In this document: positions 1-49,245 of the stretch, piece after piece | How positions within the stretch are numbered: position 1 is the stretch's first letter | Layout: the number at the start of each line of letters is the position of its first letter | Origin: a virus | Strand: one strand, 5' to 3' | Virus record (IMG/VR): IMGVR_UViG_3300021090_001172 | Span: 1 to 49,245 of that record | DNA length: 49,245 nt | Notes under the pieces: model-generated | Seen by the model: the letters and a program-made list of their open reading frames with translations, nothing else | Databases searched by the model: none | Told to the model about the DNA's origin: nothing | Translations under genes and position numbers: made by a program

Positions 1-1749
1 GTTATCTCCCTCAAGCCCATGACTTCTAACGTAGAAGTACAAGAAAAGAAGAGCCTTTAAGTAAGAATCTGTGGTCGCTTTGTCGAACAAAATTCCGAGA
101 TTAGAATTTGCGAATACGGCTTTCAATTCTTTGGTCGAAGGATCAAGAAATGTGTTCATCACGGTTTCAAACAACGACTTCGAATTGCTAACTTTTTCTC
201 CGTATGCAGTATCATTGTTGAACGAACTCTGAAGACGTGGGATCAAGTATTTATACAGCGTCGATTGAATCTTCGTTTGGCTATCTGCGATAATCCTGAT
301 TTCATTCGGATTCTTTAAATCGAGTCCGGTCGTAGAAATTTTCAGAGCTTCGTCTACGTAGAAAACTGATCCTGGCGAGAAAATGCTAGCATCATAATCG
401 ATGTAATCAGTTTCGAATGTCAGGACTATAAAATCTCCCTTGCTCTGTTGGGCGACGCTCATGGCAGCGTTCGGACTCAATGAATAAACATTGTCTATGA
501 TTCTATTTCCTGGTTGCCCGATGAACGAATCGAACATCCTTGTATTGCCGGCTTTGCTCGTTCGATATCCAAATGTTTGTTCCGAAAAGCGTACGAATGA
601 ATCATCAGCAAAAGCGTACGAATAGCTGTATTCTTTCGAGATAATATGGTAGAGCAATGCAATGCGATCATCTGACGTAGCTGCTTTTATCGAGTTAATT
701 TGATTGAAGGCTGCTGTAACCTTTGCGGCTAGTCCAGTGATCGTTGCAGACTTGGCTTGCGCTAGATCTGTTGGAGAAACATCAGTAATATTAGAAAGGT
801 CCCTGTTGATATCGATGATCTTCGTCTTAGTCATCGACGTCGGATCTGTATCTTTTAATTTTTGAGAACCATCGAGACCAGTCATTTCATCAGAAGCGCA
901 TACTAATAACTTCTTCAATTCGTACAATGACTGAAGATACGTTTTTGTATTAGAGAAATTGTTGGCGTTTGCTTCTGTGAATCCACACTCTCCAAGAATC
1001 TTGAAGAATCCAGTACTAGCCTCAAAGCTTGCAATGATCTCTCCCACAAGACCGTCGGTGTATGATTTGAAGTAGTTGTAGACTAACCTGACATAATCGA
1101 CTTTCGTTCGATTGTTTCGAAGGTTAAGAAACTGTTTGAGGTTTTCTAGCGTGATTACTACACTTCGAAGGAAATTTACTTGTGATGTCACCTTGTCGAG
1201 ATGGGCTAAAAACTGATCTTCACCGTCTACTAATAGAGCTGATGCGTCCTTGTTTTCTTTCATGCTAGAGATCAACTTAACGAATGCTTCGTACTTTAGA
1301 TTGATCATCTGAATCTGAGCGTCTATCAACTCACCTTCGTTAGTCAAAGTTTTGAACTGTCCGCTCTCTCTTCCAACAACGTCTTCTCTTTTCTCGTCTG
1401 CGAACAATGGTTTGAAAGTCATTGTCATAACGATTTCTGGACGCGTCGTAGTCAGACCAGTCAGGTCTTCGTATGGTTTGAATTTTGGAAATGGGTGGGT
1501 TAGAGCAACAGGATCGTAGTTAGCAAGAAGCTTGTGTATGTAGCTTTGCTGGATTGAATGGTAATTCGATTCAAATTTACTAGATTTGTCTAGAGCAAAA
1601 ACGTCTATGTTCGACTTTAGATTCACACTAGTTTTGGTTGATTTTCCCTCAGCATCAAGAAATGAAACAGTTGGGGTTGCAGCGGCTACTACAGGTTGCG
1701 TGCTGATATTCCCGAAAGATACAGCGTTAGATTTGAAGATTATGCTCAT
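1..1749 (-). CDS. Probable virion structural protein, N-terminal 583 residues (runs off window)
   Basis: An open frame on the minus strand runs from an ATG at 1749 through the left edge of the window without a stop, so only the first 583 residues are visible. I do not recognise a family. The visible part is hydrophilic and mixed in predicted secondary structure, with no signal peptide, membrane segment or catalytic motif; it opens MSIIFKSNAVSFGNIST. Its start overlaps the stop of the upstream gene (ATGA), so the two are translationally coupled, and it ends a run of four minus-strand genes that look structural. A virion or tail role is inferred from position and size only. Confidence 0.6.
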   Translation of the reverse strand, partial: MSIIFKSNAVSFGNISTQPVVAAATPTVSFLDAEGKSTKTSVNLKSNIDVFALDKSSKFESNYHSIQQSYIHKLLANYDPVALTHPFPKFKPYEDLTGLTTTRPEIVMTMTFKPLFADEKREDVVGRESGQFKTLTNEGELIDAQIQMINLKYEAFVKLISSMKENKDASALLVDGEDQFLAHLDKVTSQVNFLRSVVITLENLKQFLNLRNNRTKVDYVRLVYNYFKSYTDGLVGEIIASFEASTGFFKILGECGFTEANANNFSNTKTYLQSLYELKKLLVCASDEMTGLDGSQKLKDTDPTSMTKTKIIDINRDLSNITDVSPTDLAQAKSATITGLAAKVTAAFNQINSIKAATSDDRIALLYHIISKEYSYSYAFADDSFVRFSEQTFGYRTSKAGNTRMFDSFIGQPGNRIIDNVYSLSPNAAMSVAQQSKGDFIVLTFETDYIDYDASIFSPGSVFYVDEALKISTTGLDLKNPNEIRIIADSQTKIQSTLYKYLIPRLQSSFNNDTAYGEKVSNSKSLFETVMNTFLDPSTKELKAVFANSNLGILFDKATTDSYLKALLFLYFYVRSHGLEGDN

Positions 1750-4118
1750 CTTACAACCGTCATCAAATTAGACTTGACCTCTGCGCCGAGTTGATAATCG
1801 CTAAACACCGGAACTATGACGAATGCTAATTCTCCAATATCGTCGTCTGATATTTTTTTGACGTACTGGAACGTTCTATTTCCTGAGAGGGCATGAGATT
1901 TTCCAATCATCGATCTCATGCCTTGAAACTCCTTCATGACTATAAAATGATCGATATCATCTAATGATCCGTCGTACTTCCAACGTACCACAATGAAATT
2001 GTCGAAAATCGTCTCTGCTTTTGCATCTGAAGCACTTGAAACAGTCTTGTCTAAAGATACTTCGACAGAGATGAAGCTTCCAACGTTTCCGAATGCAAAA
2101 GGATCTTTAGCATGATTCAATTTCAATGTCTTACTAGTAGTAATAGATCCTCGTTCTAACGTAATCGGTTGAAAAAACTTGAATGGATGATACGAGTATT
2201 TCTTCTTTGTTGATGGATCAACAGCATCCTTAGAAAATTCTTCAAAGAGTGTTTCAGGTGATCGAAGTAATGTCGTCACAACGTATCTGTACTGCCTTCC
2301 CAGTTTAAGAGGAGATACGGAGTTCACAATGCGCAACTTTTCATCGGAGAATATTTTTTCTGAAACGATACCAAAGTTTTCTATCACTCCAACAGTAAGA
2401 TCTTGTCTTTGAATTTCGTAACAGATCAAATCGTTCAACTTGCTACGTTCTTTTAGAACATCTACAGAAAAAAAGTCTAAAAGACTATTCTGCGACAGAA
2501 GTTTCGTCAATGTATTAACATCTGTACTCACAACGTTGGTGTCTAGATCAAATGTAACATTAGGATCTGGATCGAGTGTGATAATCAAGTTTTGAACCTT
2601 CGTATCCACAACACTATTAGCTGCGGGTATATATTCGACAATGATATTTCCAACGATGTTCTTCCTACCATCTTTGAAAAATAACGATACAGCGTATTCG
2701 TACACGTGCCGAGTTTTAACTGTAGAGTCGACAATCTGATATTGCGTTTGCCCGGTATCTACTAAAATTGGGGATGTCGTGATAGCCGTAAATTTCTTAT
2801 CGAAGATAGTACGATCTTTTCTCACGATGTCGAAAGCTACGGCTTCGGGAGAAATTTCTCTCACCTCTATTTCAATCCCGTTGTTTGTGATTTTGAATGC
2901 GAGAGATGCATGCTTGAATCTGCGATATTTCGCCTTAGATGTCATCACTGCATTGGTGAATTCAAAACCCTCTATGCCGGTGGAACTGACAGGAATCGCT
3001 CGATAAACTATACTAGATCCTGCTGGAACGTCTACAACAACAACTTTTTCTCCCTCATGTATATCAAGAGAAATTTGATCTATGTAGAGATATGGTTGCG
3101 TTTCACTGGAAACATGAGACACCAGTTTTTGGTACAAGTTCACGAACTTTGCTTCTGGATCATTCTGCTGAATTCTAAGAGAACCGTGCAGACTCGCGTC
3201 ATTTTTGTAGATAGAAATAGTCGGAGGAATCTTGGGGATTTGAAACACTTCTACTGCCCTAGAAAGATCTACAAGTTTCTCTGTTTGCTGCTGCATGACC
3301 CCAAGCCTATCGAGCACTTCGAAGAATACGAACATCGTCTTGAATGTTCCATCAGAGTTCTTGATGCTTGAGTACGATAGCGTGAAATCTTTCTGAATGT
3401 CTATTTGGTTGTTCAGAGTATTTTGGACGACGAGAATTTTCTGCTGATCTGGGAAGCGTTCTGTCGAACTCGTACCCATGTCAGGAGTTCTGATCACGTG
3501 TTTATAGAACTCATTCAAGGTCGGAGACAGATCATACTTTTTGTTATGAGTTCCTGCGAGGGCTTCTTTAGAATTCAGATGAGGAAGAGATTGATCGATG
3601 ACAGAAGATGGATCTAACCTCTCTGTAACGAGCATTTTCTTTAGATTTACCTTGGAATTGAAATCTGCTACTTCCCCCTTTTGTAGAGTTGTCGCATGCA
3701 AAATTGGAGCGTAATTACCTGCATCGCTAACCTGTTTCACAGTCTGAAGAACGTATTTTGTGCTACGAATCTGAACAGCATTGAAAATGTCAGTACGATT
3801 TGCTTTGACGGCAGCGATCAACTGATTGTTGACTTTAGATGTAGAGTCTGCTCTGACTTGTAAAACAGTTGCTTTTTCGATGTTTTTTGCATGCTCTACG
3901 CTGTCTCGATACAGGGTAGTGACTGCTCTAGGTACGAGTTCTGGATGAAGCTGCAGGTTTACGTTTTTGATAGGGTCTGACTTCTGCGGATTTTTCGTCG
4001 AAAAAGTGATACGAACTATAGAGCCAGCATTCTGGATATCCTGGATAAGCTTCACCTGGTTCACGGTGTATTTGACTGTTCCTTTGATCATATCATCAGT
4101 CACTGCTGAAATATTCAT
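1746..4118 (-). CDS. Large probable virion protein with beta-sandwich-like repeats
   Basis: A 790-residue protein on the minus strand. The frame extends upstream to an ATG at 4172 (opening MYITVKKRKD), but I prefer the ATG at 4118 (MNISAVTDDMIKG): a strong Shine-Dalgarno AGGAG lies about nine bases ahead of it, and nothing comparable precedes 4172. The second half contains stretches that look like fibronectin-III-type beta sandwiches (around residues 320-420 and the last 110 residues), rich in alternating hydrophobic residues and ending in LMTVVR. No enzymatic motif was seen. It is coupled to the next gene by an ATGA overlap. A fibre, neck or baseplate-associated virion role is inferred from size, domain style and neighbours; no family is recognised with confidence. 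Confidence 0.65.
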   Translation of the reverse strand: MNISAVTDDMIKGTVKYTVNQVKLIQDIQNAGSIVRITFSTKNPQKSDPIKNVNLQLHPELVPRAVTTLYRDSVEHAKNIEKATVLQVRADSTSKVNNQLIAAVKANRTDIFNAVQIRSTKYVLQTVKQVSDAGNYAPILHATTLQKGEVADFNSKVNLKKMLVTERLDPSSVIDQSLPHLNSKEALAGTHNKKYDLSPTLNEFYKHVIRTPDMGTSSTERFPDQQKILVVQNTLNNQIDIQKDFTLSYSSIKNSDGTFKTMFVFFEVLDRLGVMQQQTEKLVDLSRAVEVFQIPKIPPTISIYKNDASLHGSLRIQQNDPEAKFVNLYQKLVSHVSSETQPYLYIDQISLDIHEGEKVVVVDVPAGSSIVYRAIPVSSTGIEGFEFTNAVMTSKAKYRRFKHASLAFKITNNGIEIEVREISPEAVAFDIVRKDRTIFDKKFTAITTSPILVDTGQTQYQIVDSTVKTRHVYEYAVSLFFKDGRKNIVGNIIVEYIPAANSVVDTKVQNLIITLDPDPNVTFDLDTNVVSTDVNTLTKLLSQNSLLDFFSVDVLKERSKLNDLICYEIQRQDLTVGVIENFGIVSEKIFSDEKLRIVNSVSPLKLGRQYRYVVTTLLRSPETLFEEFSKDAVDPSTKKKYSYHPFKFFQPITLERGSITTSKTLKLNHAKDPFAFGNVGSFISVEVSLDKTVSSASDAKAETIFDNFIVVRWKYDGSLDDIDHFIVMKEFQGMRSMIGKSHALSGNRTFQYVKKISDDDIGELAFVIVPVFSDYQLGAEVKSNLMTVVR

Positions 4119-4174
4119 GAATGAATCTCCTACAATGATGATATCTTTCCTTTTTTTGACAGTGATATACATGT

Positions 4175-5137
4175 TTACTCGAAGTACATCGTGAACAAAT
4201 TCACGAACGTATGTGAACCGTTACCGTCGACGTAGACCTTGCCTGCAAAGAACATTCTCTGCGTGGTTCCATCGTTTTTCAACCTAACTAACCCAAAGTC
4301 GATGATATCTAACTTTTTTACCTGATTGTTGGACAGCTCGAAGAGCTGACAATGAAGATTGTTCGTATTGCTTGTTGGATCGAATTTGATTTCTTTAACG
4401 TTTCCTTGAAGTTCTAAAGATTTTAGGTTCGCGTATATCTTTTTTTCGATGTCGTGTTGTTCACCTGCTGAAGATATTCTTGGATAGTTTCCCAGCCTGT
4501 GAGCGTCCAAGAACTGTTTATTGTCGAAATCTATGGTCGTACTGTCACGAGGTTTGTTTATAGGAGGTAAGTACTGGAAGTTTGGTAGATGGACCATTCT
4601 TTCATCCTGAAACAGACTATCTAACGTGGTGATATTAGCAGCATACGTCGTATCAGATTGGATCGGATTTTTATCTGTCACGAGAAATCGAATGAAATTC
4701 TGACCAAGGCCGAATTTTTCATGTTCGAATAGCGTGTCTATAGTACCGATCAAAAAATTGTTTTGGAATGCACTTAGAGAAGAACTCAGAAGTATGTTCG
4801 CCGAGGTGACGAAATCATCTCCTGTTACAAATACGCCAGATCCTGTGAGAATCAACCCATTCGCAATAGGGATTTTTGTGTTTTTCAGCGGGTTGAGATG
4901 ACCTCCATCGTCAGATTCGAATGTGATCTGATCGTATGGAGAGGACGCACATTCGAGAAACAGTCTGTTCGAAGGATCGGACGAACCGCTCAGAATGTCG
5001 AGCTCATAAAAAGTTGTAGAATCACTGAAACTAGCATACTCTATCTTGACACCTCGACCGGTAGCAATTTGCCTTCGACCTTCTTCTGTAAGAAGAACAT
5101 CCATGATTCTTGATTTAGGATCTAATATTCCGCTCAT
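4175..5137 (-). CDS. Conserved phage structural-type protein
   Basis: A 320-residue protein starting MSGILDPKSRIMDVLLTEEG. The frame can be extended to a TTG at 5152, but the ATG at 5137 sits one base after the stop of the upstream gene, has a GGAA about ten bases upstream, and begins the recognisable segment, so it is preferred. The N-terminal pattern (ILDPKSRIMDVLLTEEGRRQ, then ASFSDSTTFYE) resembles conserved virion-associated proteins I recall from large T4-like and marine myoviruses; their exact role is unknown to me. No membrane or catalytic motif is visible. It lies in the minus-strand structural block. Confidence 0.6.
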   Translation of the reverse strand: MSGILDPKSRIMDVLLTEEGRRQIATGRGVKIEYASFSDSTTFYELDILSGSSDPSNRLFLECASSPYDQITFESDDGGHLNPLKNTKIPIANGLILTGSGVFVTGDDFVTSANILLSSSLSAFQNNFLIGTIDTLFEHEKFGLGQNFIRFLVTDKNPIQSDTTYAANITTLDSLFQDERMVHLPNFQYLPPINKPRDSTTIDFDNKQFLDAHRLGNYPRISSAGEQHDIEKKIYANLKSLELQGNVKEIKFDPTSNTNNLHCQLFELSNNQVKKLDIIDFGLVRLKNDGTTQRMFFAGKVYVDGNGSHTFVNLFTMYFE

Positions 5138-5138
5138 T

Positions 5139-6263
5139 TTATGGTGTTCCAAAGCGTTGTTGGGCCCATCCGGTTAGGTTAGCCAGATCTCCAACCGAAA
5201 TGACAGTTGCACCAAGTGTGATGATGGCACCGATGTCGCCATCAAACCCATCGACATTCCCGTAACCATCACCGATGTGGTCCCAGTATGCGGCGGCAAC
5301 GCCACCTAAAGCAGACGGAGAACCAACCTCAGCTCCATCTTTGTAACCTTTGCGAGTTGGTGTTGCATCGCTTGTCATACCGACGAGATGAGAATTTCCG
5401 TCGTTGCAATTCGTTCCCCACGATTCTTCAGCAACATCAAACGATTTATACGCAATCGCACCCGCTGACATGCCGAAATCAGACCACCCAGACCCACCAA
5501 GAATCGTTAGTGATGGGTTGAGTACCGTGTCAGTCGCCGTAGCATCAGAGCTCGTATACTTCACGATAGCGAACATAGAAAACGGTGTGATCGCTGATTC
5601 TCCTGAACCGGCTACCCATTGTTCAGGTGTAAATTTGATAGATGGGCAACCCGTGCCAAAGACGTCAGCTGTCTGAATAGGTCTGTTAGCGCCGACGGCT
5701 TGGACTTGCGTGTCAGCATTGACTGTTTGGTCGACCCATTGGCTGACAGCGCCGGCTCCTGCATCGGTGACACTTTTATTGGAGTCGAAGTAACGTGTGA
5801 TACCAGTGATTTGTAACGGGCTCCAATATTCGATCAGACCGGTTCCACCGGTGCTAGTACCCGTCGCATTTGTGACAATAACATCGACAACGCCAGCTGC
5901 ATGTGCACCTGGAATACCAGACACATGCGTTGCGTTGTCGATAGCGAAAGATGTGAAAGCGACCCCGCCAGCAGAGATAGCAGTACATCCTGTCGAACTA
6001 TCAACAGTAACGACTACACGTTGGCCACCTCCTGCAATATCAATACGCGGATAATTAACAGCTGAAACTACAGGAACGCTTCCTACACTTTCCTCAACAA
6101 CTGGAATTATAAAGACTGATCCTCCTAAACGAGTAGAATAGTACGTTCGTCTCATCCTAGTAGCGTCGACAGTCCCTCCCCCTCCTTGACCATCTGTGAC
6201 AATGATTGGTCTTTGGATGAAAAAGGAGTAGTTCTTTTTAACTCTTCGATAATCTCTACTCAT
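5139..6263 (-). CDS. TIG-like plus lectin-like virion protein (tail fibre or capsid decoration candidate)
   Basis: A 374-residue protein. After a basic N-terminus (MSRDYRRVKK) and a glycine-rich stretch, residues about 65-145 (VPVVSAVNYPRIDIAGGGQ through VVDVIVTNATGTS) resemble an IPT/TIG immunoglobulin-like domain. Residues about 150-370 look like a LamG or concanavalin-type jelly roll, with patterns such as QWVDQT, PFSMFAIVKY, GDGYGNVDGFDGDIGAII and a C-terminal WAQQRFGTP typical of phage and bacterial glycan-binding modules. Its base composition is more GC- and alanine/glycine-rich than its neighbours, which fits a horizontally swapped adhesion or decoration gene. A role in host or surface-glycan binding on the virion is inferred. 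Confidence 0.6.
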   Translation of the reverse strand: MSRDYRRVKKNYSFFIQRPIIVTDGQGGGGTVDATRMRRTYYSTRLGGSVFIIPVVEESVGSVPVVSAVNYPRIDIAGGGQRVVVTVDSSTGCTAISAGGVAFTSFAIDNATHVSGIPGAHAAGVVDVIVTNATGTSTGGTGLIEYWSPLQITGITRYFDSNKSVTDAGAGAVSQWVDQTVNADTQVQAVGANRPIQTADVFGTGCPSIKFTPEQWVAGSGESAITPFSMFAIVKYTSSDATATDTVLNPSLTILGGSGWSDFGMSAGAIAYKSFDVAEESWGTNCNDGNSHLVGMTSDATPTRKGYKDGAEVGSPSALGGVAAAYWDHIGDGYGNVDGFDGDIGAIITLGATVISVGDLANLTGWAQQRFGTP

Positions 6264-6322
6264 AGTCGACGGTTCTACATAAGTAATCGAGCCTTATCGT
6301 CTACAGGCTTCGATTCTCATGT

Positions 6323-7753
6323 TTACAGGATCTGGCTTGCCAGGGTGGCAAGTGGACTTCTCTCTCCCTTAATGAGAGTAATGTGGCCCGCGATGCCGTG
6401 GTCTTTGAACTTCTCGACGGCACATGTGAGTCCATTCGTGAAGGCATCCACATGGATGTTATCGATCTGATCGATGTCTCCAAGAAGGATGATCTTAGTA
6501 TTGTCGCCCACACGAGTGATAATCGTCTTAAGTTCGTGCATGCTGAGGTTTTGGGCTTCGTCGATGATCATGAACGTATTCGGAATGGACCTGCCACGAA
6601 GGTATGTGATAGCTTCCACTTCGATCTTTCCATCGTTGATAAGCTTATCGACGTATGGATCACGCTTGAATTCATGGATAAGACCATCTTTTTTGATCTT
6701 CCTATGGGCAAAAAGGAACATCAGATTGTCCTTGATGGGTGCAATCCAAGGATCCATCTTCTCTTCTTTCGTTCCTGGAAGGAATCCGATGTCTTTACCA
6801 ACAGGCTGCACAGGCTTTGTTACGATGATTCTCTCGTACTTTCCCTCTTCGAGAACCTTTTTAAGTCCCGCAGACAAAGCTAGCAATGTTTTTCCGACAC
6901 CCGATGAACCAATCAAGGTGACAAGTTTGATATCGTCGTCCATGAGGAGGTTCAATGAGAACACCTGTTCCTTGTTTCTGGGTTTCAGCCCAAAAACGTC
7001 CTTGTGATCGAAAAGCTTTTCGATAGGTTGACCTTCTTCGACGAAACGTCCGATTGCAGCTGGAGAATCAGGATTGCTCTTCATGATGACAATTTCGTTC
7101 GGATGTAGTCCTTCTCCGTCCAGATACACATTTCTTGACTCGTACCAGTCGGCGAGGACAAGATCCTCTACTATGAGAGTCTTCACTCCCTTGTAGAGTT
7201 CTGATGTGTCGTCGGCGATACGCATGTGAAAGTAGTCTTGGCACTTGATCCCGAGAGAGTCGCACTTTATTCGAACATTGATATCCTTAGAAATGAGGAT
7301 GCAACGCTCTGAACCATTTTCTAAAGCATCGGATATAAGTTTCGCTTGTGCGATGATGACGTTATCGACTTTCGACTGGTCTTTCAGCTCTGCTGGTAGA
7401 AGCAAGTGGCTGTGAGGAGGAATGGGAAGCACAAAGAGCTTCCCACCGGTGGGCAAGACTACTCCTTCGGACAGATTTCCAAGCTCTCTCAATTCATCTA
7501 AACGACGGCTGGTGGCGCGGGCATTTCGACCGATTTCATCCTGTCGCTTCTTTTGCCGATCGAGTTCTTCAAGAGCAACAAGAGGTACAACAACATCGTT
7601 ATCCTGAAATGCGTGCAAGCAATCTGAATCGCTCAGCATAATGTTCGTATCAAGGATGAACACCTTTGTCTTTGGAGGTGCACTCACCATACGTTTTATC
7701 TTACCAGCGGGTTTTGACTGCTTCGTATGTCGAACCGATGTTTTTCTGCTCAT
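6323..7753 (-). CDS. phoH: PIN-PhoH fusion ATPase/RNase (PhoH2 type)
   Basis: A 476-residue protein of the PhoH2 architecture: an N-terminal PIN ribonuclease domain and a C-terminal PhoH ATPase. The PIN domain opens FILDTNIML (Asp35) with further candidate acids at Glu62/63, Asp130 and Asp157 (SKDINVR). The ATPase has Walker A GSSGVGKT at 282-289 and Walker B FMIIDEAQN around 394-402, followed by GDIDQ sensor-like residues near 425. Family knowledge: PhoH2 proteins couple ATP hydrolysis to RNA unwinding and cleavage; phage PhoH genes are common in large myoviruses, though their role in infection is unclear. It is transcribed toward the structural genes. Both catalytic centres look intact. Confidence 0.93.
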   Translation of the reverse strand: MSRKTSVRHTKQSKPAGKIKRMVSAPPKTKVFILDTNIMLSDSDCLHAFQDNDVVVPLVALEELDRQKKRQDEIGRNARATSRRLDELRELGNLSEGVVLPTGGKLFVLPIPPHSHLLLPAELKDQSKVDNVIIAQAKLISDALENGSERCILISKDINVRIKCDSLGIKCQDYFHMRIADDTSELYKGVKTLIVEDLVLADWYESRNVYLDGEGLHPNEIVIMKSNPDSPAAIGRFVEEGQPIEKLFDHKDVFGLKPRNKEQVFSLNLLMDDDIKLVTLIGSSGVGKTLLALSAGLKKVLEEGKYERIIVTKPVQPVGKDIGFLPGTKEEKMDPWIAPIKDNLMFLFAHRKIKKDGLIHEFKRDPYVDKLINDGKIEVEAITYLRGRSIPNTFMIIDEAQNLSMHELKTIITRVGDNTKIILLGDIDQIDNIHVDAFTNGLTCAVEKFKDHGIAGHITLIKGERSPLATLASQIL

Positions 7754-7804
7754 GGTCTACTAACTCAATCTACACAACGAAAAACTCGAAATTAAAATCT
7801 TCTT

Positions 7805-8074
7805 ATGGATAAGCGTCATTTAAAAGTGGTGGCAGGGCAATCCTGCTTTTCGTTCTACAGAACGAATGCAGTCGAATGCCAGAAGAAATCCTGCCGCAAC
7901 TGGATGCAATCAGGTGAACACATGAACTGTGCCATCATTGCTGCATCGAGTGGAAAAATGACGCTTCACGAAATCGGAAAAATCTTCGGACTCACGAGGA
8001 TGAGAATTTGCCAGATAGAAAAAAGAGCCCTTCAAAAGATCAAACAGGCTTTGGGGTCTTATCTGTTTTCTTAG
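7805..8074 (+). CDS. Small sigma-70 region 4-like DNA-binding protein
   Basis: An 89-residue protein on the opposite strand from its neighbours. Residues 53-82 (TLHEIGKIFGLTRMRICQIE, then KRALQKIKQAL) match the helix-turn-helix of sigma-70 region 4, including the R-x-CQIE-x-RAL signature that contacts a -35 element. The N-terminal half has cysteines 14, 25, 30 and 42 and could bind a metal. There is no region 2, so alone it cannot act as a full sigma factor; it may be an accessory DNA-binding or RNA-polymerase-appropriating factor. It overlaps the convergent gene at 8040 by 35 bases. Fold confident, function inferred. Confidence 0.75.
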   Translation: MDKRHLKVVAGQSCFSFYRTNAVECQKKSCRNWMQSGEHMNCAIIAASSGKMTLHEIGKIFGLTRMRICQIEKRALQKIKQALGSYLFS

Positions 8075-8354
8075 CTTCAACGGGTTTTGCCGGAGAAGGC
8101 TTGACTACGGATTTTTGAATTTTCTTCAGAGTGATCTCAGGAAATTCTTCTGGTTGATTTTCATCACCCTCCGTAAGAACATCCTTTTTGTCATTTACTA
8201 AAAGGTGTTCTTTCATGTCCGCGATGGACAAAACTGATGCACCTGAAGGTTCATGAGCTTTGATCAGATGGCCCTGCTTGCTAAGACGCGAATGCGCAAT
8301 TCTAGGGTCAAGTCCAGCATCAATTACATCGATAAGGGGTCTATGGATAGCCAT
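8040..8354 (-). CDS. Hypothetical protein with Lys/Pro-rich tail
   Basis: A 104-residue protein not recognised. The N-terminal half (MAIHRPLIDVIDAGLDPR) looks folded; the second half is acidic, then lysine- and proline-rich (VVKPSPAKPVEAKKTDKTPK), typical of a disordered tail. It ends inside the convergent sigma-like gene. A strong hairpin (8381-8413) separates it from the upstream minus-strand gene. No function is proposed. Confidence 0.6.
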   Translation of the reverse strand: MAIHRPLIDVIDAGLDPRIAHSRLSKQGHLIKAHEPSGASVLSIADMKEHLLVNDKKDVLTEGDENQPEEFPEITLKKIQKSVVKPSPAKPVEAKKTDKTPKPV

Positions 8355-8380
8355 TTGCTCAGTTTTCTCCTAGAATAAGT

Positions 8381-8413
8381 AAGGGCGAGCCATCAGAAGA
8401 TGTGCTCGCCCTT
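8381..8413 (-). terminator. Strong stem-loop, probable terminator or attenuator
   Basis: A ten-base perfect stem AAGGGCGAGC (8381-8390) pairs with GCTCGCCCTT (8404-8413). The intervening bases add a further CATC/GATG stem, closed by an AGAA loop with one bulged T, giving about 14 pairs. On the minus strand it follows the stop at 8441 and is followed by ACTTATTC, a weak T-containing tract. It probably limits read-through from the histone-like gene into the gene at 8040. Confidence 0.65.
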
Positions 8414-8440
8414 TCAAGAGACATAGATCTTAGATAGAGA

Positions 8441-8665
8441 TTACGTCTTTTTAGCCTCTCGGGAAGCCTTTCGTTCAGTCTTTTTCTCCTGGTCTTCCTG
8501 CTTCAGAACCTTGACAAGACCACTGACTTTATTTCGAAGCATACGAAGGCCTCGACGTGCTCGAACTCCTGCAGATACGTTGCCCTCGGCATTTTTCAGA
8601 ACATCAAGTTCGACAGCAAGAACAGTAGCTTTAAGATCATCCCACAAAATTTTCACGTCACTCAT
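8441..8665 (-). CDS. Histone H1-like (Hc1-type) DNA-binding protein
   Basis: A 74-residue basic protein. The core (about residues 20-55, LDVLKNAEGNVSAGVRARRG, then LRMLRNKVSGLVKVLKQE) matches the pattern of the chlamydial histone-H1-like Hc1 family: a helix, a K-x-x-GN-x-x-A-x-R-x-R motif, a second helix and a lysine-rich tail (KKTERKASREAKKT). A textbook Shine-Dalgarno GGAGG lies about six bases before the ATG. Family members bind DNA non-specifically and compact it. In a phage this suggests packaging-associated or host-chromatin-directed binding, which is inference. Similarity judged by eye. Confidence 0.65.
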   Translation of the reverse strand: MSDVKILWDDLKATVLAVELDVLKNAEGNVSAGVRARRGLRMLRNKVSGLVKVLKQEDQEKKTERKASREAKKT

Positions 8666-8715
8666 CGTTATCCTCCAAGATAGCTAGGCTAATTTTATCA
8701 TCTTTTTGGTCACTT

Positions 8716-9312
8716 TTAACCAATAATTTTGTCGACGATGCCCATTTTTACGGCATCTTCAGGTGTTAGAAACGTATCGTGACCTGCTTTCATCAACGAT
8801 TCTAACTGTTTAGCTGTCATTTTAGTTTCAGCTAAGAGAGCATCTTCCATCATCTTCTGTGAACGAAGGCTCTCTTTTAGTTCATTCGTCAGCTGAAAAA
8901 TGTCTCCTTCAATAGCATCTGACATCGGATGGATCATCACACGAGCATGCTTTCCGATCATTCTTCCTCCCTTGAGACCACTCGCAAGGATCAAAACACC
9001 TGCAGACATGACCTTACCAAGCCCAACTGTATAGATAGGGCATGGTACAAACTTCATGATATCGTACAGAGCGAACATGTCGTCGACTGAACCACCTTCA
9101 GTGCTAATGATGAGAGTAATTGGATCTACTTTGTTTTGGTTGACGCACAGAATGATTTCAGATATTGTCGTGGCAATCGATTCTTCTGTCACTTCTCCCG
9201 TAAGATACAGAACCCGGCCTAAAGGATGGGGATCTGCCTCGAGCGCTGCTTTCGCAATGTCTTTCTTTGTGACTGTCTTTCTAATGCTCTTTCTGCGCTT
9301 TTTGACTGCCAT
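8716..9312 (-). CDS. clpP: ClpP-like serine protease (phage type)
   Basis: A 198-residue protein, close to normal ClpP length, with a basic N-terminal extension (MAVKKRRKSIRKTVTKK). The catalytic triad is visible: Ser103 in GKVMSAGVLILASG, His128 in ARVMIHPMS and Asp179 in GHDTFLTPEDA. The oxyanion-associated STEGGSVDD (about 70-78) and the closing GIVDKIIG are also typical. No Clp ATPase is in the window, so it may work with a host unfoldase or alone, for example in head maturation or regulator turnover; that is inference. Its upstream region carries a 17-bp tandem duplication that doubles the AGAGGAAAAGG ribosome-binding segment. Confidence 0.93.
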   Translation of the reverse strand: MAVKKRRKSIRKTVTKKDIAKAALEADPHPLGRVLYLTGEVTEESIATTISEIILCVNQNKVDPITLIISTEGGSVDDMFALYDIMKFVPCPIYTVGLGKVMSAGVLILASGLKGGRMIGKHARVMIHPMSDAIEGDIFQLTNELKESLRSQKMMEDALLAETKMTAKQLESLMKAGHDTFLTPEDAVKMGIVDKIIG

Positions 9313-9318
9313 GACTTC

Positions 9319-9352
9319 ATTGAACCTTTTCCTCTATTGAACCTTTTCCTCT
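9319..9352. repeat. 17-bp exact tandem duplication ahead of clpP
   Basis: The unit attgaaccttttcctct occurs twice back to back (9319-9335 and 9336-9352). On the minus strand each copy reads AGAGGAAAAGGTTCAAT, so the purine-rich segment that can serve clpP as a ribosome-binding site is doubled. The TAG stop of the upstream gene (9334-9336) spans the copy junction. With one copy the upstream gene would stop at TGA after the same residue, so the duplication does not alter its protein. Confidence 0.95.
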
Positions 9353-9564
9353 ATAATATCAATGAAAAGGAACTTTTTTTCACGAAGGTATTCACGAAGA
9401 AGACTTGTGAGTTCCTGCATCTTTTCATGGTCTTCTAGTTCATATGACATGAGTTGCATGATCAAAAGTAGCTGATCTTGTGTTACTCCGAAGTTCACAA
9501 TTTCCTTGACAATGCCTCGACACTTTTCGATGTCGATAGATCGACCAACGTTTTCAGCTTCCAT
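9334..9564 (-). CDS. Small hypothetical helical protein
   Basis: A 76-residue protein, not recognised, predicted mostly alpha-helical (IDIEKCRGIVKEIVNFGV, then a heptad-like MQLMSYELEDHEKMQEL). Its start overlaps the previous stop (TAATG), so it is coupled to the zinc-binding gene at 9564. It ends within the tandem duplication ahead of clpP. No function is proposed. Confidence 0.65.
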   Translation of the reverse strand: MEAENVGRSIDIEKCRGIVKEIVNFGVTQDQLLLIMQLMSYELEDHEKMQELTSLLREYLREKKFLFIDIIEEKVQ

Positions 9565-10028
9565 TAGCCAACCTCATCTCCTACGAATTTTCCTTCAATA
9601 CTGAACAAAGAAGTTCCAAGAATCTTCATGATTTTGACGATCTTACCTCCTTTGACCTTTTCCTGCTCTAACTGGACGAAAGATCCCCATTGGGCATTTT
9701 CGACAATCCACTTAGATTGCTCCCAAACAGACATATCGACATCATGTTTCTCAAGAATTGCGATCAAAGGTTCAGAAAGAGATACTTTTACGTCTTCTAA
9801 ACTCACTAGAGCTCTTGAATCATCCCGATTAAGCAATTCTGATTTACAGATGTCGATTATTTTGTGGATAATCCCACAGTTCGGGCAAGAAACGAGCTTA
9901 ACTTGCACGTTTCCATCCACAAGTTCAGAAAACACAACAAATTCATAAGCAGGTGGATCTGTCATCCGCTTGAATTGCGTAAGAATGCAACGGCACGTAA
10001 TGAGATGTCTTGCGCAAGACTTCTCCAT
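9564..10028 (-). CDS. Hypothetical zinc-binding protein
   Basis: A 154-residue protein not assigned to a known family. It carries potential metal ligands Cys5, His8, Cys12 and Cys14 in the N-terminus and a C-P-N-C pair (Cys48, Cys51, then His55), consistent with one zinc ribbon. The C-terminal half (VWEQSKWIVENAQWGSFVQL and following) is predicted mixed alpha/beta. It sits in a short minus-strand operon, six bases after the gene at 10035 and coupled to the gene at 9334. Function unknown; nucleic-acid binding is possible. Confidence 0.65.
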   Translation of the reverse strand: MEKSCARHLITCRCILTQFKRMTDPPAYEFVVFSELVDGNVQVKLVSCPNCGIIHKIIDICKSELLNRDDSRALVSLEDVKVSLSEPLIAILEKHDVDMSVWEQSKWIVENAQWGSFVQLEQEKVKGGKIVKIMKILGTSLFSIEGKFVGDEVG

Positions 10029-10034
10029 GTGAAA

Positions 10035-10295
10035 TTACTTCGTCTTCGAACTTTTAGAGTCGATTTCTTTTGACACCATCTCTGCCAGCTGATTCTCAAA
10101 ATTCCGGCTAGAATTGAGGCTGACCTGCTCACAGGTGCTGTTTACGATGTAAACAAGCTTCTGGAGATCTTCTTGAGTGATCTTGATGTCGTTATTTCTT
10201 GCAGCTGCAACAAGATTCTGCGTCGTCAACGTCTTACAAACCTCGGTAACGTCCCACAGCATCTTCACAACTTTCTTCGGTATCTCAGTCTTCAT
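10035..10295 (-). CDS. Small hypothetical protein, first gene of a minus-strand operon
   Basis: An 86-residue protein not recognised, largely helical (KKVVKMLWDVTEVCKTLTTQ) with a serine/lysine tail. Two in-frame ATGs exist at 10301 and 10295; AGGAG directly abuts the first and lies six bases from the second, so the second (MKTEIPKK) is chosen. It is preceded by a promoter-like TGGTATAAT element and probably leads the operon 10295 to 8716 that includes clpP. Confidence 0.65.
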   Translation of the reverse strand: MKTEIPKKVVKMLWDVTEVCKTLTTQNLVAAARNNDIKITQEDLQKLVYIVNSTCEQVSLNSSRNFENQLAEMVSKEIDSKSSKTK

Positions 10296-10314
10296 AGACA
10301 TCTCCTATCAGGCG

Positions 10315-10350
10315 ATTATACCATAGTTATGGATCGAAAGCACATGTCAA
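10315..10350 (-). promoter_or_regulatory. Candidate sigma70-type promoter with extended -10
   Basis: On the minus strand TATAAT (10315-10320) is preceded by TGG, forming a TGnTATAAT extended -10, and a consensus TTGACA (10345-10350) lies 24 bases further upstream. The spacing is too long for a classical -35/-10 pair, so the extended -10 may be doing the work. It lies about 20 bases upstream of the start at 10295. Confidence 0.5.
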
Positions 10351-11282
10351 CACTACGTAAAAACTACTCTGTCAAGAGACTTCGGCAAGAAAATCTTCTT
10401 CATGAAGCTATCATTGATGCTTTCTCTAACAATTCTGGCAATGTGCAAAAGGTCAAAACTGCTCTGACAGGAGCGAAAAACGTGGCCCAAACGTACGGCA
10501 TGAAGAGCATCTTAACAGCTATCGCGACGGCTGAACAAAAATTCATGGCCGGAATAGCGAATCCAAAGGCCGCAGGAGACTCCATCTCGTACATCCTGAC
10601 TTTCAGCGACATCATGGCAGAATTTTTCCAGCAGATGGACCAATGGGTCATGCAATTGCCTGCAGTTTCTCAAGCAATGGATGCGTCAGATGATCCTGTT
10701 AACGCTCAGAAGACATTGAAAGAACTTCTTGGTGACCAGGCTCCAACCCTCACGAACATCGTTCAAAAACAATTTGATAAGAGCGCTGGAGGATTCATGA
10801 AATCGCTTGGTCGTCTGTTCAAGTCTGGAAGAATGACGTCTGCTAAAGACGCGCTCACATTTGTCGGTCTAAATGCTCAGGCGGCTGCAGAAGATATTTT
10901 GAACATCCAAGTTTCGAAGTACAAACAACTTCTGCAAGCTGGTAAGCAGGTCCAAGCTCCCCAGATCACTCCACCAAACCCTAATCAGAATCCACAAAGT
11001 GGTTCTACCCAATCCACTCCTAGCACTCATGCCCAAGCGGCACAAACTAGCCAACCGACCCAAGCTCCCGTTCCTGCCCAGGGAACAACAACGTCAACAG
11101 GGAACGCTCAACTTGCTCAGAAACCTTCTCCTGAAGATGCTCAGAAGAGAGATACGACCCTTCAGGGTGTTGTTAAGAACAGAAATGCTTTCAACACTCA
11201 ATTGATGAGCCAGTTGTCTAACGACGAAATTAAGTCAGATCTTCTGCAGATCGCTCAGTCTCTCGGAATCAAATTAGTATAA
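10329..11282 (+). CDS. Hypothetical protein with low-complexity P/Q/T linker
   Basis: A 317-residue protein on the plus strand between minus-strand operons. The frame is open further upstream, but that part overlaps the divergent gene, so the start is put at ATG 10329; the ATG at 10344 (MSTLRKNYSVKRLRQ), with GAAAG ahead of it, is an equally good choice. The N-terminal two thirds are helical. Residues about 215-290 are a proline-, glutamine-, threonine- and serine-rich linker (such as QITPPNPNQNPQSGSTQSTP), followed by a short helical C-terminal domain. This style occurs in virion core or scaffold-like proteins of large phages. It overlaps the convergent GroEL-like gene by 14 bases. Confidence 0.65.
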   Translation: MDRKHMSTLRKNYSVKRLRQENLLHEAIIDAFSNNSGNVQKVKTALTGAKNVAQTYGMKSILTAIATAEQKFMAGIANPKAAGDSISYILTFSDIMAEFFQQMDQWVMQLPAVSQAMDASDDPVNAQKTLKELLGDQAPTLTNIVQKQFDKSAGGFMKSLGRLFKSGRMTSAKDALTFVGLNAQAAAEDILNIQVSKYKQLLQAGKQVQAPQITPPNPNQNPQSGSTQSTPSTHAQAAQTSQPTQAPVPAQGTTTSTGNAQLAQKPSPEDAQKRDTTLQGVVKNRNAFNTQLMSQLSNDEIKSDLLQIAQSLGIKLV

Positions 11283-12468
11283 CTCCTGCGAGGTTATTTT
11301 CCATGGTCTTTTCGAATTTTTTCGTGAAAACATTGGATGCAATGTACGTTGGAACAGGTATCACGTTTCCATCGATTTCGACCACTCCAAATTGGAGGCA
11401 TGCTCGAACGAGTCGTAAGAAAGAATCTAAAACAGATTCGATGTGATCATACTGTTTACCAAGCGGAACGCTGATCTTCAGGCAATTTGTGGACAGGGTG
11501 GCCATCCGTCCCTCTAACATCTTTCGTCTAACCTCATCCGTATCTGATGCACGTTTCTGGAGATTTCTCAGATGTTGTTTAACACTTCGGGTTGTCTGGG
11601 GATTGATTATTACCAGCTTACCATTTTTGAAAATGACTCGTTCTAACCTTGGTGCAGCGTCTGCTGAGATTGTACGAATGAGATCTCCCTTGTCAGATGA
11701 CACGAGATCACCCGCAGATACCATGGCAAGATCGACTAAGGTATTTAGGTCTTCGATGTCAAATCTCACCTGAATTAGGAGCACATTCAACTTACCAATG
11801 ATCTTGTTATGTTGAATGGTAGAGATTACATCATTGGCAAAGTTTCTGGCGAAGATGATTCCAGGAGTGGCATCCTTCGATAGATACTCCAAAATTCCGT
11901 GCACCTCTCCCACAGTTTCGATGAAACCGTCAATGATGAAGCACTTCACATTTCGTTCGTCGAACTGACATTTCATGGGACTTTCGAGATTGAAGACGTA
12001 ACCATCCATCTTCTCAAGGATGGTTTTGACAACGTGCTCTCTCCTCAAGAAAATGTTCCCGTCGGTTTCTATCAACCCCAGAACTGTCATGAGAAATTCA
12101 TGGTATCTCTCTTCAAATCGATCAAATATCATCTTTTCGAAGTCTCCAGTTCGAGGATACCGGCTATGCATCATTTCTTGTTCTAATGCCTTAACATCTT
12201 TCAACTTTCTTCCTGTAAGGATGTTCTTAGCGACGTCAACTCCAGAATTAACTCCGATCGATTCACTCTTCAAAGCATGCTGTTCAAGAACATCTAGGAT
12301 GATGTTTTGAACAGGGTCGGGTGTACGCAACCATCCGAGAAAATTCTTTCCTTCGATGAGATGGTTCTCTCCGATGCTTACAAGTGAGAGCTCTTCAGGA
12401 TTCCACCTTCCAAACATCTTTCGAAGATCATCTAACCCACGTAGCAGATCTCGCTTATCGTAGAACAC
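11269..12468 (-). CDS. Divergent GroEL-like chaperonin, lacking the ATPase motif
   Basis: A 399-residue protein whose middle and C-terminal parts follow GroEL colinearly by eye. LIETDGNIFL to NLESP corresponds to the start of the GroEL apical domain (EGMQFDRGYLSPYF to LESPF). TPGIIFARNFANDVISTI corresponds to KPLLIIAEDVEGEALATL, and IGKLNVLLIQV to IVKVAAVKA. RLERVIFKNGKLVI, then DEVRRKMLEGRMATL, corresponds to AKRVVINKDTT and DREKLQERVAKL. The GDGTT nucleotide-binding motif of GroEL is not found in the N-terminal part, and much of the C-terminal equatorial domain is missing (399 against about 548 residues). The start is GTG at 12468 without a clear Shine-Dalgarno; the frame is open for five codons upstream. 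A substrate-binding or GroEL-modulating role is inferred. Confidence 0.7.
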   Translation of the reverse strand: MFYDKRDLLRGLDDLRKMFGRWNPEELSLVSIGENHLIEGKNFLGWLRTPDPVQNIILDVLEQHALKSESIGVNSGVDVAKNILTGRKLKDVKALEQEMMHSRYPRTGDFEKMIFDRFEERYHEFLMTVLGLIETDGNIFLRREHVVKTILEKMDGYVFNLESPMKCQFDERNVKCFIIDGFIETVGEVHGILEYLSKDATPGIIFARNFANDVISTIQHNKIIGKLNVLLIQVRFDIEDLNTLVDLAMVSAGDLVSSDKGDLIRTISADAAPRLERVIFKNGKLVIINPQTTRSVKQHLRNLQKRASDTDEVRRKMLEGRMATLSTNCLKISVPLGKQYDHIESVLDSFLRLVRACLQFGVVEIDGNVIPVPTYIASNVFTKKFEKTMENNLAGVILI

Positions 12469-12507
12469 GATGGTAATTCTTGTTCAGAATCATCAAGATT
12501 TGCAATT

Positions 12508-12882
12508 TCAGTGAAAACTAATGTGAGACGCCACGGCATCCCAGATGACTTTGGCCACCATCGTAATGACCGACAGAACGGCCGCAAAGACGTACTTTCG
12601 ATAAAGTTTTAGCTTATCTTCAGTGTCAGCCACCCGCTGCACGATCTTTTCGACGTCATGATCAGTTTCAATTTTTTCGGTTTGAACTCGAACGAAGAGA
12701 CCTGTCTGCGGATTGAAGACAGCTTCGTTCAGTTTATCGACGTTCTTTTCGATATTGTCGACTTTTTGGAAGAGTAGATCGAAACCACCGTTCAAAACGG
12801 GGGCATCCAACTTTTCTTCGAGCTTCGACAGAAATTTGAGAAGTTCTCCTTGACGGGAAGGAACGACTTTTGAACCGGCCAT
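12508..12882 (-). CDS. Small membrane-anchored coiled-coil protein
   Basis: A 124-residue protein. Residues about 10-90 are charged and heptad-like (LLKFLSKLEEKLDAP, VDNIEKNVDKLNEAV, IVQRVADTEDKLKLYRK), suggesting a coiled coil. A single hydrophobic segment follows at about 97-118 (YVFAAVLSVITMVAKVIWDA), giving a tail-anchored topology. The layout resembles small XhlA-like or holin-associated phage membrane proteins, but no family is assigned. It is the last minus-strand gene before the divergent control region. Confidence 0.65.
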   Translation of the reverse strand: MAGSKVVPSRQGELLKFLSKLEEKLDAPVLNGGFDLLFQKVDNIEKNVDKLNEAVFNPQTGLFVRVQTEKIETDHDVEKIVQRVADTEDKLKLYRKYVFAAVLSVITMVAKVIWDAVASHISFH

Positions 12883-12889
12883 GTCTTTA

Positions 12890-13047
12890 AATAGTATACA
12901 ATACTATTGGAGACCATTATAATGACGTCCGGACAAGCCGTCCGTCTCTTAAAGATTTAATAGTATCTTTAAAGACTGTTAATACAGTTAAGAAGTAGAC
13001 GGGCGCGTAGTAAAATTCGAAGTACACTTTTCAAAATAGTGGTGTAC
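12890..13047. promoter_or_regulatory. Divergent intergenic control region with five inverted repeats
   Basis: Between the divergent genes at 12882 and 13059 there are five inverted repeats. They are: AATAGTAT-aca-ATACTATT (12890-12908); CGGAC-aagcc-GTCCG (12930-12944); a 12-pair stem with one bulged C formed by 12944-12956 and 12965-12976 around an 8-base loop; ACTGT-taat-ACAGT (12975-12988); and GTACAC/GTGTAC (13022-13027 and 13042-13047, 14-base loop). The last stem ends twelve bases before the ATG at 13059. Operators, a structured leader RNA or a replication origin are all possible. No tRNA fold was found here. Confidence 0.7.
12895..12923 (+). promoter_or_regulatory. Candidate promoter of the glycan cassette
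   Basis: TATACA (12895-12900, four of six matches to TTGACA) lies exactly 17 bases before a perfect TATAAT (12918-12923). Transcription toward the gene at 13059 would make a leader of about 130 bases holding four of the inverted repeats. The -35 half overlaps the 12890-12908 palindrome, which could be an operator. Confidence 0.45.
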
Positions 13048-13058
13048 TCTATGAAAAG

Positions 13059-15008
13059 ATGAACTTTTTCGATGCTATTCAGTCCAAGAGTCAGATCAAA
13101 CCCGACACGCAAGTCATCTTTGTTGCCGATCTCTTCGTAGAAACATACGTGGGAGGAGCTGAGCTGACGACAGAAGCTTTGGTCGCTTCATCGCCCTATC
13201 GAGTCCAGAAGGTTTTTTCTCGAGATGTCTCGAAAGAGATGATCGACCAACACAAGGACAAAGCATGGATCTTTGGAAACATAGCCATGCTCAATCCGGC
13301 TGTAGTACCTGCGATCATGGGAAACTGCAAGTACGTTGTGCTAGAGTACGATTACAAGTTCTGTGCTCATAGATCACTTGAAAAGCATCTTGCAGTCGAG
13401 GGTAAACCATGCGATTGCCATGAGAAGCCGATCGGTGATCTCATCTCCACGTTTTTCGGTAACTCGTCTGGAATCTTCTGGATGTCAGAACAGCAGCAGG
13501 AAATCTACAGGAATAAGTTCCCATCTCTCGAAGACACGGACCAGTACGTTCTATCCTCAGTCTTCGATGAAACGTTCTTCATGTCGTTGAAGATTCTCAG
13601 GGAGAAGTACAAGGATCACGACAGGACAGAGTGGTTGGTCCTCAGGTCGAATTCTTGGATCAAGGGTAGCGAAGCCGGGGTGGAGTATTGCAAGAAAAAC
13701 TCGCTTCCCTACAGAGAAATTTCAGGACTTTCTTACGACGCACTTCTCGAAGAATTAGCCCAAGCGAAGGGTTTCGTCTTCCTCCCTCCGGGTGGAGATA
13801 CATGTCCACGCATCGTGATCGAAGCGAAACTCTTGGGTTGCGAATTGGTGCTCAATGATAACGTGCAGCATGCCAAAGAAATGTGGTTCGAGACATCCGA
13901 CCTGGCCGAGATCGAACAGTATCTCTACGCCTCCCGCGAACTCTTCTGGAATTTCGTCAAGAACGAAATCGTCGAAAAGATTCCGAGACTCAGTGGATAC
14001 ACTACGACGTACAATTGCGTTTCTCAGAAGTATCCATTCGAACAATGTGTGCAGTCAATGCTCGATTTTTGCGACGAAGTTGTTGTCGTCGACGGTGGGT
14101 CGACCGATGGAACGTTAGCAGTTCTCATAGGATTGCAGCGTCAAAATCTTATCGAATCGACTGATGAGTACATCTACGATAAAGATTTGAATGAAAAGTC
14201 TAGGTTGAAAGTGCAAGTAATTGCTCGTGATTGGTCCCATCCGAGATTTGCAGTTTTCGATGGAATGCAGAAGGCCGAAGCTCGAGCACTTTGTACGGGG
14301 GATTTCTGTTTGCAACTTGATGCCGACGAAATTATATCTACTGATGATGGTCCAAAATTTCGTAATCTCATTTGTAATTTTCCAAAGGGTGTCGACCTTG
14401 TTTCATTACCTGTGATAGAAGGGTGGGGAACTTTTGACAAAACAAGAATTGACATAACTCCATGGAAATGGAGACTTAGTCGAAATGTTCGTGGCATTAC
14501 GCATGGTGTTCCAATTACCCATCGTAAATTCGATGAAAATGGGCAATTGTATGCAATTCAGGGTACAGACGGTTGCGATATGATTAGCTCTCGAACAGGT
14601 GAATCAATACCTTTCGTCGGGTTTTACGACAAAAAAGCCCATGAGCTTCGTCAACTAGCTCTTTCTGGAAATGAACAAGCTCGTGTCGCATATGAAAATT
14701 GGTTCAATGACGTAATCGACCAATTGCCTTCTGTGTTTCATTTTTCGTGGATGAATATTGAAAGAAAAATTCGTACTTACAGAGATTATTGGCAATCGCA
14801 TTGGCTTAGTTTGTATAACCAGCAAGTTGACGACATCCCTGAAAACAACATGTTTTTTGACAAGTCTTGGAAAGATGTCACCAATGACGATATTGAGAAA
14901 CTTTCACACCAGTTGGCAGCAAAAACTGGTGGACATATTTTTCACTCTAAGTGGAAGGGTCATTCGACGCCCTCGATTGCGTGTCGCAAGAAAGTTCCTT
15001 CGTTGTAA
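13059..15008 (+). CDS. Two-domain glycosyltransferase (GT-B-like plus GT2)
   Basis: A 649-residue protein, about twice single-domain length. Residues about 15-300 resemble a GT-B glycosyltransferase (VLRSNSWIKGSEAGVEYCKK, FLPPGGDTCPRIVIEAKLLG). From about 312 a GT-A family 2 domain begins (TTTYNCVSQKYPFEQCVQSM, EVVVVDGGSTDGT) with its metal-binding DADE near residue 420 (LQLDADEI). It probably adds two sugars in sequence and is the first gene of the long plus-strand cassette. The first kilobase has ordinary composition (27 of 60 G+C at 13201-13260), but from roughly 14,160 on it turns AT-rich (20 of 60 at 14761-14820), like the homing endonuclease that follows. Its TAA overlaps that gene's ATG (TAATG). 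Confidence 0.85.
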   Translation: MNFFDAIQSKSQIKPDTQVIFVADLFVETYVGGAELTTEALVASSPYRVQKVFSRDVSKEMIDQHKDKAWIFGNIAMLNPAVVPAIMGNCKYVVLEYDYKFCAHRSLEKHLAVEGKPCDCHEKPIGDLISTFFGNSSGIFWMSEQQQEIYRNKFPSLEDTDQYVLSSVFDETFFMSLKILREKYKDHDRTEWLVLRSNSWIKGSEAGVEYCKKNSLPYREISGLSYDALLEELAQAKGFVFLPPGGDTCPRIVIEAKLLGCELVLNDNVQHAKEMWFETSDLAEIEQYLYASRELFWNFVKNEIVEKIPRLSGYTTTYNCVSQKYPFEQCVQSMLDFCDEVVVVDGGSTDGTLAVLIGLQRQNLIESTDEYIYDKDLNEKSRLKVQVIARDWSHPRFAVFDGMQKAEARALCTGDFCLQLDADEIISTDDGPKFRNLICNFPKGVDLVSLPVIEGWGTFDKTRIDITPWKWRLSRNVRGITHGVPITHRKFDENGQLYAIQGTDGCDMISSRTGESIPFVGFYDKKAHELRQLALSGNEQARVAYENWFNDVIDQLPSVFHFSWMNIERKIRTYRDYWQSHWLSLYNQQVDDIPENNMFFDKSWKDVTNDDIEKLSHQLAAKTGGHIFHSKWKGHSTPSIACRKKVPSL

Positions 15009-15634
15009 TGTGGTACGTGTACGTAGACGAAACTCTAGAAGTCGTTCCAAGAATTTACTACATTGGAATGGGTTCTCTTGGTAGAACAAAATGTGTCAAA
15101 CGAAACAGTAAGCATACAGGAATTAGACACAAATATGGATTTGTCAGAAAGATAGTTTTTTCTACGTTTATTCGAAATCTTGCAATAGAATTTGAAAAAC
15201 AACAAATTGTAGAGTGCAAAACTTTCATAGACGATCCTTTGTCAGATGATATTGCATGTAATTTCACAACAGGTGGTGAAGGAAGCAAGGACGTTTCCGA
15301 ACAAACAAAGAAAAAGTTATCGCGCTCTCGGCAAGGAAAAAAATCGTCACTACCTACAAGAAAAAAACAAAGAGAAGCACTTCGTGGAAGATCTTTTTCT
15401 ATTGAACACCGCCGACGTTTAAGAGAGATTGCAAAAAAGAAAAATCTCTCTGAACAAACTCTCCAAAAAAGAAGAGACGCTCAAAAGAAAAAAGTAATTC
15501 AGCTGCTTAACGACAAAATTGTTGAATACTTCGACAGTGTCTTGTCTGCAAAAGAATTTACAGGATTTTCTAATATTGATCGTGCTGCTAGGCAAGGTAC
15601 GACAGCCGGTGGATTTCACTGGAAATATGTCTAA
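15008..15634 (+). CDS. GIY-YIG homing endonuclease with NUMOD DNA-binding modules
   Basis: A 208-residue protein. Residues 3-20 (YVYVDETLEVVPRIYYIG) are a GIY-YIG nuclease signature in YVY/YYIG form, with a candidate catalytic glutamate in IEFEKQQIVE near 61-63. A NUMOD3-like basic segment (SEQTKKKLSRSRQGKK, near 98-113) and a C-terminal NUMOD1-like module (VIQLLNDKIVEYFDSVLSAK through FHWKYV) follow. The ATG overlaps the upstream glycosyltransferase stop and the TAA directly abuts the next ATG, so it sits exactly between two cassette genes. Its AT-rich composition contrasts with the gene downstream. Free-standing homing endonucleases cut alleles lacking them and spread by recombination. Confidence 0.88.
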   Translation: MWYVYVDETLEVVPRIYYIGMGSLGRTKCVKRNSKHTGIRHKYGFVRKIVFSTFIRNLAIEFEKQQIVECKTFIDDPLSDDIACNFTTGGEGSKDVSEQTKKKLSRSRQGKKSSLPTRKKQREALRGRSFSIEHRRRLREIAKKKNLSEQTLQKRRDAQKKKVIQLLNDKIVEYFDSVLSAKEFTGFSNIDRAARQGTTAGGFHWKYV

Positions 15635-16783
15635 ATGGGCGGGAACGCTAAAGCTGTCTATCGAAACACCGGAACCGTCCAAATATTCGACGGACGGTTG
15701 GCGTACGCTGAAAAGATCGATCTAAGAGAAGTTCAACCTGAACAGTTCGTAGACGATGTGAAGAAGCTCGTTCTAGAATTGAACAAGCCGGGAGTTTGGC
15801 AGCCGTCTTCCGTAGAAAATGAAACGATCTACTTCGGATCTTTCGACTCGCTTAGAGATCCAACAATTTCGAAGGAAGAGTACGTTACTTCCAAACCCAT
15901 GATGGGTGACGTGGACATTGCAGTACCCTCCGTACGCATGGAGGCTTTGCACGACTTTCTAGTCCAACTCGAGGGCAAGGATATCACACCCAACTTCACG
16001 TACATCGGACAGAATCGCGTCGCTTTTAGCGGGAAGAAAGTCAACACGATATTCTTCTACAAGCGATGCAAGAAATTCCTGCAGGTTGACTTCGAAGGGA
16101 TGACATTCTTAAATAACGCACCCGAAGAGTACGTCAAGTTCATGCGTTCGAGCCCATGGAGAGATGTCAAGGAAGGTCTCAAGGGGCTTGGCCACAAGTA
16201 TCTTCTCACCTGCTTGGCAAGAATAGTGTCGTACAAGAGCAACATAGTCATCCTGACGGATAAATCTCCGATCCATCCGGCGAACAAGGTCAGGATCAAG
16301 CTCTTAGATGAAATTCCTCACTCGTTGACGTTTTCGAAGGAAGGACTTCGAGATAAGTTGAAGCAGCAGACCCGTCTAGGATATCCTGTCATGGTCGAAG
16401 GGAAGTACGCGTACAAGGAAGTTTCGAAGGAAGAGTCGATCGGAGAAACTAGCGTAAAGAAGATCTTCAAACGACTCTTTTCCAGAGAACCTCAAGGTAA
16501 AGATCTTGATGATTTTAGATCGTACATGGGGACTCTCGACCTGTGCCAGAAGTACCTCACCCGTGGAAAGATCGAATCCATCTACGAGTACATGGTGAAC
16601 GTCAAACTATGGGGCCCCAAGGCCCAGGCCCTATCGAGGGATTCAGCCACGGATGATAAAGACATCAAAGAGATGATCATTTACACGATGGAGAGTAAAT
16701 TCCCATTCTTGGTCGGAAACCTCCCACTGGAGGAGACCATGGACAAATACTACCTGAAGTACGAGGAGCGTGAGGAAGAGTGA
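15635..16783 (+). CDS. Nucleotidyltransferase-fold protein
   Basis: A 382-residue protein. It carries the nucleotidyltransferase signature: GSF at 68-70, the acidic pair Asp92 and Asp94 in GDVDIAV, and a third acid Asp152 in FLQVDFEG, each on a predicted beta strand. The remainder is helical (FKRLFSREPQGKDLDDF, YMVNVKLWGPKAQALSR) and resembles the accessory domain of poly(A)-polymerase/CCA-like or phage nucleotidyltransferases. Substrate unknown: NMP transfer to sugar, RNA or protein are all possible. It abuts the GIY-YIG gene and shares one base with the methyltransferase start (TGATG). Its GC-richer composition marks the end of the AT-rich tract. Confidence 0.65.
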   Translation: MGGNAKAVYRNTGTVQIFDGRLAYAEKIDLREVQPEQFVDDVKKLVLELNKPGVWQPSSVENETIYFGSFDSLRDPTISKEEYVTSKPMMGDVDIAVPSVRMEALHDFLVQLEGKDITPNFTYIGQNRVAFSGKKVNTIFFYKRCKKFLQVDFEGMTFLNNAPEEYVKFMRSSPWRDVKEGLKGLGHKYLLTCLARIVSYKSNIVILTDKSPIHPANKVRIKLLDEIPHSLTFSKEGLRDKLKQQTRLGYPVMVEGKYAYKEVSKEESIGETSVKKIFKRLFSREPQGKDLDDFRSYMGTLDLCQKYLTRGKIESIYEYMVNVKLWGPKAQALSRDSATDDKDIKEMIIYTMESKFPFLVGNLPLEETMDKYYLKYEEREEE

Positions 16784-17523
16784 TGGAACATATCAAGATT
16801 CAAAAGTTGTTGACAGATTACGACATCGATCTCAGCACCGTTTCATTGGGAGATTTCGACCACATCGGAGAATACACGGCCAAGAAGAGCCGTGATAAGA
16901 ATTCCCCTCTGTACGCAAATACCGGAGCCTACTTCAGACCGAACTACGAACGAGGAATCCTGATCTACTCTCTCATCAAGCGTTTCAAGCTCAAGTCGTT
17001 CCTTGAAATCGGATTCGGTAGAGGTTACTCTGCCATCTGCGCCGCCAAGGCATTCCATGACATCGGTGTCGACGGAAAGGTGACGACCATTGACCCCGTT
17101 TTTGATAAAGAACAGCTCGAAACCATGTCCCAGGTATTTCCGAAAGAATGGCTCGAAAAGATCGATCTGAAACAGGGTCTTTCGCAGCAAGTTCTCAAGG
17201 AGATGGATGGACCATGGGATTTCGTCTACATCGACGGCGACCATCATGCAGCAGCCGTTCAGGCCGACTGGGATCTGACGAAGAACAAGTGGGGAAGTTT
17301 CCTGCTCTTCGATGACTATCACCTACCTTCGAAGAAAGAAGCGAACATCGAATGTGCGATCGCAATCGATAGAATCGATGAAACTAAATTCGATGCTTCT
17401 AAGAAGTTGATCATCATGGATCGCAGAATTTTCTTGGACGATAGACGATACACGGACGAAGCCATAGATTATGGTCAGTGTTTACTAGCAAAGAATAGTT
17501 TGCTAGAATCTGATGGATGGTGA
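16783..17523 (+). CDS. SAM-dependent methyltransferase (class I)
   Basis: A 246-residue protein. Motif I of a Rossmann methyltransferase is EIGFGRGYSA (75-84), followed by TTIDPVF (102-107, the acid that binds the SAM ribose), FVYIDGDHH (147-155) and LLFDDYHLP. The order and IDGDH pattern fit the Methyltransf_24 type often found in glycan clusters as O-methyltransferases of sugars. The ATG at 16783 overlaps the previous stop by one base; a GTG one codon earlier is possible. The target is probably a sugar, from context only. Confidence 0.82.
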   Translation: MEHIKIQKLLTDYDIDLSTVSLGDFDHIGEYTAKKSRDKNSPLYANTGAYFRPNYERGILIYSLIKRFKLKSFLEIGFGRGYSAICAAKAFHDIGVDGKVTTIDPVFDKEQLETMSQVFPKEWLEKIDLKQGLSQQVLKEMDGPWDFVYIDGDHHAAAVQADWDLTKNKWGSFLLFDDYHLPSKKEANIECAIAIDRIDETKFDASKKLIIMDRRIFLDDRRYTDEAIDYGQCLLAKNSLLESDGW

Positions 17524-18356
17524 TTTCTACTTACAAAATCAAAAGACGATCTCATATTAGAGATGGAAGAAAGTCTCGATATCATGCAACAGAACAACTT
17601 ATTGCAGAACTTCATTGCGATAATTGCGACACATGGTTTAGCATGAAGATCACTCCATCTTTTCTTATCAAACAAAAACATCATTTCTGTTCGAAAGAAT
17701 GTATGAATTTAGCTGCTAAAAATGGTGGGAAACTTTTTGAAGCAAAAAAGAAAACATGTTTAGAGCACTTTGGGCATGAATCTCAAAATTCTGTCCAAAG
17801 CGTCAAAGACAAGAAAAAGAAGACATTCGTAGAGCGGTATGGAGTCGAAAATCCATTCGAATCTTCTGATATTAAACTGCAAATTCGTAAAAATATCTTA
17901 GAGAGGTACGGTGTTGAACACACGTCTCAAATTCCAGAAAGTCGACGAAAGTTCAGAATAACGTGCCTTGAAAGATTTGGAACAGAAAATCCTCTACAAA
18001 ATCGAGAGATTTACTTAAAAGTTCTGAAATCACGATCCAAAACTACTTCATTGGTGCATTGGAAAACTCAAGAAGAACTTCTTTGCACGGCTTCTTACGA
18101 AATTGCATTTGTAGAATGGTGTAACAAAAACCATATTGATTTTGATTGGCAAATTTCCCATACGATGCCCGATGGACGCGTTTACAATATCGATGCATTC
18201 ATCAAGGATGGAAAGTTTAGAAACACATGGATAGAAATCAAAGGGTGGAACTACGAGGGAGGAAAACAAAAGTGGGAATGGTTTCACTCTATCTACCCCG
18301 AATGTTCTCAAATGTGGAATGAATCACGTTTAAAAGAACTCGGGATTTTACTGTGA
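17517..18356 (+). CDS. Putative homing endonuclease: zinc finger, four 23-residue repeats, PD-(D/E)XK nuclease
   Basis: A 279-residue protein. Cys34, Cys37, Cys58 and Cys62 form a zinc finger. Four imperfect repeats start at residues 80, 103, 126 and 149, exactly 23 apart, with consensus x(C/F)LE-(R/H)-(F/Y)-G-(V/T/H)-E-N (for example TFVERYGVENPF, TCLERFGTENPL). The C-terminal nuclease has YEIAF (Glu195), YNIDAFI (Asp226) and WIEIKGW (Glu240, Lys242), the D...ExK core of PD-(D/E)XK enzymes. It overlaps the methyltransferase stop by seven bases and the next GTG by four. It is very AT-rich (18 of 60 G+C at 17701-17760). Homing function is inferred from architecture and placement. Confidence 0.78.
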   Translation: MVISTYKIKRRSHIRDGRKSRYHATEQLIAELHCDNCDTWFSMKITPSFLIKQKHHFCSKECMNLAAKNGGKLFEAKKKTCLEHFGHESQNSVQSVKDKKKKTFVERYGVENPFESSDIKLQIRKNILERYGVEHTSQIPESRRKFRITCLERFGTENPLQNREIYLKVLKSRSKTTSLVHWKTQEELLCTASYEIAFVEWCNKNHIDFDWQISHTMPDGRVYNIDAFIKDGKFRNTWIEIKGWNYEGGKQKWEWFHSIYPECSQMWNESRLKELGILL

Positions 18357-19312
18357 AGGTGCTGAAGGTTCTAATCAATCGTGATCCTGTAGTTGGCCCC
18401 TGGGGTGGTGGTGCACGATTTCTAGAAGCTTTCCATTCTATGGCTAGGGAAAACGGCATTGAAATTGTAAAGACGCTCCAGCAGTCGCCTGATGTCATCT
18501 TTATTTTTCACCCTGATGAAGAAATAACAACAGCAGGATCGATCTCTAATGGAAAAGCAGAAGTCAACATGACAATCCGCGGTGTTTCATTCGACGCAGC
18601 CTTGGAACACAAAAGAAATCATCCGGATGTACAAATCATCGTTAGAGTGAATGAATGCGACGCGCGAAAAAGAACGACGGGTGTCGACGAGAAATGGATG
18701 CACATGATCCAACGCTCTGACCACGCGTTCTACGTGTCGAAATGGATGGAAACGTACTTCGATTCTCGCATCCAGCATGTTCAGAAGTCCTCAGTCATCA
18801 TCAACGGTGTTGATCGCAGTCTGTTCAAAAGAGCCAAGAAAATTTCTGATGTGACCGGAAAGGTCAACATCGTCTGCGCTCATTGGTCCGATAACTTCTT
18901 CAAAGGCCAGGATGTCTACGAATTTCTCGATCGTTTCGTAAGAACTCACCAAGATTTCACCTTCACTTTCATTGGAAGAACCAAGGCGAACTTGAAGCAT
19001 TCCCATCTTGTTTCAGCGCTTGATCCAAAGGACCTGGCTCTTGAGCTGTCCCGGTACGACGTGTGTGTGAACGGATCCAGATTCGATCCAGGACCCAACG
19101 CGGTGATCGAAAGCATCGCTGCAGGACTTCCAACGTACGTTCATGCAGACGGTGGCGGCGGAGTGGATTTCGCAGGAGCAGAACACGCCTTCAAAACTCT
19201 TCCAGAGCTAGAAAACATTCTCCTTTCTAAGAACTATCCCGCGAATCCGGATATTTTTCGCTCATGGGGAGACGTCATGGCACGTGTCTTCGATAGGATC
19301 AAGAGTCTATGA
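18353..19312 (+). CDS. GT4-type glycosyltransferase
   Basis: A 319-residue GT-B protein. The N-terminal domain has the glycine-rich loop VVGPWGGGARF (13-23). The C-terminal donor-binding domain has IVCAHWSDNFFKGQD, FTFIGRTK and the E-x7-E-like AVIESIAAGLPTYVHADGGG typical of GT4 retaining transferases. It starts with GTG overlapping the endonuclease stop (GTGA), so the gene probably owes its translation signal to a pre-insertion layout. Donor and acceptor unknown. Confidence 0.85.
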   Translation: MKVLKVLINRDPVVGPWGGGARFLEAFHSMARENGIEIVKTLQQSPDVIFIFHPDEEITTAGSISNGKAEVNMTIRGVSFDAALEHKRNHPDVQIIVRVNECDARKRTTGVDEKWMHMIQRSDHAFYVSKWMETYFDSRIQHVQKSSVIINGVDRSLFKRAKKISDVTGKVNIVCAHWSDNFFKGQDVYEFLDRFVRTHQDFTFTFIGRTKANLKHSHLVSALDPKDLALELSRYDVCVNGSRFDPGPNAVIESIAAGLPTYVHADGGGGVDFAGAEHAFKTLPELENILLSKNYPANPDIFRSWGDVMARVFDRIKSL

Positions 19313-19497
19313 TTTCGACCACGGGTGACGATTTCGTCGTAACATTCACGAAAGAATTCGTGGAAGATCTAGTAGCATACGCTGGCGATGGAAAGCTGAA
19401 GGGACGATTCGACGTAGATGGAAAACATCACGAATTCGAGGCGTCTTGCTCGGATGGAATCTACAAAGTCGTCATAAAGAAAGAAGCAAACAAATGA
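19309..19497 (+). CDS. Small hypothetical protein
   Basis: A 62-residue protein, not recognised, predicted as a small beta-rich fold (DDFVVTFTKEFVEDLVAYAG, GRFDVDGKHHEFEA). ATGA overlaps on both sides (19309 and 19494) support it as a real coupled gene within the cassette. It has no signal peptide, membrane segment or metal site. Confidence 0.6.
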   Translation: MISTTGDDFVVTFTKEFVEDLVAYAGDGKLKGRFDVDGKHHEFEASCSDGIYKVVIKKEANK

Positions 19498-19865
19498 CTC
19501 TCGCTCAGATACACAGTTTTTCTAACATGATGAGCGAGATGCTCACCGAACGTTTGACCGTCTTCAAGGGTAAGACGGCAAATCGTCAGACAATGATGGA
19601 GCTCTACACGACGATCTTTAATCTCACGGCAGACATCTTCATCCAGTCCAAGGTCGAACTTTCGAATGAGGCGGTGAACCTCATCGCCCAGCTCTATTAC
19701 GAGGATTGTTCTATCAACAATCGTAACGAAGTCGACAATACCGTCTACACAAAGAAGGCTAAGCTCGAAAACATTCCGAACCACGAGCTTGTTATCATGA
19801 CTAAGCTATGGAAGGACCATCCGTACGGCCAATTATTCGTAGAGACTTTGAAAAGGAGATCGTAA
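19494..19865 (+). CDS. Hypothetical helical protein
   Basis: A 123-residue protein. The start is taken as the ATG at 19494 that overlaps the previous stop (ATGA), though the frame stays open upstream. It is largely alpha-helical (IHSFSNMMSEMLTERLTVFK, LSNEAVNLIAQLYYEDC) and acidic/basic mixed with no recognised family. Its TAA overlaps the next ATG (TAATG). A fixed place between glycan genes suggests co-expression, not function. Confidence 0.65.
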   Translation: MTLAQIHSFSNMMSEMLTERLTVFKGKTANRQTMMELYTTIFNLTADIFIQSKVELSNEAVNLIAQLYYEDCSINNRNEVDNTVYTKKAKLENIPNHELVIMTKLWKDHPYGQLFVETLKRRS

Positions 19866-20062
19866 TGAGATTATTATACTTTGCAATTGGAATTGCCATC
19901 GGCTTTTGTGGCGCAGATTTCATCGGTTCATGCAATCACATGAGCGATTTTCACGGTGCCAAACCGAATACTGACGACGTCGTGAAACTGTGTCGTGTGG
20001 TCACCCACAGTAGCAGCGATGGATACAAGTACTGGTCGTGCGACAAGATCGAGAAAAAATGA
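19865..20062 (+). CDS. Small membrane or exported protein
   Basis: A 65-residue protein starting at the ATG of the TAATG overlap. Residues 2-19 (RLLYFAIGIAIGFCGADF) are hydrophobic and could be a signal anchor. The remainder is hydrophilic with cysteines at 15, 23, 42 and 58, of which the later ones could form a disulphide outside the cytoplasm. An IGSC before position 24 looks like a lipobox, but the aspartate within the hydrophobic run argues against a lipoprotein. Function unknown. Confidence 0.55.
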   Translation: MRLLYFAIGIAIGFCGADFIGSCNHMSDFHGAKPNTDDVVKLCRVVTHSSSDGYKYWSCDKIEKK

Positions 20063-20787
20063 ATCGCTACGTTTTCATCGCTCCCACGTTCAATGCTCTT
20101 CTCACTTGCAAGAAAGCTATCTTGAGTCTTGCCGTACAATCGTTTGAAAATTGGCATCTCATCGTTATCGATGACATGTCAACAGATGGAACAGAGCTCG
20201 AAATCAGAAATACGTTCAGTTTTCTCGGAATCTATGAGAGATTGACGTACATCAAGAATGACAAGAAGCTCTGGGAAGTTGAAAACGTTCTTCAAGGTCT
20301 AAAGAGATGTACTCCAGATGATATCGTCTGTCGTTTCGACCTCGATGATTACCTGACAGATGCTAACGCGCTTGAAATCATCGACATGCAGTACAGGAGT
20401 GATCAAAAATTAGAAGCATTATGGAGTTCTCATCGATGGTTTGATGAACGAGGTATCACCAACAATAACATCTCCGGTCCAATGCCTGACAATGCTGATC
20501 CGTACAAGTACCCATGGGTTTCCAGCCATCTCAAGACTTTTCGAAAAAGGGTCATCGACGAAGTGAATGACCAGAACTTTCGAGGACAGGATGGCAAATA
20601 CATCCGTCGAGCGGGCGACCAAGCGATTTACCTTCCGTGTCTAGCTAGAGCTAAGAAGAGAATGTATCTACCTGTCACAATGTACGCTTATCGATGTGAC
20701 ATGAATCCGCAGACATTTCAGACCGACGACGCTAAATTCCAAAAAACAGAGGCTGATTTCCTTAGAACCAGAGGGTTCGTTGAGTGA
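20059..20787 (+). CDS. GT2-type glycosyltransferase
   Basis: A 242-residue single-domain GT-A protein. The N-terminus (YVFIAPTFNALLTCKKAILS) is followed by the nucleotide-sugar-binding IVIDDMSTDGT near residues 41-51 and the metal-binding CRFDLDDYL near 90-100, both standard for family 2 inverting transferases. The start is the ATG at 20059 in an ATGA overlap, not the upstream in-frame codon at 20038. Length is typical for a GT2 catalytic domain without membrane helices, so it probably works in the cytoplasm. Confidence 0.88.
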   Translation: MNRYVFIAPTFNALLTCKKAILSLAVQSFENWHLIVIDDMSTDGTELEIRNTFSFLGIYERLTYIKNDKKLWEVENVLQGLKRCTPDDIVCRFDLDDYLTDANALEIIDMQYRSDQKLEALWSSHRWFDERGITNNNISGPMPDNADPYKYPWVSSHLKTFRKRVIDEVNDQNFRGQDGKYIRRAGDQAIYLPCLARAKKRMYLPVTMYAYRCDMNPQTFQTDDAKFQKTEADFLRTRGFVE

Positions 20788-20956
20788 GACTAGATTAGTC
20801 GCGTTCATGTACCTTCTGATGAGAGATGCGGCTCCCACCGGAGAGATCGTCAGAATCGTTCGTGAACTCAAAGTTCTTGGAGATGTGGACCCTATTTTCA
20901 CGAGCCCAGAATTAGAAGCTTACGCCAAGAGGTTAGTCAGTGAACTTTTAGCATGA
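20780..20956 (+). CDS. Small hypothetical protein with TTG start
   Basis: A 58-residue frame read as MSETRLVAFMYLLMRDAAPT onward, starting at TTG 20780 with AGAGGG about four bases upstream and ending in a TGA that overlaps the next ATG (ATGA at 20953). It overlaps the preceding glycosyltransferase by eight bases. It fills the only otherwise unexplained gap in this part of the cassette and keeps the coupling pattern of its neighbours. It is predicted helical (GEIVRIVRELKVLG; ELEAYAKRLVSELLA) with no recognised family. The ATG at 20807 is an alternative start. Confidence 0.6.
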   Translation: MSETRLVAFMYLLMRDAAPTGEIVRIVRELKVLGDVDPIFTSPELEAYAKRLVSELLA

Positions 20957-21891
20957 AAATTTTTTTCGACAATTGCGATCTTGGAGGAAGCCGGACCGGA
21001 CCTAATACGTTCGCTCGAAGGTTAGCTCTAGAATTGTCGAAGAGAGGTCACGTTGTAGCGGACCCGTCCGATTACGATGTCGCGCTAACGTTCATAGAGA
21101 GATCTTTGCTCGTAGATTCTAAGAAACCGCTCGTCCAAAGGCTAGATGGAATCTGGTTTCATCCCAGAGACATCAAGACGAAGAATATTTCTATCAAAAA
21201 CACCTACGACCAAGCCACCGAAGTCATCTTTCAGTCCGATTTCGATAGAAAGATGGTAGAAAAGTGGTTCGGTCCGAAGGAGAGAGGAAACGTCATCAGA
21301 AACGGCATTGAACTGTCGTCAATCGATGTTTCTCCAGGAATTTCAGCTCTCAAATCCACCTATTCGAAGGTTTTCGTGTGTTCTTCTAACTGGCATCGTC
21401 AGAAGAGATTGAAAGAGAACATCGAGTTATACCTTCAACTCAAGGCCTCCACGACAGAATCATGCTGTTTGATGGTCTTAGGCAGCAATCCAGACCACAT
21501 GCAACCCGGCAAGGACATTTTCTACACGAACGCTTCTATTCCGCATGAAATTTGCCTGCAGATCTACTCTGTAGCTGATTGGATGATCCACCTAGCTTGG
21601 GCAGACCATTGTCCCAATGTCGTTGTGGAAGCATTGTCGCAAGGATGCCCTGTGATATGTTCTGAAACGGGCGGAACTCACGAACTCGTAGGTCAAAATG
21701 GTTTGATCCTCAAAGAAGGGCACGAATATGCCTTCGAAGCCTTCGATTACGATAACCCTCCAGTTTTAGATCTAAGCCAGGTCTCGTCCCTACCGTCCAT
21801 CGTTGTCGACAAATCAACCGTGGATATCAGCAGAGTGGTAGACGAGTATGAAAAAGTGCTTTCAAAAGCCGCTACCTCACGTACTACTTAA
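20953..21891 (+). CDS. GT4-type glycosyltransferase
   Basis: A 312-residue GT-B protein. The N-terminal loop GGSRTGPNTFARRLA (11-25) is the acceptor-side glycine-rich motif. The donor domain has VFVCSSNWHRQKRLKEN and the strong E-x7-E signature CPNVVVEALSQGCPVICSET followed by GGTHELV. ATGA couples it to the small gene upstream. It is slightly short for GT4 but complete at both ends. Substrates unknown. Confidence 0.88.
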   Translation: MKIFFDNCDLGGSRTGPNTFARRLALELSKRGHVVADPSDYDVALTFIERSLLVDSKKPLVQRLDGIWFHPRDIKTKNISIKNTYDQATEVIFQSDFDRKMVEKWFGPKERGNVIRNGIELSSIDVSPGISALKSTYSKVFVCSSNWHRQKRLKENIELYLQLKASTTESCCLMVLGSNPDHMQPGKDIFYTNASIPHEICLQIYSVADWMIHLAWADHCPNVVVEALSQGCPVICSETGGTHELVGQNGLILKEGHEYAFEAFDYDNPPVLDLSQVSSLPSIVVDKSTVDISRVVDEYEKVLSKAATSRTT

Positions 21892-21902
21892 GCACAGTCA
21901 AC

Positions 21903-23147
21903 ATGAAACTTTTCACAATCGAAGATCAGAATCGTCTGTCAGAAGCTCGGTACGAAGCAGAGCAGCGTGTTTTGAAGCTTGCAGAGATCCTCATTTCTGG
22001 TAGGGTCAATGAGTCTGTTGGTTTCGATGTCGGTGAGCAGCTGTTAGCTGAAGCTCACAAGCTCGAAAAAATCATAATTGTAGAAGCTCTTTCTGACCAG
22101 GATTTCAATACCCTACAGAAAAACTTCCGATCCTTGCTTCGCCCGATAGGGTCTTTGGTGAAGAATTTGGCTGGAACTGATCTGGCTAGCAAGCTCGATG
22201 CCGCCAGAATCACAGGCACAGAACTTCTGAATGATCTCTACGATGATGTGAAAAACGTGGAAGCTGGCGTCGGTGGTGCAGGTGTTCCTAAGTCGAAGGA
22301 AATGTCGGTTGGACGAGACAAGCTCGCAAAATGCTTTGCAGACATCGCTATCCTCACCAAAGGAGCGATGGCCCTGGGAGATCTCTTCAGTGATGATCCT
22401 GCCAGCTTGGGCGGATACACCGCAATGAAGGAAATCACATCTTCTCTTGAGCGTGACGATCTACTCAGCGTTCCTCTACGACAGGCTTTCGTTGCCTACG
22501 CCGAATCTGTCAAGGCTAATAGCCTTGACCAACATGAAAAAGACGATGCGAAGCATGACGATTGGTTCGCTCAGGGAGATGCAAATACCCATTGGGACGA
22601 AGACCAGAAGGCTCCACCCCCACCCCGCAAGGACAACGTTCCTGGCGGTGGAATCGCAAAAAAGAAAAAGCAGGGATTCTTCTCACGTCTCTTTGGAAAG
22701 AAACATGAAGGTTCCGAGCGTATTAGAGAGTACCAGGATGAAGCTCCCGCGACCAAACGTGGAGGATTCTCTACTACAAATTTTAGAACTTCCGAGAAGG
22801 ATCCGTTTCCGCAGCAGCCGCCTGAGAAGGATCCATTTGGATCTAACAAACATTCCCATCTTGAAAAGAAATTCAAGGCGATTCTTCAAAAGGCTATGTT
22901 GGAGAAATCACCGGGATTCGCTCGCATGGTGAACGTTCCTGCTCTCATCGACACCCTCATGAACAAGAGCTATGATCACCTCGCAGCAGTCTTTGGAAGA
23001 TTTAATGATCTCGTCTCGAATGACGTTGACATGAACTTTCTCAAGAGTGTCGTGAATAAGCCTCTCAGCGTCAGCGGAGCCCTGAAGACAGTTTGGGATT
23101 CGTTCAGTTCTGGCACCATGGGTGGAACCCATGGACGTCCTCGCTGA
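21903..23147 (+). CDS. Hypothetical protein with disordered basic/proline linker
   Basis: A 414-residue protein not recognised. An N-terminal helical half (residues 1-200, such as RYEAEQRVLKLAEILISGR) is joined by a low-complexity, charged, proline-rich linker (about 205-310; QKAPPPPRKDNVPGGGIAKK, then GFFSRLFGKKH) to a C-terminal helical part. The organisation is like that of the protein at 10329: helical N-terminus, long flexible linker, short C-terminal helical domain. A virion-internal or scaffold role is possible but unproven. It stands between glycosyltransferases and is followed by a strong hairpin at 23173, so a transcript may end here. Confidence 0.65.
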   Translation: MKLFTIEDQNRLSEARYEAEQRVLKLAEILISGRVNESVGFDVGEQLLAEAHKLEKIIIVEALSDQDFNTLQKNFRSLLRPIGSLVKNLAGTDLASKLDAARITGTELLNDLYDDVKNVEAGVGGAGVPKSKEMSVGRDKLAKCFADIAILTKGAMALGDLFSDDPASLGGYTAMKEITSSLERDDLLSVPLRQAFVAYAESVKANSLDQHEKDDAKHDDWFAQGDANTHWDEDQKAPPPPRKDNVPGGGIAKKKKQGFFSRLFGKKHEGSERIREYQDEAPATKRGGFSTTNFRTSEKDPFPQQPPEKDPFGSNKHSHLEKKFKAILQKAMLEKSPGFARMVNVPALIDTLMNKSYDHLAAVFGRFNDLVSNDVDMNFLKSVVNKPLSVSGALKTVWDSFSSGTMGGTHGRPR

Positions 23148-23172
23148 GCTAAAAGCTTTAGTTTCTGAATTT

Positions 23173-23203
23173 ACAGGATCCTACTTTCTTGGTAGGATCC
23201 TGT
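23173..23203 (+). terminator. 12-bp perfect stem-loop after the gene at 21903
   Basis: ACAGGATCCTAC (23173-23184) pairs perfectly with GTAGGATCCTGT (23192-23203) around the 7-base loop tttcttg. What follows is TGTGTGTC, not a T-run, so classical intrinsic termination would be weak. The stem ends one base before the GTG start of the HNH endonuclease, so in the RNA it would hide that gene's initiation region. Confidence 0.65.
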
Positions 23204-23204
23204 T

Positions 23205-23897
23205 GTGTGTCAGGGGTATCGAGCTCAAAAAGTATGTAAATCTTGCGGAATGCAATTTCAGGTTGTAGGCAAGACTAGACACCAACAATTCTGTAGCAAG
23301 CCTTGCATCAACAAGGGACGAACACATACAGAAGAATGGAAGTTAGAGATGTCTACGCGCAATTCTGGATCTGGTAATCCATTCTATGGCAAGAATCACT
23401 CACTTGAAACGAAGCTCTTTCTTAAAAACAGAATTGAAGGTTTGACGTGGGAAGAACAAATGGGAGAAGAAAGAGCTTCTCTAAGGAAAGAAAAACAGAG
23501 TGAAACTTACACTGGAGAAGGAAATCCGTTCTACGGCAAAACGCATACTGTTGAAACTAAAAACAAGATCTCAGAATCTCATCGAGATTGCTCTGGATCA
23601 AATAATCCAATGTTCGGACAGGGAGAAAAACTAAGGGGAAACAAGAATGGTGCATGGGAGGGAGGAATTTCCCATGATCCATATTGCGGATTGTTTACTG
23701 AAAATCTCAAGACAAAGATAAGAACACGTGATAGATTTACATGTAGAGTGTGTGGGAAGAATGGTAGTCATGTTCACCACATTGATTATGACAAGTTGAA
23801 CAGCGTTGAAGATAATCTTGTAACTTTGTGTCATAGTTGCCACATGAAAACGAATTTTGGTCGAGAAAATTGGACGGAGTTCTTTCGTAATGAATAA
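23205..23897 (+). CDS. HNH homing endonuclease with zinc finger and NUMOD3 repeats
   Basis: A 230-residue protein starting at GTG 23205; an in-frame TAG at 23193 rules out a longer form. Cys11, Cys14, Cys30 and Cys34 form an N-terminal zinc finger. Three NUMOD3-type repeats follow (GSGNPFYGKNHSLETK, GEGNPFYGKTHTVETK, GSNNPMFGQGEK). The HNH nuclease is near residues 185-222 (CRVCGK, HVHHIDYD, NLVTLCHSCHMKTN), with the catalytic histidine pair and both CxxC zinc pairs present. It overlaps the gmd start by eight bases and is AT-richer than gmd. A hairpin lies immediately before its start. Confidence 0.9.
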   Translation: MCQGYRAQKVCKSCGMQFQVVGKTRHQQFCSKPCINKGRTHTEEWKLEMSTRNSGSGNPFYGKNHSLETKLFLKNRIEGLTWEEQMGEERASLRKEKQSETYTGEGNPFYGKTHTVETKNKISESHRDCSGSNNPMFGQGEKLRGNKNGAWEGGISHDPYCGLFTENLKTKIRTRDRFTCRVCGKNGSHVHHIDYDKLNSVEDNLVTLCHSCHMKTNFGRENWTEFFRNE

Positions 23898-24885
23898 GAA
23901 GAGCGCGATGATAACGGGATCGACGGGACAAGATGGATCGTACTTGTCAGAACTTCTCCTTTCTAAGGGATACGAAGTCTACGCCCTAGTGCGTCAGACG
24001 ACACAATTCACACCTGACAAGTACGGTCACCTCCGTAGCTGCATGTCCGACCCCCATTTTCACATCGTCACCGGAGATGTGAACGATCAACTACGGATGC
24101 AGGATCTCATTCGAGAGATCCATCCAAATGAAGTCTACAACCTGGCTGCCCAAAGTCACGTCGGAGAATCGTTCAAACAACCGATCAGCACCTGCGAGAC
24201 GACAGGTATGAGCGTCATCAAAATTCTAGAAGCCATCAGACAGGTCGATAAGAACATTAGATTTTATCAAGCTGGAAGTTCGGAGCAGTTTGGCAAGGTT
24301 TGCGAAACGCCACAAAACGAAAACACAAAATTTCACCCCCGCAGTCCTTACGGGTGTGCTAAAGTGTTCGCACACAACGCTACTGTAAACTATAGGGAAG
24401 CTTACGATATCTACGCTGTCAGCGGGATTCTCTTTAACCATGAGAGCGAACGTCGAGGAGAGAACTTCGTAACTAGGAAGATTACCAGAGCGATCGGTCG
24501 TATCAAAGCGGGAATCCAACACGAGCTAGTGCTTGGTAACACAGATGCGACACGCGATTGGGGGCATGCTGAAGACTATGTCGAAGCCATGTGGCTGATG
24601 CTTCAGCAGGAAACTCCCAAGGATTACGTCATCGGAACGGGAGAGACCCACACGGTCCAAGATTTCATCGACATCGCATTCGCTCACGCGGGTCTCGATC
24701 CCAAGAAGTATGTGAAGACGAATCCCGATTTACACCGCCCTGCAGAAGTCGATACCCTCTGTGCTGACCCTAGTCTTGCAAAGAAGGAACTCGGTTGGTC
24801 TCCGAAGACGAACTTCTCTGAGCTTGCGAAAAGAATGGTCGATTACGACATCGCACTTGCTCTCAAGGAGAAAGAACAGCAGTGA
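23890..24885 (+). CDS. gmd: GDP-mannose 4,6-dehydratase
   Basis: A 331-residue short-chain-dehydrogenase-family sugar dehydratase. GSTGQDGSYL (10-19) is the NADP-binding loop and is near-diagnostic for Gmd. The catalytic set is seen in YQAGSSEQFGK (Ser130/131, Glu132) and SPYGCAK (Tyr154, Lys158). LFNHESERRGENFVTRKIT is also a hallmark Gmd segment. It makes GDP-4-keto-6-deoxy-D-mannose from GDP-mannose, the precursor of GDP-fucose, GDP-rhamnose and GDP-perosamine. It is a little shorter than E. coli Gmd (373). The start is the ATG at 23890 inside the end of the HNH gene. No GDP-fucose synthase is seen nearby; the DegT enzyme at 28784 could convert the product to perosamine. Confidence 0.93.
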   Translation: MNKKSAMITGSTGQDGSYLSELLLSKGYEVYALVRQTTQFTPDKYGHLRSCMSDPHFHIVTGDVNDQLRMQDLIREIHPNEVYNLAAQSHVGESFKQPISTCETTGMSVIKILEAIRQVDKNIRFYQAGSSEQFGKVCETPQNENTKFHPRSPYGCAKVFAHNATVNYREAYDIYAVSGILFNHESERRGENFVTRKITRAIGRIKAGIQHELVLGNTDATRDWGHAEDYVEAMWLMLQQETPKDYVIGTGETHTVQDFIDIAFAHAGLDPKKYVKTNPDLHRPAEVDTLCADPSLAKKELGWSPKTNFSELAKRMVDYDIALALKEKEQQ

Positions 24886-25808
24886 AAGTTTGGATTCTAG
24901 CTCCGGGAGAGAACTGGATCGTCGATGAAATGGCGAAGCAGTTCAAGCAGGACAACCCCAATATCTGCACTAACAATGTCGATGAAGCTGACGTCATTTG
25001 GGCGATGGCTGATTGGTGTTTCGATAGAATTCCCGTATCGTATATCAAGAGTGGTAAGCCCATCCTTACGATGTTGCATCATTTTGTTCCAGGCAAGTTC
25101 GATTTCCTATCCGAAACGGAGTTCTCGCTACGAGATCGACGCACGACCGTGTACACAGCTCCGAACTTTCGCACTCGAGACTTCGTTTCCAACTTAACCA
25201 ACAAACCCGTTCACATCGTTCCGTACTGGGGTCACACTGAAAGTTGGAAAAAGACCGGTGACAAGTACGAACTTCGAAAGAAGTACGAAATTCCCGAGGA
25301 TGTATTCGTCATCGGATCTTTCCAACGAGACACAGAGGGACACGATCTCATCTCTCCCAAATTAGAGAAGGGTCCCGACCTGCTCGCAGATTTTATCTGC
25401 AGAGAGCATCGCAAAAGAGCCGTCGTGATCGGAGACATTCCCAAAGTTCATGTGCTTTTAGCCGGATGGAGACGGCAATACATCATCGAGCGTCTTGAAA
25501 AGGAACATGTTCCGTACACATACATCGAACTTCCATCGCAAGAAACGATCAACGAATTGTACCAAACACTCGACCTCTATCCTGTCACTTCGCGCTACGA
25601 GGGTGGACCACAATCACTCATCGAAGCAGGAATGCTAAGCATTCCGGTTGTATCCCGGCCCGTTGGTATAGCCGAGCTGGTGCTCACGAATAGCGCTATT
25701 TCTGACGATGTGTCATCGGCAGTTTCAGAAGTTCCTAACGTCGAACGACTCAAGACTCCTGGTGGGTATTCACCGTTCATCGAACTTCTTAAGAGCGTGA
25801 TCAAATGA
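24882..25808 (+). CDS. GT4-like glycosyltransferase
   Basis: A 308-residue GT-B protein beginning with GTG in a GTGA overlap with gmd. The donor domain begins VFVIGSFQRDTEG and shows VHVLLAGWRRQYIIERL and the E-x7-E-like SRYEGGPQSLIEAGMLSIPV, then VSRPVGIAELVL. The N-terminal domain includes VIWAMADWCFDRIPVSYIKS. The position directly after gmd hints that it may use a GDP-sugar, but the sequence does not fix the donor. Confidence 0.83.
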   Translation: MKVWILAPGENWIVDEMAKQFKQDNPNICTNNVDEADVIWAMADWCFDRIPVSYIKSGKPILTMLHHFVPGKFDFLSETEFSLRDRRTTVYTAPNFRTRDFVSNLTNKPVHIVPYWGHTESWKKTGDKYELRKKYEIPEDVFVIGSFQRDTEGHDLISPKLEKGPDLLADFICREHRKRAVVIGDIPKVHVLLAGWRRQYIIERLEKEHVPYTYIELPSQETINELYQTLDLYPVTSRYEGGPQSLIEAGMLSIPVVSRPVGIAELVLTNSAISDDVSSAVSEVPNVERLKTPGGYSPFIELLKSVIK

Positions 25809-26926
25809 ACATTTTTCTGTGCGATAAGGATAATAGAGATGTCACCTCTCTTGTTTACCACTACTGCAAGATGGGTCACAAGGTCTTTCTTCCAAAGCCT
25901 GGAAGCGAGGGATTCGGACACCAGCCGTCGTGGCCTCGTCTTGTCCTCAAATCTACGAAAGAACCTACGAAAAGAAACTTAGATGTTCATGGGTACGAAC
26001 AGTACGATGATGTCAAATTTGGTGAGGATCGATTTCTCTCCCAAGAGATCGAAGAAATACAACAAAAACTCTACGAGACCAATGCATCTTGCGAGCTCAT
26101 AGACATCAATATTGATAATGTTCAGATCGACGCATGGCACACTACCCCGAATTCTATTTTAGATGTCCAACAATGGATGGACTACGCAAAGAAACACTTT
26201 CCTCATGCGAAGTGGATTTCTAGCTGCATGACGCACTGGGATCATAACCTCCAGGGAGGTCCAAAGAACATTGTCAAATTCTTGCCCGCGAACTATCGTG
26301 ATATTCATCCTCATCTGAATCAGGTCGAGATGTACCGACATCGAATCGAATTTGATGTCATGAACATTGATTACAACGAAGAAAAGAAACGTGAGGGGTG
26401 GGCATCTTTCAATCACAATTTTGCTGTTCGTCAACCCCAATATTGGGAGATTCAGCAAGAGCTCAACAAACGTCTTGATGGAAAGATCAACATTCCGAAC
26501 TACGGTGGCAACATTCGAGTCGTTGGTGCGGACATCAAGTATTCTGGAGAGAATGGTATCACCGGGAAGGACCTGACTATCTCCCCACGCCAAGCCATGA
26601 AGAAATACACAGAACTTCGGGGAGTCATGCACCTCAAGCAGGCAGATTGGGCTGGCGGAGTTCCGTCTATGAGTCGTATGGCAAGAGTCCCTATCATCGT
26701 CACCGGAAAGTACGTGCAAGATACGAAGTCAGAAAAGGTGCTCATCCATGATTTCAACTGCTTCGTTGCTAACGACGTAGAAGAACTTGTCAAGTACACA
26801 ACATTGGTCAACGATGATGATTTCGCCTGGGCCAAGCTTTCGATGGGGCAGGATAGCATGAACGATATCATCTTCGATGAAGCATACTGGAAGTCTTGGG
26901 AAGAATTCCTTTCGAGGCTTGCGTGA
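25805..26926 (+). CDS. Putative GT-B-like glycosyltransferase
   Basis: A 373-residue protein coupled by ATGA to its upstream neighbour. The N-terminus (MNIFLCDKDNRDVTSLVYHY) is Rossmann-like. The C-terminal third (GVMHLKQADWAGGVPSMSRM, VPIIVTGKYVQDTKSEK, HDFNCFVANDVEELVKYT) resembles the donor-side half of GT-B enzymes, where a glycine-rich loop and an acidic residue hold the nucleotide sugar. The classical E-x7-E motif is not clear, so the assignment rests on overall pattern and context. Confidence 0.6.
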   Translation: MNIFLCDKDNRDVTSLVYHYCKMGHKVFLPKPGSEGFGHQPSWPRLVLKSTKEPTKRNLDVHGYEQYDDVKFGEDRFLSQEIEEIQQKLYETNASCELIDINIDNVQIDAWHTTPNSILDVQQWMDYAKKHFPHAKWISSCMTHWDHNLQGGPKNIVKFLPANYRDIHPHLNQVEMYRHRIEFDVMNIDYNEEKKREGWASFNHNFAVRQPQYWEIQQELNKRLDGKINIPNYGGNIRVVGADIKYSGENGITGKDLTISPRQAMKKYTELRGVMHLKQADWAGGVPSMSRMARVPIIVTGKYVQDTKSEKVLIHDFNCFVANDVEELVKYTTLVNDDDFAWAKLSMGQDSMNDIIFDEAYWKSWEEFLSRLA

Positions 26927-27729
26927 ACATAGCGTATCTGCTCGTAACGTGTTCTAGAGAAAAAACGAGAGACCTCATGCTTAAGAAGGTCATCGAAAGT
27001 CTCAAAATTCAAGATGCTTGGAAAGTTTGGGAGAGCGACTTTTACGTTTTCGATAATGCATCGACATACGAACATACGCAAGTAGAATTGATGTCATCCT
27101 TTAAGAAAGTCATCTTAGCAGAGGACAATTATGGATACTGGAGCGCCGTGAATTGGTTTGTAGAGTTCTCTCAAAATCGAGGATACGACTACGTTTACAT
27201 CATGGAAAGCGATTGTGTTCATCACAACATCGAACAACTCCATGACGGAGTAAAGTTGCTTGAACTAGATCCCTCGTTGGGAATGTTGAGAGCTGCAGAG
27301 TTTTCTTTAGAGAACAAACATTTGTACGATAAAGCCCAACGTCATCCAGGATCTATCACTTCTGAGTGGTTCACACAGAGCAATTTTTTCACAAAGGAAA
27401 CGGCTTCATACGAACAAACCGAGGTTCCTAACGTCTATAAGACGAACTTAGTTGCGAAAGTTTGTGGACTTCATAGAGTCTCTGTTCTGAAAGCGGTGTT
27501 GTTTCAATTGCAGTCGATTGAATGGTTTATTGAAGTTGATTTTCAACGCTTTTACCACAAGAAGTACCCATTCAATGCAATATTGGATGGCGGGATATAC
27601 AATTCAACACCGGCTTACGAACCAAATGTAATTGCAGGAAGTCTCGTCAAAGAAGCAGTTGACGAGAATGGTTATCGTAAGACGAGAGAAGGATTCATCA
27701 CTCCTGTTACGGAGATGAGGGTAAAATGA
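26923..27729 (+). CDS. GT-A-type glycosyltransferase
   Basis: A 268-residue protein starting with GTG 26923 in a GTGA overlap (VNIAYLLVTCSREKTRDLML). The fold pattern is GT-A: YVFDNASTYEHTQ, DNYGYWSAVNWFVEF and an acidic metal-site candidate in YIMESDCVHH near residue 90. The second half holds NVYKTNLVAKVCGLHRVSVL and a typical closing aromatic stretch. A GT2-like enzyme of unknown substrate is the best reading. The later half is AT-richer than its start. Confidence 0.72.
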   Translation: MNIAYLLVTCSREKTRDLMLKKVIESLKIQDAWKVWESDFYVFDNASTYEHTQVELMSSFKKVILAEDNYGYWSAVNWFVEFSQNRGYDYVYIMESDCVHHNIEQLHDGVKLLELDPSLGMLRAAEFSLENKHLYDKAQRHPGSITSEWFTQSNFFTKETASYEQTEVPNVYKTNLVAKVCGLHRVSVLKAVLFQLQSIEWFIEVDFQRFYHKKYPFNAILDGGIYNSTPAYEPNVIAGSLVKEAVDENGYRKTREGFITPVTEMRVK

Positions 27730-28787
27730 AGTTTTTCATCATTGGTGGAACGGGATCTCTTGGAAAGAAATTGATCGATAGACTCATCGATGTGCATGAA
27801 GTTTTTGTGTACTCACGTGATGAATCTAAACAATGGTCTATCAAGAATGACTTACTTCATCGCGGAACGGCTCCCGTTACGTTTTTCGTTGGAGATATCA
27901 GAGACAAGAATCGGTTGAAGGATGCCCTTCGCCAATCTCGACCAGACATCGTCATTTCTGCAGCAGCTCTTAAACAAGTCGATGTTTGTGAGATCAATCC
28001 TGACGAAAGCATAAAAACGAACCTCATTGGAACTCAAAACGTGATTGATGCTGTGAATGAGTACGCTCACAGCATGACGACAGGCATCGGAAACATCAAA
28101 AAGGTCACTCTTCTATTCGTCAGTACAGACAAGGCATGCGCACCTGTCAACACGTACGGAATGAGCAAAGCTCTTTCAGAACGACTCGTTACGAGCCAAG
28201 CAAAGACCGGTCTCAAGAATGTGAAGTACGTCTGCGTTCGTTACGGAAACGTTCTGGAATCCAGAGGGAGCATCATTCCGTTGTTCAGGTACCAGGCAGA
28301 GAATTCCGAGTACTTGACGGTCACTAATCCTGACATGACCAGATTCCTCATGACCCTCGACCAAAGTGTCGACCTGATCTTTAAAACTATCGAACTCGGA
28401 GCATCAGGAGAAACGTGGATTTCTAAGCTTCCTGCAATGAGAATCGGTGATATTGCTGACGTGTTCGCTGAACACTACGGGAAAGAAGTGAAGAAGATCA
28501 ATGAGCGTCCTGGAGAAAAGATGCACGAAGATCTCATCAACGAGTCTGAATCTATTAGAACTCGTCTCGTTGACAGTGGAAAATACTACGCTATCCAACC
28601 TGCTTTCATCGTAGACTCAGAACCAAGGTTCGAATATTCTAGCAATGATGACGTGATGACCAAGGTAGAACTCAGAGATTTTCTCACGAAGATCGAGGTT
28701 CTTGATGCTCCAATGGAACGGTTCTCTGGTCAAAAGATCGAAGAAATTGTCTCAACCGCTCCTGTCGCTAAGCGAGAGAAAAAGTGA
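27726..28787 (+). CDS. UDP-GlcNAc 4,6-dehydratase-like enzyme (PseB/CapD/PglF type)
   Basis: A 353-residue extended short-chain dehydrogenase. NAD(P) binding GGTGSLG (7-13); VFFVGDIRD-like FFVGDIRDKNRL; catalytic residues in FVSTDKACAPVNTYGMSKAL (Ser133, Thr134, Asp135, Lys136, Tyr144, Lys148). The STDKA-x-x-P-x-N-x-YG-x-SK arrangement is specific to the soluble PseB/FlaA1 and CapD/CapE dehydratases. It converts UDP-GlcNAc to a UDP-4-keto-6-deoxy sugar; whether C5 is also inverted (PseB) or not (PglF) cannot be read by eye. It is coupled by GTGA to the aminotransferase at 28784, the normal next step. Confidence 0.87.
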   Translation: MKFFIIGGTGSLGKKLIDRLIDVHEVFVYSRDESKQWSIKNDLLHRGTAPVTFFVGDIRDKNRLKDALRQSRPDIVISAAALKQVDVCEINPDESIKTNLIGTQNVIDAVNEYAHSMTTGIGNIKKVTLLFVSTDKACAPVNTYGMSKALSERLVTSQAKTGLKNVKYVCVRYGNVLESRGSIIPLFRYQAENSEYLTVTNPDMTRFLMTLDQSVDLIFKTIELGASGETWISKLPAMRIGDIADVFAEHYGKEVKKINERPGEKMHEDLINESESIRTRLVDSGKYYAIQPAFIVDSEPRFEYSSNDDVMTKVELRDFLTKIEVLDAPMERFSGQKIEEIVSTAPVAKREKK

Positions 28788-29953
28788 AAGAACGAAAAGA
28801 AATCCATCTGTTCAAGGCACATCTTGATGTAGATCTTGCGATGGTCTATCTTAGAGATGCTCTCGAATCTGGATTCTTAAACGAAGGTCAGCAAGTAACA
28901 GATCTCACGAAGGAATTCTCTCGTCTTCTAAAGTCCGACAAGTTGATCTTGGTCAATAGTTGCACGTCAGCTTTGACGATGGCTCTAAAGTTAGCAGGAG
29001 TTGAAGTTGGTGACGATGTTGTGACAACGTCTATGACATGCGTCGCAACTAACATGCCTATCAAACATGTTGGAGCAAACATCGTATGGGCTGACGTGGA
29101 CCCAGATACGGGAATGATCAGTGCAGAAACTCTACAAGCCGCAATCACATCCAAGACGAAAGCCGTGATGGTAGTTCTGTGGGCCGGCAACCCTTCTGAG
29201 CTGGAAGAAATCCAGAACATTTGTAAGACCAATGATGTCAAGCTCATTTTAGATGCTGCTCATGCGATGTGCGCAAAATACGATGGAAGGCCAATACACG
29301 AATTCGCAGATTTTTCTTGTTACTCGTTCCAAGCAATCAAGCATGTGACCACCGGTGACGGAGGAGCTCTGATCTGTTCCAGCAAAGAAGATCATCTTCA
29401 ATCAAAGAAGATGAAATGGTTCGGCCTCGATCGCGATAAAGCGAAGGACGAAAAGGGAAATTGGAAGGGTCAGCAGTGGGATGTTGACATCGAAGATGTT
29501 GGATACAAGTTCAACCTCAACAACATATCCGCAGCCATCGGAATGTCTCAGGTTTCTCATGTCAATAGGATCATGAGTAAACACCGAGCAAACTCCGAGA
29601 CGTATGACGAACTCTTTACGACGACTGACCTGATCGAGCCAATCAAGAAAGACCCGAAAGCAGATGGATCTTCGTGGGTGTACACGATCGTTTTGTGTGA
29701 CAAGCTCGCTCCGAAACGCGATGAGATCCTTAAACGACTCAATGATGAAGGCATCAGAGCGGGCGTCGTACACGTTCCAAACCATGAATATACAGTCTTC
29801 AGAGATGAACGCAAGGATCTTCCTGGTGTCAAACGATTTTTTGATCGTCAGTTCTCGTTACCATGTGGGTGGTGGATGAAGAAATACGACGTATCCTATG
29901 TTTTCGATAGGTTGATGACCCACGTCGAAATCTGTGCTAAGGACCAAGAATGA
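28784..29953 (+). CDS. DegT/DnrJ/EryC1-family PLP sugar aminotransferase
   Basis: A 389-residue protein of normal family length, starting with GTG. The PLP lysine is Lys186 in SFQAIKHVTTGDGGAL; Asp157 and His160 (LILDAAHAM) contact the cofactor; NSCTSALTMAL (58-68) is the phosphate-binding region. NNISAAIGMSQ and the closing SLPCGWWMKK are also typical. It transfers an amino group to C4 (or C3) of a nucleotide 4-keto-6-deoxysugar. Directly after the PseB/PglF-like dehydratase it is probably PseC- or PglE-like; GDP-perosamine synthase acting on the Gmd product is the alternative. Confidence 0.9.
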   Translation: MKERKEIHLFKAHLDVDLAMVYLRDALESGFLNEGQQVTDLTKEFSRLLKSDKLILVNSCTSALTMALKLAGVEVGDDVVTTSMTCVATNMPIKHVGANIVWADVDPDTGMISAETLQAAITSKTKAVMVVLWAGNPSELEEIQNICKTNDVKLILDAAHAMCAKYDGRPIHEFADFSCYSFQAIKHVTTGDGGALICSSKEDHLQSKKMKWFGLDRDKAKDEKGNWKGQQWDVDIEDVGYKFNLNNISAAIGMSQVSHVNRIMSKHRANSETYDELFTTTDLIEPIKKDPKADGSSWVYTIVLCDKLAPKRDEILKRLNDEGIRAGVVHVPNHEYTVFRDERKDLPGVKRFFDRQFSLPCGWWMKKYDVSYVFDRLMTHVEICAKDQE

Positions 29954-30750
29954 GAATCCACATTGTTACAAATGCTTCCACGCTACCTTACCACGACTAC
30001 TGTATCGACAATCATCGTAAGCTAGCCAAGAATCCAGAAAAGTTAGAATTTTTCTCCTACTGCTTGGACGCACAAAGCTATTTTCGTCTGACATCAGAGG
30101 GTAAGAATTCTGTTCGCATCGCTGACAGTAGCGGTTCAGTTGGACATGCCCTGGGGATCCAGGCATTTCTTGGAAATCTCAAACCGAATGAAGTCAATAT
30201 CATCACAGATTCGGACTGTATTGTTCTAATGAAAGAATGGGATGTTGCGATCGAGAACATTCTAACGACTGCTGGTATTGCAGGAACGACGTACGAAGAT
30301 ATCGGTGGTCATAGTTCGGGTTCGGGTGCTGTTCAAACGTACAAGAAGATTCCTAACTTCACATGGGCAGTTCTTTCTCCGAACTACAATTGGGATTTCG
30401 ACGCCATGTGTCAGAAGCAATCAAATATGTTGATCGAAACTCCAGAAATGGAAGCGACATTCAACATTCCGATCGGTTCGTCTTTACTTCGGGAAGGAAA
30501 TTGGAAACTTCCTGTTCATCTTAGAGAACGCAACATTCCGTACTACAGTTTCGATTTTGTTAGGCCCACGTCACCCCAGGCGAAGGCCGTGTTAAGCGGT
30601 GAGGATTACCACACCGAATACCAATTGAAGGACGGAAGACCCTTCGTGGCTCACCAACGTGGCTCCATGAGCAAAGCCTTCCGTAGCCACCACCTGTCCA
30701 AGTCTTTCTATGACGTATGCGAGGCGTACCTGAACAAGGAGAATGCATGA
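29950..30750 (+). CDS. Putative GT-A-fold glycosyltransferase
   Basis: A 266-residue protein coupled by ATGA. It opens with a Rossmann-like strand (MRIHIVTNASTLPYHDYCID). A DxD metal site lies in NIITDSDCIVLM (about 84-95), preceded by SGSVGHALGIQAFLG, a nucleotide-sugar region often seen in small transferases. The C-terminus (EYQLKDGRPFVAHQRGSMSK) has histidine and arginine residues like other transferases of this type. Substrate unknown. Confidence 0.7.
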   Translation: MRIHIVTNASTLPYHDYCIDNHRKLAKNPEKLEFFSYCLDAQSYFRLTSEGKNSVRIADSSGSVGHALGIQAFLGNLKPNEVNIITDSDCIVLMKEWDVAIENILTTAGIAGTTYEDIGGHSSGSGAVQTYKKIPNFTWAVLSPNYNWDFDAMCQKQSNMLIETPEMEATFNIPIGSSLLREGNWKLPVHLRERNIPYYSFDFVRPTSPQAKAVLSGEDYHTEYQLKDGRPFVAHQRGSMSKAFRSHHLSKSFYDVCEAYLNKENA

Positions 30751-31478
30751 AACCAATTCTCATCACGGGAGCTTCTGGTGGAATCGGTCTTGCGTTGGTA
30801 GAGTACTTCCTATCAACAGGACACCGGGACATCGTTTGTCAGTATCGATCTGGAAATTCGGCGCTTTCGGAACTCTTTGCAAAGCACGATCTTGACTACT
30901 ACAAACACACGTTCCCAGCTGATCTAACTGAAGAGCTCCAGGTTAGTTCTCTACACTCTCATGTGAATGCTCACTTTGGGAAGATATGGGGAGTGATCAA
31001 TCTCGCTGGTTCTTCGTCTAACGGTATGAGTTGGAGACTTTCTAAAGATGATTTTTCTAAAGTCATCAACAACAATCTCATGACAACATTCTTAGTTTCG
31101 AAGGAATTCATTCCTGAAATGCGAGAGCAAAACGGCGGAAGGATCATCAATGTATCTAGCGTTGTTGGTTTCACCGGAGCTGCGGGAGCGTCTCACTACA
31201 GCGCTGCCAAAGCCGGCATCGTAGGGTTGACAAAATCGATGGCTCTCGAACTTGCTAACAAGAACATCACAGTCAACGCTTTGGGGCTCGGGTACTTCGA
31301 ATACGGATTGATCAATCATCTCTCTCCTGCAATTCAAGAAGATGTCAAGAATAAGACTCCTGCCAAGCGTTTTGGAAAAGGAAATGAGATCGGGGGAGCA
31401 ATCAAGTTCCTGATGGGTGATGATGGAGCTTTCACGACAGGGCAGGTCATTCACATCAACGGTGGAATCTACCTGTGA
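30747..31478 (+). CDS. Short-chain dehydrogenase/reductase (FabG-like)
   Basis: A 243-residue classical SDR starting at the ATG 30747 of an ATGA overlap. The cofactor loop is TGASGGIG (7-14), the structural NLAGSSS is near 93, and the catalytic set is VSSVVG (Ser), SHYSAAKAGIV (Tyr and Lys), with the typical closing TTGQVIHINGGIYL. FabG-like enzymes reduce 3-oxoacyl-ACP, but many SDRs in glycan clusters reduce keto-sugars. Given its neighbours (aminotransferase upstream, acetyltransferases downstream) it could provide a 3-hydroxyacyl chain for N-acylation of an amino sugar, or reduce a sugar; both are inference. Confidence 0.85.
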   Translation: MKPILITGASGGIGLALVEYFLSTGHRDIVCQYRSGNSALSELFAKHDLDYYKHTFPADLTEELQVSSLHSHVNAHFGKIWGVINLAGSSSNGMSWRLSKDDFSKVINNNLMTTFLVSKEFIPEMREQNGGRIINVSSVVGFTGAAGASHYSAAKAGIVGLTKSMALELANKNITVNALGLGYFEYGLINHLSPAIQEDVKNKTPAKRFGKGNEIGGAIKFLMGDDGAFTTGQVIHINGGIYL

Positions 31479-32392
31479 ACGAAATCGAATACAGGCCTCT
31501 CAAACTAGATGAGGACAAGAAAAAATTCAAAGCCCTCCATAACATTCTTTTCAAGAATACAGCCATGTCTTCAGAGTGGATGGACTGGTACTTCGAACTT
31601 GCTAAAGACGTTAGAACCTACGGGGCTTTTGACAATGAGAATCTCGTGGGAATCTGGTGTGTCGAAGCAAAAGAACTTAGTGTGGGCCGTAGAAACACGA
31701 AACCTGTCGGACGATGTTTTTCTGTTGGTGTACATCCCAGTTTTCAACGTCGAGGAATCTTTCTCGCTCTCAGCAAGTTTGCAATCGAACAAGAGAAAAA
31801 GAAGGGTCAGTACGACTACATCTTGGGATTTCCGCAATTTGGAAGATCGGTCATCGATGGCCATCTAAAGGCTGGATGGGAACACGCCCAAGACATCGAT
31901 GTGTTTAGCATCAAACCAAGTCTCGTCGACGAGAAAGCTTCGTTGAATAGCGTAGGACGTTTGGAAAAATTTGATAACGAAGATTCTTTTGTTCCAAAGG
32001 GTGGATTCAAAGAATCAGCGAGATATAACACACGTCGATGGCTACGCCATCCAGACAACCACTACGTCTGTCTCGATTATGAACCTGGAAGTTTTATCGT
32101 TGTGAAACCGTATGGAGATTCCTGCCACATCCTAGGGTTAGAAGGTCCTAACGAAGATGTTATTGAACTTCTTGAAGCTGTGAAGACACTTGCTAGGCGG
32201 CATGCTTGGAAAGAAATCAACATGTGGTGTGCCTCGAATGATCCCAAGAAAAGCGCTGTAAAAAGCTGCGGATTCTCGTTAGGATCTGAAAGAGGAACAG
32301 GCGTCAAATTACTGGCTGTCAGAATCAATGCGATTGAACCACTTGTTCTTGACAAATGTAGTTTCCAAATGGGCGTCGAGGAGGTCTATTAG
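31475..32392 (+). CDS. GNAT acetyltransferase
   Basis: A 305-residue protein starting with GTG. The GNAT acetyl-CoA loop is GRCFSVGVHPSFQRRGIFLA (motif A; Q-R-R-G-I) near residues 79-98, followed by the helix LSKFAIEQEKK and FPQFGRSVIDGHLKAGWE as motif B. The second half (from about 170) is a second GNAT-like or degenerate domain (SCHILGLEGPNEDVIELLEA). Two-domain GNATs are known for sugar and peptide acylation. It probably N-acylates the amino sugar made by the aminotransferase. Confidence 0.72.
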   Translation: MNEIEYRPLKLDEDKKKFKALHNILFKNTAMSSEWMDWYFELAKDVRTYGAFDNENLVGIWCVEAKELSVGRRNTKPVGRCFSVGVHPSFQRRGIFLALSKFAIEQEKKKGQYDYILGFPQFGRSVIDGHLKAGWEHAQDIDVFSIKPSLVDEKASLNSVGRLEKFDNEDSFVPKGGFKESARYNTRRWLRHPDNHYVCLDYEPGSFIVVKPYGDSCHILGLEGPNEDVIELLEAVKTLARRHAWKEINMWCASNDPKKSAVKSCGFSLGSERGTGVKLLAVRINAIEPLVLDKCSFQMGVEEVY

Positions 32393-32395
32393 TCA

Positions 32396-33265
32396 ATGAA
32401 TTACTCTCTACGACCCATCGAAGAATCTGATCATGAATGGCTTGTCGTTCTACATAACGATCCGCTTGTACTGAAAAACGTTACTGATCCCACGATAATC
32501 ACTCTAGAGTCTCATCTCAAATGGTGGGATGGCATCAAAGACTCGAAGAGTGAAGAACGTTTCATTTTCTGCGTGGATGGGATGAGAGCAGGGTTCACCA
32601 AGTTCTACAACATCGACCGTGCAAACAAAAACTGCAAGCTCGGTGCAGATCTTCACGAATCTTTTCGTGGTAAAGGACTTGCGAAACACATGTGGAACTT
32701 GATGATCGATCGTTGTTTTCAAGTTCACAGATTACATCGAATTGCTTTGACAACAGCAGAGTACAATGATGTTGGAATTTACACGTATCTATCGTTAGGA
32801 TTTCGCATTGAAGGTCGAAATAAATGCTCTCTTCTAAGAGATGGAAAATTTTTTGATGAAGTTTGCATGTATATGCTCGAATCATTTCGCAATGAAAAAC
32901 CGACACGTAGAGAAGGACTACAAAAATGTGCCAGTTGTTCAGAATTTATGATCAAAAAGAGCCATACGCACAAAGTTTGCAAAACCTGCACTCCTACGAA
33001 TTCGTCTCGTAGTCGATATAGACGATACAAAATTTCCAGCAAACAACTGCAAGAGATGATCAACGATCAACATGATTGTTGTTTTTTGTGCACAAAAAAA
33101 TTCACTAATCACCAAAGAGGAATGCATGTAGTTCATGATCATGAACTAGGGACCGTTAGGAAACTTCTTTGCCATCGATGCAATTGGATTGTCGGACTAA
33201 TTGAAAAAATGACATCTGATGAATCGCTAGATAAAGTGCTTGACTACGTCAAAATGTTCAAATGA
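32396..33265 (+). CDS. GNAT acetyltransferase fused to endonuclease VII-type nuclease
   Basis: A 289-residue chimera. Residues 1-165 are a RimJ/PseH-like GNAT with the acetyl-CoA loop ESFRGKGLAKHM (88-99) and IALTTAEYNDVGIYTYLSLG (116-135). Residues 178-198 are a C-x2-C...C-x2-C linker. Residues about 211-289 are an intact recombination endonuclease VII domain: zinc ligands Cys229, Cys232, Cys259 and Cys262, catalytic VVHDHE (Asp248, His249) and Asn263 in HRCNW. A strong GGAGG lies upstream of the ATG. From about 32,690 the sequence turns AT-rich. The nuclease is in frame with the GNAT with no stop between them. A mobile endonuclease merged with its host gene is the simplest reading; the GNAT part looks complete. 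Confidence 0.85.
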   Translation: MNYSLRPIEESDHEWLVVLHNDPLVLKNVTDPTIITLESHLKWWDGIKDSKSEERFIFCVDGMRAGFTKFYNIDRANKNCKLGADLHESFRGKGLAKHMWNLMIDRCFQVHRLHRIALTTAEYNDVGIYTYLSLGFRIEGRNKCSLLRDGKFFDEVCMYMLESFRNEKPTRREGLQKCASCSEFMIKKSHTHKVCKTCTPTNSSRSRYRRYKISSKQLQEMINDQHDCCFLCTKKFTNHQRGMHVVHDHELGTVRKLLCHRCNWIVGLIEKMTSDESLDKVLDYVKMFK

Positions 33266-34164
33266 AAAAAGTTCTACAGATAGTTGATAGTCTTGAGTAC
33301 GTAACGACGAACGGGTTCCAACACCAACTTCTAAAAACTCTTCAGCAAGAAACAGATCTGCTGACGATTCCCATCACTAAGTTGGAAAAATTTCACTGTG
33401 AAGGTCGGATCGTGCTATCGACCCTTAAGTTGAGATCTGTCGTAAAACATGTTGATTTGCTACAATTCGTTCTCGGATCAACTCCGCTGTATGTATACGA
33501 CCAAGACGCTTGGGAATCGTTCATGGATGAAGGGTCTTACAGAGGAAGCTATAAGATGATCAGTTCAAAACTCAATGTCGTGAGTTTTTTAAATCCATCC
33601 AAGTGGTGGTCAGACCACATCAATTCGATGGGATCACCCAGCAAATTCATCAAAATTTGGATCTTACCAGAGTACTGCGGATCAAAACAATTCTCTCAGA
33701 GGACAATAGACGTGGGTTTCATGGGACAACTTCACCCATTCAGAAAAGAATCATTCGAATCGTTGAAAGTTCTGGGGATCGATGTCACAACTTTTCCGGG
33801 TGAGAGCTACGCTGCTTACCTTACTAAGGTTTCTGACATGAAATTCTTTCCACATTACGAACCCGCACGATGGCACATCGATGGAAAGTTAATCGAATGC
33901 AGCGCACTCTACGGTAAAACTGTTGAAGTCATGGCTCGAGGAACATTCTGTTTGAGAGAGAAATGTGGTGAGGCCGCACATTGGAACTTGTCCCAAAATC
34001 CCTTGTTACTTGAGTTCGAATCTCTTGAGGAGTTCGTGGAAAAAGTTCGTCACGTGCAATCTCTCCCTGTAGAAGTTGTTGATTCTATGATTGAAACTGG
34101 AGTGAAAATGATCGTAGAAGACATTGGTTGGAAAACTGTCGTGGAGGCTATCGATGAAGCCTAA
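33262..34164 (+). CDS. GT-B-like glycosyltransferase
   Basis: A 300-residue protein in an ATGA overlap with the fusion gene upstream. The second half resembles a spore-protein/CgeB-type or group 1 donor domain: VGFMGQLHPFRKESFESLKV, FFPHYEPARWHIDGKLIE, SALYGKTVEVMARGTFCLRE (the position of the E-x7-E region) and a closing helix. The first half lacks a clear motif. It overlaps the next gene by eleven bases. Confidence 0.68.
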   Translation: MKKVLQIVDSLEYVTTNGFQHQLLKTLQQETDLLTIPITKLEKFHCEGRIVLSTLKLRSVVKHVDLLQFVLGSTPLYVYDQDAWESFMDEGSYRGSYKMISSKLNVVSFLNPSKWWSDHINSMGSPSKFIKIWILPEYCGSKQFSQRTIDVGFMGQLHPFRKESFESLKVLGIDVTTFPGESYAAYLTKVSDMKFFPHYEPARWHIDGKLIECSALYGKTVEVMARGTFCLREKCGEAAHWNLSQNPLLLEFESLEEFVEKVRHVQSLPVEVVDSMIETGVKMIVEDIGWKTVVEAIDEA

Positions 34165-34897
34165 GATCTTTGTCGGGACCATGCGAAGTGGAGAAGAAGA
34201 GTTCGAAGAATCTCGAAAGTTGATTCTCCAGCAGAAAGATGTCGACGTTGTTCACTTCATTGTAGACAGCTTGCCAGAATACGAAGCCCATAATGCTCTC
34301 TGGGAAACATGGAACGATTGCAAGTGGAACTTTGAAGTATTCATCAAAGTGGACGCAGACACATTGATCGATGATCACACGAAGTTCTCGCAAATCGCTG
34401 CAGAATTCGCTAAGAACCCTCGTTTGACTGGAATGCAGATCCCGTTACATGATTACTTCATGGATGGACCGATCCTCGGGTTGAACTGCTTCACTCCGCA
34501 GGTCGTGTTCATCCACGCGAAGAGTCGTTTACATGCTGACCATGCGGACACCAATCATGACATCGTCTATCGAGGAGAAGCTGTTACCCACCTAACTCCA
34601 GCTGGCAGGCACTGCGCATATCCGAATGATCGGCAGGCATTCCACTACGGTTTGCATCGCATGAAGAAGAACCAACGAGACACTATCGTAAGCGTCTATC
34701 ATGCCTGGAAGAAGAGCGGAGGAAATGGGAGATTGCTTGCTCTTCATGGAGCTCGAACAGCAGCCATTTCTTCAGTAGACCATGATTACAACTCTTCAAC
34801 TTTTGACGGAGCTTTCGCTCAACTCATGAGTGACGGAATTTTTGAGAATGGAAAGCTTTCAGACATGGAAGCATTCATGAGAATGCTCGGAGCTTAG
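34154..34897 (+). CDS. GT-A-fold glycosyltransferase-like protein
   Basis: A 247-residue protein; the start is put at ATG 34154 (MKPKIFVGTMRSGEEEF), eleven bases inside the end of the upstream gene. The DxD motif is KVDADTLID near residues 75-83. VVHFIVDSLPEYEAHNALWE matches the early strand and helix of a GT-A fold, and the C-terminal half has several histidines (AFHYGLHRMKKNQRD). Its stop overlaps the stop of the convergent minus-strand gene by four bases. Confidence 0.7.
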   Translation: MKPKIFVGTMRSGEEEFEESRKLILQQKDVDVVHFIVDSLPEYEAHNALWETWNDCKWNFEVFIKVDADTLIDDHTKFSQIAAEFAKNPRLTGMQIPLHDYFMDGPILGLNCFTPQVVFIHAKSRLHADHADTNHDIVYRGEAVTHLTPAGRHCAYPNDRQAFHYGLHRMKKNQRDTIVSVYHAWKKSGGNGRLLALHGARTAAISSVDHDYNSSTFDGAFAQLMSDGIFENGKLSDMEAFMRMLGA

Positions 34898-35463
34898 AAT
34901 TCTACGAAATCGCTTCCAAGTTCGAGAACAGTCTTAGAACATAGAAGAGTTTCCGGATTCATTCCAATATGTTGTCGAATGAAATATCCCGTTTCTTTCT
35001 CGACATCTTTGATTCGGGCAACTTCTTCACTTGTGAGAGTTTCTGCATCATGAAAGACGACTCCAGGGGCTCCTAGTCTGATGAGAGCAACCAGAACATC
35101 TATTCTTTGTGGACCGGGTCCGTCTACTAAGCACACTGTCTTTTGAAGATCTGGTATTGTCGTTCCGACCTTTTCAACAAATTCATCGATTCCCTCGTAC
35201 GGAACAATCACATGCGTATTTTTGCAGGGGTTACAAACGCGCCAGCGTGGGTCATCCTCGTACGATAAAAGCACTTCCAGATTCATTCCGTGAAACCATG
35301 GAGTACTGCTGTTGCCCATTCCATGCTCGACTCCGTACACTGGGTGGATCGTATCTGAGAGAATTTGTAAACACTTCAAATGGGTAGCCACCCGAACAAT
35401 CTTATCGGGATTTCTTGCAGCTGACCCACGAGTGTTGGGATAGAGGTTCATACCGATGAACAT
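34894..35463 (-). CDS. Possible SAM-dependent methyltransferase, opposite strand
   Basis: A 189-residue protein on the minus strand, the only one between 13059 and 40978. GVEHGMGNSSTPWFHG (44-59) looks like motif I of a class I methyltransferase (E-x-G-x-G-x-S-T). VLLSYEDDPRWR follows as the motif II acid strand, and CLVDGPGPQRIDVLVALIRL then GVVFHDAE resemble the later VDGP...HD strands seen in methyltransferases of glycan clusters. It lacks a clear Shine-Dalgarno and ends in a four-base overlap with the convergent gene. Assignment is tentative. Confidence 0.55.
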   Translation of the reverse strand: MFIGMNLYPNTRGSAARNPDKIVRVATHLKCLQILSDTIHPVYGVEHGMGNSSTPWFHGMNLEVLLSYEDDPRWRVCNPCKNTHVIVPYEGIDEFVEKVGTTIPDLQKTVCLVDGPGPQRIDVLVALIRLGAPGVVFHDAETLTSEEVARIKDVEKETGYFIRQHIGMNPETLLCSKTVLELGSDFVEF

Positions 35464-35503
35464 ATCAAAATTCTCGATCTATTATTCCTGAAGAATACCC
35501 AAA

Positions 35504-36403
35504 ATGCTATACGTTGTTCATAAAGACGGTAACGAAGACTACATCTGCACGACAGACACTATCGACTTCCATGAAGAACTTCGTAAGAACGGAGCGACTG
35601 TCATGACCGAAACTGCCTTCCAACCAGTGATTCCTAACCTGCAAGCGACGGATGTGGTCATGATTCACGTTGGGCTTGGAAATGAGGTCACCAGAATGGG
35701 TCTGAAGCACTTCTCGGGGCGTAAGCTATTGTTTACCATTGACGAATGCAAGAGTGACGGGATCCTCTTCAGAACTCATCGCGAGCTCTGCGAACAAATC
35801 GACTGTAAAGAGATGATCTTATCGTACCCGTCTGATAGGAACGTCAAATTTCTCCAAGAACATGGGTATAAAACGATCGCGTATAATCCTTCCAACGTCA
35901 TCAGAACGTATCGAGAGAAAAAGTACGACATCATCATCAGCGGACAAATGGATAGAGCGTACTATCCGACCAGGGTACATATTGCAGAAATCGTCCTCAG
36001 AAATAAACACAGGTGGAATGTGGTACATTTACCACATCCGGGTTTCGAATTGTCTAAAGCTACGCATCAGTACACGGGTGAGAAGTATAGAGAACTTCTC
36101 GATGAATGCCGAATCGGCGTTGCATGCAAAGCGGGATGGAGAGATCGTCTAGTTGCCAAGTACATTGAACTAGGAGCTTCGTGGTGCTTGCCAATCGGAG
36201 ATGCTCCTTCGTACATGCATCCTCTCATGGTAGAGTACATGATCTTGGTAGATTCTAACACTCCCGAGGCAGAGGTCGTATTAAAGATCGATGAAGCTCT
36301 TGAGAACATCGAATCTCGGAGAGATTCTTACACGGCAATGTGTCTTTGCGAACATGATCTATCGACGAACGTTTCGAAACTGGTGAAAGAACTGACGGGA
36401 TGA
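35504..36403 (+). CDS. GT-B-like glycosyltransferase (CgeB-like)
   Basis: A 299-residue protein. It resembles CgeB-type or short GT-B enzymes: IPNLQATDVVMIHVGLGNEV, MILSYPSDRNVKFLQEHGYK and KYDIIISGQMDRAYYPTRVH as the start of the donor domain, then DECRIGVACKAGWRDRLVAK, YIELGASWCLPIGDAP and a C-terminal helix. It restarts the plus-strand run after the minus-strand gene, with a 40-base gap that could hold a promoter, though I see only a weak TATTAT. Confidence 0.68.
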   Translation: MLYVVHKDGNEDYICTTDTIDFHEELRKNGATVMTETAFQPVIPNLQATDVVMIHVGLGNEVTRMGLKHFSGRKLLFTIDECKSDGILFRTHRELCEQIDCKEMILSYPSDRNVKFLQEHGYKTIAYNPSNVIRTYREKKYDIIISGQMDRAYYPTRVHIAEIVLRNKHRWNVVHLPHPGFELSKATHQYTGEKYRELLDECRIGVACKAGWRDRLVAKYIELGASWCLPIGDAPSYMHPLMVEYMILVDSNTPEAEVVLKIDEALENIESRRDSYTAMCLCEHDLSTNVSKLVKELTG

Positions 36404-36609
36404 AAAAGATCGGCTGCAGCTCAGAATTTCTTGAAGATCTCTTGGATCTTTCTTGCGGTGGTCTTGAGCTCTACAGGGGACTTAAGAAGTTCCCTTACAC
36501 TCCTGACGCAAAATTGGTAGAAGGTGTACCCGTGCTGGTATCTTTCGAAAATGATGGAGCAAAAACTCAAATGTCTGTGACACTTAAGTTGAATCCTGAA
36601 GTAAGTTGA
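36400..36609 (+). CDS. Small hypothetical protein, frameshifted by a tandem duplication
   Basis: A 69-residue frame coupled by ATGA to the glycosyltransferase upstream, not recognised (MKKIGCSSEFLEDLLDLSCG). Its end lies in a 17-bp exact tandem duplication. With a single copy the frame would run on as LKLNPEDGTFEFSWE and stop at the TGA at 36645-36647, 15 bases after the current endonuclease-upstream frame begins, giving about 76 residues. As it stands the protein ends NPEVS. This is probably a recent frameshift of the last residues; whether the short form still works is unknown. Confidence 0.55.
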   Translation: MKKIGCSSEFLEDLLDLSCGGLELYRGLKKFPYTPDAKLVEGVPVLVSFENDGAKTQMSVTLKLNPEVS

Positions 36610-36618
36610 ATCCTGAAG
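36585..36618. repeat. 17-bp exact tandem duplication before a GIY-YIG gene
   Basis: The unit taagttgaatcctgaag occurs at 36585-36601 and again at 36602-36618 with no mismatch. Removing one copy restores an open frame through to the TGA just before the endonuclease ATG at 36649, so the duplication is a frameshifting change in the gene at 36400. Confidence 0.95.
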
Positions 36619-36648
36619 ATGGAACATTCGAATTCAGCTGGGAATGAC

Positions 36649-37464
36649 ATGCGTTTCATTGTCTACAAACATACCAACAAAATCAATGGCAAGTCGTATC
36701 TGGGTTTCACGTCTTATACGATAGATGAACGTTGGAATCAACATGTACGAGCAAGTCGGGGAAAACGAAAATCGTTATTCTTGAATGCTTTAATTTCGTA
36801 TGGAACAAGTGACGATGTTTGGTTGCACGAAACTTTGGGAACATATGATACAGAGCAAGAAGCGAAATTAGCAGAGATATCTTGGATCGCTCGTCTCAAG
36901 ACGAATGGATTACGAGAAGGGCACGTTGGCTATAACATGACAGACGGCGGTGACGGAACTCGTATGTTAGGTCCTGCCAATCCGATGTTTGGAAAGAAAG
37001 GACCATTGTGTCCTAGCTACGGAAGAAAACATACAGACGATGCACGCAAGCGAATTTCAGAATTCCACTCAATCTTTAAGAATACAGATGAGTGGAAAGC
37101 ATTCATGACCCAGCTCCACACTGGAAGAGTTGTGTCTGAAGAAACACGCAAGCAAATCAGTGAAACTAAACAGGGTACAATGACTGGAGAGTTGAATCAT
37201 GCCTACGGAAAAACATATCGTACAAAAGAAACACATCCTGAATGGGCTGAAAAAATTAGTATTGCTCTAGAAGGTGATAAAAATCCGTTCTTCGGTAAGC
37301 AACACTCTGATGAGACGAAAGCTATAATTTCGAAGAAAAAGAAGGGTCGAAAGAACCCTAAAACTCCTGAATGGGAAGCCAAGCGAGCTGCTTCATACAG
37401 TAGAAATTGCGCGATAAAACGATTTAGAAAAGCATCAAGGAGATGGTTCTGTGGGAAAATATGA
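36649..37464 (+). CDS. GIY-YIG homing endonuclease with NUMOD3 repeats
   Basis: A 271-residue protein. The nuclease signature is FIVYKHTNKINGKSYLGF (3-20), with catalytic Arg28 (DERWNQH) and Glu76 (EAKLAEISWI). NUMOD3-type modules follow at NPMFGKKG (111-118), NHAYGKTYRTKETHPEWAEK (183-202) and NPFFGKQHSDETKAI (212-226). The start is put at ATG 36649, immediately after the restored end of the upstream gene; an in-frame ATG at 36619 exists, but its ten residues (MEHSNSAGND) are out-of-frame sequence of the upstream gene. It overlaps the glf start by 14 bases. Confidence 0.9.
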   Translation: MRFIVYKHTNKINGKSYLGFTSYTIDERWNQHVRASRGKRKSLFLNALISYGTSDDVWLHETLGTYDTEQEAKLAEISWIARLKTNGLREGHVGYNMTDGGDGTRMLGPANPMFGKKGPLCPSYGRKHTDDARKRISEFHSIFKNTDEWKAFMTQLHTGRVVSEETRKQISETKQGTMTGELNHAYGKTYRTKETHPEWAEKISIALEGDKNPFFGKQHSDETKAIISKKKKGRKNPKTPEWEAKRAASYSRNCAIKRFRKASRRWFCGKI

Positions 37465-38581
37465 TCTAGTGGTAGTCGGTGCAGGTCTCTGGGGGAGCAC
37501 TTACACTTATTACATGAAACAACTTGGCAAGAAAATTCTTGTCATCGATAAAGCAAACCATATCGCAGGAAATTGTTACACCTACAATGATGGTGGAATC
37601 AATGTCCACGTCGCAGGACCCCACATTTTCCACACGTCAAACGAGCGGGTTTGGAATTTCATGAACAAGTTCGCGAAGTTCAATCACTTCGTGAATCGAC
37701 CGAAGGTCATGCGGAATGGAAAGATCTATTCCTTCCCAATCAACCTCCTCACCTTGTACCAAGTCTGGGGCGTAAGGACACCAGAAGAGGCCAGGAAGAA
37801 GCTTGATGAAGTCAAGGCTGATATCCCCAACCCGAAAAATCTCGAGGAGTGGTGCCTCTCCCAGGTCGGAGAAGAGATCTACGATCTGTTCGTTCGCCAC
37901 TACACGGCGAAGCAATGGAAGACAGATCCAAAGAATCTCCCAAGCTTCATCATCAGACGTCTTCCCATTCGTTTGACGTTCGACGACAACTACTTCACGG
38001 ATCCGTACCAGGGAATTCCGATCGGCGGATACACCCGCATCTTTGAACAGATGTTAGATGGTGTCGAAGTTCAACTTGGCGTGAATTTTTTCGAAGAGAG
38101 GACTCGTTTAGAGAACATGCTCAAATCGGACGGAAAGTTGATCTACACTGGTAGACTCGACGCGCTATTCGATTACGACCAAGGAGAGCTCCCGTACCGA
38201 AATCTCCAGTTCGACCACAAGAGGCTTGAGATTCCCGACTTCCAGGGAAACGCAGTCGTGAACTACAACGACCCAGACGTAGCGCACACGAGAGTCACCG
38301 AACACAAGCATTTCGAGTTCGGAACGCAGGACCATACGGTCGTTAGTTACGAGTATCCCATTGATTACGACAGGAACCACACACCGTTCTACCCGATCAA
38401 CAATGAAGAGAACGATGCTTGCGCGCGTGCGTATAGTGCACGAGCTGAATCTGATGGAATTATTGTCGGTGGACGTTTAGCCATGTATCGTTACATGGAT
38501 ATGCATCAAATTGTGCCCTCTGCGATGCACAGATTTGAAAAAGAAACAGGACTCAAGATCGATTACATGGGAAGACTATAA
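37451..38581 (+). CDS. glf: UDP-galactopyranose mutase
   Basis: A 376-residue flavoenzyme, complete compared with bacterial Glf (about 367). FAD binding is in VVVGAGLWGSTYT (7-19), with HIAGNCYTY (37-45) and the near-diagnostic GPHIFHTSNERVW (56-68); FPINLLTLYQ, RHYTAKQWKTDPKNLP, YFTDPYQGIPIGGYT and VGGRLAMYRYMDMHQ are conserved Glf blocks. It converts UDP-galactopyranose to UDP-galactofuranose for galactofuranose-containing glycans. It starts with GTG 14 bases inside the end of the GIY-YIG gene. The last 160 bases are AT-richer than the rest. Confidence 0.95.
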   Translation: MGKYDLVVVGAGLWGSTYTYYMKQLGKKILVIDKANHIAGNCYTYNDGGINVHVAGPHIFHTSNERVWNFMNKFAKFNHFVNRPKVMRNGKIYSFPINLLTLYQVWGVRTPEEARKKLDEVKADIPNPKNLEEWCLSQVGEEIYDLFVRHYTAKQWKTDPKNLPSFIIRRLPIRLTFDDNYFTDPYQGIPIGGYTRIFEQMLDGVEVQLGVNFFEERTRLENMLKSDGKLIYTGRLDALFDYDQGELPYRNLQFDHKRLEIPDFQGNAVVNYNDPDVAHTRVTEHKHFEFGTQDHTVVSYEYPIDYDRNHTPFYPINNEENDACARAYSARAESDGIIVGGRLAMYRYMDMHQIVPSAMHRFEKETGLKIDYMGRL

Positions 38582-38582
38582 A

Positions 38583-39305
38583 ATGGCATTTGATTTCATC
38601 CAGAAGAAATTCGACAAATACGTTGACGAGACAGCGAACAGAGTTTTTAACACAGCATGCAATCAGCTCATGGCTTTGCCGTTAATATCGCCTCTTGTCA
38701 CGACAGTCACAACGACCATGGTTCCAGAACCACATTTCTTGACCAACGTCACATCTCGTGTGAAGGATCTATTTTCGCATGCAGGAATGCACGCTGAGAT
38801 CCTTTTTGATTCGAATGGAATGTCGGTAGAGTTCAAAATGAATGTCTTCGACTCTCAGGAAGTTCTTGAATCCGAACACATCGACGATTTTTTCTGGAGT
38901 AGAAGTCCTGGTAAGTTTGTCAATAAAATGACAGGGCAGCCTGTCATGCTTGCTTCATCGCTTGCGCAAGGACCAACATTTGATGGAACAGTCAGAGAAT
39001 GGTACGAGTGCCTCGTTGAAACTTGCATCGATGCGAGCAATCGAATCCATGAATATACGAAGGACAGTCCTGCAGAAATCATCCGTTGTGGACCAGATGT
39101 TCTTACGATCTTCGAATGCTCTGTGCTTTATCGTCCATCTTTTAGCGTAGATAATAACTCATCTCCGTACGAGGGAATGCTCTCCAATCGATTCAAAGTC
39201 ATCAAAGATATGTCGATGGAACGCAATAAGATTGAAGTATCTCGAGTTCGAAACAATAAAAAGTCGTTTTCTATCGTCACTGTTATGGACATGAACATCA
39301 TCTAA
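38583..39305 (+). CDS. Hypothetical protein between two nucleotide-sugar genes
   Basis: A 240-residue protein not recognised. It starts one base after the glf stop (MAFDFIQKKFDKYVDETANR). The frame is open further upstream, but that part would lie inside glf. The middle shows alternating hydrophobics (EILFDSNGMSVEFKMNVF, VLTIFECSVLYRPSF) consistent with a beta-rich fold; the N-terminus is helical. It has no motif of a sugar enzyme, so its place between glf and the dehydrogenase may be incidental. A virion or tail-associated role cannot be excluded. Confidence 0.65.
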   Translation: MAFDFIQKKFDKYVDETANRVFNTACNQLMALPLISPLVTTVTTTMVPEPHFLTNVTSRVKDLFSHAGMHAEILFDSNGMSVEFKMNVFDSQEVLESEHIDDFFWSRSPGKFVNKMTGQPVMLASSLAQGPTFDGTVREWYECLVETCIDASNRIHEYTKDSPAEIIRCGPDVLTIFECSVLYRPSFSVDNNSSPYEGMLSNRFKVIKDMSMERNKIEVSRVRNNKKSFSIVTVMDMNII

Positions 39306-39312
39306 AGTAAAC

Positions 39313-40230
39313 ATGAAGAAATCAATCGGTTGCATCGGAAATGGATTCGTCGGCGGAAGCTTAACAACTGTTATGGCTGAGAAGGGATTCGACGTTTACG
39401 TTGCTGACAAGTCGGGAAAACTCGCCACGGGAGGAAAGCTTCCAAACTACGGTGGAGGAACAGATGAATTGGTGCATTTCTGCAATGACCAAAAGGATTT
39501 CTCAGGGGTCTACTTTGTCTGTGTGCCAACACCCATGTACGAGGACGGTAGCTGCGATACGTCTATCGTCGAAGGTGTTCTCACGAAACTCGCTTCGATT
39601 CCTGGAAAACGCATCGCTGTCATCAAGTCTACCGTTCCTCCCGGGAGCACGGAAAAATGGAACAAGCAATTCGAAGGAACAGGTTTGCGTGTCGTGTTCT
39701 GCCCCGAATTCCTGACAGAAGCCAACGCTTTGGACGACATGCGAAATCAGTCCAGGATCGTTCTGGGGGGCCCCAGGCCCCATATCAATGCTGTCAAGCA
39801 GGTGTTCCAGACAGCCTTTCCTAAGGTACCGATCATCAAGACCAGCTCCACTACTGCTGAGATGGTGAAATATACGTCTAATGTGTTTCTTGCAACGAAA
39901 GTGGCACTAGCAAACGAACTATCGCAAATTTGTGAAGCTTTAGATGTAAAGGGAATGAATATTGACTACGATAAAGTCGTAGAGTACGCTACTCTTGATC
40001 CAAGACTTGGCAAGTCGCACTGGTCAGTTCCTGGTCCAGATGGCAAAAGAGGTTTTGGACTTTCATGTTTTCCAAAAGACATTAATTCGTTGATGAATAT
40101 TGCTAAATCTCTAGGAATAGACCCTAAGGTCATGTCAGGAGCTTGGAACAAAAACTTAGAAGTTCGTCCAGAGAAAGATTGGGAGTTGTTAGTTGGTCGC
40201 GCTGTTACAGATAAGAAAACGAAAATTTAG
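39313..40230 (+). CDS. ugd: UDP-glucose 6-dehydrogenase-like enzyme, without C-terminal domain
   Basis: A 305-residue nucleotide-sugar dehydrogenase. NAD binding is in IGCIGNGFVGGSL (5-16); the PEF box is FCPEFLTEANAL (129-140); catalytic residues are Lys196 (FLATKVALANE) and Cys252 (GFGLSCFPKDI). It oxidises a UDP-hexose (probably UDP-glucose to UDP-glucuronate). Bacterial Ugd is about 390-450 residues; the C-terminal substrate-binding domain is largely absent here. The gene ends inside the start of a homing endonuclease, and composition falls from 33/60 G+C (39601-39660) to 21/60 (40081-40140). Short phage Ugd forms are also known, so truncation by the insertion is not certain. Confidence 0.85.
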   Translation: MKKSIGCIGNGFVGGSLTTVMAEKGFDVYVADKSGKLATGGKLPNYGGGTDELVHFCNDQKDFSGVYFVCVPTPMYEDGSCDTSIVEGVLTKLASIPGKRIAVIKSTVPPGSTEKWNKQFEGTGLRVVFCPEFLTEANALDDMRNQSRIVLGGPRPHINAVKQVFQTAFPKVPIIKTSSTTAEMVKYTSNVFLATKVALANELSQICEALDVKGMNIDYDKVVEYATLDPRLGKSHWSVPGPDGKRGFGLSCFPKDINSLMNIAKSLGIDPKVMSGAWNKNLEVRPEKDWELLVGRAVTDKKTKI

Positions 40231-40981
40231 CTCGTATCGTCGTCCAATCTTTTTAGTCTGTAGAATTTGCAGAGTGCTCAAGAGAACTAAGCCGTCTGCT
40301 CTTTTTACTTCATTTTGTTGTAGTAGGCAATGCGCAGACATTCGAGCAAAGACTATTTTTAAAGGGCCCAGAAATCCAGCATACGGGAAGGTCTACCGTA
40401 CAAAAGCTACGCATCCAGAATGGGCACAAAAAACTTCTGACACCCATAAAGAACATGGAACTCTCGTGGGAGACAAAAATCCCATGAAGAATTCTGCAGT
40501 CGCAGCCAAGATGTCTAAAACACGCCATGCGAATGTAACATCAGATCCAATCTATCGTGCTGCTAGGGCTGCTTCTGCACGACAAAATTGGAAAGATGGG
40601 AAATACGACAGCACAGCTGTCGGCAAGTGTAAATGGTACGAACATACGACATTTGATAAAACTCTCGTCAAATTGCAAGGAACATGGGAAGTTGCTTTTG
40701 CAAGACGTTTAGATGAACTTAAAGTAGAATATGTTCCACATCATGGAAGATGGGAATACATCGGCGAAGACGGTTTCGAACACACATACTATCCAGATTT
40801 CTACATTCCAATGTGGGATGTTTTCGTCGATGTGAAGGGCGCTTTTTGGAATGATGAACAGAAAAACAAATTAGACTTCGTTCGAAAAAGTAACACTGAC
40901 AAGACGGTCGTTGTTGCAACGAAAGATGTCTTAGACGAATGGTCGGTAGATACGAAGAAAGCTCAATCAGATCTTCTTTAG
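40193..40981 (+). CDS. Putative homing endonuclease: zinc finger, NUMOD-like segment, PD-(D/E)XK nuclease
   Basis: A 262-residue protein starting at TTG 40193, with GGGAG about eight bases upstream; it overlaps the dehydrogenase by 38 bases. Zinc ligands Cys23, Cys26, Cys43 and Cys47. NPAYGKVYRTKATHPEWAQK (61-80) is nearly the same module as in the GIY-YIG gene at 36649. The C-terminal nuclease has TWEVAFARRLDEL (Glu166), YYPDFYIP (Asp202) and VDVKGAFW (Asp213, Lys215), the PD...DxK core, similar in layout to the gene at 17517. It is AT-rich. Homing role inferred. Confidence 0.78.
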   Translation: MVALLQIRKRKFSSYRRPIFLVCRICRVLKRTKPSALFTSFCCSRQCADIRAKTIFKGPRNPAYGKVYRTKATHPEWAQKTSDTHKEHGTLVGDKNPMKNSAVAAKMSKTRHANVTSDPIYRAARAASARQNWKDGKYDSTAVGKCKWYEHTTFDKTLVKLQGTWEVAFARRLDELKVEYVPHHGRWEYIGEDGFEHTYYPDFYIPMWDVFVDVKGAFWNDEQKNKLDFVRKSNTDKTVVVATKDVLDEWSVDTKKAQSDLL

Positions 40982-41184
40982 AACCGCAAAGCAGAACCAT
41001 CAAGGATCACATTCCCATGGAACATGGGATTACTTCCGACTGTGAATGTGAACACTGTAGTCTTCAGTTCTAGAGATAGGTTTTGAACGTGTCCGATGTC
41101 TTCAATCCGGTTCAACGGTTTTACGGGTACGTCTCCCGGAAAACTCATCGTGAACGAAAGCAGCAGACCGAGACCGTTGATCAC
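40978..41184 (-). CDS. Small hypothetical protein
   Basis: A 68-residue frame on the minus strand starting with GTG in a GTGA overlap with the upstream minus-strand gene (MINGLGLLLSFTMSFPGD). It is predicted beta-rich (LSLELKTTVFTFTVGSNPMF). It overlaps the convergent endonuclease by four bases. The coupling to the gene at 41181 supports it; no family is recognised. Confidence 0.5.
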   Translation of the reverse strand: MINGLGLLLSFTMSFPGDVPVKPLNRIEDIGHVQNLSLELKTTVFTFTVGSNPMFHGNVILDGSALRF

Positions 41185-41666
41185 TTGAACTTTTCGAGAG
41201 GCGTAGAGTACTTGTCGAACATCGTCTGTTGCTTCTTTTTCTCTGCTTGTTCTTGGTCAAAATCAGTATCCTTGAACTGGGGAGCACCCACCGTCGGTGT
41301 ACCCGGTGGAGTACCTCCTTGGGAGTATTCGTCTGCCAATGCTTGCGTGCTCTTGCCAAAGGTTTCTACTGGATCTTGCGATTTCAACCATGTTTGAATA
41401 GCTTCAGGTGCGAGAATTTCTCCTCTGTCGGCGAGAATTTTAGCAATTGCAGAAGCTCGTTGAGCATTCGGATTGTTACCCTGCAGGTTAGCCTGGGCCA
41501 GCGCTCTCTCAGACGGATCGATATTGTGAACACCGGACGCAGGTTCAGTTCGAGCCTGCTGCATCGCATGCGTAGATGGTGCCCTTTGGGTAGCTACAGG
41601 TCCGAGCTCTACGATGATACTTTTGACAAGCTGCCTCAACTCAAGGATCGTTACGGACTTCTTCAT
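41181..41666 (-). CDS. Hypothetical protein with N-terminal LRxLV motif
   Basis: A 161-residue protein; the start is the ATG at 41666 (MKKSVTILELRQLVKSIIVE), chosen over the upstream frame extension because it begins the amphipathic N-terminal motif shared with the gene at 42567. The remainder is low in hydrophobics, glutamine/alanine-rich and mostly disordered (QALADEYSQGGTPPGTPTVG), ending in KKKQQTMFDKYSTPLEKFK. Such proteins are common in virion interiors of large phages. No enzyme motif. Confidence 0.65.
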   Translation of the reverse strand: MKKSVTILELRQLVKSIIVELGPVATQRAPSTHAMQQARTEPASGVHNIDPSERALAQANLQGNNPNAQRASAIAKILADRGEILAPEAIQTWLKSQDPVETFGKSTQALADEYSQGGTPPGTPTVGAPQFKDTDFDQEQAEKKKQQTMFDKYSTPLEKFK

Positions 41667-41700
41667 TGCAGTGTCTATAAGTAGTCGATTCTCTAGGCAG

Positions 41701-41731
41701 TTGGTAAACACCAACCTAGACAGGTTATAAT
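41701..41731 (+). promoter_or_regulatory. Candidate promoter with palindrome at the -35
   Basis: TTGGTA (41701-41706) and a perfect TATAAT (41726-41731) are separated by 19 bases and lie 28 bases before the nuclease ATG at 41759. The palindrome GTTGGT-aaac-ACCAAC (41700-41715) overlaps the -35 and could be an operator. Confidence 0.45.
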
Positions 41732-41758
41732 TGGTACGAAAGGTTCATTAGCATACCC

Positions 41759-42556
41759 ATGCTCCCCACAGGAAAAGCCCACATTTCATTCTCTGAGATC
41801 AAAAACTGGAGCGAGTGTTCGTTTCGTCACCACCTCGCATACGTCAAGAAGATCAACAAGTTCGTTCCAAATGTCCATGTTTCTCTGGGCACAGCGACCC
41901 ACAACATTATCGAAAACTTTCTCAAGACTAAGAAAATCGATACAGAGATCGGAAAGAAGTACCTCGAAAAATACCTCGTAGACAACGCAGACCATGAAAA
42001 GTTCGTGAAGTTCGATGTCGAAAAGGAAATGATTAAGGTCTCGTCTATCGCAAACGACGTGCCTGCCTTTTTGGACGAACACTTTCCAGACTGGAAGTAT
42101 GAAGATGCTGAAGAGCAACTCTTCGAAGGGCTTGAAAAACTTGTAGAATCCCATGCGGATGTATCTTTCAAGGGGTTCATCGATGCGGTCATTTCTGTTC
42201 CGGGAAAAGGGGGTAAGAAGGTGTATTGGCTCATCGACTGGAAGACGGCCTCTAGACCCTGGGATCGGTACAAGATCGAAGATAGCAAGCTCCAGCTGAC
42301 CCTTTACAAGAAGTTCTGGGCTGAAAAACACAAGGTCGATATGAAGGACATCCGTTGTGCTTTTGTCGTCCTCATCAAGGGTGCGAAGCCCGGTAAACAC
42401 TGCCAAAAGATCGATGTATCTGTTGGAGATATCTCTGCAGGCAAATCGCTCGTAGTGATCGACAACTTTCTTTCATCCGTGAAAAATGGAATCAAGATCA
42501 AGAATAGATCTGCATGTAAGTGGTGCGACTACCGTGACACAGAAGACTGTCCCTAA
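41759..42556 (+). CDS. PD-(D/E)XK nuclease with Fe-S cysteines (Cas4/RecB/AddB-like)
   Basis: A 265-residue nuclease of the RecB/Cas4 superfamily. His48 in GTATHNIIENF; Asp142 in FKGFIDAVIS; Asp160 and Lys162 in YWLIDWKTAS (the D-x-K centre); Gln179 and Tyr183 in KLQLTLYKKF. Cys20 (WSECSFRHH) with Cys253, Cys256 and Cys264 (CKWCDYRDTEDC) form the four-cysteine set that holds a 4Fe-4S cluster in Cas4 and AddB. Stand-alone members are exonucleases acting in DNA repair or recombination. No cas genes or repeats are nearby, so a phage replication or recombination role is likely. It opens a short plus-strand transcript between two minus-strand genes. Confidence 0.85.
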   Translation: MLPTGKAHISFSEIKNWSECSFRHHLAYVKKINKFVPNVHVSLGTATHNIIENFLKTKKIDTEIGKKYLEKYLVDNADHEKFVKFDVEKEMIKVSSIANDVPAFLDEHFPDWKYEDAEEQLFEGLEKLVESHADVSFKGFIDAVISVPGKGGKKVYWLIDWKTASRPWDRYKIEDSKLQLTLYKKFWAEKHKVDMKDIRCAFVVLIKGAKPGKHCQKIDVSVGDISAGKSLVVIDNFLSSVKNGIKIKNRSACKWCDYRDTEDCP

Positions 42557-42566
42557 ATCCGTAGAA

Positions 42567-43553
42567 TCATCTCAGAAAATCTAGATCATTCATCAACTGT
42601 TTGTTGTCTAGTTCCGATTGGAGATACACGATGATCTTGGCCAGCGGTTGTTCTGCTTTGCGCATTGCTCTGGCAATCTTGATGATTTGTAGATCATGTG
42701 AGAAGCTTGCGTTTCCTGTGATAATTCTTTCGATCTTGTGAAAGGCACGGGTTTCGGAAGCCTTTACGACGGCCAATTTCGTTTCCAGTTCTAATGCAAT
42801 CTGATCGTTAGTTTTCGCTGCAGGACCAGAAAGCCACCTGTGTTCGAAGATGTACTTCTCCATCCATGAAAGATCTTTAGAGATTTCGGCCCAGCGAGCT
42901 CTAACAGCATGGATGTTAGACTGACCATCCGGTCCTGGGGAACGAAGGAATGCTTCGATGTCCTGTTCAAGGAATTGCCGCAGATCGAAGTCTTCGGGCT
43001 TCTTGGCTCTCATCGGAGCTCCCTTAGAAACCTTCTCTGACGGTGCATGGTAGACAGCCGAATCTGGTTCGTCGTCGAACGTTCCTACGTAGATCGTTTC
43101 TATGTGGCCGTACGGAGAAGGACGGGTTACGACGTCCCTAACACGAAAGGGACGATCAAGATACTTGACAACTTTTCCGATCTTCTTCCGAGGATCGGAG
43201 GGTTTTTTTTCATTTTCTAGCAAACCGTCGCCGTCGTTGAAAAACTCGGCGCCGAGTTCATTGATCTCGTCGTCGGTGAATTCTTTTGCTTCTGCTTGCT
43301 GAAATTTGATGCCCTTCATGACGTAGTAGTCCCGTAGGAGCTCGGTGATGTCCGACCAATCATCCTGGGATGTGGCCTTTGCAACTGCAGCATGGACAAC
43401 TTCTGAGGGCACTTGCATCTTTCCAGAGGCCCATTTGATCAGTTCGATCATAGACAGTTTCTGTTCTGGAGTGACAGGCTCTCTAACGACCAAAGGTGCT
43501 TCGACCAATGCCTTGCGTACGACTAGCCTAAGTTCTTGCAACGAGATACGCAT
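42567..43553 (-). CDS. Hypothetical protein with N-terminal LRxLV motif
   Basis: A 328-residue protein; the start is ATG 43553 (MRISLQELRLVVRKALVEAP). The amphipathic N-terminus matches that of the protein at 41181 (ELRxLVxxxxVE). The rest is helical and acidic/basic mixed (LDRPFRVRDVVTRPSPYGHI; RWAEISKDLSWMEKYIFEHR), without a recognised domain. There is no clear Shine-Dalgarno ahead of the ATG, and the homing endonuclease at 43573 begins only 19 bases away on the other strand, so the original upstream region may have been displaced. It converges with the nuclease at 41759 with a ten-base gap. Confidence 0.65.
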   Translation of the reverse strand: MRISLQELRLVVRKALVEAPLVVREPVTPEQKLSMIELIKWASGKMQVPSEVVHAAVAKATSQDDWSDITELLRDYYVMKGIKFQQAEAKEFTDDEINELGAEFFNDGDGLLENEKKPSDPRKKIGKVVKYLDRPFRVRDVVTRPSPYGHIETIYVGTFDDEPDSAVYHAPSEKVSKGAPMRAKKPEDFDLRQFLEQDIEAFLRSPGPDGQSNIHAVRARWAEISKDLSWMEKYIFEHRWLSGPAAKTNDQIALELETKLAVVKASETRAFHKIERIITGNASFSHDLQIIKIARAMRKAEQPLAKIIVYLQSELDNKQLMNDLDFLR

Positions 43554-43556
43554 TTT

Positions 43557-43571
43557 CGTACAATAAGTACG
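43557..43571. promoter_or_regulatory. Short palindrome between divergent genes
   Basis: CGTAC-aataa-GTACG (43557-43571) is a perfect five-base inverted repeat lying in the 19-base gap between the gene at 43553 (minus) and the endonuclease at 43573 (plus). It could be an operator or mark a junction left by insertion; the sequence alone does not say which. Confidence 0.35.
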
Positions 43572-43572
43572 G

Positions 43573-44460
43573 TTGAAGAATTGCTCTAGGTGCGGGAAAA
43601 GACATTCTAGAAGAGGAGCCAAGTTCTGCTCAGAAGAGTGCTTCTACGTTCATAGGAAGGAATATTGTAGGGCAAAGAGTGAAGCTCCTCAAAACATGAC
43701 AGAACGGATCTGTCCTCATTGTTCGAAGAAGCACATGAGGAACAAGTTCAAAACGGGGAATTTTTGCGATAGAAGCTGTGCAGGGAAGTTCTACATTGCG
43801 AACGGGTCTTGTGAAGAATGGAGACTGAGGAAGAACCCGAAGAAAGGACTTCATGTTTCTTGCGTCGTTTGTGGGCAAGGATCGTTCTATGTGAAGTTGG
43901 TTCACATCTTAGAAGATCGTCGAAAAACGTGTAGCCCAACTTGTCGTGGTGAGTACATGAGCTGGCTGTGGAAATTTTATGGTGCTCCGTCAACTGGAAC
44001 AGTTGCAACGGAAGAATCCAAACAGAAACAGCGCGACACATGGATGAAGAACTACGGAGTTCCAAATGCCTTTCTTGTCAAACAACAGGGTAACGAGTCA
44101 TCTATCGCGAAGAAGTTCTACGACACTCTAAAATTGTACGTCCGTGACGATCTTGAGTACGAACAATTGATCGAGTCGAGATATTATGCTGACGTACAGG
44201 TAAAAGCCCAAAAGATCCTAGTAGAATTCTACGGTGACTATTGGCACATGAATCCTGCGAAGTACGCAGACGATTTCTACAATGCCAAAAAACACCAGAC
44301 AGCCAAACAGATTCGAGAGCGGGACTCAGAGAGAAAACGATGGTTAGAAGAACGTGGGTACAGAGTGATCATAGTCTGGGAATCAGACTGGCACTCGCAG
44401 CAGGAAAGCGTGCTAGATTTTCTTCGATGGAGCATGAGTGAAAGTGGCGCAAAAGTATAA
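43573..44460 (+). CDS. Homing endonuclease with three zinc fingers and Vsr-like nuclease (EDxHD type)
   Basis: A 295-residue protein starting at TTG 43573. Three zinc fingers: Cys4, 7, 19, 23; Cys47, 50, 65, 69; Cys97, 100, 120, 124. A NYGVPNAFL segment (160-168) resembles the repeats of the gene at 17517. The C-terminal nuclease has ILVEFYGDYWH (Glu218, Asp222, His225) and RDSERKRWLEERGYRVIIVW, the pattern of very-short-patch-repair-type homing nucleases. It overlaps the glycosyltransferase at 44438 by 23 bases. Three fingers suggest a long recognition site. Confidence 0.82.
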   Translation: MKNCSRCGKRHSRRGAKFCSEECFYVHRKEYCRAKSEAPQNMTERICPHCSKKHMRNKFKTGNFCDRSCAGKFYIANGSCEEWRLRKNPKKGLHVSCVVCGQGSFYVKLVHILEDRRKTCSPTCRGEYMSWLWKFYGAPSTGTVATEESKQKQRDTWMKNYGVPNAFLVKQQGNESSIAKKFYDTLKLYVRDDLEYEQLIESRYYADVQVKAQKILVEFYGDYWHMNPAKYADDFYNAKKHQTAKQIRERDSERKRWLEERGYRVIIVWESDWHSQQESVLDFLRWSMSESGAKV

Positions 44461-45694
44461 AATCCTTATGTTTTCTGATCACGCGCTCTCGACTTCTGGA
44501 GTTGGGACCCAAAGCAGATACCTCGCTATGAAGCTTATCGATACAGGAAAGTACACCTTCCGGCAGTTCGGTGCAGCCATTAGGCATAGCGATTACAGCA
44601 ACATGCAGCCGCATGAAGATTTCATCATCAAACCAATCGATGGCTTCGGAACTCCCGAAATGATCAGAGTCGCTCTGGCGATGGAAAAGCCAGATGCCGT
44701 GATGATCTTCAATGATCCTAGGTTTTTCATCCACTTTTGGGAGATGGAGGACGAAATCCACCAGGTGTGCCCTCTAGTTTACTGGCACCTTTGGGACGAC
44801 TGCGAATTTCCGCCTATCTACAACAAGCTTTTGTACGATTCGACAGATCTGATAAACTGCATCAATCGTCCCACCCACGACTTTCTCAAGCCCTTGTACC
44901 CTGAAAAGGTGAATTGGGCGCCCCACGGAGTTCCCAGCGATCTTTTTCATCCCCTACCTGATGATGTGATCAAATCCGATAGGAAACTCCTTCTTCAGGA
45001 TCGTCCAGATGATACTCTCATCGTTCTGTGGGTAGCTCGCAACGCTCCCAGAAAGAAGCCAGGGGACGTGGTTTGGGCCTGGAAGCTCTTCTTAGATGAG
45101 TTAGAAAAGAAGCACGGTCATCGAAATGCCCTGCTAGTCATGCACTGCGATCCCTTCGACGTTGAAGGACCGAACATGTTCCAGGTCTTAGATCTGTTCA
45201 ACGTACGAAAAGAAGTGCTGTTCTCCAATGATAAGGTGAACTTCGGAGACATGGCACGGCTCTACAACGCTTGCGATACTCTGATCAATAGAAGCAGCGC
45301 AGAGGGGTTCGGACTGCCGGTTCTAGAGGCTATGATGTGCGGGAAGCCAGTCATTGCCCTAAAGACCGGGGGCCTCACTCGACAGGTCGTGGATTGGAGA
45401 GATGGTTCTGAAAACGGAATCGCCCTGCCAGTCGAGCTCAGCAGCATGAATGGATCCCAGGCTGTTCCGTACATCATGGATAATTTCGTCACGAACGAAA
45501 CCGTCGTCAAGGCTCTCATGACCATGTACGAAATGGGACCTGACAAGCGGAAGGAACTTGGCAAGAAGGCGATGGAGTACGCCAGTTTCGAATTCAATCT
45601 TGATACCATCACGAAAACATGGGATGAATCTCTCGAAGACTGCATCAAGAATTGGAAGAGTCGGTACAAGCGTTGGGAAAAGGTGACGATATGA
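44438..45694 (+). CDS. GT4-type glycosyltransferase
   Basis: A 418-residue GT-B enzyme of full family length. The acceptor-side glycine loop is STSGVGTQSRYLA (18-30). The donor domain starts LIVLWVARNAPRKKPGD and has the canonical SSAEGFGLPVLEAMMCGKPV then IALKTGG (E-x7-E). It begins with GTG inside the end of the endonuclease gene; an internal ATG before FSDHALSTSG is the alternative. It is coupled to the next gene by ATGA. Confidence 0.92.
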   Translation: MKVAQKYKILMFSDHALSTSGVGTQSRYLAMKLIDTGKYTFRQFGAAIRHSDYSNMQPHEDFIIKPIDGFGTPEMIRVALAMEKPDAVMIFNDPRFFIHFWEMEDEIHQVCPLVYWHLWDDCEFPPIYNKLLYDSTDLINCINRPTHDFLKPLYPEKVNWAPHGVPSDLFHPLPDDVIKSDRKLLLQDRPDDTLIVLWVARNAPRKKPGDVVWAWKLFLDELEKKHGHRNALLVMHCDPFDVEGPNMFQVLDLFNVRKEVLFSNDKVNFGDMARLYNACDTLINRSSAEGFGLPVLEAMMCGKPVIALKTGGLTRQVVDWRDGSENGIALPVELSSMNGSQAVPYIMDNFVTNETVVKALMTMYEMGPDKRKELGKKAMEYASFEFNLDTITKTWDESLEDCIKNWKSRYKRWEKVTI

Positions 45695-46872
45695 AAACAC
45701 GCATTTTGATGCGAGGTCCGTTCCTTTCGAGTTCGGGCTACGGAGTCCATTGTCGCCAGGTTGCAAGGTGGATAATCGATCGAGAAAAGGATTGGGATCT
45801 CGACATCACGTTCCAGGTTCTTCCTTGGGGTCAAACTCCTTGGATCGTCAATCCAGAGTCAGAAAACAATCTGATCGGGAAGATCATCGAACGAACGAAA
45901 GAACCCGGAACGAAGTACGACGTTTCGATCCAGATTCAACTCCCCAACGAATGGGACGTTAGTCTGGCGAACTACAACATCGGAATCACAGCGAGCATCG
46001 AGACAGATCGAGCTAACCCAGAGTGGGTCGTTGCCTGCAACAAGATGAATGGTGTCGTGTTCCCGTCGGAACATTCAAGGAAATCGATCACGAATGTAGG
46101 GAAAATCTCAGTTCCCAATTTCGTCGTTCCTGAAGCTTTTGGTGAAGCGTACGTTAAAGATCACACGACTCTTCCAGATCTGAATCTCACATTCGACACA
46201 ACGTTCAATTTTTTGATCGTTGGTCAATTGACAGCGACGACTCCTGATTCGGAGAGAAAGAACATCCTGAATTCTCTCAAGTGGATTTGCGAAACATTTC
46301 CGAATGATAAGGAAGTTGGTATTATCGTGAAGACCAATTTGGGAAAGCACACGAACATCGATCGACACAACGTCCTCAACATTCTCTCGCAGATCGCCAG
46401 AGAAGTTAGACCGACGCTGTTCCCGAAATTCCATTTGATCCATGGAATGATGACCGATGAAGAGATGGCATCTCTGTACCGGCATCCTTCTGTCAAGGCA
46501 TTTGTTGCTCTGACCAGAGGAGAAGGATTTGGGTTACCGATCCTCGAAGCCGCAGTTTGCGGGCTTCCCATGATTTCGACAGGATGGTCCGGCCACACGG
46601 AGTTCCTGTCCCAAGGTAAGACGATCATCGTAGATTACGACCTCGTTAACGTCCCTCCTGAAAGAGTGGACGGAAGAATTTTTGTTGAAGGTGCAAGGTG
46701 GGCTCGCCCAAACGAATCCGACTTCAAGAAGAAGATCAAGAAGTTCAAGGATAGCTCTTCCATTCCCAAAGACTGGGCTAGAGATCTCCAAGGAAATCTG
46801 ATCGAAACTCATTCGCAAAAGGTGATTGAGAAGAAGTACGACGAACTTTTTGAAGGAGTTTTTAAGCGATGA
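45691..46872 (+). CDS. GT4-type glycosyltransferase
   Basis: A 393-residue GT-B enzyme starting at ATG 45691 in an ATGA overlap. The N-terminal loop is SSSGYGVHCRQVARWI (13-28); the donor domain has FNFLIVGQLTATTPDSERKN and the E-x7-E signature ALTRGEGFGLPILEAAVCGL, then PMISTGWSGHTEFL. It is similar in layout to the gene upstream, so the pair probably arose by duplication or act one after the other. Confidence 0.92.
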   Translation: MKTRILMRGPFLSSSGYGVHCRQVARWIIDREKDWDLDITFQVLPWGQTPWIVNPESENNLIGKIIERTKEPGTKYDVSIQIQLPNEWDVSLANYNIGITASIETDRANPEWVVACNKMNGVVFPSEHSRKSITNVGKISVPNFVVPEAFGEAYVKDHTTLPDLNLTFDTTFNFLIVGQLTATTPDSERKNILNSLKWICETFPNDKEVGIIVKTNLGKHTNIDRHNVLNILSQIAREVRPTLFPKFHLIHGMMTDEEMASLYRHPSVKAFVALTRGEGFGLPILEAAVCGLPMISTGWSGHTEFLSQGKTIIVDYDLVNVPPERVDGRIFVEGARWARPNESDFKKKIKKFKDSSSIPKDWARDLQGNLIETHSQKVIEKKYDELFEGVFKR

Positions 46873-47198
46873 TAGCATGCGTAATGATCATCATCGTATT
46901 AACGGCTCTTCTGGGAGTATCTGGGTACTTCAACTATAAGTTGGGTAAAACTGTCTTCAAAATGGAAGACAACATTGCAGAATGCATGGAAGAACTCAAC
47001 AACGCACACGCCAGGATCGGAAGAGTACTCAATTTCCCCGTCGGCAGTGACGACCCATTCGTACAGGATGTGATCGAAGCACTGAAGATGGCGAAGAGGG
47101 CTGTTCTTGTCGTTGCCAATAAAATGGTCGATGGATGGAAACAGTTAGATGAGCACCGAACAACCGACAGCACCGCCGGTGAAGAGAAGAATCCGTAG
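46869..47198 (+). CDS. Small membrane protein
   Basis: A 109-residue protein with one N-terminal hydrophobic segment (CVMIIIVLTALLGVSGYF, about 4-21), followed by a helical acidic region (VFKMEDNIAECMEELNNAHA). It is coupled by ATGA to the glycosyltransferase upstream and its end overlaps the sigma-factor gene by 50 bases. No family is recognised. Confidence 0.65.
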   Translation: MIACVMIIIVLTALLGVSGYFNYKLGKTVFKMEDNIAECMEELNNAHARIGRVLNFPVGSDDPFVQDVIEALKMAKRAVLVVANKMVDGWKQLDEHRTTDSTAGEEKNP

Positions 47199-47898
47199 AA
47201 AAGGCGGAAGCGAAGAGGCCCGCAACCTTCGAAAGTACTTCACAGAGAAAACGCAAGAAGCGATAGTTGACATTCAGAAGAGCACTGTCAAGGAAGAGAA
47301 GGACAAGCTCTACGTCGAGAAAGTTCTCCCTGCTTTTCAGAAGCTCGTAGAGAACTTGATCAACATCCACAAGTTCACCGACATTTACGATTCGTTCGAT
47401 GATCTCAAGAGCGATTGCGTCAACTTCTTGTTTGAAACTCTCTCGAAATTCGACTCGACCAGAGGGACGAATGCCTTTTCGTACTTCAACGTCGTAGCAA
47501 AGAACTGGTTGATCATTCGAACTAAGCAGAAGTCCGTCAGGATCAAGCGTTACATTAGCATGGATGATCAAGAAACACTTTCTCAGGGAGATCTAGAAGC
47601 TATCGAAAGCCACCAACATTTGCCTCCGCAGGATGCTGCTATCGAAAACGATCAGCAGAAGGCCAAGGTCATGAAGACCTTGTACGATATCCAAAAGATG
47701 GTCAAAAATGAAAACGAAAAGGTGTGCATCGAGTCCATCATTCACGTTTTCGAAAACGTGAATCAGTTAGATTTCTTCAACAAGAATGCCATCATGCTCT
47801 ACATTCGTGAGCTATCTGGATTGTCTAGCAAGCAATTGACTTCTACCTTGCAGGTTATGAAGAAGAACTACAAGCTGCTCATCGTCATCGACGAGTGA
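47149..47898 (+). CDS. T4 gp55-like late-transcription sigma factor
   Basis: A 249-residue protein. Residues about 80-140 (DDLKSDCVNFLFETLSKFDS, then GTNAFSYFNVVAKNWLIIR, then KSVRIKRYISMDD) match the region-2-like core of phage late sigma factors, where an acidic/aromatic F-D-x-x-R-G-x-N-A-F-x-Y-F segment recognises the -10 element. The C-terminal half (about 170-249) is helical. Family knowledge: gp55 replaces host sigma and is coupled to replication by the sliding clamp. The start at ATG 47149 overlaps the upstream gene by 50 bases; a GTG at 47179 is possible. No -35-binding domain is present, as expected for gp55. Confidence 0.72.
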   Translation: MSTEQPTAPPVKRRIRRKGGSEEARNLRKYFTEKTQEAIVDIQKSTVKEEKDKLYVEKVLPAFQKLVENLINIHKFTDIYDSFDDLKSDCVNFLFETLSKFDSTRGTNAFSYFNVVAKNWLIIRTKQKSVRIKRYISMDDQETLSQGDLEAIESHQHLPPQDAAIENDQQKAKVMKTLYDIQKMVKNENEKVCIESIIHVFENVNQLDFFNKNAIMLYIRELSGLSSKQLTSTLQVMKKNYKLLIVIDE

Positions 47899-47919
47899 AA
47901 GTTTTCGGTACTTATTTCT

Positions 47920-48336
47920 ATGGCAAACGAACCAGAAATCCCGGAGCTGGCACAGTTCCGAGAGCACGTAGAGCGTCTAGATGAAGGAATTACTAACTTT
48001 TCTGATTTGCTAGATACACTCGATAGTCTTCCAGAGCAAAAAAAGAGCCTCTGGAAAGAAATTTACTACAACGCTATTACCGATCGTCGAGCAGCTTACG
48101 TTCTCTACAATGACTTATTGACAGGTGTTATAGGTCAATCTGCTCAGCACGCTATTCACGGTCCAATTTTGGCGAAGTACATCGAGCGAGTCAGCAGATC
48201 AAACGACCAAATAATCAGGCTCGCTGAATTGGTCGCAGAAGCCCAATCGATGGAAAATTCTTCCATAGACACGAACGACATCTTCAACAAGATTTCAGCC
48301 TCTGCCCCGAAATCGACAGGTAAGTCCAAGAAATGA
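47920..48336 (+). CDS. Small helical phage protein next to the late sigma factor
   Basis: A 138-residue helical protein (LDEGITNFSDLLDTLDSLPE, WKEIYYNAITDRRAAYVLYN, KYIERVSRSNDQIIRLAELV). The EIYYNAITDR and KYLER-like blocks recall conserved proteins of large phages whose role I do not know. Lying directly after the gp55-like gene, it might be a gp33-like co-activator, but nothing in the sequence proves this. A lysine/serine tail ends the protein. It is coupled to the next gene by ATGA. Confidence 0.65.
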   Translation: MANEPEIPELAQFREHVERLDEGITNFSDLLDTLDSLPEQKKSLWKEIYYNAITDRRAAYVLYNDLLTGVIGQSAQHAIHGPILAKYIERVSRSNDQIIRLAELVAEAQSMENSSIDTNDIFNKISASAPKSTGKSKK

Positions 48337-49245
48337 GCACGAAGCAGGCAGGAACCCTCGGTGTAGCCGCTGCCGCTGAGGGAAAATCTACCTCGGCGAT
48401 GGCCGGTATCCTCATGGGACAACTCAACTCTGATGGAGGAGAGAGAGTATTCCAAAGGGTGGTCGTCGAAGAAGTTATTTTTGACCCTGCAATGCTAGAC
48501 GACAAGAGACTAGACTCTCTCATCAAGCAGTACGGACTGCAGAATGACCATTTCCTCAAGACAGCTCCTCCAAATACTATCATCGGAAAGCGTGTTATCG
48601 ACTCTTCTTCTGGAACAGAATCAGGAAGCCAGTACTTTTTCCCCTTCTTTTCCAGCCATTTGATGATGCCTGTGAAGGCTGGTGAACACGTATGGGTGTT
48701 CTACGAACCTGGGAAAGCCAAAGATTACGGATTTTGGATCACCCGAATCCACGAACCTCGGAGCATCGAAGATACAAATCATACCCACGCGGATCGAAAA
48801 CACCATGTCGCATCGACCGTAAGCACCATCGACAAATTCGAGGGCAAGACCACGAAGGTTCCGAGTTTTGCCAACGGTGCACTGGTCGAAAAGGGATCAG
48901 AAGTCAAGAGTATCGCCACTACAGCCTCTTCAGACGGAGACGTAGATGTCTACGAAAAAATGATCAAGAAATCCGATGCCGGAAAAATATCTGACATGGA
49001 AGACGTTCCCCGGTACAAGAAGCGTCCAGGAGACTTCGCTGTCCAGGGTTCGAATAACACGTTGATCGTGCTTGGAACCGACCGAACGGGCTCTCCGGCA
49101 GAGTCTGAAGATGACGCAGACAGGGGAAAGGTGGCAAAGCAAAAGCCGAAGGCGGACCAGGTCGGAAAGTCTGGATCCATCGATATCGTCGTCGGAAGGG
49201 GTCAAAATCCCAAGACGGCTCCCGAAACTGTCAAAAACAGCATCG
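48333..49245 (+). CDS. Probable baseplate or virion protein, N-terminal part (runs off window)
   Basis: An open frame from ATG 48333 (ATGA overlap) to the right edge, 304 residues visible. It opens MSTKQAGTLGVAAAAEGKST. The segment QYFFPFFSSHLMMPVKAGEH, then VWVFYEPGKAKDYGFWITRI, resembles an OB-fold or beta-barrel like the N-terminal part of phage baseplate hub proteins (gp5-like). It is followed by a charged low-complexity stretch. The assignment is by pattern and context. Confidence 0.5.
   Translation, partial: MSTKQAGTLGVAAAAEGKSTSAMAGILMGQLNSDGGERVFQRVVVEEVIFDPAMLDDKRLDSLIKQYGLQNDHFLKTAPPNTIIGKRVIDSSSGTESGSQYFFPFFSSHLMMPVKAGEHVWVFYEPGKAKDYGFWITRIHEPRSIEDTNHTHADRKHHVASTVSTIDKFEGKTTKVPSFANGALVEKGSEVKSIATTASSDGDVDVYEKMIKKSDAGKISDMEDVPRYKKRPGDFAVQGSNNTLIVLGTDRTGSPAESEDDADRGKVAKQKPKADQVGKSGSIDIVVGRGQNPKTAPETVKNSI

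Follow-up and report, generated by a model that had tools for sequence, protein, structure and literature searches.

A phage acetyltransferase gene joined in frame to an endonuclease VII-family nuclease that has probably lost its cutting activity

Introduction

In phage T4 endonuclease VII (EVII, gp49), Asp40, His41 and Asn62 are reported to be catalytically essential, and Asp40 and residue 62 to coordinate Mg2+ (PMC5481773). T4 EVII and the families PF02945 and PHROG 2914 and 2633 share with the nuclease described here an HNH beta-beta-alpha core, four zinc-binding cysteines, and the equivalents of His41 and Asn62, and phage EVII-type genes also have its N-terminal CxxC..CxxC knuckle. The acetyltransferases PseH and SpeG (TIGR03585, NF011709; PDB 4ri1, 3wr7) resemble the other part of the same protein in having the full GNAT fold, the RGxGxA motif, the counterpart of Tyr131, and PseB- and PseC-like neighbours.

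Homing-type nuclease genes cluster in phage genomes and sometimes alter their neighbours (PMC10448857, PMC2988022). Free-standing phage homing genes such as T4 mob/seg and the ICP1 HEG islands (PMC2988022, PMC10448857) are comparable to the present locus in that a nuclease lies between operon genes, is present or absent among relatives, and shares its island with several more homing-type genes. At Aeh1 nrdA/mobE (PMC2988022) a homing nuclease at a new operon site likewise changes the structure of the neighbouring gene.

The locus lies in a 49,245-base IMG/VR fragment (the window, by which we mean the whole stretch of DNA that was analysed), which holds a long island for glycan synthesis; PhoH and Clp-protease genes lie at the left end. 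It departs from each of the systems above. Unlike T4 EVII, its nuclease has Val246 in place of Asp40, sits behind a GNAT, and is without the long C-terminal part of the T4 enzyme; unlike PseH and SpeG, its GNAT scores below both equivalog cut-offs and carries a 120-aa nuclease tail. In contrast to T4 mob/seg and the ICP1 islands, the nuclease is joined in frame to the upstream enzyme and has lost an active-site residue, and whereas mobE is inserted inside its host gene, the window GNAT is left undivided, with the nuclease as an extension. It appears to be a genuine, isolated gene fusion and not a working enzyme with two activities.

Results

One open frame encodes both parts

Positions 32396-33265 (+) constitute one open frame of 289 codons with no internal stop, with AGGAGG ahead of the start and a stop that overlaps the gene at 33262 as ATGA; with Pfam matches to both parts, this bears out the original prediction of a single uninterrupted frame for GNAT and nuclease. 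The 289-aa product is a complete PseH/SpeG-like GNAT followed by a near full-length EVII-family nuclease (aa ~169-289), and the fusion is real in this assembly. Its features are as follows.

32396..32899 (+), GNAT N-acetyltransferase part, aa 1 to ~165-168, with RGKGLA at aa 91-96, N124 and the catalytic-type Y131
32882..32926 (+), fusion junction, aa ~163-177
32927..32989 (+), N-terminal C4 zinc knuckle of the nuclease (C178, C181, C195, C198), covered by the PHROG matches and present in EVII relatives
33017..33262 (+), EVII core (HNH, beta-beta-alpha-metal), with zinc ligands C229, C232, C259 and C262, and H247 and N263 intact
33131..33133 (+), codon GTT for Val246, where T4 EVII has its catalytic Mg2+-binding Asp40
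33262..34164 (+), downstream gene, whose start overlaps the fusion stop by 4 nt (ATGA) and whose orthologue lies near the separate GNAT of the closest relative

A fusion made by frameshifting is ruled out because both parts occupy one frame and no shift is needed, and an intron or intein is ruled out because the GNAT is uninterrupted and ends where its orthologues end. The nuclease has no start and ribosome site of its own, the in-frame ATGs at 32867, 32873 and 32948 being without a Shine-Dalgarno sequence. Two possible relics of a gene boundary, ATGA at 32892-32895 and AGAAGGA at about 32908, were considered; neither is in the right frame, two compensating indels would have to be assumed, and we left both as chance occurrences.

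The acetyltransferase is complete and its relatives end without a nuclease

In a Pfam search PF13302 matches aa 5-136 (E=8e-12, 46.4 bits against a cut-off of 25.4), and the acetyl-CoA motif (Q/R)xxGx(G/A) is present as RGKGLA, placing this half in the GNAT superfamily. The SpeG and PseH structures align with it to aa 158-163, and the window GNAT retains 26 of the 27 positions conserved at 90% or more among 25 distinct phage orthologues. The GNAT is thus as complete as it had first appeared, and these comparisons indicate that the acetyltransferase is under constraint. An initial AlphaFold run gave a good EVII part and GNAT N-terminal half and a poor GNAT C-terminal third, the latter because the alignment mixed the domains; with a GNAT-only alignment the C-terminal third improved and the EVII half worsened, and no one model was good for both domains. 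Foldseek pairs the second of these models, based on GNAT orthologues, with SpeG along the full length of the domain (E=3e-14, target TM 0.79); in the initial run, block-mean pLDDT is 84-96 from residue 211 onward, in the nuclease core. With the PseH equivalog TIGR03585 the score is 51.9 bits against a cut-off of 93.1, so that 'PseH-like' refers to position only and the substrate is a candidate only.

The position in question is defined by two upstream genes.

27726..28787 (+), PseB-like UDP-sugar 4,6-dehydratase of the same pathway, scoring 276 against a cut-off of 408
28784..29953 (+), PseC-like DegT aminotransferase (PF01041), below the cut-off for TIGR03588 (247 against 424), which precedes the GNAT orthologue in most relatives

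Between the PseC-like gene and the fused GNAT (29950-32392) are a gene of unknown family, an SDR, and a second GNAT (Acetyltransf_9).

An alignment-based scan identified IMGVR_UViG_3300033063_000058 (G001) as the closest syntenic relative, in which about two dozen genes match those of the window in largely collinear order, PseB and PseC being 62% and 58% identical. Its GNAT is 53% identical to the window's and ends in DQICMYMLCSDWSYQ / MYMLCSDWSYQ and a stop codon with no nuclease behind it; an orthologue of window gene 34124-34897 follows directly. In G001 the GNAT directly follows PseC, unlike in the window. The same nuclease-free GNAT, followed by the 34124 orthologue, is present at a second locus (L155).

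A PseC-pair scan of IMG/VR provided 80 further loci, from phages of up to 459 kb, on which HMM searches were run. In these PseC-centred loci of large phages, 31 GNAT orthologues score strongly (E below 1e-25); 25 are distinct, and most of these lie directly or nearly behind the PseC-like aminotransferase. LR756511.1 and L113/L114 similarly have the aminotransferase and then a separate GNAT. None of the 25 distinct orthologues is fused to an EVII, and the HMM searches found no EVII anywhere in the 80 loci. The orthologues end at most about 15 residues past the last GNAT strand (for example in CMYMLCSDWSYQ or SMYMLESDWKNQ and a stop, as opposed to CMYMLESFRNEKPTRREGLQKC in the window), which places the fusion point at about aa 165-168. 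In free-standing EVII genes the first CxxC usually comes 3-8 aa after the start; in the fusion it begins at C178, and the two parts therefore abut with almost no linker.

The nuclease half keeps its zinc sites and has lost an active-site aspartate

PF02945 (Endonuclease_7) matches aa 208-286 (E=1e-14, 54.3 bits against a cut-off of 23.6), and the PHROG EVII models (2914, 2633) match from aa 161-167 to aa 287, reaching further back because the nuclease has its own N-terminal C4 zinc knuckle, a CxxC..CxxC arrangement also found in EVII relatives. In the alignment with T4 EVII (PDB 1e7d; phmmer E=2e-4), HLDHDHEL lies over HVVHDHEL, so that D40, H41, D42 and H43 correspond to V246, H247, D248 and H249, and Asn62 corresponds to Asn263. 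The protein had been credited with all zinc and catalytic residues; this stands for C229, C232, C259, C262 and N263 and fails at the Asp40 equivalent, and the proposed catalytic pair Asp248/His249 is off register, aligning with T4 D42/H43.

EVII relatives were collected from IMG/VR with the pattern VR[GK]LLCxxCN; an eight-sequence EVII alignment had no conserved stretch, and a core alignment gave a usable pattern. The column of V246 is Asp in all 74 aligned relatives, as it is in all EVII ORFs listed unaligned, and since this residue lies outside the pattern its conservation is not a selection artefact. The zinc-cysteine, His41 and Asn62 columns are likewise invariant (74/74), although for the second zinc pair and Asn62, which fall within the pattern, this invariance is partly an artefact. 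Of the catalytic trio the fusion thus retains His247 and Asn263 and has Val246 for Asp40; zinc sites and fold are preserved in the nuclease, the Mg2+-binding Asp is gone, and most likely the domain no longer cuts DNA. A single base change would turn the Val246 codon, GTT, into an Asp codon; the substitution may thus be of recent date, and in principle it could be a consensus error. Outside V246 the core is well kept over about 120 codons, a degree of preservation that a long-dead passenger would not be expected to show, and inactivation may be recent.

These residues bear on whether the protein is a working bifunctional enzyme, with an active homing endonuclease as the C-terminal half of an acetyltransferase. 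In addition to the four core zinc cysteines, H247, H249, N263, R255, G267 and the N-terminal knuckle are all intact, the frame is open to its end, and the nuclease region is AT-rich like the homing genes of the window, yet the residue reported as an essential Mg2+ ligand in T4 EVII (PMC5481773) is Val here and Asp in every aligned relative. We consider this explanation unlikely, and the proposal that the fusion keeps both functions does not hold up well against the substitution.

The nuclease behaves as a latecomer

G001 does have an EVII gene, separate from its GNAT and about 8 kb away (locus L117; record 41879-41506, minus strand). Its reading frame starts within a glycosyltransferase gene, 25 nt short of the 3' end of the latter, and it keeps the active-site Asp, with a frameshift breaking the EVII gene before the second zinc pair. 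In the window no EVII follows the orthologue of this glycosyltransferase (20038-20787, 47% identical), so that an EVII at this site is found in G001 only, and conversely no EVII lies behind the GNAT at the syntenic sites in G001, L155 and all the orthologues. Such reciprocal presence and absence is typical of mobile nuclease genes, and together with the gene's position it makes a homing endonuclease identity plausible. It also agrees with the original view of the nuclease as joined to the gene that it sits behind, in that G001 has its EVII elsewhere and the GNAT lacks one in 25 of 25 orthologues.

Four further homing-type genes are present in the window.

14951-15634, weak, NUMOD3-related
17517-18356, DUF7487
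23205-23897, NUMOD3-HNH
36619-37464, GIY-YIG-NUMOD3

No counterparts of these four were found in the parts of G001 examined. Their GC content is 36.4-41.5%, nearly all other genes being at 41-49%, and the EVII part of the fusion has 37.9%, in the 4th percentile of same-size window pieces. The AT shift begins within the GNAT coding region, as had been noted: aa 101-160 (32696-32875), the last third of the GNAT, has 34.4% GC, in the 1st percentile of same-size window pieces. Its protein sequence is well conserved despite the low GC, and the same stretch in G001 has 51% GC. Perhaps this reflects drift, or co-conversion around the inserted nuclease.

The domain pair is found only in the window

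A database search for the GNAT-EVII pair, proposed along with the original prediction, located it nowhere else in the collections searched. No match spanning both halves was present in INPHARED (50,697 phage records) or PLSDB (72,556 plasmids), about 123,000 records in total, and none of 80 EVII loci in IMG/VR has a GNAT in frame with the EVII. A DNA pattern combining GNAT and EVII motifs at the window spacing matches the window only and nothing in IMG/VR, a weak negative given its low sensitivity; single-protein scans of IMG/VR, in which the entire fusion, the GNAT upstream of it and the gene downstream of it served as queries, gave no match under a requirement for exact 8-mers that is too strict; and the GNAT half had no relative among genome contigs, in which bacterial genomes are barely covered. 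Four long EVII ORFs (L020, L026, L049 and L084) were inspected by eye as possible fusions and have no recognisable GNAT; the repeats of L049 look like other HNH/AP2-type parts, and L020, L026 and L084 have apparent chance open frames upstream.

That the fusion is carried by one genome and one contig only, that no orthologous GNAT is joined to a nuclease, and that the G001 EVII is a separate gene would all fit a sequence or assembly artefact, in which an overlapping GNAT and free-standing EVII were merged by a masked stop or frameshift, perhaps along with an error at codon 246; a single consensus error at that codon could mimic the loss of the Asp. We regard an artefact as quite unlikely, as no frameshift is required, the 289 codons are stop-free in one frame, the start and the downstream ATGA junction are clean, and there is no in-frame internal ATG with a good ribosome site near the nuclease start. 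In the relatives examined the two parts are always separate, a pattern that had been named in advance as counting against the fusion, and which instead makes it specific to the lineage of the window without refuting it.

Discussion

The explanation that we favour, and consider probable, is that a mobile, homing-type EVII gene landed behind the GNAT gene and joined its reading frame, and that the nuclease has since lost its catalytic activity or is losing it, with the acetyltransferase retained. The host gene would be the GNAT step of a phage-borne 4-amino-sugar glycan pathway (PseB/PseC/GNAT-like), to whose 3' end a free-standing homing-type EVII gene was added, and comparison with the orthologues shows that the two became one frame at the natural C-terminus of the GNAT. 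The GNAT half probably still acetylates the product of the aminotransferase, a 4-amino sugar, and the nuclease would most likely be a non-cutting passenger tail that may still bind DNA.

A different fate for the same tail is domestication, in which a non-cutting EVII is kept because the acetyltransferase gains something new from it, for example by binding DNA or a junction, by oligomerising or by being localised. Nuclease domains have been reused after loss of activity, and retention of the zinc sites and fold with loss of one catalytic residue is what such reuse might leave; against this, the fusion is in one genome only, no orthologue has the nuclease, the Val could be recent decay, and we know of nothing that functionally connects a sugar acetyltransferase with DNA. 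We therefore think domestication improbable, and its strongest form, in which the tail would bind DNA or oligomerise and make the phage sugar N-acetyltransferase a new kind of bifunctional glycan enzyme, very improbable.

With the passenger tail as the preferred reading, the locus is a curiosity and not a new system. As a natural case it is clean and comes with empty-site relatives: a mobile phage nuclease gene has merged with a metabolic gene, its cutting seemingly lost and the host enzyme intact. It offers a test case for the fate of homing-type genes, which may end as tails on their neighbours and not by deletion alone. It is also a warning that a nuclease annotation on such fusions may not mean nuclease activity.

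The same GNAT has also been fused in another phage contig. In IMGVR_UViG_3300022752_000015 (L131:7139-8449) a 436-aa ORF has it as the C-terminal part, and the N-terminal 265 aa match window gene 29950-30750 with 38% identity; at L127 and L155 the GNAT and the 29950-30750-like gene are separate, with a 4-nt overlap. The L131 fusion is independent of the EVII fusion, and since in-frame joining at tight gene junctions recurs in the operon, the EVII fusion is less startling.

Two minor observations concern neighbouring genes. At L126:5575-6383 the 29950-30750-like gene is split by a stop into two ORFs and is whole at L127:7140-7949, and the GNAT orthologues beside these two copies are of the same length and score. 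In the window, a 264-aa ORF at 38511-39305 has a Pfam match to T4 major capsid protein Gp23 that is borderline (24.2 bits, cut-off 24.4) and odd in a glycan island.
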